A stretch of DNA of 64,000 nucleotides from Mimachlamys varia. Lineage: Eukaryota > Mollusca > Bivalvia > Pectinida > Pectinidae. The stretch lies in assembly GCA_947623455.1 (NCBI GenBank), contig OX392536.1, positions 34,601,465 to 34,665,464 of the forward strand, given 5' to 3'. The notes beneath the pieces are model-generated. The model had not been told where the DNA came from, ran no database searches, and worked only from the letters and a program-made list of their open reading frames with translations. This document shows positions 1 through 64,000 of this stretch, one piece after another. A program made the position numbers and the translations under genes. Every line of letters starts with the position of its first letter. Position 1 is the first letter of the stretch.

Positions 1-1504
1 TATCTATTTAATTTTATAGCTTGATATTCACTGAATCATTCACACAGATGTATTAATTCTATCAAATATTTAATTAATTGTATCAAATCCTTTGAACTTT
101 TTGCCAGTTTGCATTTAAATGCATACAGACAGCCTTTTATATTAACAGGTGATTTAAGTAATTGTTCTGAATAAAAAACGTTCAAGTTATTATTTAGAAG
201 CCTTTTTTGATAAAAAATCAGCAGACGGAATAGACAAGCTGTCATGATTTTATTTCGAAGTCATTAGCGTTACATATCAGAGGAGAAATAACCGGATTAC
301 GCCTGGTATGTAAGGGGATGATTTAACGCATTGTTAAATATGTCAAACAATTTCAATAAAATATAGATTGTCATTCAATAAAACAGGAAAATATTTTTCT
401 GCTGTCATGGCCTCCGTGTCGTGTTATTAGCATCGTGTATTGATAGGAAATGATAGCTATTGTACACAAATCAAGATGTAACAGTTATGTTTTCATGCTT
501 AATTAAATAAGATCAAAGGTTGAGTGCTGTAGATCTACAGAGTGACAAATACACTGACAAAAAGTGTTATATAGAACTTATATAAAAATATTGGAACTTA
601 AGTCGTTGAGAAACAATTTAAATTTTAATGCATTAAAATGACAACATGTTAAAATATACACCTTTGTAATTTCCATTTATTTTACTTATTAAACGATATA
701 TTAAATATATTTGATGGGCGTTAAGATGAAATATGCACATACAAATTTATATATATAAATCCATAATCTAATTACAACATGTACATGTAGTCGGTGTAAT
801 TATGGTAATATTTTCCTTTTTTCATCATACCTGCCATCAAACTTTTTGTTTCTTTTTAGATTTTTTTTCTCTTGTTCGGTGAGGGAAGAAGCTTGCAGTA
901 TCGTGTGTATGGGAAGTTCACAAATGATAAGAATTCAAGTAGAATATGAGTTTTCTTCTGGTTTCTTCTGTGGCATCTAATCAAAATTTAAATTGAACAA
1001 ACAAAACAAAATAAGCAGAAAAGTGTCTGATCTATTGAATTGCATAATATGAATGTTATATAATTTTCAATAAATTAATAAACATGGTCCATTTCTAACC
1101 TTACCTTAGCAATTATAAACATCAAAAGAACCGTTCTGTACCGTACGGGTAGATAAAGTAAATCTTATTTTAAAGCTTAATATTCACTGAATCTTTCATA
1201 CAGATGTAAGAATTCTTTCAAATATCTAAATAATTGTATGTCTATGAGTACCTTAAAACATAAACATGAATTATTGTATCAATCATTTAAAAGTTTCTGT
1301 TATAAGTTATTACCATGACGTAAATGTACTGACTATCTATAAACATGTCGCCCTATTAAAATGTAAAAATACGATCTTTCGTCGCAAAGTCAAGACAAAA
1401 ATTTGTATTTTAAAAGGATCAAGACCTAAATTAGAATACATCAAAATTTCATTAATAGTTTAGGTTCAAACAAAATCGAGTTTCCATTCCTAATGCATGA
1501 TTAG
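1..1504. other. AT-rich non-coding DNA with an 80-bp direct repeat
   Basis: No coding region is visible. The segment at about 13-92 recurs at about 1169-1247 in the same orientation with roughly 80% identity; both contain the words ATATTCACTGAATC and CAGATGTA. This is a dispersed direct repeat 1.15 kb apart, possibly the ends or copies of an unrecognised element. Short ORFs here are AT-rich and match nothing I know. Confidence 0.5.
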
Positions 1505-1685
1505 GAAGACGTTGAAGCAGAAGACGCTTACTCTTCCGGAACACCTGGTCTTATTCTCTTGTGCTTTTACGAGAGTCTCCGTGTGAATCTCTCCTTTGTT
1601 CCTATTTTGCCTCTAGTTAATCGATTTTGAGTTCGGATTATCATTTTGTTGACGCTTTGGTATTCTCTGATATTTCTTTTTTAAA
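1505..1685 (+). mobile_element. RT-element 3' tail (5'-truncated copy)
   Basis: This segment has the conserved non-coding 3' tail found downstream of the RT-like reading frame at 5435-6400 and 19988-20645. Markers are GAAGCAGAAGACGCTTAC, TTCCGGAACACCTGGT, and an end close to GGTATTCTCTGAT. No RT coding sequence precedes it, as expected of a copy truncated at its 5' end during reverse transcription. Confidence 0.7.
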
Positions 1686-1689
1686 AGGT

Positions 1690-2456
1690 ACAGTGTAATA
1701 CATTGAGAGGACATTGTTTCGAGGTGATGCCTACTTAAATCTTGATTGTTACACCTGATTGAGATTAATCGAGGATGTGGCATTTATGCCACTCAATCAC
1801 ACATGTGATATTAAAGGATAAGACTTGTTCATCTCCACCTGCTTTAGACCACCGATGTGTAATCAGGAAGGATTTCAGACACAATGTCTAGTCTCCGTTT
1901 ATATGATATCATAAGCGCAATGCCGACGTAGTTATATATGTATGTATCGTCTACATTTCATGGTATTTATCCAATCACCTTGTATATGTATTGACTTGAT
2001 ATATATTAAAACCTGCTTAATATACATGTTTATCTACTTGGTATCAATCTGTGTATAAACTTTGTATTTGTGTTTATATTGTTATATATATACTGAGTAT
2101 GTCAACTATGTATAGGTATATATATCTACTGCATGTGTATACTCATATCATTGTTGTATGCATATATTTTATGTGTATACTACTGGTTATGTATACTTAT
2201 ATCATGGATGTATATATTAACTGATTGTGTGTATACATGTATCTACTGGGTGTATGTTTCAACATTGCATTTACTGCTTTTGTGTTTCATGATGCTTTTG
2301 TACAAATTTAATATATAGGAAATTATATTCATGGGAATATCTTAAGTTAAGAAACGTTAGTATTGCTTTGCTATTGAGATTTATAAGTTAACGAATTACT
2401 GGGTTTATATATATATCTACTAGCAGTATATGAATATGAATTATAAATGGATGTAA
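1690..2456. repeat. Non-coding DNA grading into a decayed minisatellite
   Basis: From about 1935 the sequence contains irregular repeats of TGTGTATACT/TATGTATA words at spacings similar to the 21-bp minisatellite that follows, so it is probably an older, decayed edge of that array. A small hairpin (GTGGCATTTATGCCAC) sits near 1777-1793. No gene is seen. Confidence 0.45.
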
Positions 2457-3665
2457 GTGAATACAAATTTGCTGTGCATGTGTGATAAACTTGTTATATG
2501 TGATTATAAACTTGCTGTGTGTGTATATAAACTTGCTGTGTGTATATATAAACTTGCTGTGTGTGTATATAAACTTGCTGTGTGTGTATATAAACTTGCT
2601 GTGTGTGTATATAAACTTGCTGTGTGTTTATATAAACTTGCTGTGTGTGTATATAAACTTGCTGTGTGTGTATATAAACTTGCTGTGTGTGTATATAAAC
2701 TTGCTGTGTGTGTATATAAACTTGCTGTATGTGATTATAAACTTGCTCTATGTCTATCTAAACTTGCAATATGTAATTATTAACTTTCTGTATATGTATA
2801 TAAATTTGCTGCATGTGTATCTTAACTTGCTATACAAAATGTATGTGATTATAAATCTGCTGTATGTGTAAATAAATAGCTGTATGCGAATATAAACTTG
2901 CTGTATGTGATTATAAACTTGTTGTATTTTTATCTAAACTTGCTGTATGTGTATATTAACTTGCTGTGTGTGTATATAAACTTGCTGTGTGTGTATATAA
3001 ACTTGCTGTGTGTGTATATAAACTTGCTGTGTGTGTATATAAACTTGCTGTGTGTGTATATTAACTTGCTGTGTGTGTATATTAACTTGCTGTGTGTGTA
3101 TATAAACTTGCTGTGTGTGTATATAAACTTGCTGTGTGTGTATATAAACTTGCTGTGTGTGTATATAAACTTGCTGTATGTGTATATCAACTTGCTGTTT
3201 GAGTATATAAACTTTCTGTTTGTGTATATAAACTTTCTGTATGTGTATATAAACTTGCTGTTTGTAATATAAACTTGCTGTATGTGTATATCAAGTTGCA
3301 GTATGTGTATATAAACTTGCTGTATGTGTATATCAACTTGCGGTTTGTGTATATAAACTTGCTGTACCTGTATATAAACTTTCTGTATGTGTATATCAAA
3401 TTGCAGTATGTGTATATAAACTTGCTGTACTTGTATATAAACTTGCTGTATATGTATATAAACTTGCTGTATGTGTATATAAACTTGCTGTACCTGCATA
3501 TAAACTTTATGTATGTGTCTATAAACTTGCTGTATGTGTATATCAAATTGCAGTATGTGTTTATAAATTTGCTGTATGTGTACAAAAAATTGCTGTATGT
3601 GTATATAAACTTGCTGTATGTGTACAAAAAATTGCTGTATGTGTATATGAACTTACTGTATGTGA
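2457..3665. repeat. 21-bp minisatellite
   Basis: About 57 copies of a 21-bp unit (TGTGTGTATATAAACTTGCTG) form the array. The blocks at about 2515-2720 and 2955-3175 are nearly identical copies, while the centre and the right flank are degenerate. Because 21 is a multiple of three, several frames stay open on both strands and give artificial heptapeptide repeats (VYKLAVC-like). Low-complexity translation, several open frames and no gene signals argue against coding. Confidence 0.95.
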
Positions 3666-3669
3666 TGCA

Positions 3670-5430
3670 TGATTAAAATCGTATTATGCTGTGTGCATTT
3701 GTATTTCCACTGGCTGTGTGTGTTCATCTATTGGGTTGGGTCACTTTTGATATTAATTTCATTTTACTTTCTCAGAATCATAGATGGAAAAGAGGAAATT
3801 CTTGAAAATTTAATTGATATTTGATATATTTTGCAAATATATCTGGATTTAAACTATGAATCAAAAGGCGGGCTATTCGGTACATTGTTTAAGTTGTTTA
3901 CCTTGAATTGAATCAATTGCGAAAATCTTTTTGTAAAATCTGAATACTTAACTGAATCATGGATATTGCAATCGTTAAGGCACTTGTGATGGTATTATAG
4001 ATTGGAAAAGAATAACGTTGACTCCAATACATACAATTCATAATATAACCATCCCTGTGTCACACTCAGATGGCAATTTTCTTGAAAAGTAGAAAATAAG
4101 ATAGATAATACATTGGCGAAACAAACACAAGTCCGGCCAAGACAAAAGCAGCATCGTATTACTTCCGATCACAAGGTCTTGAAATTTTGTTGCAGCTAGT
4201 TTTGGACCTAAGCTAAAGTTTTTGATAGAGTAATGTAACGCTTTTTCGGGGCGAGGTTCTGATCAATTATCGACAAAATAATCCCTTTATATGCTGATCC
4301 TTATGATTTAATTTTCTACCTACATTTTTGAGGAAACATTGATAGCCAAAGACATCGAAAGAAGAACGGCACGTGGTTGACATCAACATCATTAAAATTA
4401 AAAAATACTGCCACACTCTAACTTCAGCCATCTTGGAATTGGTACGTGCATGTACTTGGGATATGTACGTCAATATACATTAATAGTTGGGGAAATCTCG
4501 AAGTATTTAATGATAGTAACAGTTCTATCCATATGAAATAGCATGCACACTTTGTACGACACATGACTGAGAGTATTATCTAGGAATGGATATTTAGATA
4601 TAAATAGTCTATGTTAATAAGCTATACACATTCTGATGTATCTTAATATTTGACACATTGATGTCGACAGCCAGAAGTACGCCATTTTTAATGCGTGTTA
4701 CTTATTTTTAGTATCCCACGTACTTTTTACGCATGTTGTTTTTTTATTTTTATTTTTTTTTTCCAATTTCAAAATTTACCAATATGTAAAACAAAAGGCA
4801 TTTGTACAAGTCTTACATATACAAAGTAGATCGCATTTCGTAGATAATGGTGTACATGAATGAACTAACTATTGTGATAATTTCATAAGTTATCCACATG
4901 CAGGAAATCCGAGAGATAATATAGCCTCAGAACTATCTAGGGACACATGTAACACAGAAACACTCCTTGATCAATTACTGCCTCAACGAAACAAAATCCA
5001 TGGTGCTTGGTGCAATTCACGCCATTGTCACAAGGATAATTAGTCGCTTTTGCAATAGCTAGATCCTCTGGCAGGAAATGATGTTAGAAACTAGCGGCAT
5101 TATGACTAAACATAGATATCAATAAGTATAGCATAATCGTCTCTAAGTGATCGTCAAGGCCGAAGTGTGGGCGACAATCAAACATAAACGCCAAGAACGC
5201 ACGAAAAATATATACATGTAAATAAGGGAAATTGCAACTCTGCTTTTTATTGATTGGTCTAACGTCTGAGGTGTGTGCCAATGTTCGCTCTTTCTTAAAT
5301 TTCTTTTGAACGACTTATATATCTATCTAAATGAACAATATTTGCAGTAACATGTACGGAAATCGCTGCCAAAAGCAAAGATATTTTTGACAGTAAGCTT
5401 CCTGATTAAAGTCTAGTAAGTTTTAAAAGA
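3670..5430. other. Non-coding interval
   Basis: There is a T-rich run near 4738-4765. I see no gene, RNA gene or repeat that I can name. ORFs of about 65-70 codons show no family resemblance. Confidence 0.5.
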
Positions 5431-5434
5431 CATA

Positions 5435-6400
5435 TTACGAATGATTGAAATCCTGGTTGCCAATAATTGTGTTGATTTTCGAGGAAAGGTTTTCCAGCAG
5501 ACTGTTTGTATTCCCGTGGAACCAAACTGTGACCCACTCTTAGCTGACTTGTATGTGTTTTCATACGAGGCTGAATATGCGAAATAGGTAATCAGGACAA
5601 GTACAAAAACCCTGCCAAATTTTTTAATATACCGACGATGTGTTGTCTATGAACAACAAGAAGTTTGCTGATCACGTCGATCGTATATACCCTTCGAGTT
5701 TGATATAAAGCACACAACAGCCTATTTTACATCAGCTGTTTACTTTGAACTCTACTTAAGCTTCGTCAAACACTGACAACTCACAACTAAGCTAAACGAT
5801 AAACGTGACGATTTCAATTTTCCGATCGAGAACTTTCCATTTCTTGATAGCAATATCCCAGCTTCTCCAACCTATGGTGTTTTACATGTCAAAGTTGATT
5901 CGTTATTCTCGGACTTGCTCTAAATATCATGATGTTTATGATCGATGTCGACTGCTGACAAACAAACTAACAACACATGGATTCCAGTTTCGAGAGATGC
6001 AGAATGATCAGTACTATGGGCAAGTTTTATGGTCGCCATCTTTGTCTCATTGAGAAATATTCTGTATCTTTGTGTGATATGAAGATGGACGTTTTTTGGG
6101 TATGCTAATTAGTATGTTTACTTGTTGTTATTGACAATGATGAATCGGTTCTCATTTCAAGGACTTGATGTTTTGTTTGATATGACCAATATTTACATGG
6201 CGGGCCGATGAAGCACAAGACACTTACTCTTATGGAACACCTGGTTTTATTATCTTGTATTTTTAAAATGTTTTCCATATGGATCTTTCATTTTTTCGTA
6301 TTTTGCCCCTTGTTTAATTTATTTTTAGTTCGGATTATGGTATTGTTGATGCTTCGGTAATCTCATTTCTTATTTCCTTACGAGTTCACGCGGAAAACAT
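5435..6400 (+). pseudogene. Decayed reverse-transcriptase element with 3' tail
   Basis: This is a broken RT reading frame. Around 5450-5600, frames match a palm-domain block of the type QTVCIPVEPNCDPLLADL (the consensus would be GIPMGTNCAP). Near 5625-5690 comes YTDDVLSMNNKKFADHVDRI, which holds the DD pair of the RT active site. Downstream, the conserved C-terminal block (KRDDFNFPI, NFPFLDSNIPAS, RCRLLTNKLTT) runs to about 6056, and the 3' tail runs to about 6395. Stops and frameshifts show it is dead. The clade (Penelope-like or another non-LTR-type RT) cannot be settled from this piece. Confidence 0.75.
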
Positions 6401-6885
6401 TTTTTCATAAATATTGCTATCGTTTTGAGGCATTCAATTTAACTGATATGTGATACTAGCTTTTAACATCTTTTCGATGTATATTGGATTTTATTTTTTA
6501 ATAAAAGAAGTATTTTCTTGATATACTTGGACAACTGATAAATATGTTATTGTTATCATCTGGTGGATAACAATGTTGATCGTTCTAACATCAAGGCAAA
6601 AATTGAGAAATCGTTGTCGCTCTGAATGATGTCTTTACAATTTGAACGATTTAAAGGTCAAAGTCGTTTGTTAATTATCGTCGACAACAAAGTTGGATTT
6701 TTTTGTTACCAGTGTGTATTACAAAGGAGTGTCAACTCAATTATTTATTTCAGTTTGCTCATACAAGACCTCGACTGCCTTCTAGTGCGAGTCAGTGTGG
6801 ACATTCCTTATCGATATTTACATTTGCTTCAAAAAGTTGTTGGGCCTACATAGCAATGTAGTTTATGCGTCTAACATTTTTAATA
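6400..6885. other. Non-coding interval
   Basis: No supported feature is seen. A 75-codon ORF at 6626-6853 has no recognisable domain. Confidence 0.4.
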
Positions 6886-7345
6886 ATATAATAATATATA
6901 TTTGATATAGCGCCCTATCTAGTACAAAGATATACATTTCTCATAAAATCAATACAATTAGCACATATAATTCTATCATATACAATTCCTGTGGATTTCG
7001 CAGGAGCTGCCTTATCAGGCGCTAACTACTTGTCGCATACCACCTGGCTAATACCCCCATATGTGTGTATATGTGTGTGCTGGAGAAGGATTGTGATGTT
7101 TGTAGTGGGACCGTGTTTCCAACGGCATCTTTTAGAGTGCCACCTCACTTGAATGCTACAACACAGATACTGCAACACCCACCCCAGACCATTTCATACT
7201 CCATCTGGGTTGTTGGAGTTGTGTGGGCAGGAGTAAAAAAACACTTTCGCTTAATGTTCCATGCGTATGACGATTACGGGGATCGATCCCAGGCCGCCTG
7301 CATGGAAGGCCGGAATGTTAACCACTCCACCAATCCGCCCATAAA
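6886..7345 (-). mobile_element. tRNA-derived SINE, near full length
   Basis: On the minus strand the element begins near 7345 with a tRNA-like head. It has a box A-like TGGTGGAGTGG and a box B-like GATCGATCC. The body matches the copies at 56030-56425 and 48411-48800. It ends near 6886 in GGGCGCTATATCAAAT followed by an ATT-rich tail. The GCGCT...GCTATATAAA-type 3' end resembles that of V-SINE-like elements. Confidence 0.75.
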
Positions 7346-7349
7346 CACA

Positions 7350-7495
7350 AGCTCTCCGCTACTGGGTCGCAGAATCTAAACCTACGTGGGGCAGTTAAAA
7401 GGTACTGGCCTCAGACTTATGCTCCTTCTCCGAGTACACACTTTTCCTCCACCATCAAAATCTGGTGCATTCATAATTAACCTTGATACCTCATG
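7350..7495 (+). mobile_element. SINE fragment
   Basis: The block CGTGGGGCAGTT, then TTTTCCTCCACCATCAAAATCTGG and a C-rich spacer, parallels the bodies of the SINEs at 55345-55530 (+) and 13095-13325 (-). The head is lost or poorly preserved. Confidence 0.45.
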
Positions 7496-7719
7496 ACATA
7501 CATGTTTCAGTTCATTTGCATAACCCAACTCTTAAAAGCATACATATCATATCAGAGTATGCTGTTAACTCCTGATATGTCTGCTCCTGAAAATATTCCA
7601 GAAAGGTATTGAACAATATATATGTAAATTAATCTGTTGCATAAATTGTATATATGTCTACTGTAAAGCGCTTTAGAACGGGTGTTTTTAGTTAGAAGAT
7701 AGGGAAAAATATAAAATGA

Positions 7720-9762
7720 GGTATATTATAATTATATTTCCCTTACTTTATATATCTGCACAAGTGGGATGGTAAATTATCACTATATTTCCCTTTATTT
7801 GATATATTTGCACCAGTGTGATGGGATATTATCATGATATTTCCCTTTACTAGATATATCTGTACCAGGGTGATGGTATATTATCATTATATTTCCCTTT
7901 ACTAGATATATCTGCACCAGGGAGATGGTATATTATCATTATATTTCCCTTTACTAGATATATCTGCACCAGTGTGATGGGATATTATCATGATATTTCC
8001 CTTTACTAGATATATCTGTACCAGTGTGATGGTATATTATCATGATATTTCCCTTTACTAGATATATCTGCACCAGGGTGATGGTATATTATCATTATAC
8101 TGATATTTCCCTTTACTAGATATATCTGTACCAGTGTGATGGTATATTATACTGATATTTCCCTTTACTAGATATATCTGCACCAGGGTGATGGTATATT
8201 ATCATTATACTGATATTTCCCTTTACTAGATATATCTGCACCAGTGGGATGGTATATTATCATTATACTGATATTTCCCTTTACTAGATATATCTGCACC
8301 AGGGTGATGGTATATTATCATTATACTGATATTTCCCTTTACTAGATATATCTGTACCAGTGTGATGGTATATTATCATGATATTTCCCTTTATTAGATA
8401 TATCTGCACCAGGGTGATGGTATATTATCATTATACTGATATTTCCCTTTACTAGATATATCTGTACCAGTGTGATGGTATATTATCATGATATTTCCCT
8501 TTACTAGATATATCTGCACCAGGGTGATGGTATATTATCATTATACTGATATTTCCCTTTACTAGATATATCTGCACCAGTGGGATGGTATATTATCATT
8601 ATACTGATATTTCCCTTTACTAGATATATCTGCACCAGGGTGATGGTATATTATCATTATACTGATATTTCCCTTTACTAGATATATCTGTACCAGTGTG
8701 ATGGTATATTATCATGATATTTCCCTTTACTAGATATATCTGCACCAGTGGGATGGTATATTATCATTATACTGATATTTCCCTTTACTAGATATATCTG
8801 CACCAGTGGGATGGTATATTATCATTATACTGATATTTCCCTTTACTAGATATATCTGTACCAGTGTGATGGTATATTATCATGATATTTCCCTTTACTA
8901 GATATATCTGCACCAGGGTGATGGTATATTATCATTATACTGATATTTCCCTTTACTACATATATCTGCACCAGTGGGATGGTATATTATCATTATACTG
9001 ATATTTCCCTTTACTAGATATATCTGCACCAGGGTGATGGTATATTATCATTATACTGATATTTCCCTTTACTAGATATATCTGTACCAGTGTGATGGTA
9101 TATTATCATGATATTTCCCTTTACTAGATATATCTGCACCAGTGGGATGGTATATTATCATTATACTGATATTTCCCTTTACTAGATATATCTGCACCAG
9201 TGGGATGGTATATTATCATTATACTGATATTTCCCTTTACTAGATATATCTGCACCAGTGGGATGGTATATTATCATTATATTTCCCCTTACTAGATATA
9301 TCTGCACCAGGGTGATGGTATATTATCATTATACTGATATTTCCCTTTACTAGATATATCTGTACCAGTGTGATGGTATATTATCATGATATTTCCCTTT
9401 ACTAGATATATCTGCACCAGGGTGATGGTATATTATCATTATACTGATATTTCCCTTTACTAGATATATCTGCACCAGGGTGATGGTATATTATCATTAT
9501 ATTTCCCTTTACTAGATATATCTGCACCAGGGTGATGGTATATTATCATTATATTTCCCTTTACTAGATATATCTGCACCAGGGTGATGGTATATTATCA
9601 TTATACTGATATTTCCCTTCACTAGATATAACTGCACCAGTGGGATGGTATATTATCATTATATTTCCCTTTACTAGATATATCTGCACCAGGGTGATGG
9701 TATATTGTCATTATACTGATATTTCCCTTTACTAGATATATCTCCACCAGCGTGATGGTATG
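7720..9762. repeat. 52/58-bp two-form minisatellite
   Basis: Roughly 36-38 copies of one unit make up the array. The core is TTTCCCTTTACTAGATATAT, followed by CTGCACCAGGGTGATGG or variants. Two lengths alternate: 52 bp, and 58 bp with an extra 6 bp in the ATTATACTGATAT part. The length form of a unit follows the variant of the preceding one: after GTACCAGTGTG comes the short CATGATATTT form, and after GCACCAG usually the long form. Both edges are more diverged than the core. No coding potential is seen. Confidence 0.95.
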
Positions 9763-9764
9763 GT

Positions 9765-11984
9765 TTCATACACAAATACATAAAACAAATGTAATATACA
9801 CAACACTGCTACTATAAAATTCTTCAAATATAAAAATACAAACTGCGGTTATTTTATACCACTTTATCACAGCCTACATTTGAAGATCACATGTTACCTT
9901 AAACGGGTTCATGGATTGGTATCCTTGGTAACATGTTGTTGCAACTAATCAGTATAATACATAACCGTTGCCAATAATTCCTGTTAGATGACGTAACACA
10001 CACATTTGCGGCACCTTTCAAATTTAGTAAAAGATACAGTATACCGAAAAAATCATACAGCTGTTTCGTCCTTCTGGAACTCGTCAGTGATGCTGGAATC
10101 TTTGTCTGATAGACTGTTATCCAGTGTGCATATACTGTCAAAGTCAAACAGATGACCATGATAATCAAGTTACAGAGCTGTTTAACGGACCTAGGTTTTA
10201 ATGCTACTGTTTTTAGATCGAATGGTTATAATAAATCAGTGTTGAATGTGTTGATTGTAGTAACTGAAAGCTGGAATCGCATACTTTTTCACAGTCTGAA
10301 ATTTTAACTAAGTAACAGACATATTATTATTATTATTATTAGAATGTATCAGTGAAATAAAGTTTTTAACGATTTTAATGATGATGATAGGTTAAAATGC
10401 AAAATATACAGCCTAGTTTATTACATTTTAGCAAGTATCTTTTTCAACATGTTCAATCGATTCGTAGACAATATGTGCCAACTATAGCAGTATCACTATT
10501 AATATTACTTCATACATGTACAATACAGTCATATTGTTCCATTCAATTAAAAATAATATCTGATTGAATTACTATTACATGTTCGATGATATGATGGTCT
10601 GTCATATTATATATACCTCCTTTAAATGATGAATTTGGATATGAATTTTATTTATTATGGTTTTCATACTTTGACATTGGCCGGTTGTTCTACCTGTTTA
10701 ATTTTATTATGTCATACGTTGCTATAAATATGTATATTCACGTATGACACTTCATTTATATAAATCTTAAGCTTGATTTTTGTGTTCAACCAGTCCCACA
10801 TTAGAGCAACAAATGTTGGTGTATTAACACAGTGCTTAAGAATGTTTGAAGTTTTACATGGCTTATCTCCCTTCCTACATGTATAAAAACCAGTGCTGGT
10901 GTGTGACAAGAGAGATAACTCGTGATTCCTTTGTCGAGCGTTAGTGCCAATAATTCCACATGCTCATGGGAAACATCTCAATTATTTGCCATTGTGCTAC
11001 AGATAACCTATACCAACTCGACAAGAGTTAAAGGAGAAATATAGTCTGGTATGTTTGTAAGAACTGATAACAACAACCTTGTTCATTTCACTGTTATTGA
11101 TACTTTACAGAAATTGTTCCATATCTCAATAACAAAAAACATGTTTTGAACCAGGAGGATTGTGATGGCTACTTCTATATATATAAAGATTTATTACATT
11201 TTAAGGATATTTCATAACGTTTATATTTTTACATCGATTTTATAAGATATTACTTTTTAGATTGGACGAGGTATCTTATGAAAAACTTGTTTTCGAGGAT
11301 ATTAAGGATCATAATTATGAGATTAAATTATCATGAAATATTTGAATACCTTATAGGCCTAAACATTGTATTATACAGTAACAACATCTTATACAGTGTT
11401 CTACAATGCAGAATTATTCCTTCAATACATTGTTATATTTTGTAATGTACTTACACAACGCTGCCACTCGTTCAAACAACACTATACATACATTTATATT
11501 ACCACTGTATTTACAACATAATCAAGTATTTAATCTGTAGTGAAAAACAAAAAGTTTCTTCCTTGTGACATCATTTCTCCACGCAAATCTCTTTTTGTAA
11601 ACTATGCATCTGTACCACAGACATTAAACTACAACCGAAATTACTCTTCTCACTTTTTTTACACAAGTTTCTTATTCTTACTACAATATATCTTTATAAC
11701 TCTCCTCCTCTCCTGAGTCAACCTTCTCTTCAACTCGACCAAACATCTTGCGATCGCTTTACTGAACTTAACCTTCGATATTCACTATGTAACTTACTCT
11801 CCTATTAACTCCTTTATATATATTAGTATACATCTGCCCCTGAGCAAAATCCCGCTACATTGAAATTGTTGATAACCGAACAGAACTCTGCTACCCTCAC
11901 TTCAAAATGTTAATATGTTGGAACATCCTGCAACATTTTAACAATACAAGTCGAAGTATACCTGGCCATAAAACCTGCTAGATT
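9765..11984. other. Non-coding interval with one dispersed repeat copy
   Basis: No gene is seen. The piece at about 9985-10105 is the minus-strand part of a dispersed repeat also found at 36893-37093 and 41300-41510 (shared words near GTTTCGTCCTTCTGGAACTC and CAGTATACCGAAAAAA). An ATT microsatellite lies at 10324-10342. Confidence 0.5.
9985..10105 (-). mobile_element. Dispersed repeat B, fragment
   Basis: It matches the reverse complement of 36893-37093: GCACCTTT, then TACAGTATACCGAAAAAA, then the CGTCCTTCTGGAACTC block. The family is likely a retroelement 3' end, but no protein is readable. Confidence 0.55.
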
Positions 11985-12150
11985 GACGCTTACTCTTCCG
12001 GAACACCTGGTCTTATTCTCTTGTGCTTTTACGAGAGTCTCCATGTAGATCTTTCCTTTGTTCCTATTTTGCCCCTAGTTTAATTGATTTTGAGTTTGGA
12101 TTATGGTTTTGTTGACGCTTTGGTATTCTTTGAATTTTTTTTTAACCAAT
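11985..12150 (+). mobile_element. RT-element 3' tail (5'-truncated copy)
   Basis: This has the conserved tail words CGCTTACTCTTCCGGAACACC and TTTGTTGACGCTTTGGTATTC, with no RT coding part upstream. It ends near TTTTTTTAACCAAT, which resembles the end of the copy at 30860-31050 (TTTAACCAT). Confidence 0.7.
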
Positions 12151-12689
12151 ACTTGAGGCACAAACACCGGGCCACAGCAACTTTGGACCCCCGACCCAAT
12201 TGTGGGAAGATAAACAAAAAACATAAATGCACTTTAACTAAAAGACAATGGTTAATGATACAGTATGAATTTCGTCGTTGAAAGATTGGTCAGTTTTACT
12301 GTAAATAAGAACGAATAATCACGACAATCAACATTAATCTAAACTTCGGTTGGAACAGAATGGTGTGTGCCCAAAATCCTGTAAAATGTATATAAATTAT
12401 ATCAAAATTAAAAGTTGTTGTGGTAATTCCAAATTAATAACAATCAAGTATTGTATTGTTTAATCCGACATTTAATTCACAAATCAAACTATCCACTAAG
12501 CATAGCAATTTATTTTCAAAGATACGAATTGTTTTGTAAATCTCAATGTCAACGGAAATTTTATACACGTAGTTTTCATTATCAAACTGCAATGCGTTGT
12601 GTCGACAAATGCCATTACATGATTGAAAAACGTGTTAAGAATTTGTCAATTATTTGTATTCTGGATTATTTTATTCCCGGTATTCCCTC

Positions 12690-12938
12690 CTATGTTCGTC
12701 TAGTCTGTCCAATGATATACTGACAGTAGTGGAACATTGCTGTAGGAACCTGGTTCAGAACTGCACTTATCAATAACTTCATTACCCCAGGACGATCTGC
12801 CTTGAATATACTTTCCATGAGTACCTGCCCCGAGAGACCACTAGCGGGACTTCCAATACTGAATGAGACAAGTTTGTGGACAGCAAAATGTGTTCCAGCA
12901 TAATGGCTAAGGTGAATGGCAGATACACTGTACATATG
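12690..12938 (-). other. Unrecognised ORF segment, higher GC than its surroundings
   Basis: An 81-codon open frame on the minus strand begins at an ATG near 12935. Its composition is less AT-biased than the flanks. It has segments such as SGLSGQVLMESIFKADRPG and ALLISAVLNQVP-like runs, but I recognise no family. No convincing splice sites join it to another exon. It could be a decayed exon, a transposon fragment or chance. Confidence 0.2.
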
Positions 12939-13094
12939 CCGGTGATGATGACCCAGCTACTGTTGTGATATCTCGATACATCTGGAGAATGTGTAACTTA
13001 TCATATCGGTCAAATATAGCAATATCAAAGGTAGATGCAGGGAACGACGTGTATATGTATATATGCAGGGGGACCTGTAGTGAACTGACCTGCC

Positions 13095-13326
13095 GCTGTG
13101 AACTGTTTGGTTTATTTTGTTTTACGTCCTATTTAACAGCCAGGGTCATCTAAGGACGTGCCCGATCTGGAGGTGGAAGAAAGCCGGAGCACCCGGTGAA
13201 AAACCACCGACCTACGGTCAGTACCTGGCAACTGCCTCACGTGGGATATGAACTCGCAACCCAAAGGTGGAGGGCTAGTGATAGAATGTCGGAACACTTT
13301 AACCACTCGGCAATTGCGGCCCTCCA
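13095..13326 (-). mobile_element. tRNA-derived SINE, complete
   Basis: Read on the minus strand, a tRNA-like head starts at about 13326 (GGGCCGCAATTGCCGAGTGG, box A-like). Then come a GGGTTGCGAGTTCATATCCC box B-like block, CGTGAGGCAGTTGCC, TTCTTCCACCTCCAGATCGG, and the tail GGCTGTTAAATAGGACGTAA followed by an A-rich end with AAACCAAA. The layout resembles SINEs I know from bivalve genomes. The copy looks full length. Confidence 0.8.
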
Positions 13327-13675
13327 CTCAAAACAACCGTCATAGTTTGTAGGATACGAGTTATAGAAAACTGAATATAAGGAAAGGAAGTAATTCTTAC
13401 AGTGTAGGCGATATAATGTTAACGTCTCTGAGAAATCTGTTTTTTAATTGAGACACAAACACATACTATATATAGGTATACAATTGGTCAATACCTATGC
13501 CGTTTTGAGCCAGAGGTAAAGTGAAACTTTCAAATGCAATTACATTTAAATGTGAAACACATCGCAATAACATTGTATAGTTTAGCTTTCCTTGGCAACG
13601 GTGTGATACCTCCCCCAATGACATACGTGTAAATGGGTCTCGCGTGCTCAATGTATTTATATATATATCCATACA

Positions 13676-14071
13676 TTAAAGGCCCAATATACGTAACTTT
13701 CGGCAAAACTTGAAGCGTAAATCAAGCCTAGTAACTTATTATATCAATTTTATAGATTTAGTTAAGATTAACTGATATCAGCAATATTCAAGATGAATTC
13801 TTGCGCGGTTACCGGCACAGCAGCAGTTGAAACACGCTTTTTGTAAACACGCTTCCATTTCGAACCGTTTTCTACCTTCGGTTTGTTGATGAAGTGGGCC
13901 CCACCTGAATTATTTTCAATTCTTTTGATTTTTTTGTCAAGAGTTTCTTGTTAGTTACAGCTCAGGTTTACTTCGTTTTAGGCTTATTTTTGCATGGTTA
14001 TCAACTGGATTTTTTTCAGAATTTTCAGCATCACGAACATTTCCCTGAAGTTACGTATATTAGGCCTTTAA
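13676..14071. mobile_element. TTAA-flanked MITE (piggyBac-like), about 388 bp
   Basis: The element runs from 13680 to 14067. Its termini form inverted repeats of about 20 bp with one mismatch (AGGCCCAATATACGTAACTT at the left, and AGGCCTAATATACGTAACTT when the right end is reverse-complemented). TTAA flanks both sides, at 13676-13679 and 14068-14071. A TTAA target and short inverted ends fit a non-autonomous piggyBac-type element; it has no transposase. A second end of the family lies at about 55527-55560. Confidence 0.75.
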
Positions 14072-14339
14072 AACGACAAGCATGTTAGATCAAAACGTTA
14101 TGTGATATAGTCTTTACACACTTATTCTAATACATAGTCACCCTACCAGGTATATTAGGCCTTTAAAACGACAAGCATGTTAGATCAAAACGTTATGTGA
14201 TATAGTCTTTACACACTTATTCTAATACATAGTCACCCTACCAGGTATATTAGGCCTTTAAAACGACAAGCATGTTAGATCAAAACGTTATGTGATATAG
14301 TCTTTACACACTTATTCTAATACATAGTCACCCTACCAG
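14055..14339. repeat. Three tandem copies of a 95-bp unit
   Basis: Exact 95-bp periods start at 14055, 14150 and 14245, and the copies are essentially identical. Each unit begins with the terminal bases of the MITE's right inverted repeat (GTATATTAGGCCTTTAAAA). The duplication therefore happened after the MITE inserted and cut inside its end. Confidence 0.95.
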
Positions 14340-14695
14340 GAAAAGAGATAACAGTTTTATTGAATTATGTTGATTCCCCATCCCTCCTTTATTCTCTGTG
14401 TATACTAACTACAGTCAGTGGAAACGTTTATACAAGCCTACTGTTATGTCTGGTATTGTCCTTTCCACTGGAGATTGTCTTTTGACCTATTCAATACAAG
14501 TATATGTAGAACACATATCAGGAGAAGCTAATTTAATAGGATTGTTTAGGATAAATTATGGACGCAAGCTGGTAGCCTCTATGTGTATATCAATGAATTA
14601 CAAAAAACATATTACATCATATCATTCCTGTGAAATGTACACGTAGTATTTGAAGGATTATTGTTCTTTATATGATAATAGAGTATTTTTTCAAT
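14340..14695. other. Non-coding interval
   Basis: Nothing supported is seen. An 82-codon ORF (14398-14646) has no recognisable domain. Confidence 0.4.
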
Positions 14696-14699
14696 GTTT

Positions 14700-15030
14700 G
14701 CCTAACAGAATTTCAAAATGAAAAACAGTTTATGCATCGATAACATGTTGTGGAGGACTGTTCCAGAGATCAACAATACGGTAACTGAAGAGGTGTTTCC
14801 TTACATCAAGTCGACATCGCCTTTTAACAATTTTCTGAGAGTGACCTTTAGGTCTGTTATTATTGTCCGACTGGAAAAAGTTTTTGGTAACTCTACTATC
14901 ATATATACTGTTCATTATTTTAAAAAACATTTATAACATCTCTCCTTGGCCTCCGATGTAAAAGTGTTAGAATATTTAGTCTTTCCATGCGTTCCGGATA
15001 CGATAGGGGTTTAAGTCCTGGTTAATAGCG
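14700..15030 (-). pseudogene. LINE relic: C-terminal end of a non-LTR reverse transcriptase
   Basis: On the minus strand, one frame reads YPERMERLNILTLLHRRPRR, then a frameshift or stop near 14935. The next frame carries KGHSQKIVKRRCRLDVRKH, FSYRIVDLWNSPPQ and VIDA. This order (Y.ERL..L.L..RR.R.D, then GHS.K, then R.DVRK..FS.R.VDLWN.LP..V..A) is the thumb/C-terminal signature of Jockey/CR1-type LINE RTs. It is a short dead fragment. Confidence 0.7.
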
Positions 15031-16368
15031 ACTCTAATTTCCTACTTTGTATTGAGCATTCTGAGAATAAAACGTAGCTAGTTGAAAGAGCAGAGTTTTT
15101 GGAAGATATACTTAGTTAAGCTTAGTTTATATTTTATTAAATATCAACAGTCATCATTTAAGAACATGCCTCAATGACGATTACGTAAGCGTTTGGTATA
15201 AACTTGTTTTATTGCCATGGAAAGAGATTGGGAAACAGCTAGTTAATTAAGTTACAGTGAGTCATTTCTCATAAAATCGAAATTTTAAGCATACATATAA
15301 TTAAAGATATATAATAATCATCTGACACAATATATCAAAATATGTAATTATACCTTCCAAATTTTTCCCAGCCTTTCTTAGTAATTTCCCCCGTGTATTT
15401 CTCATGGCAAATCTAGAGGCGTTCTTTTCCTAACAAATTTTAAAACCCTTATATCTTCAAAATAAGCCAAATGATATATCAATAATTCAGCTCATTTCTG
15501 TTAAATTTAATGAGCAAGCTTTCTTCATGCGCGAGAACAGTATATTTAGTTCACAATACTATCGGTTTGAGCTAAATTAAGAGCGAAATCCCTTTATTAG
15601 AGCTCCTAGCACGAGAATATTATTAGCAACAGACGACGGAAATCATACACCTGTCAATACTCACCTGACATTGACCTGATAACTTTACTAGGTGACATAT
15701 TAACATAAATCTGTTCTATATACTTTACGATGTGGTTTCTATGCCTCTATGATGTAGACGTTACGGATAACTCACGTAAAAAGATACCGTCTAATTTACA
15801 TCAATATAATTACGGGATCATTCCAATTTGTCACTGTTAAACAATTTACATGCCCTACAATTGTGTGAACCCTCAGTGAATAATTTTGCGCAGCGTCTCA
15901 TAAATCATACACTATTTCATTAGCTACATTTGTAGTTTACTATATAATTGTATAATATCAAAACAATAGTAATATTTTAATTCTACATTTAATTACACTT
16001 TTACATCTAGTTTTCAAATCAAACCTATGGCCGATTATTGTTAAGTACTGAAATTTATCAATTTAAAGAGAAAGAGAAAATAAAGATTTCTTTATACAAT
16101 GCGTATTACCATAGAAACAAAGACCAGAACGTGCTGCCTTACATGTTCGAGTCTGTGTAACTTTTTTATAAGCATAATCTTCCGACAGGGATATAGCTAG
16201 AACGGAAGAAGAGTCATTCCGAGAATGAGAGGTGAACACTCCAAAATATATATGACTACATGTAAGGCGATCAATCATAGATTGTAGGATGATTGTCAGT
16301 ATACGTAACGGATCTGATCATCGCCCGTTGGCAATCTTTATACGATTATATTGTGTGCAAGTGATTAA
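15031..16368. other. Non-coding interval
   Basis: AT-rich. No gene, RNA gene or repeat array is recognised. Confidence 0.5.
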
Positions 16369-16369
16369 C

Positions 16370-18290
16370 TATCTAGAGTGTGGCCTTTTGATCAATTTCA
16401 TCAATATAGGCAGGTGATCAACTATGTAGATTATAGGCAGATGATCAATTATAGATATTATAGGCAGGTGATCAAATACAGAAATTATAAGCAGGTGATC
16501 AATTATACAAATTAACGGCAAGTGATCATCTATATAGATTATAGGCAAAATATCAATTATATTGAGTATAGGCAGGTGATTAACTATACAGATTATAGGT
16601 AGGTGACTAGATTTATAGATTATAGGCAGGTGATCAATAATAGAGATTATACGCAGGCTATCAACTATATAGATTATTGGAAGTTGATCAACTAAAAAGG
16701 TTATTGACATGTGATAAATTATATATATTATAATCAGGTGATCAACTATGAAAATTATTGGCAGGTGATCAGTTATATAGATTATAGGCAGATATCAATT
16801 ATATAGATTAGTGGCAGTTGATCAATTGTATATATTAAAACCAAATGATCAACTATATAGATTATAGGAAGGTGATCAATTATATAGATTATTGGCAGGT
16901 GATCAACTATAGAGATTATAGGCAGGTGCTAAATTTCATAAATTATTGGCAGGTGATAAATTATATAGATTATTTGCAGGTGATCAATTATTTATATTAT
17001 AATCACGTGATCAAATAAATAGAGTATAGGCAGGTGATCAAATATAGAGAGTATAGGCAGGTGATCAATTATATACATTATAGGAAAATGATCAATTACA
17101 TTGATTATAAGAAGGGGATTAACTATAGAGATTATAGGCAGGTGTTCAACTATATAGATTAAAGGTAGGTGATTAATCATAAACGTTGTTGACAGGTGAT
17201 CAATTATATAGGTTATAGGCAGGTTATCAATTATGTAGATTATACGCAGATGATCAATTATATATATTCTAATCAGTTGATCAACTTTATATATAATTGA
17301 CAGGTGATCAATTATATAGATTATAGGCAGGTGATCACCTGTATAGATTATAGGCAGGTTATCAAATATATAGTTTATAGCCTGGTGATCAACTATATAG
17401 ATTATAATCAGTTGATCAATTGTATACATTTATTCAGGTGATCAATTATATAGATTATTGGCAGGTAATCAACTATATAGATTATAGGCAGGTGATCAAT
17501 TACATGGATCAATGGCAGGTGGTAAATTATATAGATTAGAGGTAGGTGATCAATTATATTGATTATAGGCAGGTGATCAATTATATTGATTATAGGCAAG
17601 TGATCAAAATATAGATTATAGGCAGGTGATTAACTATAGAGATTTTAGGCAGGTGATCAGTTTTATAGATGATTGGCTGGTGATCAATTTTTTAATTATA
17701 GGCAGGTTATCAAATTAGAGATTATAGGCAGGTGATCAATTATATAGATTATTTGCAGGTGATAATTATATTAATTATTTGCAGGTGATCAATTATATAT
17801 ATTATAATCAGTTGATCAAGTATTTAGATTATAGGCAAGTGATCAAAATATAGATTATAGGCAGGTGATTAATTATATAGGCTACTGGCAGGTGATCAAT
17901 TATATAGATTATTTGCAGCTGATCAATTATATAGATTACAGGCAGGTGATCAATTATGTAAATTATAGGCATATGATCAATTATATAGATTATTGGCAGG
18001 TGATCATCTATATAGATTATAGGCAGGTGATCAATTACATTAAATATTTGCAGGTGATCAATTATATTAATTATTTGCAAGTGATCAATTATATTGATTA
18101 TAGGCAGGTGATTAATTATATTAAGTATTTGCAGGTGATCAAAATATAGAGATTATAGGCAGGTGATAAATAATATTGATTATTGGCAGGTGATCAACTA
18201 TATAGATTATTGGCAGGTGATCAACTATATAGATTATAGGCAGGTGATCAACTATATAGATTATAGGCAGGTGATCAACAACATACATCT
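16370..18290. repeat. 27-bp minisatellite
   Basis: About 70 copies of a 27-bp unit, GATTATAGGCAGGTGATCAA followed by TTATATA. The period is a multiple of three, so minus-strand frames stay open as a nonapeptide repeat (IDHLPIIYI) and the plus strand opens as INYIDYRQV. Units diverge by substitutions and rare small indels. The TGATCA palindrome is conserved in most units. No start context, splice signals or composition support a protein. Confidence 0.95.
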
Positions 18291-18294
18291 ATAG

Positions 18295-19985
18295 CTTATT
18301 GAATAACTTACTCTGAGATTTTATCCTTCCGAGGACATATACATGTATATATTTGAAATTTGTTACGTGTATCATCTATGGATTACTTTTTTGTTATCAA
18401 TAGCATTTCCCAGGTTGAAGCGATCAGCTTTTAATTATACCCTGGTGACAACTATAATATAATGAACTGGTGATTAATATGTAGACACATTCAAATTATT
18501 AAGTATAATGTTGAATAACCTTATTTTTTGTAACATTTTAACATTTAACCTCATTATATGTATATAAATGTACATAAAAAGATCATGTTTATGTTATGTA
18601 ACGTGTATTTTATTTGTCTTGATAAAGGGGCGGATAGCCTTGGAAATTTGACAATTGATTTGTCCGTACTGTCGCTATTACTTCCACGATCATGTTTATA
18701 AAAATCATTATATTACAAAACTAATATATACATAAACATACACACTATTATTATTTTAGCATATAAATAGAATGTATATCAATATCAAATTGTTAATTTG
18801 CTTGAGTAAAGAGTTCATGCAAAGTATTGGTGAGGATAACGTCATTGATTCACTGTTATATTCATAGTAAATACAACACACCCTTTTGTGATCGATGACG
18901 TCACAAAATAAATTCAAAAGAAAACACATGGCATGTAAAGCATCCTAAGTATCAAGACATGTTTCAATTAATTACAAAGATCGTTTCATAAGATAAATTT
19001 AAACATCTGTTTGTGCTCGCCTTAATCATGTCCTTTCTCCTTAACAGGCGAAGTAAATGGACGAGCTGGGCTATTTTGGGTCCGTAACGTGGTGATGGAC
19101 TATTCAATTAGACAACAGTAATGCTTTATATATTGTATCAGGAAGTGGTTTTTTGGGCCGGTTTAACAAAGGTATAATATACGGGGCGGAAAAAACAAGG
19201 GATTTTTATGTTATCTTAAGCACGAGCTTGTTTATTTCCGTTAGAGTTGCCATGTTGAAAGAGAATAGCTGATGGCGATGATCGCGTGTATATCTTACTG
19301 TAATCAGATGTCTATCGCTCGATACCACCTTGTTATCACAGTGGTGTTCTCCAACACAGCGGCCAGTTTGTTTTCTCAAGAGACTGTGGAACATATTATA
19401 CTCATCAGCAATGTAACGAATCTTAATTCATTAATAGTTCCCTTCCGGAGGTAAAATATAATTCCGCCGGCAAAATAGCTCATCAAAACTAAAGTTTGAA
19501 CCTCAAGAATGGAATTTATTGTATCGTGTATATTGCATGATTTTTAATTCTTAATTGTTTTGTCTTGTTTTTATTATTATTATTGTTAATATCATTTAAT
19601 TTTGCATTGAAGCTGAAAATACTCGTTGCATTAGCTATTAATTGCATTGAGAAAAAACAGTTTTAGGAGCGGAAGCCTTCTTAGCATAAACTAAAATTAT
19701 AAAGTGTAACCAATTAATATATCCAGACACTGTAGTCACTTCTGTTAAATAGCACATCGAGACAGAATAATAATCAATCATACAAACGTGGAAATACATT
19801 TGAATACCACTTTACAGAAATAACTTCGTCTTTCCGTTCATTTACAACAGTGTCACTTTTTTTGTAGTTGATGTATTTAAAGTAAATTTCCTATGCCAAT
19901 AACCAATTATAGTCTTAAAAATAAGAATAATTTCTACTTGATAAATCAACCGTTTATAAACAAACTTACACCATTTAAAATCTGT
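18295..19985. other. Non-coding interval
   Basis: No supported gene is seen. ATT runs occur near 19573-19585. Overlapping ORFs of about 60 codons at 19206-19454 on both strands look like chance. Confidence 0.45.
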
Positions 19986-19987
19986 TA

Positions 19988-20645
19988 GCTGTGTTGTCTA
20001 TAAACAACAAGAAGTTTGTTGACCACGTCGATCGTATATACCCTTCTGAACTTGAAATACAGGACACAACAGACTCTTCTACATCAGCTGCTTACCTCGA
20101 TCTTTACTTCAAATACGACCAACATGGACAGCTTACTACTAAGCTATACGATAAACGTGACGATTTATAAATGTCCGATCGCGAACTTTCCATTTCTTGA
20201 TCGTAACATCCCTGCTTCTCCAACCTATGGTGTTTACATGTCGCAATTGATTCGATATTCTAGGGCTTGCTCTAAATATCGGGATTTCCGTGATCGATGT
20301 CGACTGCTGACAAACAAACTAACAACACAAGGATTCGAGAGATGCAGGTTGATCAGAACTATGGGCAAGTTTTATGGTCGTCATCTTTGTCTCATTGAGA
20401 AATACTCTGTATGAAGATTGACGTTTTTGAGGATGCTCATTAGTGTGTTTACTTGTTGTGATTGACAATGATACTCGGTTCTCATTTTGAGAACTTGATG
20501 TTTACAGTCGTATTATCTTGTACTTTTACAAGAGTCTCCATGTAAATATTTCCTTTGTTCATATTTTGCCCCTGGTGTAATCGATTTTGAGTTTGGATTC
20601 TGATTTTGTTAACGCTTCGGTATTCTCTTATTTATTTTCAATATT
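19988..20645 (+). pseudogene. RT-element copy: C-terminal RT part plus 3' tail
   Basis: This is the best preserved plus-strand copy. It starts at the DDVLS-equivalent region (GTTGTCTATAAACAACAAGA) and holds NFPFLDRNIPASPTYGVYMS, QLIRYSRACSKYRDFRDRCR, LLTNKLTTQGF and GKFYGRHLCLIEKYSV, ending about 20414. The 3' tail with GTTTGGATTCTGATTTTGTT runs to about 20640. One frameshift near 20160 breaks the frame. It encodes the region after the palm domain of a reverse transcriptase; no intact element remains. Confidence 0.75.
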
Positions 20646-20649
20646 TATA

Positions 20650-21235
20650 ACTTGAATGCCTGCTATCCCCACATTTACTACAAATCAATACACGTTCCTC
20701 ACAATAATCACAGTAATATAACAATACAGTACATAAATAACCATCAAAATAAAGCACGAATGAAAAAGAGGTTGACCTGTTTATAAGTTCAACCGGTGTA
20801 TACAAATTTAACTACTGGTAAAAAGTACAAGGTACAATACAATAATCACTACAAATGCATACGGAAATTACAGAACATTTCGGTGATTACAATTTCACCT
20901 GCATAATGTACGTAGGTGAAATTGTTTCAGAATCATTCTGTATGATCAAAGTGCGTCAAGTGTTATCTATACCTATGATATCCTGTTCTGTGAATTCTGA
21001 TAACGTAAAAAATATGCTTTGTCGACATATTTCATTTTATACATATTCCATGAATTGTTAACTCGATTTTGCCAATGTAAATTGGTAGTGTAACCTAACA
21101 AACAAACGTTCGTTGGATACGTATTACTTATATAGTTCTATACGAGTAAAGCAGGCGAAAACGTATGTCAATTTTATAGGCAGTCGATCCCCATTTTATG
21201 AAAAATAACTGAACAATTACATTTCACAGCATATT
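20650..21235. other. Non-coding interval
   Basis: No supported feature is seen; a 68-codon ORF at 20855-21061 is unrecognised. Confidence 0.4.
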
Positions 21236-21239
21236 GGAC

Positions 21240-21775
21240 ACAGATCCGCGTGTGTTGTAGTCACCATGAAAGAGCCCTGCAGGTAGGGCGTAAGAATTGT
21301 ACCCGCTGCCAAAAAGGACGATCGTGCATGTAAGAGGCGACTACATTTTTGATACTTTCTTTTCCATTCTTCTACACAACTTAATCCTTTCTATGACTCC
21401 CGTAACAGTACCTCATTTTTGGCCTTTAGTTGAGCGTTCACCCCTGTGAAAGTATATGGGTTTTGTCAGAGACATACCAGAGTCTCTAACAAGGGAAGTC
21501 ATCACTCTCTGCTTGCCGCTCAGCATTAAAAAAGTGGAACAAGTGATTCACCTGTTGTCAGTATAATGTGACCGGGTAGGGTATTCATGTGGGGAAATTC
21601 ATCAGTATATTTCAGTATGGTAGCACTTTAAATCGGCAACGGATCCGGACTATCGCAAGGAGGCGTACACGATCATACCGCGGCCTCCCAGATACACACG
21701 GTCTCATCACACACACACATCGCATACACGGGGAGATCGTCATTAAATGACACTGGCTGTTAATAGGATGTAAAA
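21240..21775 (+). mobile_element. Dispersed repeat with SINE-like tail
   Basis: The copy opens with AGCCCTGCAGGTAGGGCGTA, then AGAGGCGACTA. The middle has CTGCCGCTCAGCATT-like and GTTGTCAGTATAATGTGACC blocks. It ends in GGCTGTTAATAGGATGTAAA followed by an A-rich tail. The ending is the same as in the SINE at 13095-13326, so the two share a 3' tail. I recall the block order as common in bivalve genomes; I cannot search to confirm it. Confidence 0.6.
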
Positions 21776-21779
21776 ACAA

Positions 21780-23402
21780 TAAAACCAAAAACAAACAAAT
21801 TATGAAAGAATTCCCCATCTTAAAATACATAACTGTTTGCTGATATAATCGATGGTTTGGATCTGTGGCGATTGTCATGTGGAAAAATAATTTTGAAATT
21901 TTGAACTATTGTCAAAAAGTGAATAGAAACAAGAACTAGATTGAGATGGGAAGATCTTAAGACGATTTCAACGTGTTTTACTTGTAATAAATACATGCTT
22001 TTAAGAAACGATTCCCATCTTTTGCAAAATCTGATTCTCTTGATAACCGCAACTCACCTGAAGTGAAAACAAACTTTCGTAGTTTGAATTCGTTTTATTG
22101 TAAAGTATTTTTATAGAAACGTTTACCTGTGTGTTGTCGGATGTTTTTACATATAATTCACACTGCCTATGTGTGTTTCACTAATTGTTTCAGCGTGGGT
22201 ATGTACTACAGATATACTGGGTGGACGCACGTCGTTTATCTGTCAGTCATCTCTAGCTTTGCATGTGCATGAGCTGTTTTCTTGCAGTTTGTACTCTTTG
22301 GATTCGTAGATATGGAAATATTAAACCAGCAAGACAAACTGATGTTTATCGTACATTCACAAATGTAATTATACCGCATAAATATTTATAAACGAAGGTC
22401 GATAGTGATTGTATTACTTTCGACCAATCTGATGACACAAAACAGACGTGAACTAAGTCCGGAGCACCAGCGATCGGACCAACGTCAAACAATTAAGCTG
22501 TCAGTTCTGTCCATGGTAAGCAAATTTCACATGAAAATAATTACTGTAATCAACGGCTAGAACTTCTTATGGATATTGTAATGAATTAGGTCCGGGAGAA
22601 GGGGAATTTCGACAAGTAGGCGGTGTGATATTCACTCCAGATAATAAAATCACTAAATATAGAAATGGTATTCTGTTAAACTGCTTTTACGGCCGCAATT
22701 TCTCTACAGTATACCAAATTATTAACGGAAATTATATTGAATAATTTTGAATCTTTATATGTTCTGCTGTACAATGAAATAGGTTTATACACAAACAAAG
22801 ACACACAAATACTGTAAGCTACGTCTCACTCAAACGTTACGATGACAGTACTGTCTGTGCATGTATAAAGTATCGCTGGTACTAAACGTTCATCCGTTTG
22901 TCTGTCTCCCTGTCAGTATAGACAACTTATGCATTTCATTGAAGTTTCATTTGACTAGTTCTCATTCAAAAGTCGATTATTCTAACAATATAACGAAGCT
23001 TAATTGAAAATATTTTTGTACGATATTGTTTATATGTTTGTCAACTTTGTATAAATACATATGTAAGTGATTTTGGTACATAGTTCTGCCGTCACCTTTC
23101 AACTAATAAATAAAGATTATTCCAGACAATGGGCTTAATGTGAATATGCTGCATTGGTTTCACTTTCAGAATGGGGGAATTCTAATAGGTCCGCTATTTA
23201 GAAAAGAATAAACAGTTTTCGATACAAAATGAAACCTAATCACAAGTGTTTGCCCCGATGTTCGAATAACACTCACTGGCCTACATGAGAAGTGTGTGGT
23301 TGTGTCTGCAGATTAGGCATTCAATAATTGGATACTTATACTGGTTTTCGAAAGACGAAATATCAACTAACCATTTACAACATAATTGCCATCTATAGAA
23401 AC
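21780..23402. other. Non-coding interval
   Basis: No supported feature is seen. Confidence 0.45.
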
Positions 23403-23404
23403 GT

Positions 23405-24170
23405 TTAATATAGAAAGACTCTGAGAAAGACTCTGACCAACCTAATGTGGTTTGGATACCTAAACTGCGCAAGGATCCTTATAAGCAACGTTTCAAATAT
23501 ACTGTGGAAGATATAGCACGCATGATTGAATTTCTGGTTGACAAAATCTTTCCTGGGTTTGGAGGAAAGAGTTAGCATTCTACTTGAAATAAAATATGTT
23601 CCACTCTTGGCTGACTTATTTGTTTGTTCTTGTTTTTTTTTCAAACAAGCCTGGATTTGCCTAGGGGCTTATCAGGACAGATAAGAACATTCTTGCAAAT
23701 TCTTTCAATTTCTCTTTCATGTATATCAACGATATACCGTCTGTAAACAACACTAAGTTTGCTAACTTAGTCGATCGTATATAACCTTCTGAACTTGACA
23801 TAAAGGACACAACAGACGCTTCTACATCAGCTTCTTACAATTGTTCCTCGATCTTTACATAAACTTTGACCAACACAAGCAGCTTACTACTCAGCTGTTC
23901 GATAAATAAGCATGACGATTTCGATTTACCGATCATAAACTTTCCCTCTCTTTATAGTAACATCCCTGCTTCTTCATCCTACGGTGTTTACATGAAGCAA
24001 GTGATTCGATATTCTAGCGCTGGCTCTGACTATTTAGATTTCCATGATAGATGTCAGCTGCTGACAAACAAAGTTACGACAGAGGTATTCGAGAGATACA
24101 GATTTATGAGGATACTGAGCAAGTGTTATGGTCGCAATATTGAGGTCATTGAGAAATAATCTACGCTCAT
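23405..24170 (+). pseudogene. Decayed RT-element copy including upstream RT segment
   Basis: This copy reaches further 5' than most. Near 23445-23530 it reads VWIPKLRKDPYKQRF (compare the PKLHK.P motif before the RT fingers/palm), then MIEFLVDKIFPGFGG. After several breaks come the active-site flank near 23730 and the C-terminal block PIINFPSLYSNIPASSSYGV, DRCQLLTNKVTTEVF and CYGRNIEVIEK, ending at 24159. Many stops and frameshifts show an old copy. The usual 3' tail is not evident after 24180. Confidence 0.7.
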
Positions 24171-25262
24171 AAATGATATGGGAAAATATCGAGAGTACCG
24201 ATTGTACATTCATAAAAGATCTTGAGACTATTTTTGTTAAGCTAGTGCTATATGATTAGGTAAAAGCTTGGCTCAAACTAAAAGACCTTCACATAAATAA
24301 CATGTATTGTCTTTTTGAGTACATGGATACAATGTAAATACTTTCTTGAACCTAAGTAACGTACCAATATTTTAATTTTAAGGAATATTTTGTATACTTT
24401 AAATTTATGTTTTGGTGTTGTCGTTTTGTTTTGTTTTTTTTTTTAATATTAAACACTTCTAAAGTTGCGTAATGATTAAACAACTTAGGGGATGCCTCAA
24501 GGTACTTGACCAAACATTCAGGGTGGGTACATACTAAGCTGATATGAATCATATCGATAATGTATACTGTATCGCCATACTCTGGATATCCACATGCCGT
24601 AGTTCTGTATATATGCGTTAATGAATACAGTGCAAATGACACAAGGCTAATATGGATTAATTGATTTATTGAATATTGTAGGTTTCATATTACATTTGTA
24701 CTTAGCTTTGTCTGCAAATACCTTGACAGTGGTGGATCTTACAATAAACCTTTTCCCCTTTTCCCATCCCCTAATTTATTTAAGGGATTTAACGCACCTG
24801 ACTCTTCTGCTTCTACATTAGTTCAGAAAAGCTGTATGATGCTGGTTATTTTGGCATACGGTATTTGTTACTAAATTTTTACATGCGCAGCATGTGTGTG
24901 TAATATATTGTTTGTTTGCATTATCTCCCATGATATAACTTCTTCAGTGCCAATTATCTATTACTTGCTGATTCATCTGAACAGAACGCCAGCATCAGCA
25001 ACTTCCCATTGTCACCGCAGAGGTTTTCAAGTCTAACACAAACTGTAACAGCTCATAGATCTCACATTTTATAAAAAATTACAAGACCTTTTGTATCAAG
25101 GAAGCGTTAATACTTACTTTTAGCCAATCTCGGACAAATATCAGCAACCAACATGTAATTGAAAAACTTACAAACCTACACTTTAACTTTAAGATTACAT
25201 TACATATTGTGATGTAATGCCATCGCTTTTTGTCTAGTGACGTCTGGTGTGCATCGATTCAA
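24170..25262. other. Non-coding interval with a repeat B scrap
   Basis: About 24775-24860 carries GGGATTTAACGCACCTGACT and TTTTGGCATACGGTATTTGT, matching part of repeat B at 36893-37093. Otherwise nothing is seen. Confidence 0.45.
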
Positions 25263-25264
25263 CT

Positions 25265-26065
25265 AGGGGCAAGATATAACAAAAGGAAAGATTTACATGG
25301 AGACCGTTTTAAAAGTACAAGACAATAAGACCAGTTGTTCCGGAAAAATAAGCGTCTTCTGCTTTATCGACGACACCCGACATGGAAATCTTCCAAGAAA
25401 ACATCAATTCCTTAAAGCGAGAACCGATTTATTTTTTCTCAATCACAACGTCCATCTTCATATCACACAAAAATACAAAATGTTTCTCAATGAGACAAAG
25501 ATGGCGAGCTTAAATCGTCCTCATAGTTCTAATCAACTTGCATCTCTTGAATTTCTGTGTAACAAGTTTGTTTGTCAGCAGTCGACATCGATCACGAAAA
25601 TTGCGATATTTAGAGCAAGCCCTACAATATCGAATTAGCTGTGACATAAAAACACCGTAGGATGGAGGAGCAGGGATGTTACTATCAAGAAATGGAAGGT
25701 TCATTATCGGAAAATTTAAATCGTCACGTTTACTGTATATCTTAGTACTAAGCTGTCTTTGTTGGCCATAGTTTAAGTAGAGATCGAGGTAAACAGCTGA
25801 TGTAGAAGAGTCTGTTGTGTCCTTAATTTCATGTTCAGAAAGGTATATACGATCGACGTAGTCAGCAAGCTTCCTGTTGTTTATAGACATTGCATCGTCG
25901 ATATATCTTAAAGTGAAATTAAAAGATTTGGCAAGGTTTTCGTTACATGATTTATATTGTCAGCCAGAACTTCAATCATTCGTTCTAAACATTCTTCAGT
26001 ATGTTTTATCTTAGCTTTTGTTGTGATTTTCACAAAGTTTGTTCCAAAATGGCTCACTAGTATAT
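25265..26065 (-). pseudogene. RT-element copy, minus strand, with 3' tail
   Basis: The 3' tail lies at 25265-25400 (reverse complement of the TTCCGGAACA...GCAGAAGACGCTTAT block). Reading leftward, the RT C-terminal part is unusually well kept: IYLSEHEIKDTTDSSTSAVY, LDLYLNYGQQRQL, KRDDLNFPIMNLPFLDSNIP and DRCRLLTNKL form one open frame from 25890 to 25510. The FMSQLIRYCRACSKYR block is intact. Similarity continues to about 26060 but with breaks. The copy is inactive because the 5' half and the palm are missing or broken. Confidence 0.78.
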
Positions 26066-29000
26066 TCGTATCGCTGTCCGAATTTTTTTTTTTTTTTTTT
26101 TTTTGAAAAGAATGATTTTAGAATGAGAGATCGAAGACGTTCTTTAGGTTTTGTGTATGGTATATTATCGTAGTATATAGAGAGGGAAAATCAAATATTT
26201 TGATCGAAAAATATTTTTTGAGGAAGTGATGCTCAAGATTGATAAAAAGATCAAAGTTCATGAATCAAGCTTAGGAACTTCACCTTAATTTCAGAAATTC
26301 TTTTAAAAAAAAATTTTTTTAACAATTTCAATTTAGTATCAATTTTTAGTTTTTAGTTTTATGTATAGATTAAGATTTTCATGAAGGCTAGCATGCGATT
26401 TAAAAGTGTAGTTTACATTTCGTAACGGACAAGTAAGACAAATGATTTGAAAAGAGTGAAAAAACCGAGCAATCATTAGATGATGTCTGTCAATACCAAG
26501 ATTCTTTTGAACATGTTCCAAACGGTCGCAGCCTATATTTCGTTTGTTCTTGCTACATTTATCATTGAAACATGGTTACATGAATGCCATCAGTAGATCA
26601 ATATGCTAAAATACTTCGAAACCAATGAAACAAATTAATAGCCGAGACACTCGACATAAATGACTTGTTGCGATCAAATGCTGTTTAAATCTTAGTCACA
26701 TTTCCCGAATTCCGATTACTTTTAAATATACTGTTCACATGTTTTTGTAACAATATTTATTCACAACTTCTTTGTTTCGGTTGATATTGTGAATATATCT
26801 GTAAAGTTAGTGGTAGGATAAGCAATATATTCTTATTTTTTCTACATAGCATTTTGTCCTGTTTTAAAGAAATTATTTTTAATCAAAATATGCTCTACTT
26901 GCCTTCGGTTTTGTAAGCAATAGGTTGCACTAAACTTGCCTTAGTAAACGGATTATGGGTCTGAATACCGGATGTAAAATAAATCAAAATCAAAATCAGA
27001 TTAACGCTTGTAAAATTCTTAAAGCAAACAACATAATAGACATTTTGATCAATAATTTAGCTAATCTTATGAAAACAACTTTATATTTTTGGAATTATAT
27101 AAACGTAAAGGCCATATTATAAGACTTAGTATAAATAAGAATAGTAAATGTCCACTTTGTGATTGCAATGTTATACGCAATCCGCCACAAGTCCGATGGC
27201 CATCTATCATTGGCCCTATAAAACAAAGAGAAACCGTATAGTAAGTCTGTGGACATTTCTTGTTTGTTGTCCTGACGCGTGCTGACTTATTGGACTTCCA
27301 ATATTTACGTGGCCGTCCTTTGTTCGGATTGGCTGGAATGTCTACTAAGGTAACAGTAAAGTGTTAGAATTGTTGTTACAAATGTCAGCAACTGGTTCCC
27401 CTCCCCCGTCCTCCTCACAACAGAGTATCTTTCTTTAGGTAATAGTTAGCTTTAGGAATTAATGTGAAGCTATTTAACTGATCATTTTCTTTACATAATT
27501 TCAAATGTTTACACTTTTGTCTTCGAAAAAACATTCAAACTTTTTGCGAACATCAGTGTTATATTTTTTTAGCAGCAGCACCAAAGAAATATCGTTGAAA
27601 AGCCTGATCTAATTTCCCATTAAGCAGACCACGCTTTGTCAAGAAGTTTCAAGCAATCGGATATAGAATGCATAGCAATCGATAGATTTGAAATAACGCG
27701 CTGCTCTTATAAAGAGTGTCGGAGGGTTCCTTGTAACACAAAGGGATCCACTCGAGACTAGCGGGGCTGCTGACCATATATCTACACACTAAGGTAGGTC
27801 AACTAGTCAAAATCTTAGCTTTTCATGCAATTCGTACTATTACAAAGTAATGATGATAGTCCGCCTCTTTCTCAATATTTCTTTTTTTGATAAACGATTT
27901 TTTCAAGAAAAAAATAATGATAATGTACAATGAATTACATAATTATTTTTCATCAACATTCATTATGATTTAATCTTATCTGGTTCTTACGATTAATTGT
28001 CTGTTTCTAACTCCTCGTTTAATTTACACGTGTAAACTTCATGATGTTGTGTTGACCTTATCTTGATGCTGTGTATCGTGCTTCGCCGAGTAATTGTATG
28101 AGTGATTCATGGTCCAAATGTTCGTCATTTGTTTTAAAAGAATGTGGTTATGTTTTGCTGGCCCATTAAACCTAACGCATTGCGTAGAAATATTGACAAT
28201 TGTATGATCAGGAATTAAATTGAGATCTAATTAACTTTAACCTGCATGCAAATTTACCGTTCATTAAACGAATGGAATGCCTATGCGTCAATACGGTTAC
28301 AAGGGTTGATTTACAAGTCAATTTTCGAGTCATATACGAAATACGTTTAAGCATTGATAACAAAAATCAAAGGTTTGCAAGCAAAATAATTGACATTAAC
28401 GCTTATGATTAATTTTTTAATCTTATTTTAAAATTTAAAACATGTTTATGTTCAATTTGACTGATCTAACAACGAATATTTTTTTTTTACAAATCAATAC
28501 GCAACGTCATTTGTCGTATTGTGGGTCACATTTCCCGCGCCATTTTCGGATTTTTTTTAATTGGTATTGAAAACAATCTCAGCCAATCAGAAAGCCGCAT
28601 TCTGCATGCGATCCATGGAAATTAACTATTTGTCAATATTCTGTACTTTCGTCAACATACTGTATTTTAAGGAATTCGTTTCGTAGATATTATGGTTAGC
28701 TTAACATATATTGGCTTTCTGATGCAAATATCTGTTTACGCGAAGTCAAATATATCCCACTGCTCCTCCCTTACTTTATCTACTAGTCATTGGAGGTTGA
28801 ATCTGGAAGTCCTCAGCAGAATTTTGAGGATTAAAAGCTGACAAACTTTTTAATAGTTTTGTAGTCAATATATAAATCAATCGAATCATTAAATTTGTTT
28901 TTGAGCATGCAGCCTTTTTAAATCGCATTATATGACTCTTCAAAAGATCCTTTATAACAGGCACAAGACACCGTGCTCACCAACCCAAATGCAATGCTGC

Positions 29001-30858
29001 CAACACGTCAAATGTTCTCAAAAAGATAACATTTTACCCAAGTATCTCCTTAACTAATTAAACATCGATTGAAACGGTGATGTTGTGATGTATTAATCAG
29101 CGAAACGGAGATAGACATGAACACAATATTTCAGGTTATTTGATATATAAGAACAGTTTCACGTATTTAATATGGACAATGTTCATTTTAACAATAATTC
29201 TTTTGAGACAGACTCCGTTCCCGAAAGAACCTCGCATTCATAAAATTCTTTATTGAAATATCATTCTTATTAATAGCTTTCCTTCCCATTGATATGAACC
29301 GAGCGTATGGGAGAATTACTTGTATATTACCTGTGGTAAAATCGATGCCTCCCTTACATATTATCTGTATTATTGCTTGATATTACATTCTTCCGTCTTA
29401 ACCCACATGCGATACCATAAGTTACAATATATTTTATTAGACATATAATATAAAAGAAATAATGTCAAAGTGTTATGTGAACATACGTGTTTACACTTTT
29501 TTAGTAATGTTTTAACAATGTTTCCTTAGGAAATACATGTACATATCATTACATATTAACTAAAGAATGATACATTTTAAAACCAATCGCTGTTCGGCAA
29601 TGCTCTTTCATTCAAACTAATATGATATATTATTTATGACTGATGATTAAGCATAAATTAGAAAAATATTTTCGGATCTAAATAAATCTTCTGCTAGAAG
29701 TATCTGTACTATTTCTTAATATTGATCGGAGCATGTGTTTGTAGTAAATATCAAGTCGATAACAACTAGAGAATGCTCAAAATCTTTAAAACATGACAAA
29801 TATGTTTTCATAAAGGGTGCAGTATTGACGGGATGTGTACAACATGATGGCAAACTGACAGTTATTTTAGTCATTTGTAGACACAAGGTTCATTGCTGAA
29901 AAGTTGATAAAGCAGACAAAGGATTTTTTTGAAAAAAATAGAATATGTATGTAGTATATTTTTGACAGGAAGTGTGTATACATTTTACGTTGAATAGTTT
30001 ATCTTATTTCATGTTAGCAATTGAATAATGTCTTCAGTTTTAGGAATCTATGATACGTTTACCCTTTTGAACATATGGTCTTATTAGCCCATTTTCATTG
30101 CCCAGAAAAATGGCGTTTCTCTCCTTTATATTCTATCGTTGCTGTCTCGAATGTTGGTTCGACTAAAATACTATCATCGTGATGTTTTGTAAGCCCGAAA
30201 TGAGATGTTACTGTTGGTTGATATGTATTGCCCTCAGCAACAATTATCTATTTTGAATACGCAATAAAGCTAATATAAGGATTCAGTTGTCAACTAATCA
30301 ACTGATCAATCTGTACTTTGCTTAAAAATGTGTCTTCAATCAAATCAACTTAAAATGCGCTGTTAAACAATTTTTAAGCAATATTTCAGTATGTGCGGAG
30401 ACATTCTTATTTAAAAATCTCTCCCAATATGCTCAACAGGGCATCTTACATTCATTCTTCTTCCTTTAATAAAAATTATAAAATGTGTATGAAGATAAAA
30501 AGACTACGTACATTGGGAAAAAACATTCTGCCCTCACAATACTTGTAAGTATACGAAATATACGTAATAAACAAACGATGCAAATATCGTAAGTAAACTA
30601 CTTAAATAAGATAATCGCTAAATTTTGTTTGTTAGCAGTCGGCAGAAAGTTAGGAACCAACAAAAATGGCTTATATGTTTCAACTAAATCTAACATAGGT
30701 TTTGTGCATAACTCGGATATGATTTTCATTAATGAAATCCTAGTCATGTCACTTGCAATTTATATAAGTCCTTAATATGAATGACAGTCCTCTAACGTGA
30801 TCGGGCGAGGAGAGCGACTCGTCAGCAATACACCTGGACGAAAACCAAGAGGATAAGC
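26066..30858. other. Long non-coding interval
   Basis: There is a run of about 22 T at 26083-26104. No exon of a recognisable gene is seen on either strand. A CCAAT-like CAGCCAATCAG occurs near 28580, without a gene beside it. This is the largest featureless stretch in the window. Confidence 0.5.
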
Positions 30859-30859
30859 A

Positions 30860-31050
30860 ATTATTTAATCACGCAGAGGATACCTAACCTTTTGGAACAC
30901 CCTGGTCTTTTATATTCATTGAACTTTGCCAAGGGTTTCCGATACAATTTTCCGTTGTTCGTATTTTTTCCTTAGGTCAATCGATTTTGAGTTCAGATGA
31001 TGGTTTTGTTGACGCTTCCGTATTATCTGATTTATATTTGTTTAACCATC
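30860..31050 (+). mobile_element. RT-element 3' tail (5'-truncated copy)
   Basis: Diverged tail words are present: ACCTTTTGGAACACCCTGGT, TCAATCGATTTTGAGTTCAG and TTTTGTTGACGCTTCCGTAT, with an end at TTTAACCAT. No RT part is seen. Confidence 0.6.
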
Positions 31051-31185
31051 GCTCTTGATCTTTGCTGTTGTTCTAAGTTGTTTAGATTTACACAAAAAAG
31101 ACTGTTGTTAATATTTATAGGTTATTTGGGCTTTTTGTTAAAAGATTAGTAATGCAAGAAGGCAAAAACTTTAAACGTAAATAGT

Positions 31186-31242
31186 TCAGCGGTAATAATA
31201 GTATAGCGGTAATAATAGTATAGCGGTAATAATAGTATAACG
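31186..31242. repeat. Short 17-bp tandem repeat
   Basis: Three to four copies of GCGGTAATAATAGTATA in tandem. Small and local. Confidence 0.85.
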
Positions 31243-31249
31243 ATTTGTA

Positions 31250-32540
31250 CGCTGAAAGCAGTCAGCTTAATCAAGATTGTGGTAATTACAGTAACAATAT
31301 ATAACTTTTTCATCAAGTAATGCGAGTGTGCCAATTCATCATTGCGATTTTCTGTTTAAATTTAGTTTAAATATGCTTTAAATTTAAATGCACCTAAGAA
31401 AGTTTACAGTTACAAACATAGAATATGAACCTGCTTCCAACCCACACGCAGAATAGCAGGCCTAGGTATAGACTACAATGGTCAAGTTCGCAAATAAACA
31501 TTTGAGACAATCTCCGAAACAACTGAAGCTATAAATAGGGGTTTTACAAGCATTTGATTATGAAATATTTTACAAAAGTGTTTTTAAGGAATGAGTTATA
31601 ACGATCACTACTTTTGCTTGATGTCCTTTCCCCCCAGATTGTTCGTATCTATCCGGCAACAATACTCGTTAATGTATTTTGACTATATTTATCTTACCAC
31701 GTGACAGTTACTTTTTATGCTGTTGTATCTACCCATCATCCTTTATATTTCAATTGGATAGTTTTGCGTAGAACCATTTGTTTCTTGATTCATAATCCTT
31801 ATTTTTATCACAATTCACATAGTTACTTTATTTCTTAGAAGCGGCAGTCAATTGTCATACCCTGTGTGTACTAACAAAAATATTTGGAACTGATATCATG
31901 AGCATATGAACACGTGGACATTCACTAGCGAGTTATAATTAACCTGATATAGGCCACACATAGTTTACTAACTTAAATTTGCAAAATATTCGGAAGACAT
32001 TGTCATTGTCGAATAAGATGCCATTGAACTAGACAATACGTACAACGGTATTGCCGACGTTATAAAGTTATTATTGAAAGGCGCTGTTGGTTGTATAATT
32101 TTAAGGAAGCAGTATCATGATGTTGCTCTCTCATGGTGTCATATTTATCAACTTACGCCTGTGGTCGTATTTGTGTGTTTTAAAGCTTTAAACCCCCTTT
32201 AAACCCCTCTTCTGGTCAAATTTCTAATTGGGGATATGAAATAATCCCTATTTTACTAGTATAATCCAATATAGAAAACCATCGCTTCTAGCCACTAATT
32301 GTTTCACCGATTGGTGACCACTGTGACGGAACATAATCATGCACAAAAGTTACGTCACCAGACTAACTGTGTATAACTAAACTAAACCATAAAGAACATC
32401 CTAAAGCTTATTTAGGCTGAAGATGCTACGTCAACCATACTCGAACCGTTTGTAATTTTATCATTATTGTGAAAATTTTATTCGGCCTACATTGTAGACC
32501 AAATGATGATGTTTTAAATAGTTTATTCACAGATTGATTT
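31250..32540. other. Upstream region of the AKH gene
   Basis: No repeat array or coding segment is seen. Regulatory sites beyond the TATA box cannot be assigned from sequence alone. Confidence 0.4.
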
Positions 32541-32543
32541 AAA

Positions 32544-32551
32544 TATAAAAG
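32544..32551 (+). promoter_or_regulatory. Probable TATA box of AKH
   Basis: TATAAAAG at 32544-32551 would place transcription start near 32575, giving a 5' leader of about 75 nt before the ATG at 32650. The alternative is that an acceptor (TTTTGTACAG ending at 32645) joins a distant non-coding exon; both fit the sequence. Confidence 0.5.
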
Positions 32552-32649
32552 AACAAAACATATCCTAGAGCAGCACGTTTGGTTAAAGCTCACAACAGTA
32601 TACAATTATATTAGATAAGTAATTTTACATTTTCATTTTGTACAGGACA

Positions 32650-32856
32650 ATGATTTCCAAATGGATCCTGCTATTACTGATAGTGTCCAGTGTGGTCCTA
32701 CTAACCAGAGCCCAGATCAGTTTCTCGACGAGCTGGGGCAGCGGTAAACGTGCAGCTTACAACCCGCCCGTGAATCCTAAAAACATCAATCTAGACAGCA
32801 CGTGCATGAGCAGGACGGAACCGGAAGTTCTAATGGAACTCGTCAAAGCAATACAG
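32650..32856 (+). CDS. AKH: AKH coding exon 1
   Basis: 69 codons: signal peptide, decapeptide, GKR and the first part of the associated peptide through Cys52. It ends in phase 0 at CAG before GTAATT. The whole hormone lies in this exon, so alternative splicing downstream could only change the associated peptide. Confidence 0.93.
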
Positions 32857-35800
32857 GTAATTGGCTTCCACTACCAAATTATTGATGTCACATCCTTTCA
32901 TTTAAAAGTACTTCAGTCGCTATTTACAAAACAAAAAATGACGAATCAAATATCGCTGTTTTAGTTTGAAAACGCCTTTCTAAACTCATCTTTTTATAAC
33001 ACAGTTGAGGTCATTCAGGTTTTAAACAGCATTGCTATTACATCATACGTACATACTGCAATGGAAATCGTGACATGCAAGCAACATAGTCTTTATCGAC
33101 ACGTTTATACCTCATTGATATGAACTTATCAAATTTAAAATCTTGTTAGGCAAAGTCACCTTTGTTACCTCAATACACACATAACTGTATAACATTGATA
33201 TGAAAACGTTATCTTTGTACAAAACTCCTTTTAACAGTGAGGCCATTTTTATATTATTAATATGCATATGTCATCTTTATAATAGGATGTGAACAGGTCA
33301 GCAGCTGATATCTATCACGACAACCTTTGTATTTATAGCAAGCCCTAACTGCCACATGCAAATACATTGTTTCGCGATATAGGAATGTCACTATCAAGAA
33401 AGGGAAAGTTGACAATAGGAAAATCGAATTCGTCAAGTTTGACTTGAAGCTTAGTAGCAAGCTGTCAATATTGGTCATTACTTTAGTAAAGATCAGGGTA
33501 GGCGGCTGATGAAGATATGTTTGTATACTCAGTATATGATTGACTAGATCAGAAAACTTTTTTATTTTGAAAGGTTAACTGGTATTGATATAAACCCGTC
33601 ACTTTTATATTGTTACAATGTAATATAAAAACGTCATATGTATAATATTATAATTTATGAATTCGTCATTTTTATTATGATAATGTCAACACATCATCTT
33701 TATATTGTTTATGTGAACACGTCATCGGTATAACATTGTGAACACGTTGTCTTATAACATTGATGGGAAAACTTCACGTTTATAACATTGATATAAACAC
33801 GTTATATATATATATATAACATTGATCTGAACAGGTTATATTTATTATATTGATCTGAACAGGTTATATTTCTTATATTGATATAAACACGTTATATTTA
33901 TTATATTGATATAAACACGTTATATTTATAACATTGATATAAACACGTTATATTTATAACATTGATATAAACACGTTATATTTATAACATTGACATAAAC
34001 ACGTTATATTTATAGCATTGATATAAACACGTTATATTTATTATATTGATGTAAACACGTTATATTTATTATATTGATGTAAACACGTCATCTTAAACAT
34101 TGGTTTGATCACGTGATCTTTATAAACTTGATGTTGACACGACATCTTTTAATATTAATGTGAACACATTATACTATAGATATTGATATGAACACGGCAT
34201 ATTATAATATTGACATGAACATTGATTTAATTGGCTAACCAAAATTAAACTGTGTGTCATTTGAAATCGTATGTTCTTATTGCAGATCGTTTTATAGCGC
34301 CATTAGGATCATGTCGACCGAACAATTCCTAGAAGTTGTGATTATCAGTAAGATAGTTTAAATGGAGCATCTTTTATTCACGGCTCCTATTAGTAAACAT
34401 GGTGGTGATCATATCTTTATTGATTTATTTCCGTGGCATCAATGCCTCCCTTGCGTGTCAGTTTCTTTAATAAGATTTTAAATCGCCATTGTAACAAACA
34501 GACTACATATAAACTGACCTTCCACTTAAACGTTGGGCAGGGCAAACAACCCGAGGCAATCATTTCCGACTAAGGTAAATTAACAAACCGTTGATAATTG
34601 AATCTTAAGGTGAATAGGGTTTATGGAACGCAGGAAGGCTGCAGCTATATCGAACATATTTCAATTCCGTTCGAGAGTGTCTTTGACGAATACCACGTGT
34701 ACTGTTATTTCTGGCGCATGCGCTTTCCGTACTGCCATTAACGTTTTTAATACAGGGCTGTCATGACACTGGCGTACTGTGACTCGGTTCGCACAATTAT
34801 TGAATGATTGGAGACAGGGTAGAGTCTGGGTGTGAAAATTGACCTTATTAGATATATATTTTTATGAAAATATGCTTTTGCATAAAGTGCAGTATAACCA
34901 TTCAGAACTAAAAAAAACGCATAGTAAGGAAACCTTTCCAAACTACATCATATTTGAAAGGTGTAAGGCAAGGTACTAGTGAATGCTCTTAATTTTATTT
35001 AATTTGTATAATCCCATTGTCATACAAAAAAGGCGTTTAACAAATATAATTTTACTATGAAAATCTTATGTAATCAAATTCTAGTTAAATGAAAACGCTT
35101 TTCCTCTTAATCAAATTTTGTATATTTTGATGGTCAAATCTACATTTTAGTGATTTCCTAATGGCCACTATTATACAAAACAATATTAAAGCATGTAAAT
35201 TATCAACAAAGACCCAATAGGTCAAGTATAGTTCATAGTGATACTAAGTATTAAAAAGTGTGAGAAAAGACGTAAAAAGAAAAGGCTAATTGAATCATTA
35301 ATAAAGATGAGGTCATACTGAATAATATATCCAGACCCGTAGTTAGAATGTCAATGATGTACATGCAAACTGTATCATTGATCATCATGGCTGGGATTGG
35401 AGGGGGCGTGGGTGTATCCACCACCTCCGCCTACTCCCAACCAACAGAAAATAAAACCAAATAGCTTATACATGTTTTCTGTCCACATTGTTTTTTTGTT
35501 TTTGATTTTTTGTTTTAGATTTGTTTCTGGATGGATAAGGAAGCTGGATTGTTTTGATTTTTTGTTTTAGATTTGTTTCTGGATGGATAAGGGAGCTGGG
35601 TTGTTTTGATTTGTTGTTTTAGATTTGTTTCTGGATGGATAAGGGAGCTGGGTTGTTTTGATTTGTTGTTTTAGATTTGTTTCTGGATGGATAAGGAAGC
35701 GAGGTTGTTTTGGTTTGTTGTTTTAGATTTGTTTCTGGATGGATAAGGGAGCTGGGTTGTTTTGGTTTGTTGTTTTAGATTTGTTTCTGGATGGATAAGG

Positions 35801-38800
35801 GAGCTGGGTTGTTTTGATTTGTTGTTTTAGATTTGTTTCTGGATGGATAAGGGAGCGAGGTTGTTTTGATTTGTTGTTTTAGATTTGTTTCTGGATGGAT
35901 AAGGGAGCTGGGTTGTTTTGGTTTGTTGTTTTAGATTTGTTTCTGAGTGCATAAGGGAGCTGGGTTGTTTTGATTTGTTGTTTTAGATTTGTTTCTGGAT
36001 GGATAAGGGAGCTGGGTTGTTTTGATTTGTTGTTTTAGATTTATTCCTGAGTGCATAAGGGAGCTGGGTTGTTTTGGTTTGTTGTTTTAGATTTGTTTCT
36101 GAGTGCATAAGGGAGCTGGGTTGTTTTGATTTGTTGTTTTAGATTTGTTTCTGGATGGATAAGGGAGCTGGGTTGTTTTGATTTGTTGTTTTAGATTTGT
36201 TTCTGGATGGATAAGGGAGCGAGGTTGTTTTGATTTGTTGTTTTAGATTTGTTTTTGGGTGGATAAGGGAGCTGGGTTGTTTTGATTTGTTGTTTTAGAT
36301 TTGTTTTTGGGTGGATAAGGGAGCTGGGTTGTTTCACTGTACTGATATCACAGAAAATAAATCAAAACATAAAACAAGTAGTTTAATACTATCAAAAGAA
36401 AAAATGGGCACCAAGACCTTGGATTCTAAATATACAGTAATGATCATTGACAGTCGATATGAACGTGAATAGATTATCAAATCGACAGAACAAGTACAGG
36501 TTTTTATCACATCTTTTGGCACGGACACAATAAATCTTTTTTATATAAATGTTTATTTGGTTTTCATGACAACTTCATGTTTGCGCCTGGTATTTTAATT
36601 AATTGGCATATGTTCCCTCTTAAGGCACATCGTGAAAAACGAAAAACTATCCTTCCATAAATGAAATGGGACTTATGACAGTATACAATATACCACCTGC
36701 AGAAACAAACAATACATGTCTTGGGAACATGATGTCAAACATAAAACATAGTTTCCCCGAGGTTTGCTGGATCCTCCATAGCCACAGTTAATCTCATTTG
36801 AGTAGTGGCACGGTACACAATATACACATTGTCGTAGTACACGATTTGAAATTACACAGGACTAGTTTCATTTTACTTCTAAATTCATAAATTAAAGGGG
36901 TGTAACGCACCTGACTCTTCCGCTTCTAAATTAGTTTAGAAATTTGGATTCCCATCTTTTGCCCCCTAGCATCATGAAGAGTCCTAGGAGGACGAAACAG
37001 CTTTATTATACAGTTTAATTCATTTTTTGGCATACAGTGTACTGTATATATTACCAATTTAAAAGGTGCAGCATCATTGTGGGTAACGCCATATTTCACC
37101 GATTTAACAAAGGTATTCGAATATTAACTATACGATCCCGTACTAAGATATCATAAAATTGGAAAATGATTTTATACAATGATAACAGGCAATATATCAA
37201 CGAAACTAGTCTTTTCAATAAAATGATCTTTTTTGTACACCTTAAAACTATAATATATCGATTTAGCATGCTCTGTGTACTTTTTCTTTTTCTATAATCA
37301 AACTTTTTTGTATATAATATTTTATGTAGCTTATTATATACGAAATAGACTGTGCGTTTACTAGTCTGCATATCTATGACCATCAAACGTACAAGCAAAC
37401 ATCAGTGACACTGTAAGTAAGATGTGTACAACAAACAAGAATAATCTTACGATAAGACAAACTTACTACATTCTGCTTAGTTTTGTGGGGGTTTTTTTTT
37501 TTGTCATATTCAAAAACATGCAGGTTTACTGATATATGAGGTGCAATGTGACCATGTGATCGGTACATGTAACTAAATATTGTCTTACTGCAGATGTACA
37601 TATTTTAGCGATAATTTTGATTTAGCGCTTTTTACTGAAAACTTTCCCCTACTTTATGATTGCGCGTATTTCGACATGAGTTAAATGTTTTATATGGTTT
37701 CTGTGTTTGCGCCAATTTATCACTGCGCTAGTTGTTTAAATTCTGTTATGAGCCAAAATTAGTGTACGCCAAAATAAAGACCTGTACAGTGGTTTTTTCT
37801 AGTTTCTGTACTTTATAATAACATATATTTCTTTCATTTCAGAAACAAACCGAACGTGTTATAGAGTGCCTCATGGAATCCAAAACTGTAAAACAAAGGT
37901 AAAATGCTATGTACAAGGTATAACATAATTTACGTTTCTCTATTCACACGTTCTGCTTAATACTATCATAATATCATGCAGTTTCTTTGTAGATATTAGG
38001 CCCTACTTTCCTTATTGGTGTCTACTTGTTTTATCCTCAATTCATTTTATGTACATGTAACAGAGCGTTAAAAAGCTGTTTTATTTTAATTTTACTTAAC
38101 ATCGTTCCAACTTGAATAAAAAATATGAAATAAATGCACGAAAATGATAAATTGCTCGTTGTATGTAGTCAATGACAGCCATGCTGGTTTCATCAAGTAC
38201 CGACAATGACCGATAGCTGTATAAACACTATAATCTTACAATTAATCGATCTCCTTTTAAGCACTACATTGTAATGCCAAGGCAGTGATTGTGGCCTGTC
38301 ACGTCAGCACATTTTATTTCATCGTAAATTTGATCAAATCTACGTCCACAAGAACTGCCGTCTGTAAACAGGACTTATGGATTCCAACAAAGAGAATACT
38401 AGATTCTTAGCTAGGACAGATGTCTACGGCTCCGTGTGCCGTATACGCTGTCTTTACCAGGCAATATATAATGCTTATAGATTAAGTAGTAAGAAAGGGT
38501 TTACGGAACGTGTGATTTTGTTTTCTAAGAAAGGGATTTGTCGGTTTAGAAGCCCTACAGTAGTCTTTATATATCACAGAAGAAAGTAATCCACCAACAA
38601 TAAACCTGTTTATGTGTTCCTCTGTCTCGAACTGAGCCTGTGATGTTTAACAAACGATTGGCTTAAATGTTTTATCGAAGATGTTTTATCTTATCTATAA
38701 GAACTTAATAAAGTTTTTTGTTTGCTGATAAAACTAACCTTTTATTTAATACGAGGCACTGAGTACTGTTGTATATTACACTAGCAATACCAGTAGCTTA

Positions 38801-40004
38801 TGTCTGTTTGCTTTCATTATTTTCATGAATGAACTTTTGATATGGATTTGATAAAACTTTTATTGGATTTTTTTGGACAAGATGTACATATAACTTCATT
38901 TTTAAGAACATGTTTCGTTTCGCGTAGTCTCGGTGTTTTTATCGATCCTTTTCATATCGCCCAATATAAGCACACTGTCTATTACAAAATGAAATAGATG
39001 TGGTTCAAGTTAAAGTCGTGTTGCTATTTAATAAGATTTACAGATACACTAAAACGATATTGCTGAAATCGCACAAAAGGTTTTCGTTCATTTCAGCATT
39101 CTTTGTGTCTCAAAATATGTTTGATTTAACTTCGCATTTTTCAGTTATACAAGTAATGCACCAAAACTTCCATACCAATTTTTTGAAACATGATTTCTAT
39201 CTGAAGGAAATTGATTAACACCCGTTCTCTATAACAAAACACGTGGTCGTATTCTATTTTTAGTTCATGAGGATTTCCGTTTAAATTCTTCCTTTGTTCA
39301 TATTGGTTCTTTGCCCCTAGTTTAATCGACTTTTCGTTCTGATAACGGTATTGTTGTCGCTTAGGCATTCTCTGGTTTTATGTTTGTATTTGTTTTTTAA
39401 GCTGTATTCTGTCTTTGTCAAATGTAAATTTGTTTTTACTCTGTGTGTAAAATATTAAAATAAAGTGTTAAGTGGTCGTAAATCTTGCTTTGGTAATTAT
39501 GCAAATTATCACAATAAACTTGACGAGTTCTGACTATATTTGGTACTGATATCTTTATTTTCTTTTGCATTTATTGTACGGATAATACACATACTATTGA
39601 AATGCAACTTTGAGAATAAAAAAAGATATTGTACATGTACATATTTAATATACATGGGATATGCCTAATTATTAAACCAAATTATCAAGTTCGCAAAACA
39701 AGAAAAGCATTTTCATCTGTTATAAATGTATTCAAAGTGGTTTTATTGAAGTAGATCGACTATTACCAAATAAAGTTGACCCATTAAATCAATTTTAATG
39801 TTCAACAAGTAAAATCATATTATATATTATAAAATTGGTTATTTAAATTTGTAGTTAGTATGTCAAATTAAAGTAATATCAAGTTGTACTATTGAAGTAG
39901 AATCGGTCTCATTACATCTTTAAACCCCATGCCATATCATGTCATATCTTTCACATGTTTTTTTTTTCTATTACAGACAAAGATCATCAATCCACTACTC
40001 GTGA
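32650..40004 (+). CDS. AKH: Adipokinetic hormone (AKH) preprohormone, spliced, 3 coding exons
   Basis: Secreted neuropeptide precursor of 96 residues, joined from 32650-32856, 37843-37898 and 39977-40004. Residues 1-21 are a signal peptide (MISKWILLLLIVSSVVLLTR plus A). The mature decapeptide QISFSTSWGS (22-31) would have pyroglutamate at its start. Gly32 is the amide donor and Lys-Arg (33-34) the dibasic cleavage site. An associated peptide follows (35-96) with Cys52 and Cys78, able to form one disulfide. Gln1, Phe4, Trp8 and Gly9 of the decapeptide fit the AKH family, and it is close to the oyster-type AKH as I recall it. Known family role: acts through an AKH/GnRH-superfamily receptor, in energy mobilisation and reproduction. 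Donors are GTAATT and GTAAAA; acceptors are TTTCAG and ATTACAG. The phases join cleanly. The start is the first ATG after the signal region opens. Confidence 0.93.
33030..34225. repeat. 28-bp minisatellite in AKH intron, interrupted by an RT relic
   Basis: The unit is ATTGATATAAACACGTTATA followed by TTTATAAC, period 28 bp. It is regular at about 33770-34110 and degenerate from about 33030 to 33280 and 33560 to 33770. The retroelement piece at 33285-33555 sits within the degenerate part, so it probably inserted into an already existing array. Confidence 0.85.
33285..33555 (-). pseudogene. RT-element fragment within AKH intron
   Basis: On the minus strand it shows LSTFPFLIVTFLYRE-like and DRYQLLTC remnants, equivalent to the NFPFLDSNIP and DRCRLLTNK blocks of the better copies. 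Short, frameshifted and dead. Confidence 0.65.
34226..35489. other. AKH intron, unique DNA
   Basis: No coding, RNA or array feature is recognised. Confidence 0.45.
35490..36335. repeat. 52-bp minisatellite in AKH intron
   Basis: About 16 copies of a 52-bp unit: GTTTTGATTTGTTGTTTTAG, then ATTTGTTTCTGGATGGATAA, then GGGAGCTGGGTT. Variants include GAGTGCATAA in place of GGATGGATAA. On the coding strand the units are T-rich and each contains TTGTTGTTTTAG, which looks like a polypyrimidine tract plus AG acceptor. Confidence 0.95.
36893..37093 (+). mobile_element. Dispersed repeat B, longest copy
   Basis: It opens with GGTGTAACGCACCTGACTCT and TCTAAATTAGTTTAGAAATT. In the middle is CATGAAGAGTCCTAGGAGGA next to CGAAACAGCT. 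Near the end are TTGGCATACAGTGTACTGTA and GGGTAACGCC. It matches 41300-41510 (reverse), 9985-10105 (reverse) and 24775-24860. It looks like a retroelement 3' region, but no protein is readable. Confidence 0.6.
37843..37898 (+). CDS. AKH: AKH coding exon 2
   Basis: 18 codons plus two bases (KQTERVIECLMESKTVKQ, then AG). It supplies the second cysteine. Retention of the following intron would read AGG TAA and stop at once, giving a protein only eight residues shorter. Confidence 0.88.
37899..39976. other. AKH second intron
   Basis: 2,078 bp with GT-AG ends, a T-rich tract before the acceptor, and one RT-element tail at 39230-39385. ORFs at 38377-38589 and 39000-39218 look like chance. Confidence 0.6.
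39230..39385 (+). mobile_element. RT-element 3' tail in AKH second intron
   Basis: Words CTTCCTTTGTTCATATTGG, TTTGCCCCTAGTTTAATCGA and a GGCATTCTCTGGTTT end match the family tail. It is 5'-truncated. Confidence 0.6.
39977..40004 (+). CDS. AKH: AKH coding exon 3 and stop
   Basis: It completes Arg88 and adds QRSSIHYS before TGA at 40002-40004. The acceptor has a long T tract (39957-39967) and TTACAG. This exon is the least constrained part of the model; a different terminal exon is possible. Confidence 0.7.
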
Positions 40005-40137
40005 CAGCGATAACCTTCCGCGGGATAATGTAGTCCAATTTAATGTTAATGCATTTTTCATAAAATAATATACAGAAAATGACGTGTTTGTCTTCTTTGT
40101 GTCGTCCTTTATTTTATTTTGTTTAATGTATAATAAT

Positions 40138-40143
40138 AATAAA
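40138..40143 (+). terminator. AKH polyadenylation signal
   Basis: AATAAA 134 bp after the stop codon, within a short AT-rich 3' UTR. The next feature is a retroelement relic starting about 40 bp later. Confidence 0.65.
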
Positions 40144-40184
40144 CAATCTATCTAGAATGATCAAATCAAAATGCGTATCACATG

Positions 40185-41285
40185 AATTATCAATATCTGA
40201 ATCTCTCGTTATGCGAGTTTTCTTTTCCAAGACAGGCGGACGACGATATAAGTATATGGCAGCGAGCATATTTTGGAAAAAAAACACAACAAAACCTAAG
40301 ATGAAATGTTTGAATTACTGGTTGACAATTTTTTAGTTTGGAGGAACGATTTTCCAGCAGACTGTTGGCTTTCCAAGGGGAAAAACTGCGCCCGACTCTT
40401 ATCTGACTTGCTTTCGTTTTCATACACTGTACGAGGCTAAATTTGTGGAAGAGCTTATCAGGACAGGTAACAAAAACCTTGCCAAATCTTTTAATTGTAT
40501 TTATCGAAGATGTGTTGTCTATAAAAAACAAGATATTTGCTGACAACGTCGATCATAAAATGTAAATACCCTTCTGAACTTGAAATAAAGGATACAATAG
40601 ACGTTTCTACATCAGCTGCTTACCGCGATCTCTAAAACAATGACCAACATGGACACCTTACTACAGTACTAAGCTATACGTTAAACGTCACGATTTCAAT
40701 TTTCCGATCGTGAACTTTCCCTTTCTTGATAGTAACATTCCTGCATGTCGATTTTGATTCGTTAGTTTCTTGATAGATTTCGACTGCTGACAAGCAAATA
40801 GCTAGTCCAGGCAAAATAGAGTTGGACTATGAACAAATTGCAACAGAATTTATTTCACCACAATGCAATTCTATGAGGTTCCTAGAGCACCATACTAACA
40901 ACTACTACACGGGGATTCATAGGATGTATGGTTGCCATGGTTGTCTCATTGAGAAATATTTTGTATCCTTGTATTATATAACGATTGACGTTTTTGAGTA
41001 TGCTCATTAGTGTGCTCACTTAATGTGATTCAGAATAATGATTCGATTCTCACTTTGAGGACTTGACGTTTACATTTATGAGACCAAGATTTAAATGGCG
41101 GGTGTCGTCGATGAAGCAGAAGACGCTTACTATTCCGGAACAAAAGGTCTCATTTTCTTGTACTTTAACCAGGGTCTTCTTTAAAATATCCTCTTTTAAC
41201 GTACTTTCCCCATAGTTTAATAGATTTTGAGCTCGGATTATAGTTTTGTTGACATTTCTGTATTCTGTTTTTAAAAACATTCTTG
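40185..41285 (+). pseudogene. RT-element copy with 3' tail, downstream of AKH
   Basis: The upstream RT portion is visible around 40300-40480 (FGGTIFQQTVGFPRGKNCAR-like, LLSDLLSFSYTVRG and EELIRTGNKNLAKS in shifting frames). The C-terminal part at 40520-40980 is heavily rearranged and deleted. The tail at 41095-41280 holds GTCGTCGATGAAGCAGAAGA, AGACGCTTACTATTCCGGAAC and TTTGTTGACATTTCTGTATTC. It is a dead copy. Confidence 0.7.
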
Positions 41286-41299
41286 TAATAAATACTGGT

Positions 41300-41510
41300 G
41301 TTTGGTATAAATGTGATAACGTTACCCACACATATGCTGTACCTTTTAAACTTAGTAATAGATACAGTATGCCGAAAAAAATAATTAAACTGATTCATAC
41401 AACTGTTTCGTTCTCCTGGAACTCTTCAGTGATGCTAGGGGCCAAAAGGTGGGAATCCAAAATTTCTAAACTAATGTAGAAGCAGAAGGGCCCTTTAATT
41501 TATGAATTTA
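41300..41510 (-). mobile_element. Dispersed repeat B copy, minus strand
   Basis: Reverse complement of the 36893-37093 family: ACGTTACCCACA, TACAGTATGCCGAAAAAAAT, TTCGTTCTCCTGGAACTCTT, and a GGGCCCTTTAATTTATGAAT end. It abuts the end of the RT-element copy at 41285. Confidence 0.6.
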
Positions 41511-42104
41511 GAAGTAAAATTAAACTAGTTCTGTATAATTTAATAAATTAATTAAATATAATATTTCTTTCTAGCATAGCTTTACTTAGGGTAATAAATT
41601 GAAAAGAACATATAACGATTCTCATCGTTTCATCATTTCGAAATCCCGGAATAGGTCAGTGTTTCCATATAACAACAGACTACAAACTATGTATATCGTA
41701 TCGTGGGCGGCTTTTTCCGGTTAACCAAAGTATATTTCGCCAGTCTTGATGGTACATCTACTCAAGCACACTGTCTTTCGATGTTTTTTTCATGACTGAC
41801 TTACATTACCGGCATCTGATCCAAATATATATTTATTGGTAGCATATCTAGAAGGAAAAGTACAAACCTATAACAACTCTGGCCAAATTTGGAAACTGAG
41901 AAATAATTAATCAATAGAAGAAAGACTATGTGGGGAGGTTGCACGACATCCGTAAGAACATCTCTTAAGAACCTAATAAGTAACTCTCGTGAAAACGTAC
42001 GACTTTTGAAAGTATCATTAGGATTGCATTCGTAAAGAATTATTTTCTAAAATTGCCTCATTGAAATTAACACCACCGCTGAATAATGGATAATTATCTG
42101 ATGA

Positions 42105-42200
42105 TGAAGACTATGGGCAAGTTTTATGGTCGCCATCTTGGTCTCATTGAGAAATATTCTGTATCTTTGTGTGATATGAAGATGGACGTTATTGAGTCTA
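42105..42200 (+). pseudogene. RT-element C-terminal scrap
   Basis: It contains TATGGGCAAGTTTTATGGTC and ATTGAGAAATATTCTGTATC, equal to the KFYGRHL.LIEKYSV end of the RT frame. It faces the minus-strand copy that starts at 42410. Confidence 0.65.
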
Positions 42201-42390
42201 TGCGTTTCGGTTAATCAGAAGAAGTCGTTTAAAGATTATAACATATGTGACCGTGAATAAAGGTGAAGGTCATTTCTTTTCGCAAACTTTATTGGGCTTC
42301 ATCCAAGGAACCTTTCAGCCAATTATCATGCTCTATGTGTTTCGGTTAATCAGAAGAAGTCGTTTAAAGATTTTAACAGATTTGACCCTT
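42200..42390. repeat. 45-bp direct repeat pair
   Basis: A block around GTTTCGGTTAATCAGAAGAA, followed by GTCGTTTAAAGATT, occurs at about 42200-42245 and again at about 42332-42383. The spacing is 132 bp. It lies between two oppositely facing RT-element copies. Confidence 0.8.
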
Positions 42391-42409
42391 AGGACCGGAG
42401 GGCCTGGTG

Positions 42410-43010
42410 AGTTAAAAACTATTAAACAAGAGGCAAGATGCACATACGAAAGATTTACACGGAGACCTTTGAAGAAGTACAGGAGAATAAGGTCATGTGT
42501 TCTGGAAGAAGTAAGTGTCTTCTGCTTCATCGATGATACCAGTCAAGTAAATCTATGTCACATCCAAGAAATATCACAACATCAATCTGAGAGCTTACGC
42601 ACCATTCTCAATCTTAACAAGTACATATGCATACTAATGAGCTTAATTAAATATGCCGATATCCATACCATATACAGTGATATACAGTATCTGTCGACGA
42701 CACCTAAACGGTGACCAAACATCTTACTCATAGTCTTCATCATCAACATAATTCTCTAGAATCCTTGTGTCGTGAGTTTGTTCATCAGCAGCCGACATCA
42801 TTCACGAAAGTAATAAACTGCGACATGTAAACACAATCGGTTGGAGGAGCAGGGATATAACTATCAAGAAATGGAACGTTTATGATCGGAAAATCGCAAT
42901 TGATACGTTTATTGAAATATTAGCAAGGTTTTTGTTACCTGTCCTGATAAGCTCCTCAACAATTCAATCTCGCGTGAATACAAAACCAAGAGACGTGTTC
43001 ATAAACTAAA
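42410..43010 (-). pseudogene. RT-element copy, minus strand, with 3' tail
   Basis: The 3' tail is at 42410-42545 (reverse of GAAGCAGAAGACACTTACTT). RT C-terminal remnants lie at 42750-42910, with the NIPAPP and FLDS equivalents still visible. An upstream scrap at 42925-43010 matches the AELIRTGNKNLA region. Deleted and frameshifted. Confidence 0.65.
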
Positions 43011-43269
43011 CAATATTCCGAATATATCTATTACAATTATGTTTAAAGGATCTGTAAATTGCTATCATTCAGTCTATACTGCTAAGCCTAACCGAACTAA
43101 AGTAAAGGGATCCTAGTTAACCTCATCCTCGCTTGCCAAGAATAACGATCCAGTACATTAGAAGGCGGTACTGGATCGTAACCTTCCCATTGTGCAACCA
43201 TATCTAGGTTGCAGCTAATTTGAAAAATAAATCGTGTCGAAAATACCTACCTTATCACCACACTGATAC

Positions 43270-43390
43270 CACATGGGCTTAGACACGGACGTATGTCACT
43301 ATGAAATGATTGTCAGATAATTATTGGACTTTTCTCGTGTATGACCTCTCCCACTAGGCCTACTACATGTATATCACATGTAGATAAACA
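43270..43390. mobile_element. Half copy of a foldback element
   Basis: It matches one arm of the palindromic element at 62487-62684: GGACGTATGTCACTATGAAA and ATGATTGTCAGATAATTATT. The second arm is not found. Confidence 0.55.
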
Positions 43391-43509
43391 TGTTTTGATC
43401 ATGATTGATACTTGAATGTACATTTAAATAATTAAGATTCAGTTTCTACAGTAATCAAACGATCTTTTAATTATAGATGAATGGTGTACAAAATTAGATC
43501 AGAGAATAC

Positions 43510-44035
43510 CGAGGCGTAAACAAACGCAATAATATCTGAACTCGATATGATAAAACTAGGCACAAAATATGAACAAAAGAAAGAAAGAATTACACAGAGA
43601 CCCTTGAGGGTGCACGAAAAAGACCAGAAATTATGGAAGTTTACGCGTCTTTTCCTTCATTGGAGACGCATGCCATGTTAATCTCGGTTTCATTCAAGTA
43701 AATGTCACCCCCTTAAACTGAGAACTGTGGCATTATTTTTTAATCAAAACAAATTGGAATACTTTGAGTATATTCAAAAACAAAAACGCCCGCCTTCTTG
43801 TCATGCTTACATAGAAAGTATTTATCAACCTACATAGTCTAAATCCCTGTTCCGTCAGCAGCTGACAAATATAACGAATACTTCGATAATTAGAGCAAGT
43901 CCTACATGTAAAACAATCAGAATCATTTGCGACGTGTAAATAATATAGATTGTTGAAACGGCAATGATACTATCAAGAAAGGGAAAGTTCATGATCGGAA
44001 AATCAAAATCGTCATGTTTGGTTCCTAGTGCCTTC
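43510..44035 (-). pseudogene. RT-element copy, minus strand, strongly decayed
   Basis: Tail remnants lie at 43550-43690 (reverse of GAGACGCATGCC...GGGTCTCTGTGTAATTC). RT C-terminal remnants lie at 43850-44030, with the CTATCAAGAAAGGGAAAGTT block that encodes the NFPFLDS equivalent. Confidence 0.6.
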
Positions 44036-45049
44036 GCAACACAACACGTTTGACCTTAGTGTTGAGCGTTGGCTAAGGAGGGTAGGCGATAGAGTAGTGC
44101 TTGAAATGATAAACCATTTCTTATTTAAGTGTTAAAGTGTTCGTTTCCGCTGGAAAACAGTTTCAAAGAGTATCATGGTAATTTTAAATAAATAGGTACA
44201 ATGTATGTATTGCTCCTCATAGTTAGTTTTAATTATCCTGGGAGAAATGAAATTCCGGCAGTGGAATTTCCCTATCTTACATCTTTGATCATGACAAGAG
44301 CATTTTTTCTCATTTTAACTACATGAATAACCTCAAAACCTTTATAGCATTTTGAAATTATCAAATTTTCCCTTGAGCTTTTTGACAAAAACGAATCAGG
44401 CATACCCCATATTTACAAACACAGATTGTGCAGAAAAATTAATCTCAGCTTTATAATGTTCATGATTAAAATATTTTGAAAGGTTTTTAATCTATCACGT
44501 CGCCATTTTCTCTTTTTTACTGTATTGACCAAGACAGGCCTGTATTTCAAATGAAGAAATTAGAGAAATACAGTATTTCCGTCAGTTGGAAAATCGTTTC
44601 AAGTCCCTGTGTTTGGTACCGGATGGAGGCTATATTAATTGAATGATTTCTCAGTTTCCTATAAACTGGCATATTTCAAACAAATAGCGCATTGCAGGAG
44701 ATATTTAATACGTACATGTATTTTATTTTGAACAACCAAGACTAAATCTCACTAAACCTCAGGACGAACATCTATATACATTTGTACATCCTAGTGGTCG
44801 TTTTCCGGGACCGACTGCTTCTGGGATGATCGAATAATTACCAGCTTTGATTTTAAATGGTCTTGACACGGCAACTAAAATGGTGTGCCAATGGACTCGA
44901 AGACTCTCCAAGTCTGGACCTCTGTATTTTTGACAGCCGGGGCACAAAGTTGATTACGTATTAATAAAACAAGCTTTGGTAAGATCTAAATTCAAGCGTA
45001 GATACAAGTTACAAGTCGCAGAAAAGCTCGTGAAGCTCTTTTGTTTATT
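44036..45049. other. Non-coding interval
   Basis: A 62-codon minus-strand ORF at 44759-44947 begins MCPGCQKYRGPDLESLRVHW. It has no matching splice context or known family, so I leave it uncalled. Confidence 0.4.
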
Positions 45050-45535
45050 TCACTTCTAAGTTTGCTCCCTGATGTCATAAGTTAAACTGTTAATCAGTGA
45101 AAAGTTACTAAATGTGACCTTGACCTTTTAACATGTGACCTTGATGTTTTTAATCATGACCAACTTTGCTTCATGATGTCATAACAAAATGTTTAGAAGT
45201 GAAAAGTTACAAAATGTGACCTTGACCTTTGACCTGGTGACATTGAATAAGCTCAGTTGACTCCTTGTTTCATTCTGATAAAATTTGCTTCAAAATGGCA
45301 AAATAAAATGTTTAAAAGTGGAAAGTAACAAAATTTGACCTTGACCTGTTTTTGTTGTTCTCGACTCAGTGCCTGACTTTTTGTCAATTCACTCATTGTT
45401 AAATTCTGATCAATTTTGCTTATTAATGTCATAGCACAAAGCACAAAATTTGACCTTGACTTTTGACCTATCTTTTCGACCTCAGTAGGTATCTTTGTAA
45501 ACTGAACCAAGTCAACGTTTCATGCAAATAGGTCA
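45050..45535. repeat. Degenerate repeat of about 100 bp with TGACCTTGACCTTT words
   Basis: Four to five diverged units carry GTGACCTTGACCTTT, CTTCATGATGTCATAA and AGTGAAAAGTTAC. They are spaced roughly 90-110 bp. Confidence 0.6.
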
Positions 45536-45539
45536 ATAA

Positions 45540-47076
45540 ATACTTGCTATCAGCCAGGAGCTGAATTTGTGGAGAGACAGAGTAATAATTATAGGGCACT
45601 CGTACCTATGATACGGCCCTTATCATGAAACTTGTCACAATTTCTTTGATTTGTTTCATCAATCTCGTATGAAATGGAAACATATGCAAGAACCTATCGG
45701 CTATTTACAATTTAGATATATTTGCCAGCTATGGTACCATAACAGATAAGTTAACCTTAGTTGGAAAAGATAGTTTTATTATACATCATGTATAAGGAGA
45801 TGCCATAAATAACAGATACAGAAACACAAGAAAGGTTCTCCACCAATGGAGAGGTACATGTAACATATGTCTCTACCACAAACAATGCATTCGATTGTCA
45901 CACCACATACCTGAAGTTTACTTATGATGATTCCAATGAATAAATTATCAATCAGCACACAGAAAAGAACACTAATATAATTGATAACAAATTGGTAGGA
46001 GAGCTAGAGTATGGATATTTGTTAACAGCGGTGGGTTTTTTTTAATTTGAAAAAAATAATGAAAATAAATTTAATTGCCAATCAACACATCAAATGATTC
46101 CAAAATATCATATGTATTTACATAAACTTCAAAAAATATATTTGGTGAATACTTGATTTTTCATTGAAGCATTAAACCGTTACCAAATCATTGAAATGGT
46201 AGTATACGGTCAATAAGAATACTATTTGGGTGACCGATAAATAGAATGTTGCCAGATTTTACAGTATGGGCATAACATGTTTGTTTTAAACTTAAAGTGT
46301 TATGAAAAGAAAATGACAAATGAGTATGCAGAGTGACATCAACAATGATATTAAATATCATGGCCTGTCATTCTCAGAGGCAATGTACCATTTATTAGGT
46401 GACACCCTATTCATATAATAATCTGGTATTTGTATAAAGATATTTTTAAATAGTTTAGCCATTTATAATGCACTATGCAATACATGACTGAAAGTACAGT
46501 GAAGAGGATTGTTCAAACCCTGTACTTGAATCACTTAACAATAAAAGTATTTTTACTTTTATATTCATCCTCTCCTATCACAGTAACAGTAAATCATTAA
46601 ACACTCGTACATATACACTTCCGTTAAACATTGTTTAACAAATCACTTGGCCACCTACAAAAGACGTAAAGGAGTATCTTTACTCCCTAATATATAACCT
46701 ACAGGCAAATGATTTTTAAGACTCATAGTTTAAGTCATCCGTTTAATCCATAGATGAAAGGACTTCACGCATATACAAAGAGGTACTTCTTATTATGTTT
46801 TTGCACTTTGTCAGTCTTAGAACCATGAAAAGCATCTATATTTTTCATAATTTACATCTCAAAATATGAACTGTACTTTTATACACTCCGATAATGTATA
46901 TTGTTATATCAGTTTTTTAAAGCAAAACCCAGGAAAAAACAATAAAACTAGACATTTTAAGGCTCCAGACAACAAATTCACTGTTTGTATCCATTGCTCT
47001 AGGCCCATGACTAACATTAAGTTTGATGATCTTCAATTTACACAACAAAAAGTTTTACAAAATCTTTTCGGAAAGT
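45540..47076. other. COX15 3' UTR and downstream region
   Basis: No other gene is seen. In COX15 orientation the first AATAAA is at 46396-46391 (TTTATT on the given strand). An ATTAAA variant is at about 46746-46741. Either could end the transcript. Confidence 0.4.
46391..46396 (-). terminator. Candidate COX15 polyadenylation signal
   Basis: AATAAA on the minus strand, about 680 nt past the stop. The distance is long but possible. An ATTAAA at 46746-46741 is closer. Confidence 0.35.
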
Positions 47077-47208
47077 TCACTTGGGCATCCTCTTAAGTTC
47101 ATGAGCCACCCAAATAGCAAAGCTGAGCAGGACCAAGGATCCTGATTGGTGGGTGGCAGCCAAGTGTGTTGGAACATACATCAGTAGAGTTGATATTCCC
47201 AGCGTGGC
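47077..47208 (-). CDS. COX15: COX15 exon 9 and stop
   Basis: Residues 368-410, [20 protein letters not shown] then the last membrane segment and a basic end (ELKRMPK), TGA at 47079-47077. His387 is present. Confidence 0.95.
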   Translation of the reverse strand, partial: ATLGISTLLMYVPTHLAATHQSGSLVLLSFAIWVAHELKRMPK

Positions 47209-50200
47209 CTATACAGAATAAATAAAATGTATATAATATTATACAAATCAATATTTGTGACAGGAAATAGATGGCTTCTACAAAACATGATCACTTTATT
47301 ATAAATAGCAATGTCAATTCAAAAGTATCACAGCCAATCTTTATGATTTATTTTAAAATTTTTAAATGACAATTTTGTTTTTTTAAGATTTTTATATTTT
47401 CAGGAGACATTTCTTTGTACAATACAAAATTAGGTTTTTAAAACAATAGTTTAGGAGAAGGTATATTCTCTTTATTAGATAATTTATTTTAATCTGTATG
47501 GTAAGCTATAGGGAACGTGTTTTATACCTGTACAAAAGCCATTCCAAGGAGACAGTTACATGCTAATCTAGCCCTCGGGGGAAGGGGTGCCTTCCTGCAC
47601 ATCCACCAGAAACCGCATATCACTAATACAGTACTCTCGGCCTGCACAAAATACAAACAAGCATCATTGTTCAGTAAAAATCAAAAGCGAAGGGGGGACA
47701 TAACTACCATAAAAGCAACAACTTTCACCAACTAAACGTAAAACTTGTTACCATCTTTAGACAAATTACGTATGAACAAAGATTAAACAATATCCAATAG
47801 GCTTTAAAAATAATCAAAAGCAAAGGGACATAACTCCTATTATAACATCAACTTCCACTAGCTAAAACTTGTTCACCATCTTTATAGACAAATTATGTAT
47901 GAACAAAGATTAAACAATATCCAATAGGCTTTAAAAATAATCAAAAGCAAAAGGTCATAACTTGTATTACTTGTTCATCAAGCAACAACAATATTAAATA
48001 GGCTTACCAGGTTTCTATGATCAAACTGGACAGTTGTTGGATTTTCAAAAAAGTTTTTCCATGTAGGAGAGATACTGAATAGGTCGGTCGGAATCCATCT
48101 GTCGGCCATCTTAGGCCATGTGTTGTACACCAGACCAGCATCTAGACCAGCTACAAAGGCCCCTGTTACAACAAAACAAAGCAGTGCTACTTCCTTATCT
48201 TGTAACCACATCCATGTTCTATTTGAAAAAAATTAATGACAGTTAAAATCAATTTTTATTAAATAATATGAAATCACACATTTAATGACCGTTAAAATCA
48301 ATGAACAAAGATTTTTATTTGATGGACATTTAATGAAATAGCCATATAACACTTGACAATCTTAATTATCCACCAGGTTATGTTCATTAATGTGTGTTAA
48401 ATATCATTAAGCCCACACAACTCCAAACACCCAGGTGGAGTATAAAATGGTCTAGGGTGGGTGTTACATTGTCTGTGCTGTAGCATGCAAGTGAGATGGC
48501 ACTCTAAAAGATGCCATTGGAACCACGGTCCCACTACAAACAGAACACAATTCATCTCCAGCACACACACATACATACACACACATATGGAGATATTAGT
48601 CAGGTGGTATAGGACAAGTAGTTAGCCCCTGATAAGGCAGCTCCTGCGAACTCCTCAGAATTGTATATGATAGAACTGTTTGTGTTAATTGCATTGATTG
48701 TAAGTGAATTGTATATCTATGTACTGTAAAGCGCTTTAGAGTGGCTTATGTAAGCTAGATAGGGCGCTATATCAAATGTTGTATATTGTTATTATTTTTA
48801 TTATTAATATTTAATGACGATTAATAAGAACTTATACAATGAACCCTAGACTGACATTAATTGATTTTAATATCCCTAATCATGTACAATTTTAATCTCA
48901 AATTAAATTGCAAAAAAAAATGGAATTTAATGAAATTTTGAAAACAAAATCAATAAAGTTTAAATGACACATTAAAATAATACAATGCATTAGTGATAGT
49001 ACAAATTTTAAGCTGTTGAATTGGACAAATTGAAACGTGTCTTCAGAGTAAATGAGCTAGTATCTCACCTGACAGGGCTGTTACAAAGACAGCAGCCATA
49101 ACACCATGTGACAAGCCTCTGAGTTTGGCAAATTGCTTCAGGTGGGTATCAGGTAACTATGGGAACAGAAAACACAGTAAATAACAAATATTGTTACAGT
49201 AATCTATACAGTTGAACCCCGTTATCTCAAAGACAACGGGACCGTGAACAAACTTCGAGTTAACCGAGTATTCAAGTTACACAAATTTGAGTGCTAGTGT
49301 AGTTTCATCAAGACAGAGGAAAAACTTCAAAGTAAACTGGGTTTTCAAGTTATATGAGTGTAAGATAACGGGGTTCTACTGAATCAACAAAAGCACCACA
49401 ATCAAACACCGTAACACGAAAAAGCAAAGCCTTTAAAGAGCATAATTTCAGTTAATCTCTGATTTTTACCGAGAATTATTCATAATGAAATTTACTGATT
49501 CAGAATGCGACGAGATTCCCATAATTTAAAGTCATCAAGTCAAATGAAAACATCTGAAGCACAAAAAGGAGATAATTGCAACAGACACCAGCTGAAAGAT
49601 ATTCCAGTTATTTTCAGCTATACTTAATTAACTGATAAAGGCTGAGTATGATGTAACTGTGTGACTTATTCTGGTTTGTACAATTAAAGGCAACGTGCAC
49701 GCGTGTAGACAAGGGAAGTTACTCTGTTTACACACGCATGTTTTAACATTCAAGACTTTTGCTCAGGATGGTGCCCGAGATCTACACTCTTGTTATCAAA
49801 ATAATTTTGATGTTTTAAAGCATACCTTGTTTTGAGGAAGGAGGTGTCCTAGGGCCTGGTACAGAAACAGAGAGTACAGCAGGAATGCTGAACCTAAATG
49901 GGAGGCCAGTCTGTACTGACTGACTCGTGGCATATCTGTAGACTTGGCCTGTTCCTCTAGTCCACTCTTCACCATATACCACCCCAGGAACCCCTGTATA
50001 AACACCAGCAATGGAACAGTTCAAACATTTCACCATATACCACCCCAGGAACCCCTGTATAAACACCAGCAATGGAACAGTTCAAATATTTCACCATATA
50101 CCACCACAGGAACCCCTGTATAAACACCAGCAATGCAACAGTTCAAATATTTCACCATATACCACCCCAGGAACCCCTGTATAAACACCAGCAATGCAAC

Positions 50201-53200
50201 ACTTCAAACATTTCACCATATACCACCACAGGAGCCCCTGTATAAACACCAGCAATGCAACACTTCAAACATTTCACCATATACCACCCCAGGAACCCCT
50301 GTATAAACACCAGCAATGCAACAGTTCAAACATTTCACCATATACCACCACAGGAACCCCTGTATAAACACCAACAATGCAACACTTCAAACATTTCACC
50401 ATATACCACCACAGGAACCCCTGTATAAACACCAGCAATGCAACACTTCAAACATTTCACCATATACCACCCCAGGAGCCCCTGTATAAACACCAGCAAT
50501 GCAACACTTCAAACATTTCACCATATACCATCCCAGGAACCCCTGTATGAACACCAGCAATGCAACACTTCAAACATTTCACCATATACCACCCCAGGAA
50601 CCCCTGTATAAACACCAGCAATGCAACACTTCAAACATTTCACCATATACCACCCCAGGAACCCCTGTATAAACACCAGCAATGCAACACTTCAAACATT
50701 TCACCATATACCACCCCAGGAACCCCTGTATAAACACCAGCAATGCAACAGTTCAAACATTTCACCATATACCACCCCAGGAACCCCTGTATAAACACCA
50801 GCAATGCAATACTTCAAACATTTCACCATATACCACCACAGGAACCCCTGTATAAACACCAGCAATGCAACACTTCAAACATTTCACCATATACCACCAC
50901 AGGAACCCCTGTATAAACACCAACAATGCAACACTTCAAACATTTCACCATATACCACCCCAGGAACCCCTGTATAAACACCAGCAATGCAACACTTCAA
51001 ACATTTCACCATCAACCACCACAGGAACCCCTGTATAAACACCAGCAATGCAACACTTCAAACATTTCACCATATACCACCCCAGGAACCCCTGTATGAA
51101 CACCAGCAATGCAACAGTTCAAACATTTCACCATATACCACCCCAGGAACCCCTGTATAAACACCAGCAATGCAACACTTCAAACATTTCACCATATACC
51201 ACCACAGGAACCCCTGTATGAACACCAGCAATGCAACACTTCAAACATTTCACCATATACCACCCCAGGAACCCCTGTATAAACACCAGCAATGCAACAG
51301 TTCAAAACATTATTTAATGTTTGCCAGCTGCAGGTCACATTTTTCTTTTGTGAACAGTACGTATACCAACATATTAGTGTTATCTGTACACCAGTTCATC
51401 ACAGTACAATAAAGAAATACAATCTTCTTTTCCGATATTTCTGTTCTAAGGTTGATCTCTGTTTAGAAATTAATTACACATACAATATTTTTCCTTAACG
51501 AAACAACATTATTATACCATGTACATTTGTTAGGCTCCAATTATTACCCCCTCCTGGTGACCTCCAATATAATAAATTGATAATACATGTATGATACATC
51601 ATGAAATACAGTGTCACAACTACTACAACAAGTCATTCAATATCACAACAACTTATTACCTGCTAATTGGGACCATCTAACCAATACTTATCATATTTTT
51701 TAATTCTATTTCATTAAAAGATAAAGCATTAGAATCCAGTCTATTGCAAATTTGAAATCAAGTTTTCTAGGAGTGTGTTGAGCTGGCTTAACCACAGGTA
51801 CCGGTCTTTTTTCACTGTTACTATGTTATTATGTGTAAATATTGAAGTTTTGATATCAATGAATGACTCAAAAATGCTTCACATTTGGGCTATCTTTGTT
51901 TGTCTCATTAATATTTTGCCATCGACAGTTATGTGGATTAAATGATGGGTATGGGAGCTGAAGGAATGACCAATCCAAAGGTAAAACCTTGATCTTATAC
52001 AACTGATTATTTACAGTCTGAGTTTGGCCTTTGCCTAATACTCCGACATTGTCCTTTCAATTATCTAAAAGCAAATGACTTACAACAAGTACTTGAAAGC
52101 TAGCTAATTAGGACTGCTATAGTTTTTTACCCTGTCTAGATCCGACCTTGACCCCACAAAACAAACCCAGGCATCTACCTGGAACCTACAATGTATATGA
52201 GTTTTATATATTTGACCCTGTCTAGATCCGACCTTGACCCCACAAAACAAACCCAGGCATCTACCTGGAACCTACAATGTATATGAGTTTTATATATTTG
52301 ACCCTGTCTAGACTCGACCTTGACCCCACAAAACAAACCCAGGCACCTACCTGGAACCTACAATGTATATGAGTTTTATATATTTGACCCTGTCTAGATT
52401 CGATTGACTCCCCAAATCAAACCCAGGCACCTACCTGGAAGCCTATGAGAGCTGTATAGATGGCCAGTCTTGGTTTTAAGGCCTTTGACACCCAACCCTT
52501 CTTGAGAAAGTAGGCAGCTGGCAGGAGGAAGGTTAGCCCTACCAGGCGACCCCACATACGGTGGGCATACTCCATGTAGAAAATAAACTTAAAGTCGGAC
52601 AGAGTCATGTCGTTGTGCTTGTTCACACTGAAAGGAATCAATTAATTTTATTTTCCCTCATTGTTGATGTATGTCAAGGAATTGACAAATGAATATAATA
52701 TTGCTGAAGTATTTCAGACTTTTAAAAGAATTTAAGAAGGTTACCACATTTCAAAAAAAAATGAGCATTTAAAGTGCTTCTTTTACACAAACATTGTTAC
52801 AGTGACATTTAAACATTAAATATCACGTATGTACACATTTTATTTCACAACTGGGTGATTGCCTTTTACACAAATATCCACAAAAATATCTGAGTGCTTA
52901 TATTTGACCAAACAACTGAATAAAATCTGAGTGTTGTTTGATCAAACAACTGAATATCTACTTACTATTTGTACTCAGGAAATTGTTTGTATCGTTCAAA
53001 CTCTGCCACCCATTCTTCCTGACTCCTAGGAGGCTTCATATCTTTGAAGAGTTTCCAGTCTACCATGGACAGACCTGACTCTGTCAGTCTGTGAATTAAA
53101 ATAAAAAAAAAAACATGGGAAATAAATAAAGTATCCTGTTTCATTTGACATACAAAGTCAAAAGTAATGTTATACCACAGTTTCAGTTCCAGACAAGGAA

Positions 53201-55292
53201 TTATTTTAAAACAGCTGCCATCAAAGACACAAAACAGTCAGTATGCATCAATACATGTAGATGCACTGTTTGGAGGTCTCAGGATAGTCAACATGGCACA
53301 GGATAGTTATGGATGGCATTAAGTATTCAAACACTACTTACTTATTTTTTATACTAGAAAACTTGAGGTTGAAGGCAATCTAAACCTCTTAATGGCATGA
53401 ACAGCCCACAAATATGCTACATTGTAAGCAATGACTATATTTATGTTTAGACCTACGGTATATTAAACAATATTTACATTTCTAGTGAACTTGGACTCAA
53501 TATACCTAGTGTTTGAAGGTTATTTTTCTATTAACTTTCCAGTTGGCGTATAAATATATCAGTACATTAGTGCATAAATTATTCCCTTTTTCCAAAATGT
53601 TTACAATCTGGGTTTTGATTCAGTTTTCAGATCAAATAACCAAGTTTGTGTTGTACAATTTTATTGTTGTTTTCAATACAAAAACAGCTATGAATTTCAT
53701 CGGAATGACGTCACACAGTGAATGATGACATCACATGTCTTGGCATCTTCCGCTGCATAGACTTGTACGAGCCCAATATTTTAGAAATAACCACAGAATA
53801 CCAAAATCAACCTGAATGTAAATATAAGGATTGTCTAGAGACAAGTTTGATATACTGCTTCGCAGTTCATTAAATTTGTCTCAAGACCAATGAGGTTTAT
53901 ACCCCATAAACCTCAACAGAACAGGATTCAATCCTTAAATATGCAACCACAATGCCACAAATATGGGTAAGAGTGCATATCATACCCTCTATGTTTAGAG
54001 TTTTCATATTTCAAGGCAAATTTACTCACTGAAGATATATATGAACCTACATTATGTACAACATTTAATTCTTGTTTTTAGACATATCTGACAAATATAG
54101 GCGAAATACATGGAGTTTCCAGTTAACAAGTCCTTACTGATCTTAAAATTATACTTTTCTTGAGCCAATGAAACACTAACCTTGTAACTCCACCGAGCAC
54201 GACAGCCCCGAACACCATCCCAGAGCATCCTACCAACCACCAGCCAATAGCTTTCTGGGTGTATGCCGGGAGGGCGGGTGCTGATGTTTGAGTAGCCGAT
54301 TTTCTTATTATCGGCAAAAACCGTCGGGATTGGCCAGTTATCTGTTAATGTAATACAGTATATGTACTTATAGAAATATCAACATAATAAAGAAACTATA
54401 AGGGCTTAGTCTTAAATATTCCATAATTATAATCATGTATGGGAGATGGGAGGCACCTGTATTAATATGTCATGGGTGGTGGGGCCCGCACACTTTTCCT
54501 TATATTAAATCTCTTTTAATATTTGATGGGTGGTGATGGTCTCTAAAAACGAGCCTCTCACATGAGTAAATGGACAGTACCAAAATTAAACTTTCTCAAC
54601 AAAACATTAATCAAATACATTCAACACATAAAAAAGATCAACAAATATTTAGAAAGAGAGCTATATATAGACCGTTGAAAAAAGAAGCAAACCATGAATA
54701 ATGGTATTGTACCTCTGTTATGCAACAAGACAAATATTTCTCTACATTTCTTGCAAAAATTGTATAAACTGTAAATCTGGAATGGTGACCCTCCCCCACT
54801 TAAAAAAAGCTTGGTCTGCCCCTGTGACATATTTAACAAAAAGCTTGGTCTGCCCCTGTGAAGTTAAACAAAAAGCTGGGTCTGCCCCTGTGACGTTAAA
54901 CAAAAAGCTGGGTCTGCCCATGTGACATTTAATAAAAAGCTGGGTCTCCCCCTGTGGCATTAACAAAAAGCAGGGTCTAAACCTGTGGCATTTAATAAAA
55001 AACTAGATCTTCCACTGTGACATTTAACAAAAAGCTGGGTCTGCCACTGTAACATATTTAACAAAAAGCTGAGTCTGCCACTGTGACATATTTAACAAAA
55101 AGCTGGGTCTGTCCCTGTGACATATTTAACAAAAAGCTTGGTCTAGTTTACCACCAGTACGTAACAACAATTAGTACTGTTTGACATACTTACATTTTTG
55201 ACTGTTGATCGTAATGGGCCTGCCATTCTTATCATGGAATGAAAATTCCTTTGGTTGGCAGAGTTGAGACATGAAAATAACTGTGGCAGCAT
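47077..55292 (-). CDS. COX15: COX15, mitochondrial heme A synthase, 9 exons
   Basis: Inner-membrane enzyme that oxidises the C8 methyl of heme O to the formyl of heme A, needed for cytochrome c oxidase assembly. Coding exons in order: 55292-55194, 54341-54181, 53088-52966, 52627-52435, 49993-49826, 49156-49069, 48162-48008, 47641-47528, 47208-47077. They sum to 1,233 nt, that is 410 residues plus stop, the human length. All introns are GT-AG and every phase joins. Residues 1-33 and beyond form a basic presequence. Landmarks: [18 protein letters not shown] (82-99), [13 protein letters not shown] (146-158), [12 protein letters not shown] (217-228), GLDAGLVYN (283-291), VQFDHR (322-327), AATHQSGS (384-391). 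Conserved histidines are His150, His224, His265, His326 and His387, those of the two four-helix halves of the CtaA/COX15 fold. About eight hydrophobic segments are visible. Looks functional. Confidence 0.97.
47528..47641 (-). CDS. COX15: COX15 exon 8
   Basis: Residues 330-367, two hydrophobic stretches separated by [11 protein letters not shown], as in the human loop before the seventh segment. Both ends are phase 0. Donor GTATAA. Confidence 0.93.
48008..48162 (-). CDS. COX15: COX15 exon 7
   Basis: Residues 279-329. It holds [35 protein letters not shown] (His326) and ends at Leu329, phase 0. Donor GTAAGC. Confidence 0.97.
48411..48800 (+). mobile_element. SINE in COX15 intron 6, 5'-truncated
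   Basis: Same body as 56030-56425: CACAACTCCAAACACCCAGG, GGGTGGGTGTTAC, GATGCCATTGGAACCACGGT. The 3' end is CTGTAAAGCGCTTTAGAGTG and GGCGCTATATCAAATG with an ATT tail. The tRNA-like head is missing. Confidence 0.75.
49069..49156 (-). CDS. COX15: COX15 exon 6
   Basis: Residues 249-277 plus one base of Gly278, [20 protein letters not shown] onward, with His265. Donor GTGAGA, acceptor CATAG. Confidence 0.95.
49209..49381. mobile_element. Short inverted-repeat element (Tigger/pogo-like MITE) in COX15 intron 5
   Basis: The ends CAGTTGAACCCCGTTATC and (reversed) CAGTAGAACCCCGTTATC form an inverted repeat of about 18 bp. The left flank is TA; the right flank is AA. The CAGT-GAACCCC start is typical of pogo/Tigger-type elements. 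173 bp, no coding capacity. Confidence 0.65.
49826..49993 (-). CDS. COX15: COX15 exon 5
   Basis: Residues 193-248, [15 protein letters not shown] to LLPQNK, with His224. Its first 26 nt are part of the 61-bp tandem unit that fills the adjacent intron. Real donor GTATGC. Confidence 0.96.
49970..51305 (-). repeat. 61-bp array built on the COX15 intron 4 acceptor and exon 5 start
   Basis: 22 units start every 61 bp from 49970 to 51251 with no length change. Each unit contains, in COX15 orientation, about 35 bp of intron end (GTTTATACAG) and the first 26 nt of exon 5 (GGGTTCCTGGGGTGGTATAT then GGTGAA). Only the unit next to exon 5 continues into real exon. Units differ by scattered substitutions (CCCC/CACA, CAACACTT/CAACAGTT). 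Confidence 0.96.
51306..52129. other. COX15 intron 4, unique central part
   Basis: Separates the two arrays. No coding or RNA feature is seen. Confidence 0.6.
52130..52445 (-). repeat. 86-bp array containing the COX15 intron 4 donor
   Basis: Four units start at 52130, 52216, 52302 and 52388. In COX15 orientation each holds TTCCAG followed by GTAGRTGCCTGGGTTTG, the same as the exon 4 end and donor. The unit at 52388 supplies the true donor; the other three carry GTAGAT or GTAGGT copies further into the intron. Confidence 0.9.
52435..52627 (-). CDS. COX15: COX15 exon 4
   Basis: Residues 129-192, including [10 protein letters not shown] (His150) and the second membrane segment. It ends GGC TTC CAG in phase 0 before GTAGGT. 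The exon edge sits next to the 86-bp array. Confidence 0.96.
52966..53088 (-). CDS. COX15: COX15 exon 3
   Basis: Residues 88-127, [20 protein letters not shown] onward, the conserved intermembrane segment. Donor GTAAGT after two bases of Tyr128. Confidence 0.96.
54181..54341 (-). CDS. COX15: COX15 exon 2
   Basis: Residues 34-86 plus two bases of Arg87. It carries the end of the N-terminal extension and the first membrane segment (about 66-84), with GGVTR at the boundary. Donor GTTAGT. Confidence 0.95.
54800..55146. repeat. 32-34-bp minisatellite in COX15 intron 1
   Basis: About 11 units of AAAAAGCTGGGTCTGCCCCT followed by GTGACATATTTAAC, lengths 31-35 bp. Not in frame with any exon. Confidence 0.9.
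55194..55292 (-). CDS. COX15: COX15 exon 1 (presequence)
   Basis: 33 codons from ATG at 55292-55290, rich in Arg/Lys/Ser/Asn and lacking acidic residues, as expected of a mitochondrial targeting sequence. A T-rich tract and TTTCAG end six bases before the ATG, so a non-coding 5' exon probably lies further upstream. Donor GTAAGT, phase 0. Confidence 0.85.
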
Positions 55293-55344
55293 ATTGTTCT
55301 GAAACAAAATAAACCAGTTTAATTAGTCTCTTTATTTTATTTTT

Positions 55345-55530
55345 GGGCCGCAGTGATGTGTTCATTCCACCACTAACGTAGCCCTCCACCTCGAGCTCTG
55401 GGCTGCAAGTTTGAAACCCGCGTGGGGCAGTTGCCAGATACCACCTTGGTTTGTGTTTTTCTCCAGGTACTCCAGCTTTCCTCCACCTCCAAAACCTGGC
55501 ACATCCTTAAATGACCAGGTTTCAGGTTTT
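55345..55530 (+). mobile_element. SINE copy, related to 13095-13326
   Basis: The head begins GGGCCGCAGTGATGTGTTCA; box B-like GCAAGTTTGAAACCC; then CGTGGGGCAGTTGCCAGATA, TTTCCTCCACCTCCAAAACC and CCTTAAATGACCAGG. The expected GGCTGTTAATAGGA tail is replaced by the MITE end at 55527-55560. Confidence 0.65.
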
Positions 55531-55560
55531 GCCGAAAGTTACGTATGATTGGGCCTTTAA
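55527..55560. mobile_element. Solo end of the TTAA MITE family
   Basis: GCCGAAAGTTACGTATGATT, then GGGCCTTTAA, matches the inverted end at 13680-13710 in reverse, ending at TTAA 55557-55560. No partner end is found nearby. Confidence 0.6.
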
Positions 55561-56029
55561 AGGAAGAAAAGTGTAATGCTAACAGCTACAGTTAGAAAGG
55601 AGGGAGGGCATTCCACAGAGGTTTTGGTCACTGAAAGAAGCTTTTTTTTCTTATAGAGGTTTTAAAAGTGAGTGTTTCAAAGAAAAGTTATTGGGAATGT
55701 CTTGATTTGTGATGTAATGGGAAAAGAGATAAGATCTGTGGATCAAACAGCTACTAAAAGTATGTGTTCTTTTATTGTTTTGTATACACTTTAATACATG
55801 TAACTGATCATGAGACAAGAATGACAATGCGAGTCAGCTGCGAGCTAGGCTAAGCCAGTATGTCGCTCACCCTGAGAATATAATTCCTAGCCATGTCAAT
55901 ACATTGATTAGCAATAGACTGTCACAGCCCAGCATTGAACTAAATTTTCCACTTTGGTCAATATCTTTCTTAAAATGTGGATCCCCGACTACTCTGTCTT
56001 ATTCTCATTCTGGACTGACCATTAAAGGC

Positions 56030-56425
56030 AACATGGGCAGATTGGTCGAGTGTTTAACACTCGGGCCTTCCATGCAGGCAGCCGTGGTTCGATCCCCATA
56101 ATCGTCATACGCATTATGGAACATTCAGATTAAGTGTTTTTCTCCATGCAACAGCCCAGGTTGAGTACAAAATGGTCTGGGGTGGGTGTTGCAGTATCTG
56201 TGCTGTAGCATTCAAGTGAGGTGACACTATAAAAGATGCCGTTGGAAACACAGTCCCACTACAAACAGAACACAATTCATCTACAGCACACATACACATA
56301 CTTTGTATATGATAGAACAGTATGTGTTAATTGTATTGATTGTATTACAAATTGTATATCTATGTTCTGTAAAGCGTGACTTATTTTAGCTAGATAGGAT
56401 GCTATTTAAAATGTTGCATATTACT
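56030..56425 (+). mobile_element. tRNA-derived SINE, near full length
   Basis: The head is GGGCAGATTGGTCGAGTG (box A region), and CAGCCGTGGTTCGATCCCCA contains a good box B, GGTTCGATCCC. The body has GGGGTGGGTGTTGCAG and AGATGCCGTTGGAAACAC. The end is CTGTAAAGCGTGAC...TAGATAGGATGC followed by an ATT-rich tail. Same family as 6886-7345 (-) and 48411-48800 (+). Confidence 0.8.
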
Positions 56426-56429
56426 ATTA

Positions 56430-57165
56430 TTATTAACCTTTTTAAGCTTTGAATATATGTTTCTCAGAACATTTCTTTACAAAATTGATTTTCATATATA
56501 CATGTATACTTGTGTAATAGTATACAGGAATAGTGATACATATTAGAGCCATTACTAGGACTCACAACCAAGGCATGCTGTAGTTAATTATATAACTAAT
56601 CCACATCTTTTGCACTATTAATTCAGCCCTTTCTTCCAACATCAACCCAGGTTTTCCGACTACCTGTCAAGGGCAAGGGTTCTCCTAATCATAATCTTCT
56701 ACCTTAGGGACCCCATTGGAAATAAGCCATTAAGGCTTTATGGGCTATCCTAATTAAGTGAAAGGAAGGATGAAGTCAAAATCTGTGGTTTTACCATCTG
56801 TGATATTTTAAAAGCAGATTCAATTGTCCATCCAAAGATTGCCTCATTTTATGTATTTAATTGTTGCCTTTTACCTGAATAAATATTATTATTAATACCT
56901 TGATAAGGGAGGGTCATTGACACCAATTTAAAGTAGGATGAGGAAAAAGTTATTCAAACTAGTGTCATTGCTGATGCTAAAACCATGACCCTTGATTCTG
57001 CAGCCTGATGTTCTGAGCTAAACGGTAATAGCCAACAGCTAATGCTTGTACATGTATTACCAAGTAGATGCATTTTTGGATGACAACATATCACTTACAG
57101 CTGTAAATCATTTGCAATATAGTATATGTAAAAGATGTGCATTGATAGGCAAGCTGTTGAGAAAT
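56430..57165. other. Non-coding interval
   Basis: Nothing supported is seen. Confidence 0.4.
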
Positions 57166-57610
57166 TCCTTTCTAATAGCTCAGCATTTGGTGTAGAGCAT
57201 TGGCCAGAGGCCTAGGGCCAACTTATACAATGTAATTAAGGATTGCAGTCCTAGCCCAACAATGTTAGAGGTTTAACATGGCGAGATACTTTTTGACGAC
57301 AAAATCATACCCGTTAGAAAAACGACTGATTCGCAGTCTCTTATAATGTTATAGTACTTTGAGTCCCACTGACAGCATTAGCTATCTTTATTAATTTCCA
57401 TGTCCTGTTACAAACAGGTGCTGTTCAGACCCTCTCACCATCAAGGAAGGAGATCTAGAATACTTGCCTAAAGATGGAATAGTGTAAAAGATGTGTATTG
57501 ATTAAGTTGATTGCCTTACAAGCATGAGCTGTAGGGAATTTCCCTTTAGCACAGCAGTACTAGAGCATCAGAACGGAGAGCCAAGGGTCGCAGGTTTGAG
57601 ACCAGGGGAT
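57165..57610 (+). mobile_element. Two diverged tRNA-derived SINE heads
   Basis: The first, near 57165-57230, has AATAGCTCAGCATTTGGTGTA. The second, near 57530-57605, has TTTAGCACAGCAGTACTAGA and box B-like GGTTTGAGACC. Both are preceded by AGATGTGTATTGAT-like sequence, suggesting two copies of one family in the same orientation. Confidence 0.5.
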
Positions 57611-57779
57611 GGCATTATATCTTTATCACTTTTCCTCATTATATTGCAGCACATATTTAACAGGAGAGGGAAAAAGGCATGGCCAGACCATGGTTAAAAC
57701 GTGGTACCTTCCAAACTCTTAGACAGACATATGCATTATAACAATCGACTTCGAAGACACCAGGGGATGCTATTGAGCA

Positions 57780-58260
57780 CAATTTTACCATTGCGATAGT
57801 ATACAATTGCGATAGTTAGAATTATTACTATGATAGTATTGCAATATCAACAAACAATTTTGATAATATTGCGATAGTCATTGATACCCAAAATATTTTA
57901 AACAAGAATTACACGTAATTATATGTGTCACCTTTCCCGCTTTGTTGGAGGCGACACAATACACCAAATTTGAATGAAATCGGACATTATCTGAATTTTG
58001 ACCAATCAGAGGACAATAAATAGATGCCATTTCGCTGCATCATGAAACAAAAATTGCGATAGTGTTCCTAGAGTCATAATTATAACCTATATAACTGATT
58101 GAAATTGGACAATGTTGAAATTTTGACCAGTCAGTGGCAAAAAAATGGTGTTTTGGGTATATTGGCTGGGTGCCAAATGTACTTTTCTCTTGCCCATGGA
58201 ACACCATAATATCTGGTTTAGGGCCAGAGCGCATAACCATATGAAAACGTGGAATTTACT
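57780..58260. repeat. Diverged duplication with TTTTGACCARTCAG
   Basis: Blocks at about 57965-58045 and 58095-58180 share GAAAT.GGACA, TTTTGACCA.TCAG and AAA.GATG words at a spacing of about 127 bp. GCGATAGT runs precede them. Non-coding. Confidence 0.45.
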
Positions 58261-59870
58261 GATACCAAACACAAGTGACTTATTAACAAAGAGATGCGGT
58301 CCGGAAATCTTCTGAACAAGAATAGTTAATCCTCCATTAAAATTCCGAACTGATCAGTACTCATGTTTGCTGATTAGTCACCCCATGGCCTACTTATATA
58401 ATTACGAGATCAAAACATGGTGACTGCCTAGGTTGGAAATTTCAAATTGTTGAAAACCTCAGAGGACTGATCTACTGACAGATATAAGCAGAGCTTCAGC
58501 TGATTTTGTATTGACATGGGTCATTGGGCCCATCTAGCCAAGAAAGTGGGGTCATTTTCCAAAATCATGGGCCAGTATTGTTATGCCTGTATGCATGATA
58601 GATAAAGACAAATTCTTTAACCTTACTTGAGTTTCATATCTTTTTTTTTTATTTTCCTTTAATTCACTCTAAACCACATAAGATAGTCCTTTTTCAAACC
58701 TCCACAAATGCATGCACACAGTACAGACCTTGCAAAGTAAAAACTTCACCAGCTTTGACCCACTCAAACATACATTTTGTGTTCACATATATATATACAG
58801 TACATTTAAATTCTTAATACATGTAGGTCTCTGATGGAAGACCCGCCCGTTTATAATTAGCTGTGGCTATATAATTCTGAACACTACTGGATCTTTCAGT
58901 CAGCTGTATGAGTGGGACTGCAGATGAGTGCAAGGACAGCTAACTTAAGTGAAATTTGGAAATTTCTCTCTGTGAAATTAATGGAAAATACAGAATTTTA
59001 TTATATAAATTAATATTGGCCGACAGACTAGTGAAATAAACTATAACTAAATTCATGAGGTTTTCCAATAAATCAACTGGCTTAAAATCATAGTTAAGTA
59101 CTGGTTGACAGGTACTGCATTTCGAGGCCCCAAAACACGGCTGGTATCGGCAAAATGGCTACAACTTTCAATCAAAATAATTGTGACATGGACACTACAA
59201 CACAATTCTGATACTGTAATATTAGTAATATATTGCTTTTGATTTGTTAATGCACAGACTGTTCTCATTCAAAACTCAATATAGTTTACCATTTAATTAA
59301 CACCAAACAAGCTGACCCATATCGTTATTGTCGTAACTGGGTTGATTGATCAAGAGCTAAAACAAAATGATATAAATTAATAAAAGCAAACGGGCATTCC
59401 ACTAGATATCTTTCTTAAATAAGAGGTATTAACTTGTCTGTTCTTTTCTTTTGACAATAAATTTGACAAGTTATGACTTTTTCTTGCAACACATGCTTTG
59501 GGTTGTGTTATCTTACAGAATGGAAATAAGCTTGAGGACGCAAATTACTTTCGTTTAAGCATATATTTGCCTTGTACCGGCAGACCCATGTGGAAACAAT
59601 GTCGTGCTCTGTATTCATAATTTATGCAGGATTAATGCAGGCGCACCGTCAATCAGAAGCCCTGAATAAGGAGCTGTTAGTAATTATCAGAGCAGGTTTT
59701 GGTCAATAAATAAACAATTTATCTATATATAAATGTGAGGTATATGTTGTGTCATAGTCAAATTTTATTGTCAGCACTTCAAAACTTTCAGCCACCAAAC
59801 GGTGTCTGATAATAAATTCCACAGGAATGTGCTCTGGCCCCACACTAGACATCTATCTTTAAAAATGTCT
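58261..59870. other. Non-coding interval
   Basis: No supported feature is seen. Confidence 0.4.
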
Positions 59871-59874
59871 GTCT

Positions 59875-60005
59875 GTGTTGTGGCCAGACCGGGAATCGAA
59901 CCCAGTACTCCACATGGTAGCATAGGCGAGTGTTCAACTTTTGAGCAAAAAGTCCAAACGTTATAGGCTCGAGGGCGTAAAGCTGCCTAATTCTACCACA
60001 CTCCT
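59875..60005 (-). mobile_element. tRNA-derived SINE, second family
   Basis: On the minus strand: GCCCTCGAGCCTATAACGTT, ACTTTTTGCTCAAAAGTTGA (box A region) and GTACTGGGTTCGATTCCCGG (box B GGTTCGATTCC). The copy at 61490-61618 has the same order. Confidence 0.7.
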
Positions 60006-60179
60006 TCTAATCTAAATGTTGAGGTCCTTTTTTTCTCTCTTCAAGATCATACCCATTTCGACCTATGTTAGCTACACGTGTACATGTACCACACATCATT
60101 CGAAATGACAGTGATCCTTGTGTCGCAGTGTTCAAACTCTTCTATAGTTTGACCTGTATTAATATTATTTAATCTGATA

Positions 60180-60480
60180 GAAGTACTTGCGCTGTGTATC
60201 ATGTTTTGTCTTTACATGTCCCTGTGTCAATGTATATTGTACCCGTGTATAAAGTTGTTATTGTGACGTATGAGAGGTGAGCACAAGGACTGGTTGAGAG
60301 TGTCACTTTGACCCTGCATGACCCTATACTCGTGCACGTGGAAAACCTCGCCTGGGCCCGGCCCAGGTGAGTATGACCCACAACACATTTAGACCCCGCA
60401 CAGAATAGATCGTCATACATATACGGAATCAGCCTGTGCGCTTTACGGCCACAGTGCTATTTGAAGGTAAGCAAATTTAA
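60180..60480. promoter_or_regulatory. GC-richer island with CRE-like and E-box words, possible promoter or first exon
   Basis: About 60290-60460 is markedly richer in G+C than its surroundings. It contains TGACGTA (60264-60270), CACGTG, GGGCCCGGCCC, and donor-like CCAGGTGAGTATG and TTGAAGGTAAGC on the plus strand. It could be a promoter or first exon of a gene leaving the window, or of COX15 from the other strand. No coding sequence confirms either. Confidence 0.25.
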
Positions 60481-61489
60481 TTATAATAAAAGTATTTAAC
60501 TAATGTAGTTAATCTATTTAAACCATTTATTAGAGATTCTTTATATATGGTTAATTTAATATAATTATATTTAAATACCTGGTCCACACTGTTGAAATAT
60601 CTAACAGCGGACATATACACGTGGTCAGGTCAAAGTGAGGATAGAAGTAATGTAAATGTCATAATGTAAATTGTAATAAGTCTTACATGTAACTTGAAAT
60701 GAAATAGAATTTAATATATAAAATATACCTGTTAATGTTTAATACTTTATGGTTTTAAATATTTTAATTAAAGGCATTGGTTACACGTGTCCGTCCATAT
60801 ATTGTCAGGTAGTGTTCTTTTTATTTCAGGTTGCTGTCTTCGTTACGTGTTTTTATGTGTCCTAAATAAATGTTGATCTAATCTATACAACGTGTTGGAA
60901 CATAATTAATGCTTAAGGACTCACACAACTAAATAATTTACTATATGTTATTACTAAGCTTTAGAGCTAATAACTTTAATATTTGAAGTTCAACACTAGT
61001 GACAACTGCCTGGATTCACAGATACATACATGGCAAAGACTTCAAATGACATTTTATCAGAAGTTTCGTGGCATTTTAGCTCGCTACGGGCGTCTGCTTC
61101 GGACAACTGGAAATTTACATATCAAACCAGTGAAAGGGGACGGGAACACCCTCTGACTTTTGACCCCATATCAATCCGCCATCACATATCAAAATCTACC
61201 AAAAGTATACATTTTTGTAAAGTTAAATATCTATAGATTTCATTCAATGCAGAATATGTCAACAATTACCTATTTAGATTATTCAGAATCACTGTACTTA
61301 GCCGGAACAAATTTTCGGTAGGGACTACAAACGTATGAAACACTTCGTGATAGGCTGATTTAGTTGTGTGATTCCTTAAGAAGAAACCCATTTATATATT
61401 CATCGTGTGACACTTGCATTAGGCAAGGACAGTCATCACCAGATGGGACAGGAAAATATGTTTGCTTTTTTCTTGTAATTGGGATGCCA

Positions 61490-61618
61490 TTGTTGTGACC
61501 GACCGTGAATTGAACCTGGGACTCCCGCTTGGTAGGCGAGCGTTCTAACCACTGAGCCAAAAGTCCGAACGTTAGACTCGAGGGCCTAACACCTTATAAT
61601 TCTACCACATATGGTGAT
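61490..61618 (-). mobile_element. tRNA-derived SINE, second family, well kept head
   Basis: On the minus strand: TTTTGGCTCAGTGGTTAGAA (box A TGGCTCAGTGG), CGCTCGCCTACCAAGCGGGA anticodon-arm region, and CCAGGTTCAATTC (box B). It is clearly tRNA-like, but the 3' part of the acceptor stem does not pair, so it is not a functional tRNA gene. Confidence 0.75.
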
Positions 61619-61619
61619 T

Positions 61620-62480
61620 ATTGCCAGAGAAAACTAAGGCTAGGTTCAAACTTTGGGCCTTCAAAACTCCAGATGGACACTATAACTTTCGAACAGGTCT
61701 AGATTATTAAAAATATTTACGTAATTAATAAATTTTGTTTTCCTTCATACTGAATAATTAATTTACATAACTCCAATTTTCTTCAAAATGAAATTATTTT
61801 GTTTACTACGGTTTGTTTTCAAAGCAGATCAAAGCAACAGTGATCTCGATTGAACAACTTGAATTCTATAAATAAAATTAATAAAATCTTATCCCATTTT
61901 TTTAGTTTTCCTGAACGCATCAGCTTACAAAAGTTCTTTGGCTTTTCCGCATGCAGAGGTGAACAGGTGAATGTCAACTGCAACATTTTTCACGAAACAA
62001 GAAAAACTTACCATCATTGGTCTATATGTTCTAGATCGAATGACACTTCTCCCTGAAAACAAAGCTCGGTGAAAGGCACAAATAGTTGACATCTTGTTAA
62101 TCAGTCGCAAACAGGTTTATTCTGTTGCAAAACAATCGGTTTTGTAACATGCCGTACTGAACCTTAAAATGTGGTCGTGAAATTATTGCAGAAAAAAAAT
62201 GCGCTATTCTATGTAATACACAAGGTGCGTAACCTGTTCGTGTTATACCGGAAATAAACTTTATATTTCAAAAATAAAACAGATCCGACAGAGAATTTCC
62301 GGAATAGTACCATCTTGGCTATCTAGAGATTCCTTGTATAAATGTTTTTCAAATAAGGAATATGCTAGATATGGCGAAGTCTTCATTTTAAATGCAAATT
62401 TTCATTACAGATGCTTTATTAAAAACAGAGATTACTGTATTTCTTTTATATTAAATATCGAGATGTTCGAAGATGTGTGC
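61620..62480. other. Non-coding interval
   Basis: Nothing supported is seen. Confidence 0.4.
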
Positions 62481-62486
62481 TAAAAT

Positions 62487-62684
62487 CACAGGGGCTAGGC
62501 GCGGACCTATGTCATTATGAAATGATTGTCAGATATTTTTGTTTTACCTTTCTCGAATATAGCTCCTCCAACTACTATATATCTGTCACAAATATATAGT
62601 AGTGGGAGGAGCTATATTAGAGAAAGTTAAGAAAAAATTTGACAATCATTTCATAGTTACATAGGTCCGTGCCTAGCCCCTGTG
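62487..62684. mobile_element. Foldback/palindromic element, 198 bp
   Basis: Two arms of about 95 bp are inverted copies: CACAGGGGCTAGGCGCGGAC at the left, and CACAGGGGCTAGGCACGGAC when the right is reversed. The centre has AGCTCCTCCAACTACTATAT and its reverse. TAAAAT flanks both sides (62481 and about 62687). It could form a long hairpin RNA. A half copy is at 43270-43390. Confidence 0.85.
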
Positions 62685-62694
62685 GATAAAATGG

Positions 62695-64000
62695 GTCAAT
62701 TATAATTTGGCTATATTGATATAAACGACTTCTTCTCTGAAACTGAGCAATGTTTATTGCTCATATTTGCAGGGAAGCATCACTATGGGGCGGGGATTCA
62801 AAATTGTACGAATGGTGGGACTGACCCCCAGGGGCCTGAGGGGTAGGGCCAAAAGCGGTCAATTTGGCTTATTGATATTATAACGATTTCTTCCCTGGAT
62901 CTAAGCAATGTATGCCATCTTTATTTCAGTGGTAACATATACCTACATGTAGGTGATTGGGTTCAATTATACAAACGATGGAGCTTATCCCCAGGGGCCT
63001 GATGGCAGGGGCCAAAAGACATATTGAAATCATATTCAACTTTTAAACGGTTGAGATCCCCGCCCCAAAACTTATATATATATATGCAATTGTTGAGCAT
63101 AAAGAGACAATCATGATTTTAGTAGATTTAACCCTGGAGTCTGCCACATCCCTCAAGGCTTACATCCTCAGTCATAACTTTTAAATGATTGGGATCTCCA
63201 CCCCAAAAATATAAATATGATTGCTGGGACTAAATAGACGACCGCAATCATGATTTTAAATTGACCACAGGGTCTGCCACGCCCTTGCAGGCTTAACAGT
63301 TGAGATCCCCTCCCCGAAAACTATACATATCATTGCTGAGTTTACAGAGACGATCACAAATATGATTTTTAAATTTGACCCCAGGATCTGCCACGCCCTT
63401 GCAGACTTAATTATTGAGGTATAACTTTTGAACAGTTTAGATCCCCAACCCAAAACTACAATTACTGAGCATGAAGAAACAATCACGATTGTAGATTTTA
63501 CCACAGGGTCTGCCACACCCTTGCAGGCTTAACTATTGAGTCAAAACTTTTAACGGTTGTGATCTCCACCCAAAAACTATTTATTACATAACTGACCCGT
63601 CCAGTGATGTCATACGGCCATGTCATAAAAATGGTATTACACACGTGTAATAACACTATTATAACGTCATAAACAAAGACGTCTTTATAACGTCATATGA
63701 TTGTCTCGGTAGTGAAAATCGTACTGCCACAGAAGAAAGCCTTTCTTATAGAGAATTAATTTGAGAGTTTTTGTGTATTTTCTCATAAATATAAGTTATG
63801 TGATAAATAGAATCTTACACTCGTGTCAATGTAATATGGAATTGATCAAACTTTTTAAATAATTTAATATGTCACTCGCCTTAAGGCTCGTGATATATTG
63901 AAATTATCGTTTCATAAATCCATTTTACATTGACACTCGTGTAAGATCCTCTATATATACAATTGCTGGGCAGAAAGAGACAATCACAAACGTGATATCA
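62695..64000. repeat. Long-period degenerate repeat running off the window
   Basis: Diverged units of about 110-130 bp contain CTTTTAAACGGTTGAGATCC, CCCCAAAACTAT, GACAATCACGAT and GGGTCTGCCACGCCCTTGCA. They recur near 63040, 63175, 63295, 63425 and 63545, and again at the edge near 63960. A related unit pair with CCCCAGGGGCCTGA lies at 62790 and 62990. Non-coding. Confidence 0.65.

Follow-up and report, generated by a model that had tools for sequence, protein, structure and literature searches.

The window, a stretch of 64,000 nucleotides from Mimachlamys varia, carries on its minus strand a COX15 gene of 10 exons whose joined frame of 439 amino acids is intact. A 410-aa part of the product matches PF02628 over the cut-off (371.8 bits, E 3.3e-111) and is 93% identical to COX15 of Mizuhopecten yessoensis in a gap-free alignment. 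No second copy or retrocopy was found in the genome, all nine of the nine matches (the best candidates scored) lying at this locus. The gene and the two tandem arrays of its fifth intron are arranged as follows (positions in the window).

62012..62092, minus strand: COX15 exon 1 (27 codons; found by tblastn with the M. yessoensis N-terminus and by the joined frame)
55194..55298, minus strand: COX15 exon 2
54181..54341, minus strand: COX15 exon 3
52966..53088, minus strand: COX15 exon 4
52435..52627, minus strand: COX15 exon 5 (exon 4 of the initial annotation), with the real donor at its low end
52125..52445, minus strand: donor array, 86 bp x 3.7 (TRF and reading of the junctions)
49994..52434, minus strand: COX15 intron 5, 2441 nt
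49968..51311, minus strand: acceptor array, 61 bp x 22 (TRF and unit anchoring)
49826..49993, minus strand: COX15 exon 6 (exon 5 of the initial annotation), 168 nt, with the real acceptor at its high end
49069..49156, minus strand: COX15 exon 7
48008..48162, minus strand: COX15 exon 8
47528..47641, minus strand: COX15 exon 9
47074..47208, minus strand: COX15 exon 10, containing the stop codon

Two arrays in one COX15 intron

The acceptor array had been described in the initial annotation as 22 indel-free units of exactly 61 bp, and TRF agrees with this (period 61, 22.0 copies, 0% indels and a score of 2469 over 49968-51311). Each unit is made of the last 35 nt of the intron and the first 26 nt of COX15 exon 6. 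The acceptor and the 26 exonic nucleotides are therefore copied as had been said, although the junction is that of intron 5 with exon 6 and not that of intron 4 with exon 5, because an additional upstream exon (62092-62012) was found. With the units anchored at 49993+61n (n from 0 to 21), the real acceptor is that of unit 0 (49968-50028) and units 1 to 21 are decoys. Mean identity to the consensus is 97.5%; 19 of the 22 units read TTTATACAG and the other three TTCATACAG, and no clear higher-order structure was found among them. The motif TACAGGG (the acceptor TACAG|GGG) is kept in every unit, real one included, so that the 21 decoy 3' splice sites announced for this intron are indeed present.

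As tandem arrays are generally error-prone in assemblies, the copy number might have been inflated or collapsed. However, the M. varia assembly xbMimVari1.1 was built from 44x HiFi reads, according to its report (PMC11252643), and the whole array spans just 1.34 kb, which makes an artefact unlikely. Substitutions specific to single units and the similar arrays at other loci (see below) also speak against it, and we consider this explanation highly improbable. The same report gives a second haplotype assembly, GCA_947622925.1.

The opposite end of intron 5 is multiplied as well, by an array (52125-52445) that was absent from the initial annotation. The junction TTCCAG|GTAG occurs there four times, with the first intron bases at 52434 (the real donor, CAG|GTAGGT), 52350, 52264 and 52178, so that this single intron contains 4 donors and 22 acceptors. 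On a consensus matrix, the first decoy donor equals the real one (10.99) and the other two score 6.22 each. A common origin of the 61-bp and 86-bp units was considered and discarded, there being no evident resemblance by eye. Neither unit was found elsewhere in the genome among the best-scoring candidates, both arrays being at the COX15 locus only. When the five arrays of COX15 were placed at random, following rules of our choice that allowed at most 26 coding nt to be covered per array, two splice sites were touched in 1.1% of 20,000 trials and two arrays fell on sites of the same intron in 0.2% (both post hoc). The latter figure leaves room for a local cause behind the presence of both arrays in intron 5.

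Possible competition between equivalent splice sites

According to the same matrix, 18 of the 21 decoy acceptors score as high as the real one and the remaining three slightly higher. Furthermore, the nearest decoy, unit 1, is letter for letter the same as unit 0 from -32 to +26. Differences at the branch point or the pyrimidine tract were considered as a mark of the real site and rejected: the C at -26 and the C at -21 occur in both units, so these bases do not separate them. Since the two units are identical over this stretch, whatever discriminates between them must lie outside it, in line with the initial proposal that the last acceptor is marked by something beyond the unit. As for a repeat under selection to hide the decoys by its RNA structure or by binding protein, nothing was found in its favour. 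The fold of a 221-nt stretch is less stable than those of its shuffles (z +2.12; 199 of 200 shuffles at least as stable) and an Rfam search of 44000-64000 gave no match over the gathering score. We have thus discarded masking by RNA structure, and a selected masking structure appears extremely improbable.

Every decoy product would carry a premature stop. Twenty of the 21 (n=2 to 21) lead to a stop after 46-48 codons, and the decoy n=1 shifts the frame and, with normal splicing of the following exon, runs into a stop after 78 codons. The initial annotation had supposed that multiples of three units restore the frame, but each of the 21 decoys ends in a stop. At the other end of the intron, read-through from exon 5 into the donor copies stops after five codons.

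Which acceptor should be expected to win can be approached from the section on equal-strength acceptors in PMC9225289, in which long flanking introns significantly reduce the preference for the upstream site, with no statement in that section that the preference is reversed. The same source describes a preference for the closest sites across the exon in the presence of long flanking introns, with a transition to exon definition at 200-250 nt, and COX15 introns 5 (2441 nt) and 6 (669 nt) both exceed this range. We would therefore expect splicing mainly at the exon-proximal acceptor with some leak. As upstream preference is reported there as reduced and not as reversed, substantial decoy use in COX15 is possible, and this counts against a simple reading of the arrays as silent.

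If the decoys were used appreciably, premature stops would make the copy number a heritable dial that lowers COX15 output. Several observations are consistent with this: the match of the decoys to the real acceptor, the early stop of all decoy products, the reduced upstream preference under exon definition in the section cited above and the intact TACAGGG of all 21 decoys, where 3.2 changes were expected (P(0)=0.04, a post hoc value that ignores concerted evolution). Against it stand the cost of such a device in an essential gene for which a single copy was found, the RT-PCR data on similar structures in amphioxus, which are reported in PMC3087553 not to disturb regular splicing, and the recurrence of like structures in unrelated genes, which speaks against a function specific to COX15. 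A dial special to this gene, as initially suggested, is thus unsupported, exon-edge arrays being found in unrelated genes and in amphioxus, and tuning of COX15 by the number of units is, judged from DNA, unlikely.

Exon-edge arrays elsewhere in the genome

Tandem arrays are abundant in M. varia. In a random sample of 20 stretches of 10 kb (200,000 bases) they occupy 71,047 bases, about a third, with 58 arrays of which 22 have at least 10 copies, and the 64-kb window contains 15 that make up 14% of its bases. Small samples of the genome yielded six further arrays at exon edges, three at donors (P450, ARF and LDLa) and three at acceptors (SLC25, SRCR and MPND-like). A minisatellite-rich genome with several such arrays is a point in favour of a minisatellite origin for those of COX15.

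Four of the six (ARF, LDLa, SRCR and MPND-like) come from the random sample, two of them from one 10-kb stretch. To obtain them, the peptides at the edges of 69 arrays (197 in all, from the window and 20 random loci) were judged by eye with no blind control, and the junctions were then read, so that four is no unbiased count and some may have been missed. The ARF donor array (L028; Pfam E 2.5e-17) has 3.1 copies of 28 bp and only one of two decoys intact; that decoys are not always intact is a point against the mirage-type reading given below. The LDLa donor array has a 34-bp unit (Pfam E 6e-4, under the curated cut-off) and the SRCR acceptor array has 2.4 copies of 165 bp (E 5.6e-5, also under the cut-off); both lie in L030 and their exons possibly belong to one gene. 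The largest array (L033), with a 50-bp unit, reaches the edge of the stretch read and has at least 181 copies, real one included, with CAG intact in 181 of 181. A Pfam search with its exon gave no match; we take the exon to be MPND-like from 14 of 33 residues identical to a piece of human MPND. An array beside an F-box/WD40-like exon (L025) was not counted, because it starts about 6 nt within the intron. An AGGT signature common to all junctions was also discarded, as the acceptors read AG|GG in COX15, AG|CC in SRCR and AG|AG in the MPND-like exon.

The other two arrays were found in a survey anchored on exons, which covered 44 of the 103 listed P450 matches (88 ends in 40 regions) and 11 of the 86 listed SLC25 matches (22 ends), with 18 listed ABC matches set aside; not all match ends are true exon ends. 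Two of these 110 ends (a P450 donor and an SLC25 acceptor) lie within an array that includes the junction, three are beside an array without clear exon sequence (L047, L051 on the acceptor side, and L061) and the other 105 have no array within 15 nt. The same test recovered both COX15 arrays as a positive control. The SLC25 acceptor array, with a 46-bp unit and at least 3.6 copies, runs to the edge of the stretch read. The P450 donor array has 21.4 copies of 38 bp, with 11 exonic nt and 18 exact occurrences of GGTAGGTATT, real one included. Its real donor is AAG|GTAGGT and 14 of its 17 decoys are CAG|GTAGGT, which is closer to the donor consensus. The decoys being nearer to consensus than the real donor, splice-site strength does not seem to be what marks the real site.

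If the random sample were representative, four exon-edge arrays in 200 kb would correspond to some 20,000 in the genome, with a large error. The probability of at least four is 0.03 when 1.1 are expected (an assumed value, roughly estimated from gene counts) and 0.14 when 2 are expected, and thus no bias of array birth toward splice junctions is demonstrated.

A probable mirage-type origin and related systems

Minisatellite-like duplications of intron-exon boundaries are known from the amphioxus globins BflGb6 and BflGb9 (PMC3087553) as mirages, a name that comes from amphioxus Adh3 (Canestro 2002, via PMC3087553). As described in that paper, they are found at 5' or 3' boundaries, have units of 10 to 160 bp and show length instability; RT-PCR data suggest that they do not interfere with regular splicing, and it is proposed that new introns could arise from them. 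The COX15 arrays resemble these mirages in having tandem boundary-spanning units at acceptor or donor ends, with splice signals retained in many units and the real exon whole. In COX15 the repeats are head-to-tail and of minisatellite length (22 copies of 61 bp and 3.7 of 86 bp), the units span the boundary (35 intron and 26 exon nt in one case, donor TTCCAG|GTAG in the other) and the authentic exon is complete at one end (439-aa frame, aligned without gaps at 93% identity to M. yessoensis). From these anatomical features, as read in the genome, they would classify as mirage-type. They differ from the amphioxus mirages, as these are presented there, in copy number (22, about 21 and 181 in M. 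varia versus 3-6 in BflGb6) and in that M. varia is a mollusc with one intron multiplied at both ends. Our literature search found no title or abstract naming mirages in a mollusc. Within the literature searched, the occurrence in a mollusc, the copy numbers above the globin cases, the involvement of both intron ends and the recurrence in a random sample are new.

The COX15 arrays are probably mirage-type minisatellites that were born across a splice junction and are tolerated through a preference for exon-proximal sites. A 61-bp segment over the intron 5/exon 6 junction would have been duplicated in tandem and then grown to an array of 22 copies, with an independent 86-bp duplication expanding likewise at the donor of the same intron. 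In the anatomy of such a junction-spanning duplication the exon is complete and all extra sites are on the intron side; as it is always the innermost copy that is continuous with the rest of the exon, the original exon is preserved. The spliceosome would pair the exon-proximal acceptor and donor, which define the shortest exon for U2AF/U2-U1 communication, and in this way the arrays would be tolerated. The decoys would be mostly silent, and any leaky use would feed nonsense-mediated decay. A point against this mirage reading is that the RT-PCR support (PMC3087553) comes from another phylum and from a globin gene with 3 and 6 units, and not 22 or 181.

M. varia could have thousands of mirages, some with hundreds of equally good sites, which a strict exon-proximal rule would ignore, and the remaining leak would turn array copy number into a heritable dial on the output of many genes, COX15 among them; we hold this broader scenario to be rather doubtful. 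The debate on how one of several equal splice sites is chosen has relied in part on constructs in which sites compete. The duplicated-site assays of Reed and Maniatis (as summarized in PMC9225289) likewise had sites competing in cis, whereas here the competition is natural and involves 22 or 181 near-identical competitors. As these differ mainly by position, the 4 donors and 22 acceptors of an essential gene and the 181 acceptors of another could offer a natural test case and a direct test of splice-site competition, and public RNA-seq of M. varia could answer which site wins. Should such arrays prove as frequent as in the small sample, they would have to be considered in scallops when genes are annotated and when allelic variation and the evolution of introns are studied.

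The arrays could also be seeds of intron gain or of new exons, with a decoy pair being recruited as a new exon or intron, the Rogers-type tandem duplication that has been put forward for mirages. The coexistence of donor and acceptor copies within one intron is in keeping with this, as are the model outlined in PMC3087553 and the cases of UBC and of human introns embedded in tandem repeats that are described in PMC10809524. However, the acceptor unit offers only a weak donor-like site (the best, ATG|GTGAAA, scores 3.77 versus 10.99 for the real donor on the consensus matrix) and a product that reads on meets a stop in a third unit, and we judge such a role quite improbable. Internal tandem repeats at exon-intron boundaries, minisatellites as here, are also reported for human segmental-duplication genes; these (PMC2812944) are recent paralogs with novel introns in their transcripts, whereas COX15 is conserved and a single copy of it was found. 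UBC and COX15 are alike in their many equivalent tandem splice sites, but the UBC units, as described, are coding ubiquitin monomers spliced stochastically and the COX15 acceptor units are intronic and frame-breaking. A dual-specific array of the UBC type, in which one AGGT site works as both 5' and 3' splice site between in-frame coding units, was rejected for the acceptor side, where the unit reads CAG|GGG, its 61 bp cannot be divided by 3 and the third unit closes the frame. It was rejected also for the donor copies, in which CAG|GT is present but the short read-through described above reaches its stop.

Multiplied splice sites in COX15 and elsewhere

In the COX15 intron that carries the acceptor array, we observed that the donor is also multiplied, in four copies of an 86-bp unit. 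This array and those in other stretches of the same genome (L-numbers, with positions counted within each stretch) are as follows.

Exon-edge arrays
window 52125-52445, second COX15 exon-edge array (donor)
L033 1-9032 (G000:C17:35000001-35010000), MPND-like acceptor array
L051+L078 (G000:C2:9332326-9334792), P450 exon donor array
L088 252-417, SLC25 acceptor array
L028 9778-9863, ARF donor array
L030 3147-3467, LDLa donor array
L030 4718-5109, SRCR acceptor array

The L033 unit comprises the acceptor of an MPND-like exon together with ∼24 nt of that exon. The stretch read contains 181 copies, in every one of which the CAG is kept; the total may exceed 181 because the array starts right at the boundary of that stretch. 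In the P450 exon, a 38-bp unit with 11 exonic nt provides ∼21 copies of the donor, the decoy at position 872 includes a longer stretch of the exon end, and a short array (25-bp unit) lies ahead of the acceptor.

Other features of the window

Large minisatellites
2452-3664, 21-bp x 57
7720-9761, 58-bp x 37
16405-18278, 27-bp x 70
35500-36334, 52-bp x 16

As judged by eye, one mobile-element-like ORF, reading YGVYMSQLIRYSRAC and variants, recurs as fragments on both strands; two of its pieces gave no match in Pfam.

Mobile-element-like ORF fragments (by eye)
5796-6053, plus strand
20004-20414, plus strand
23863-24159, plus strand
25510-25959, minus strand

Furthermore, an adipokinetic-hormone-like precursor matches Pfam PF06377 (E 1.4e-5), and its predicted peptide is QISFSTSWGSGKR.

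32650-32856 (end approximate), plus strand, adipokinetic-hormone-like precursor
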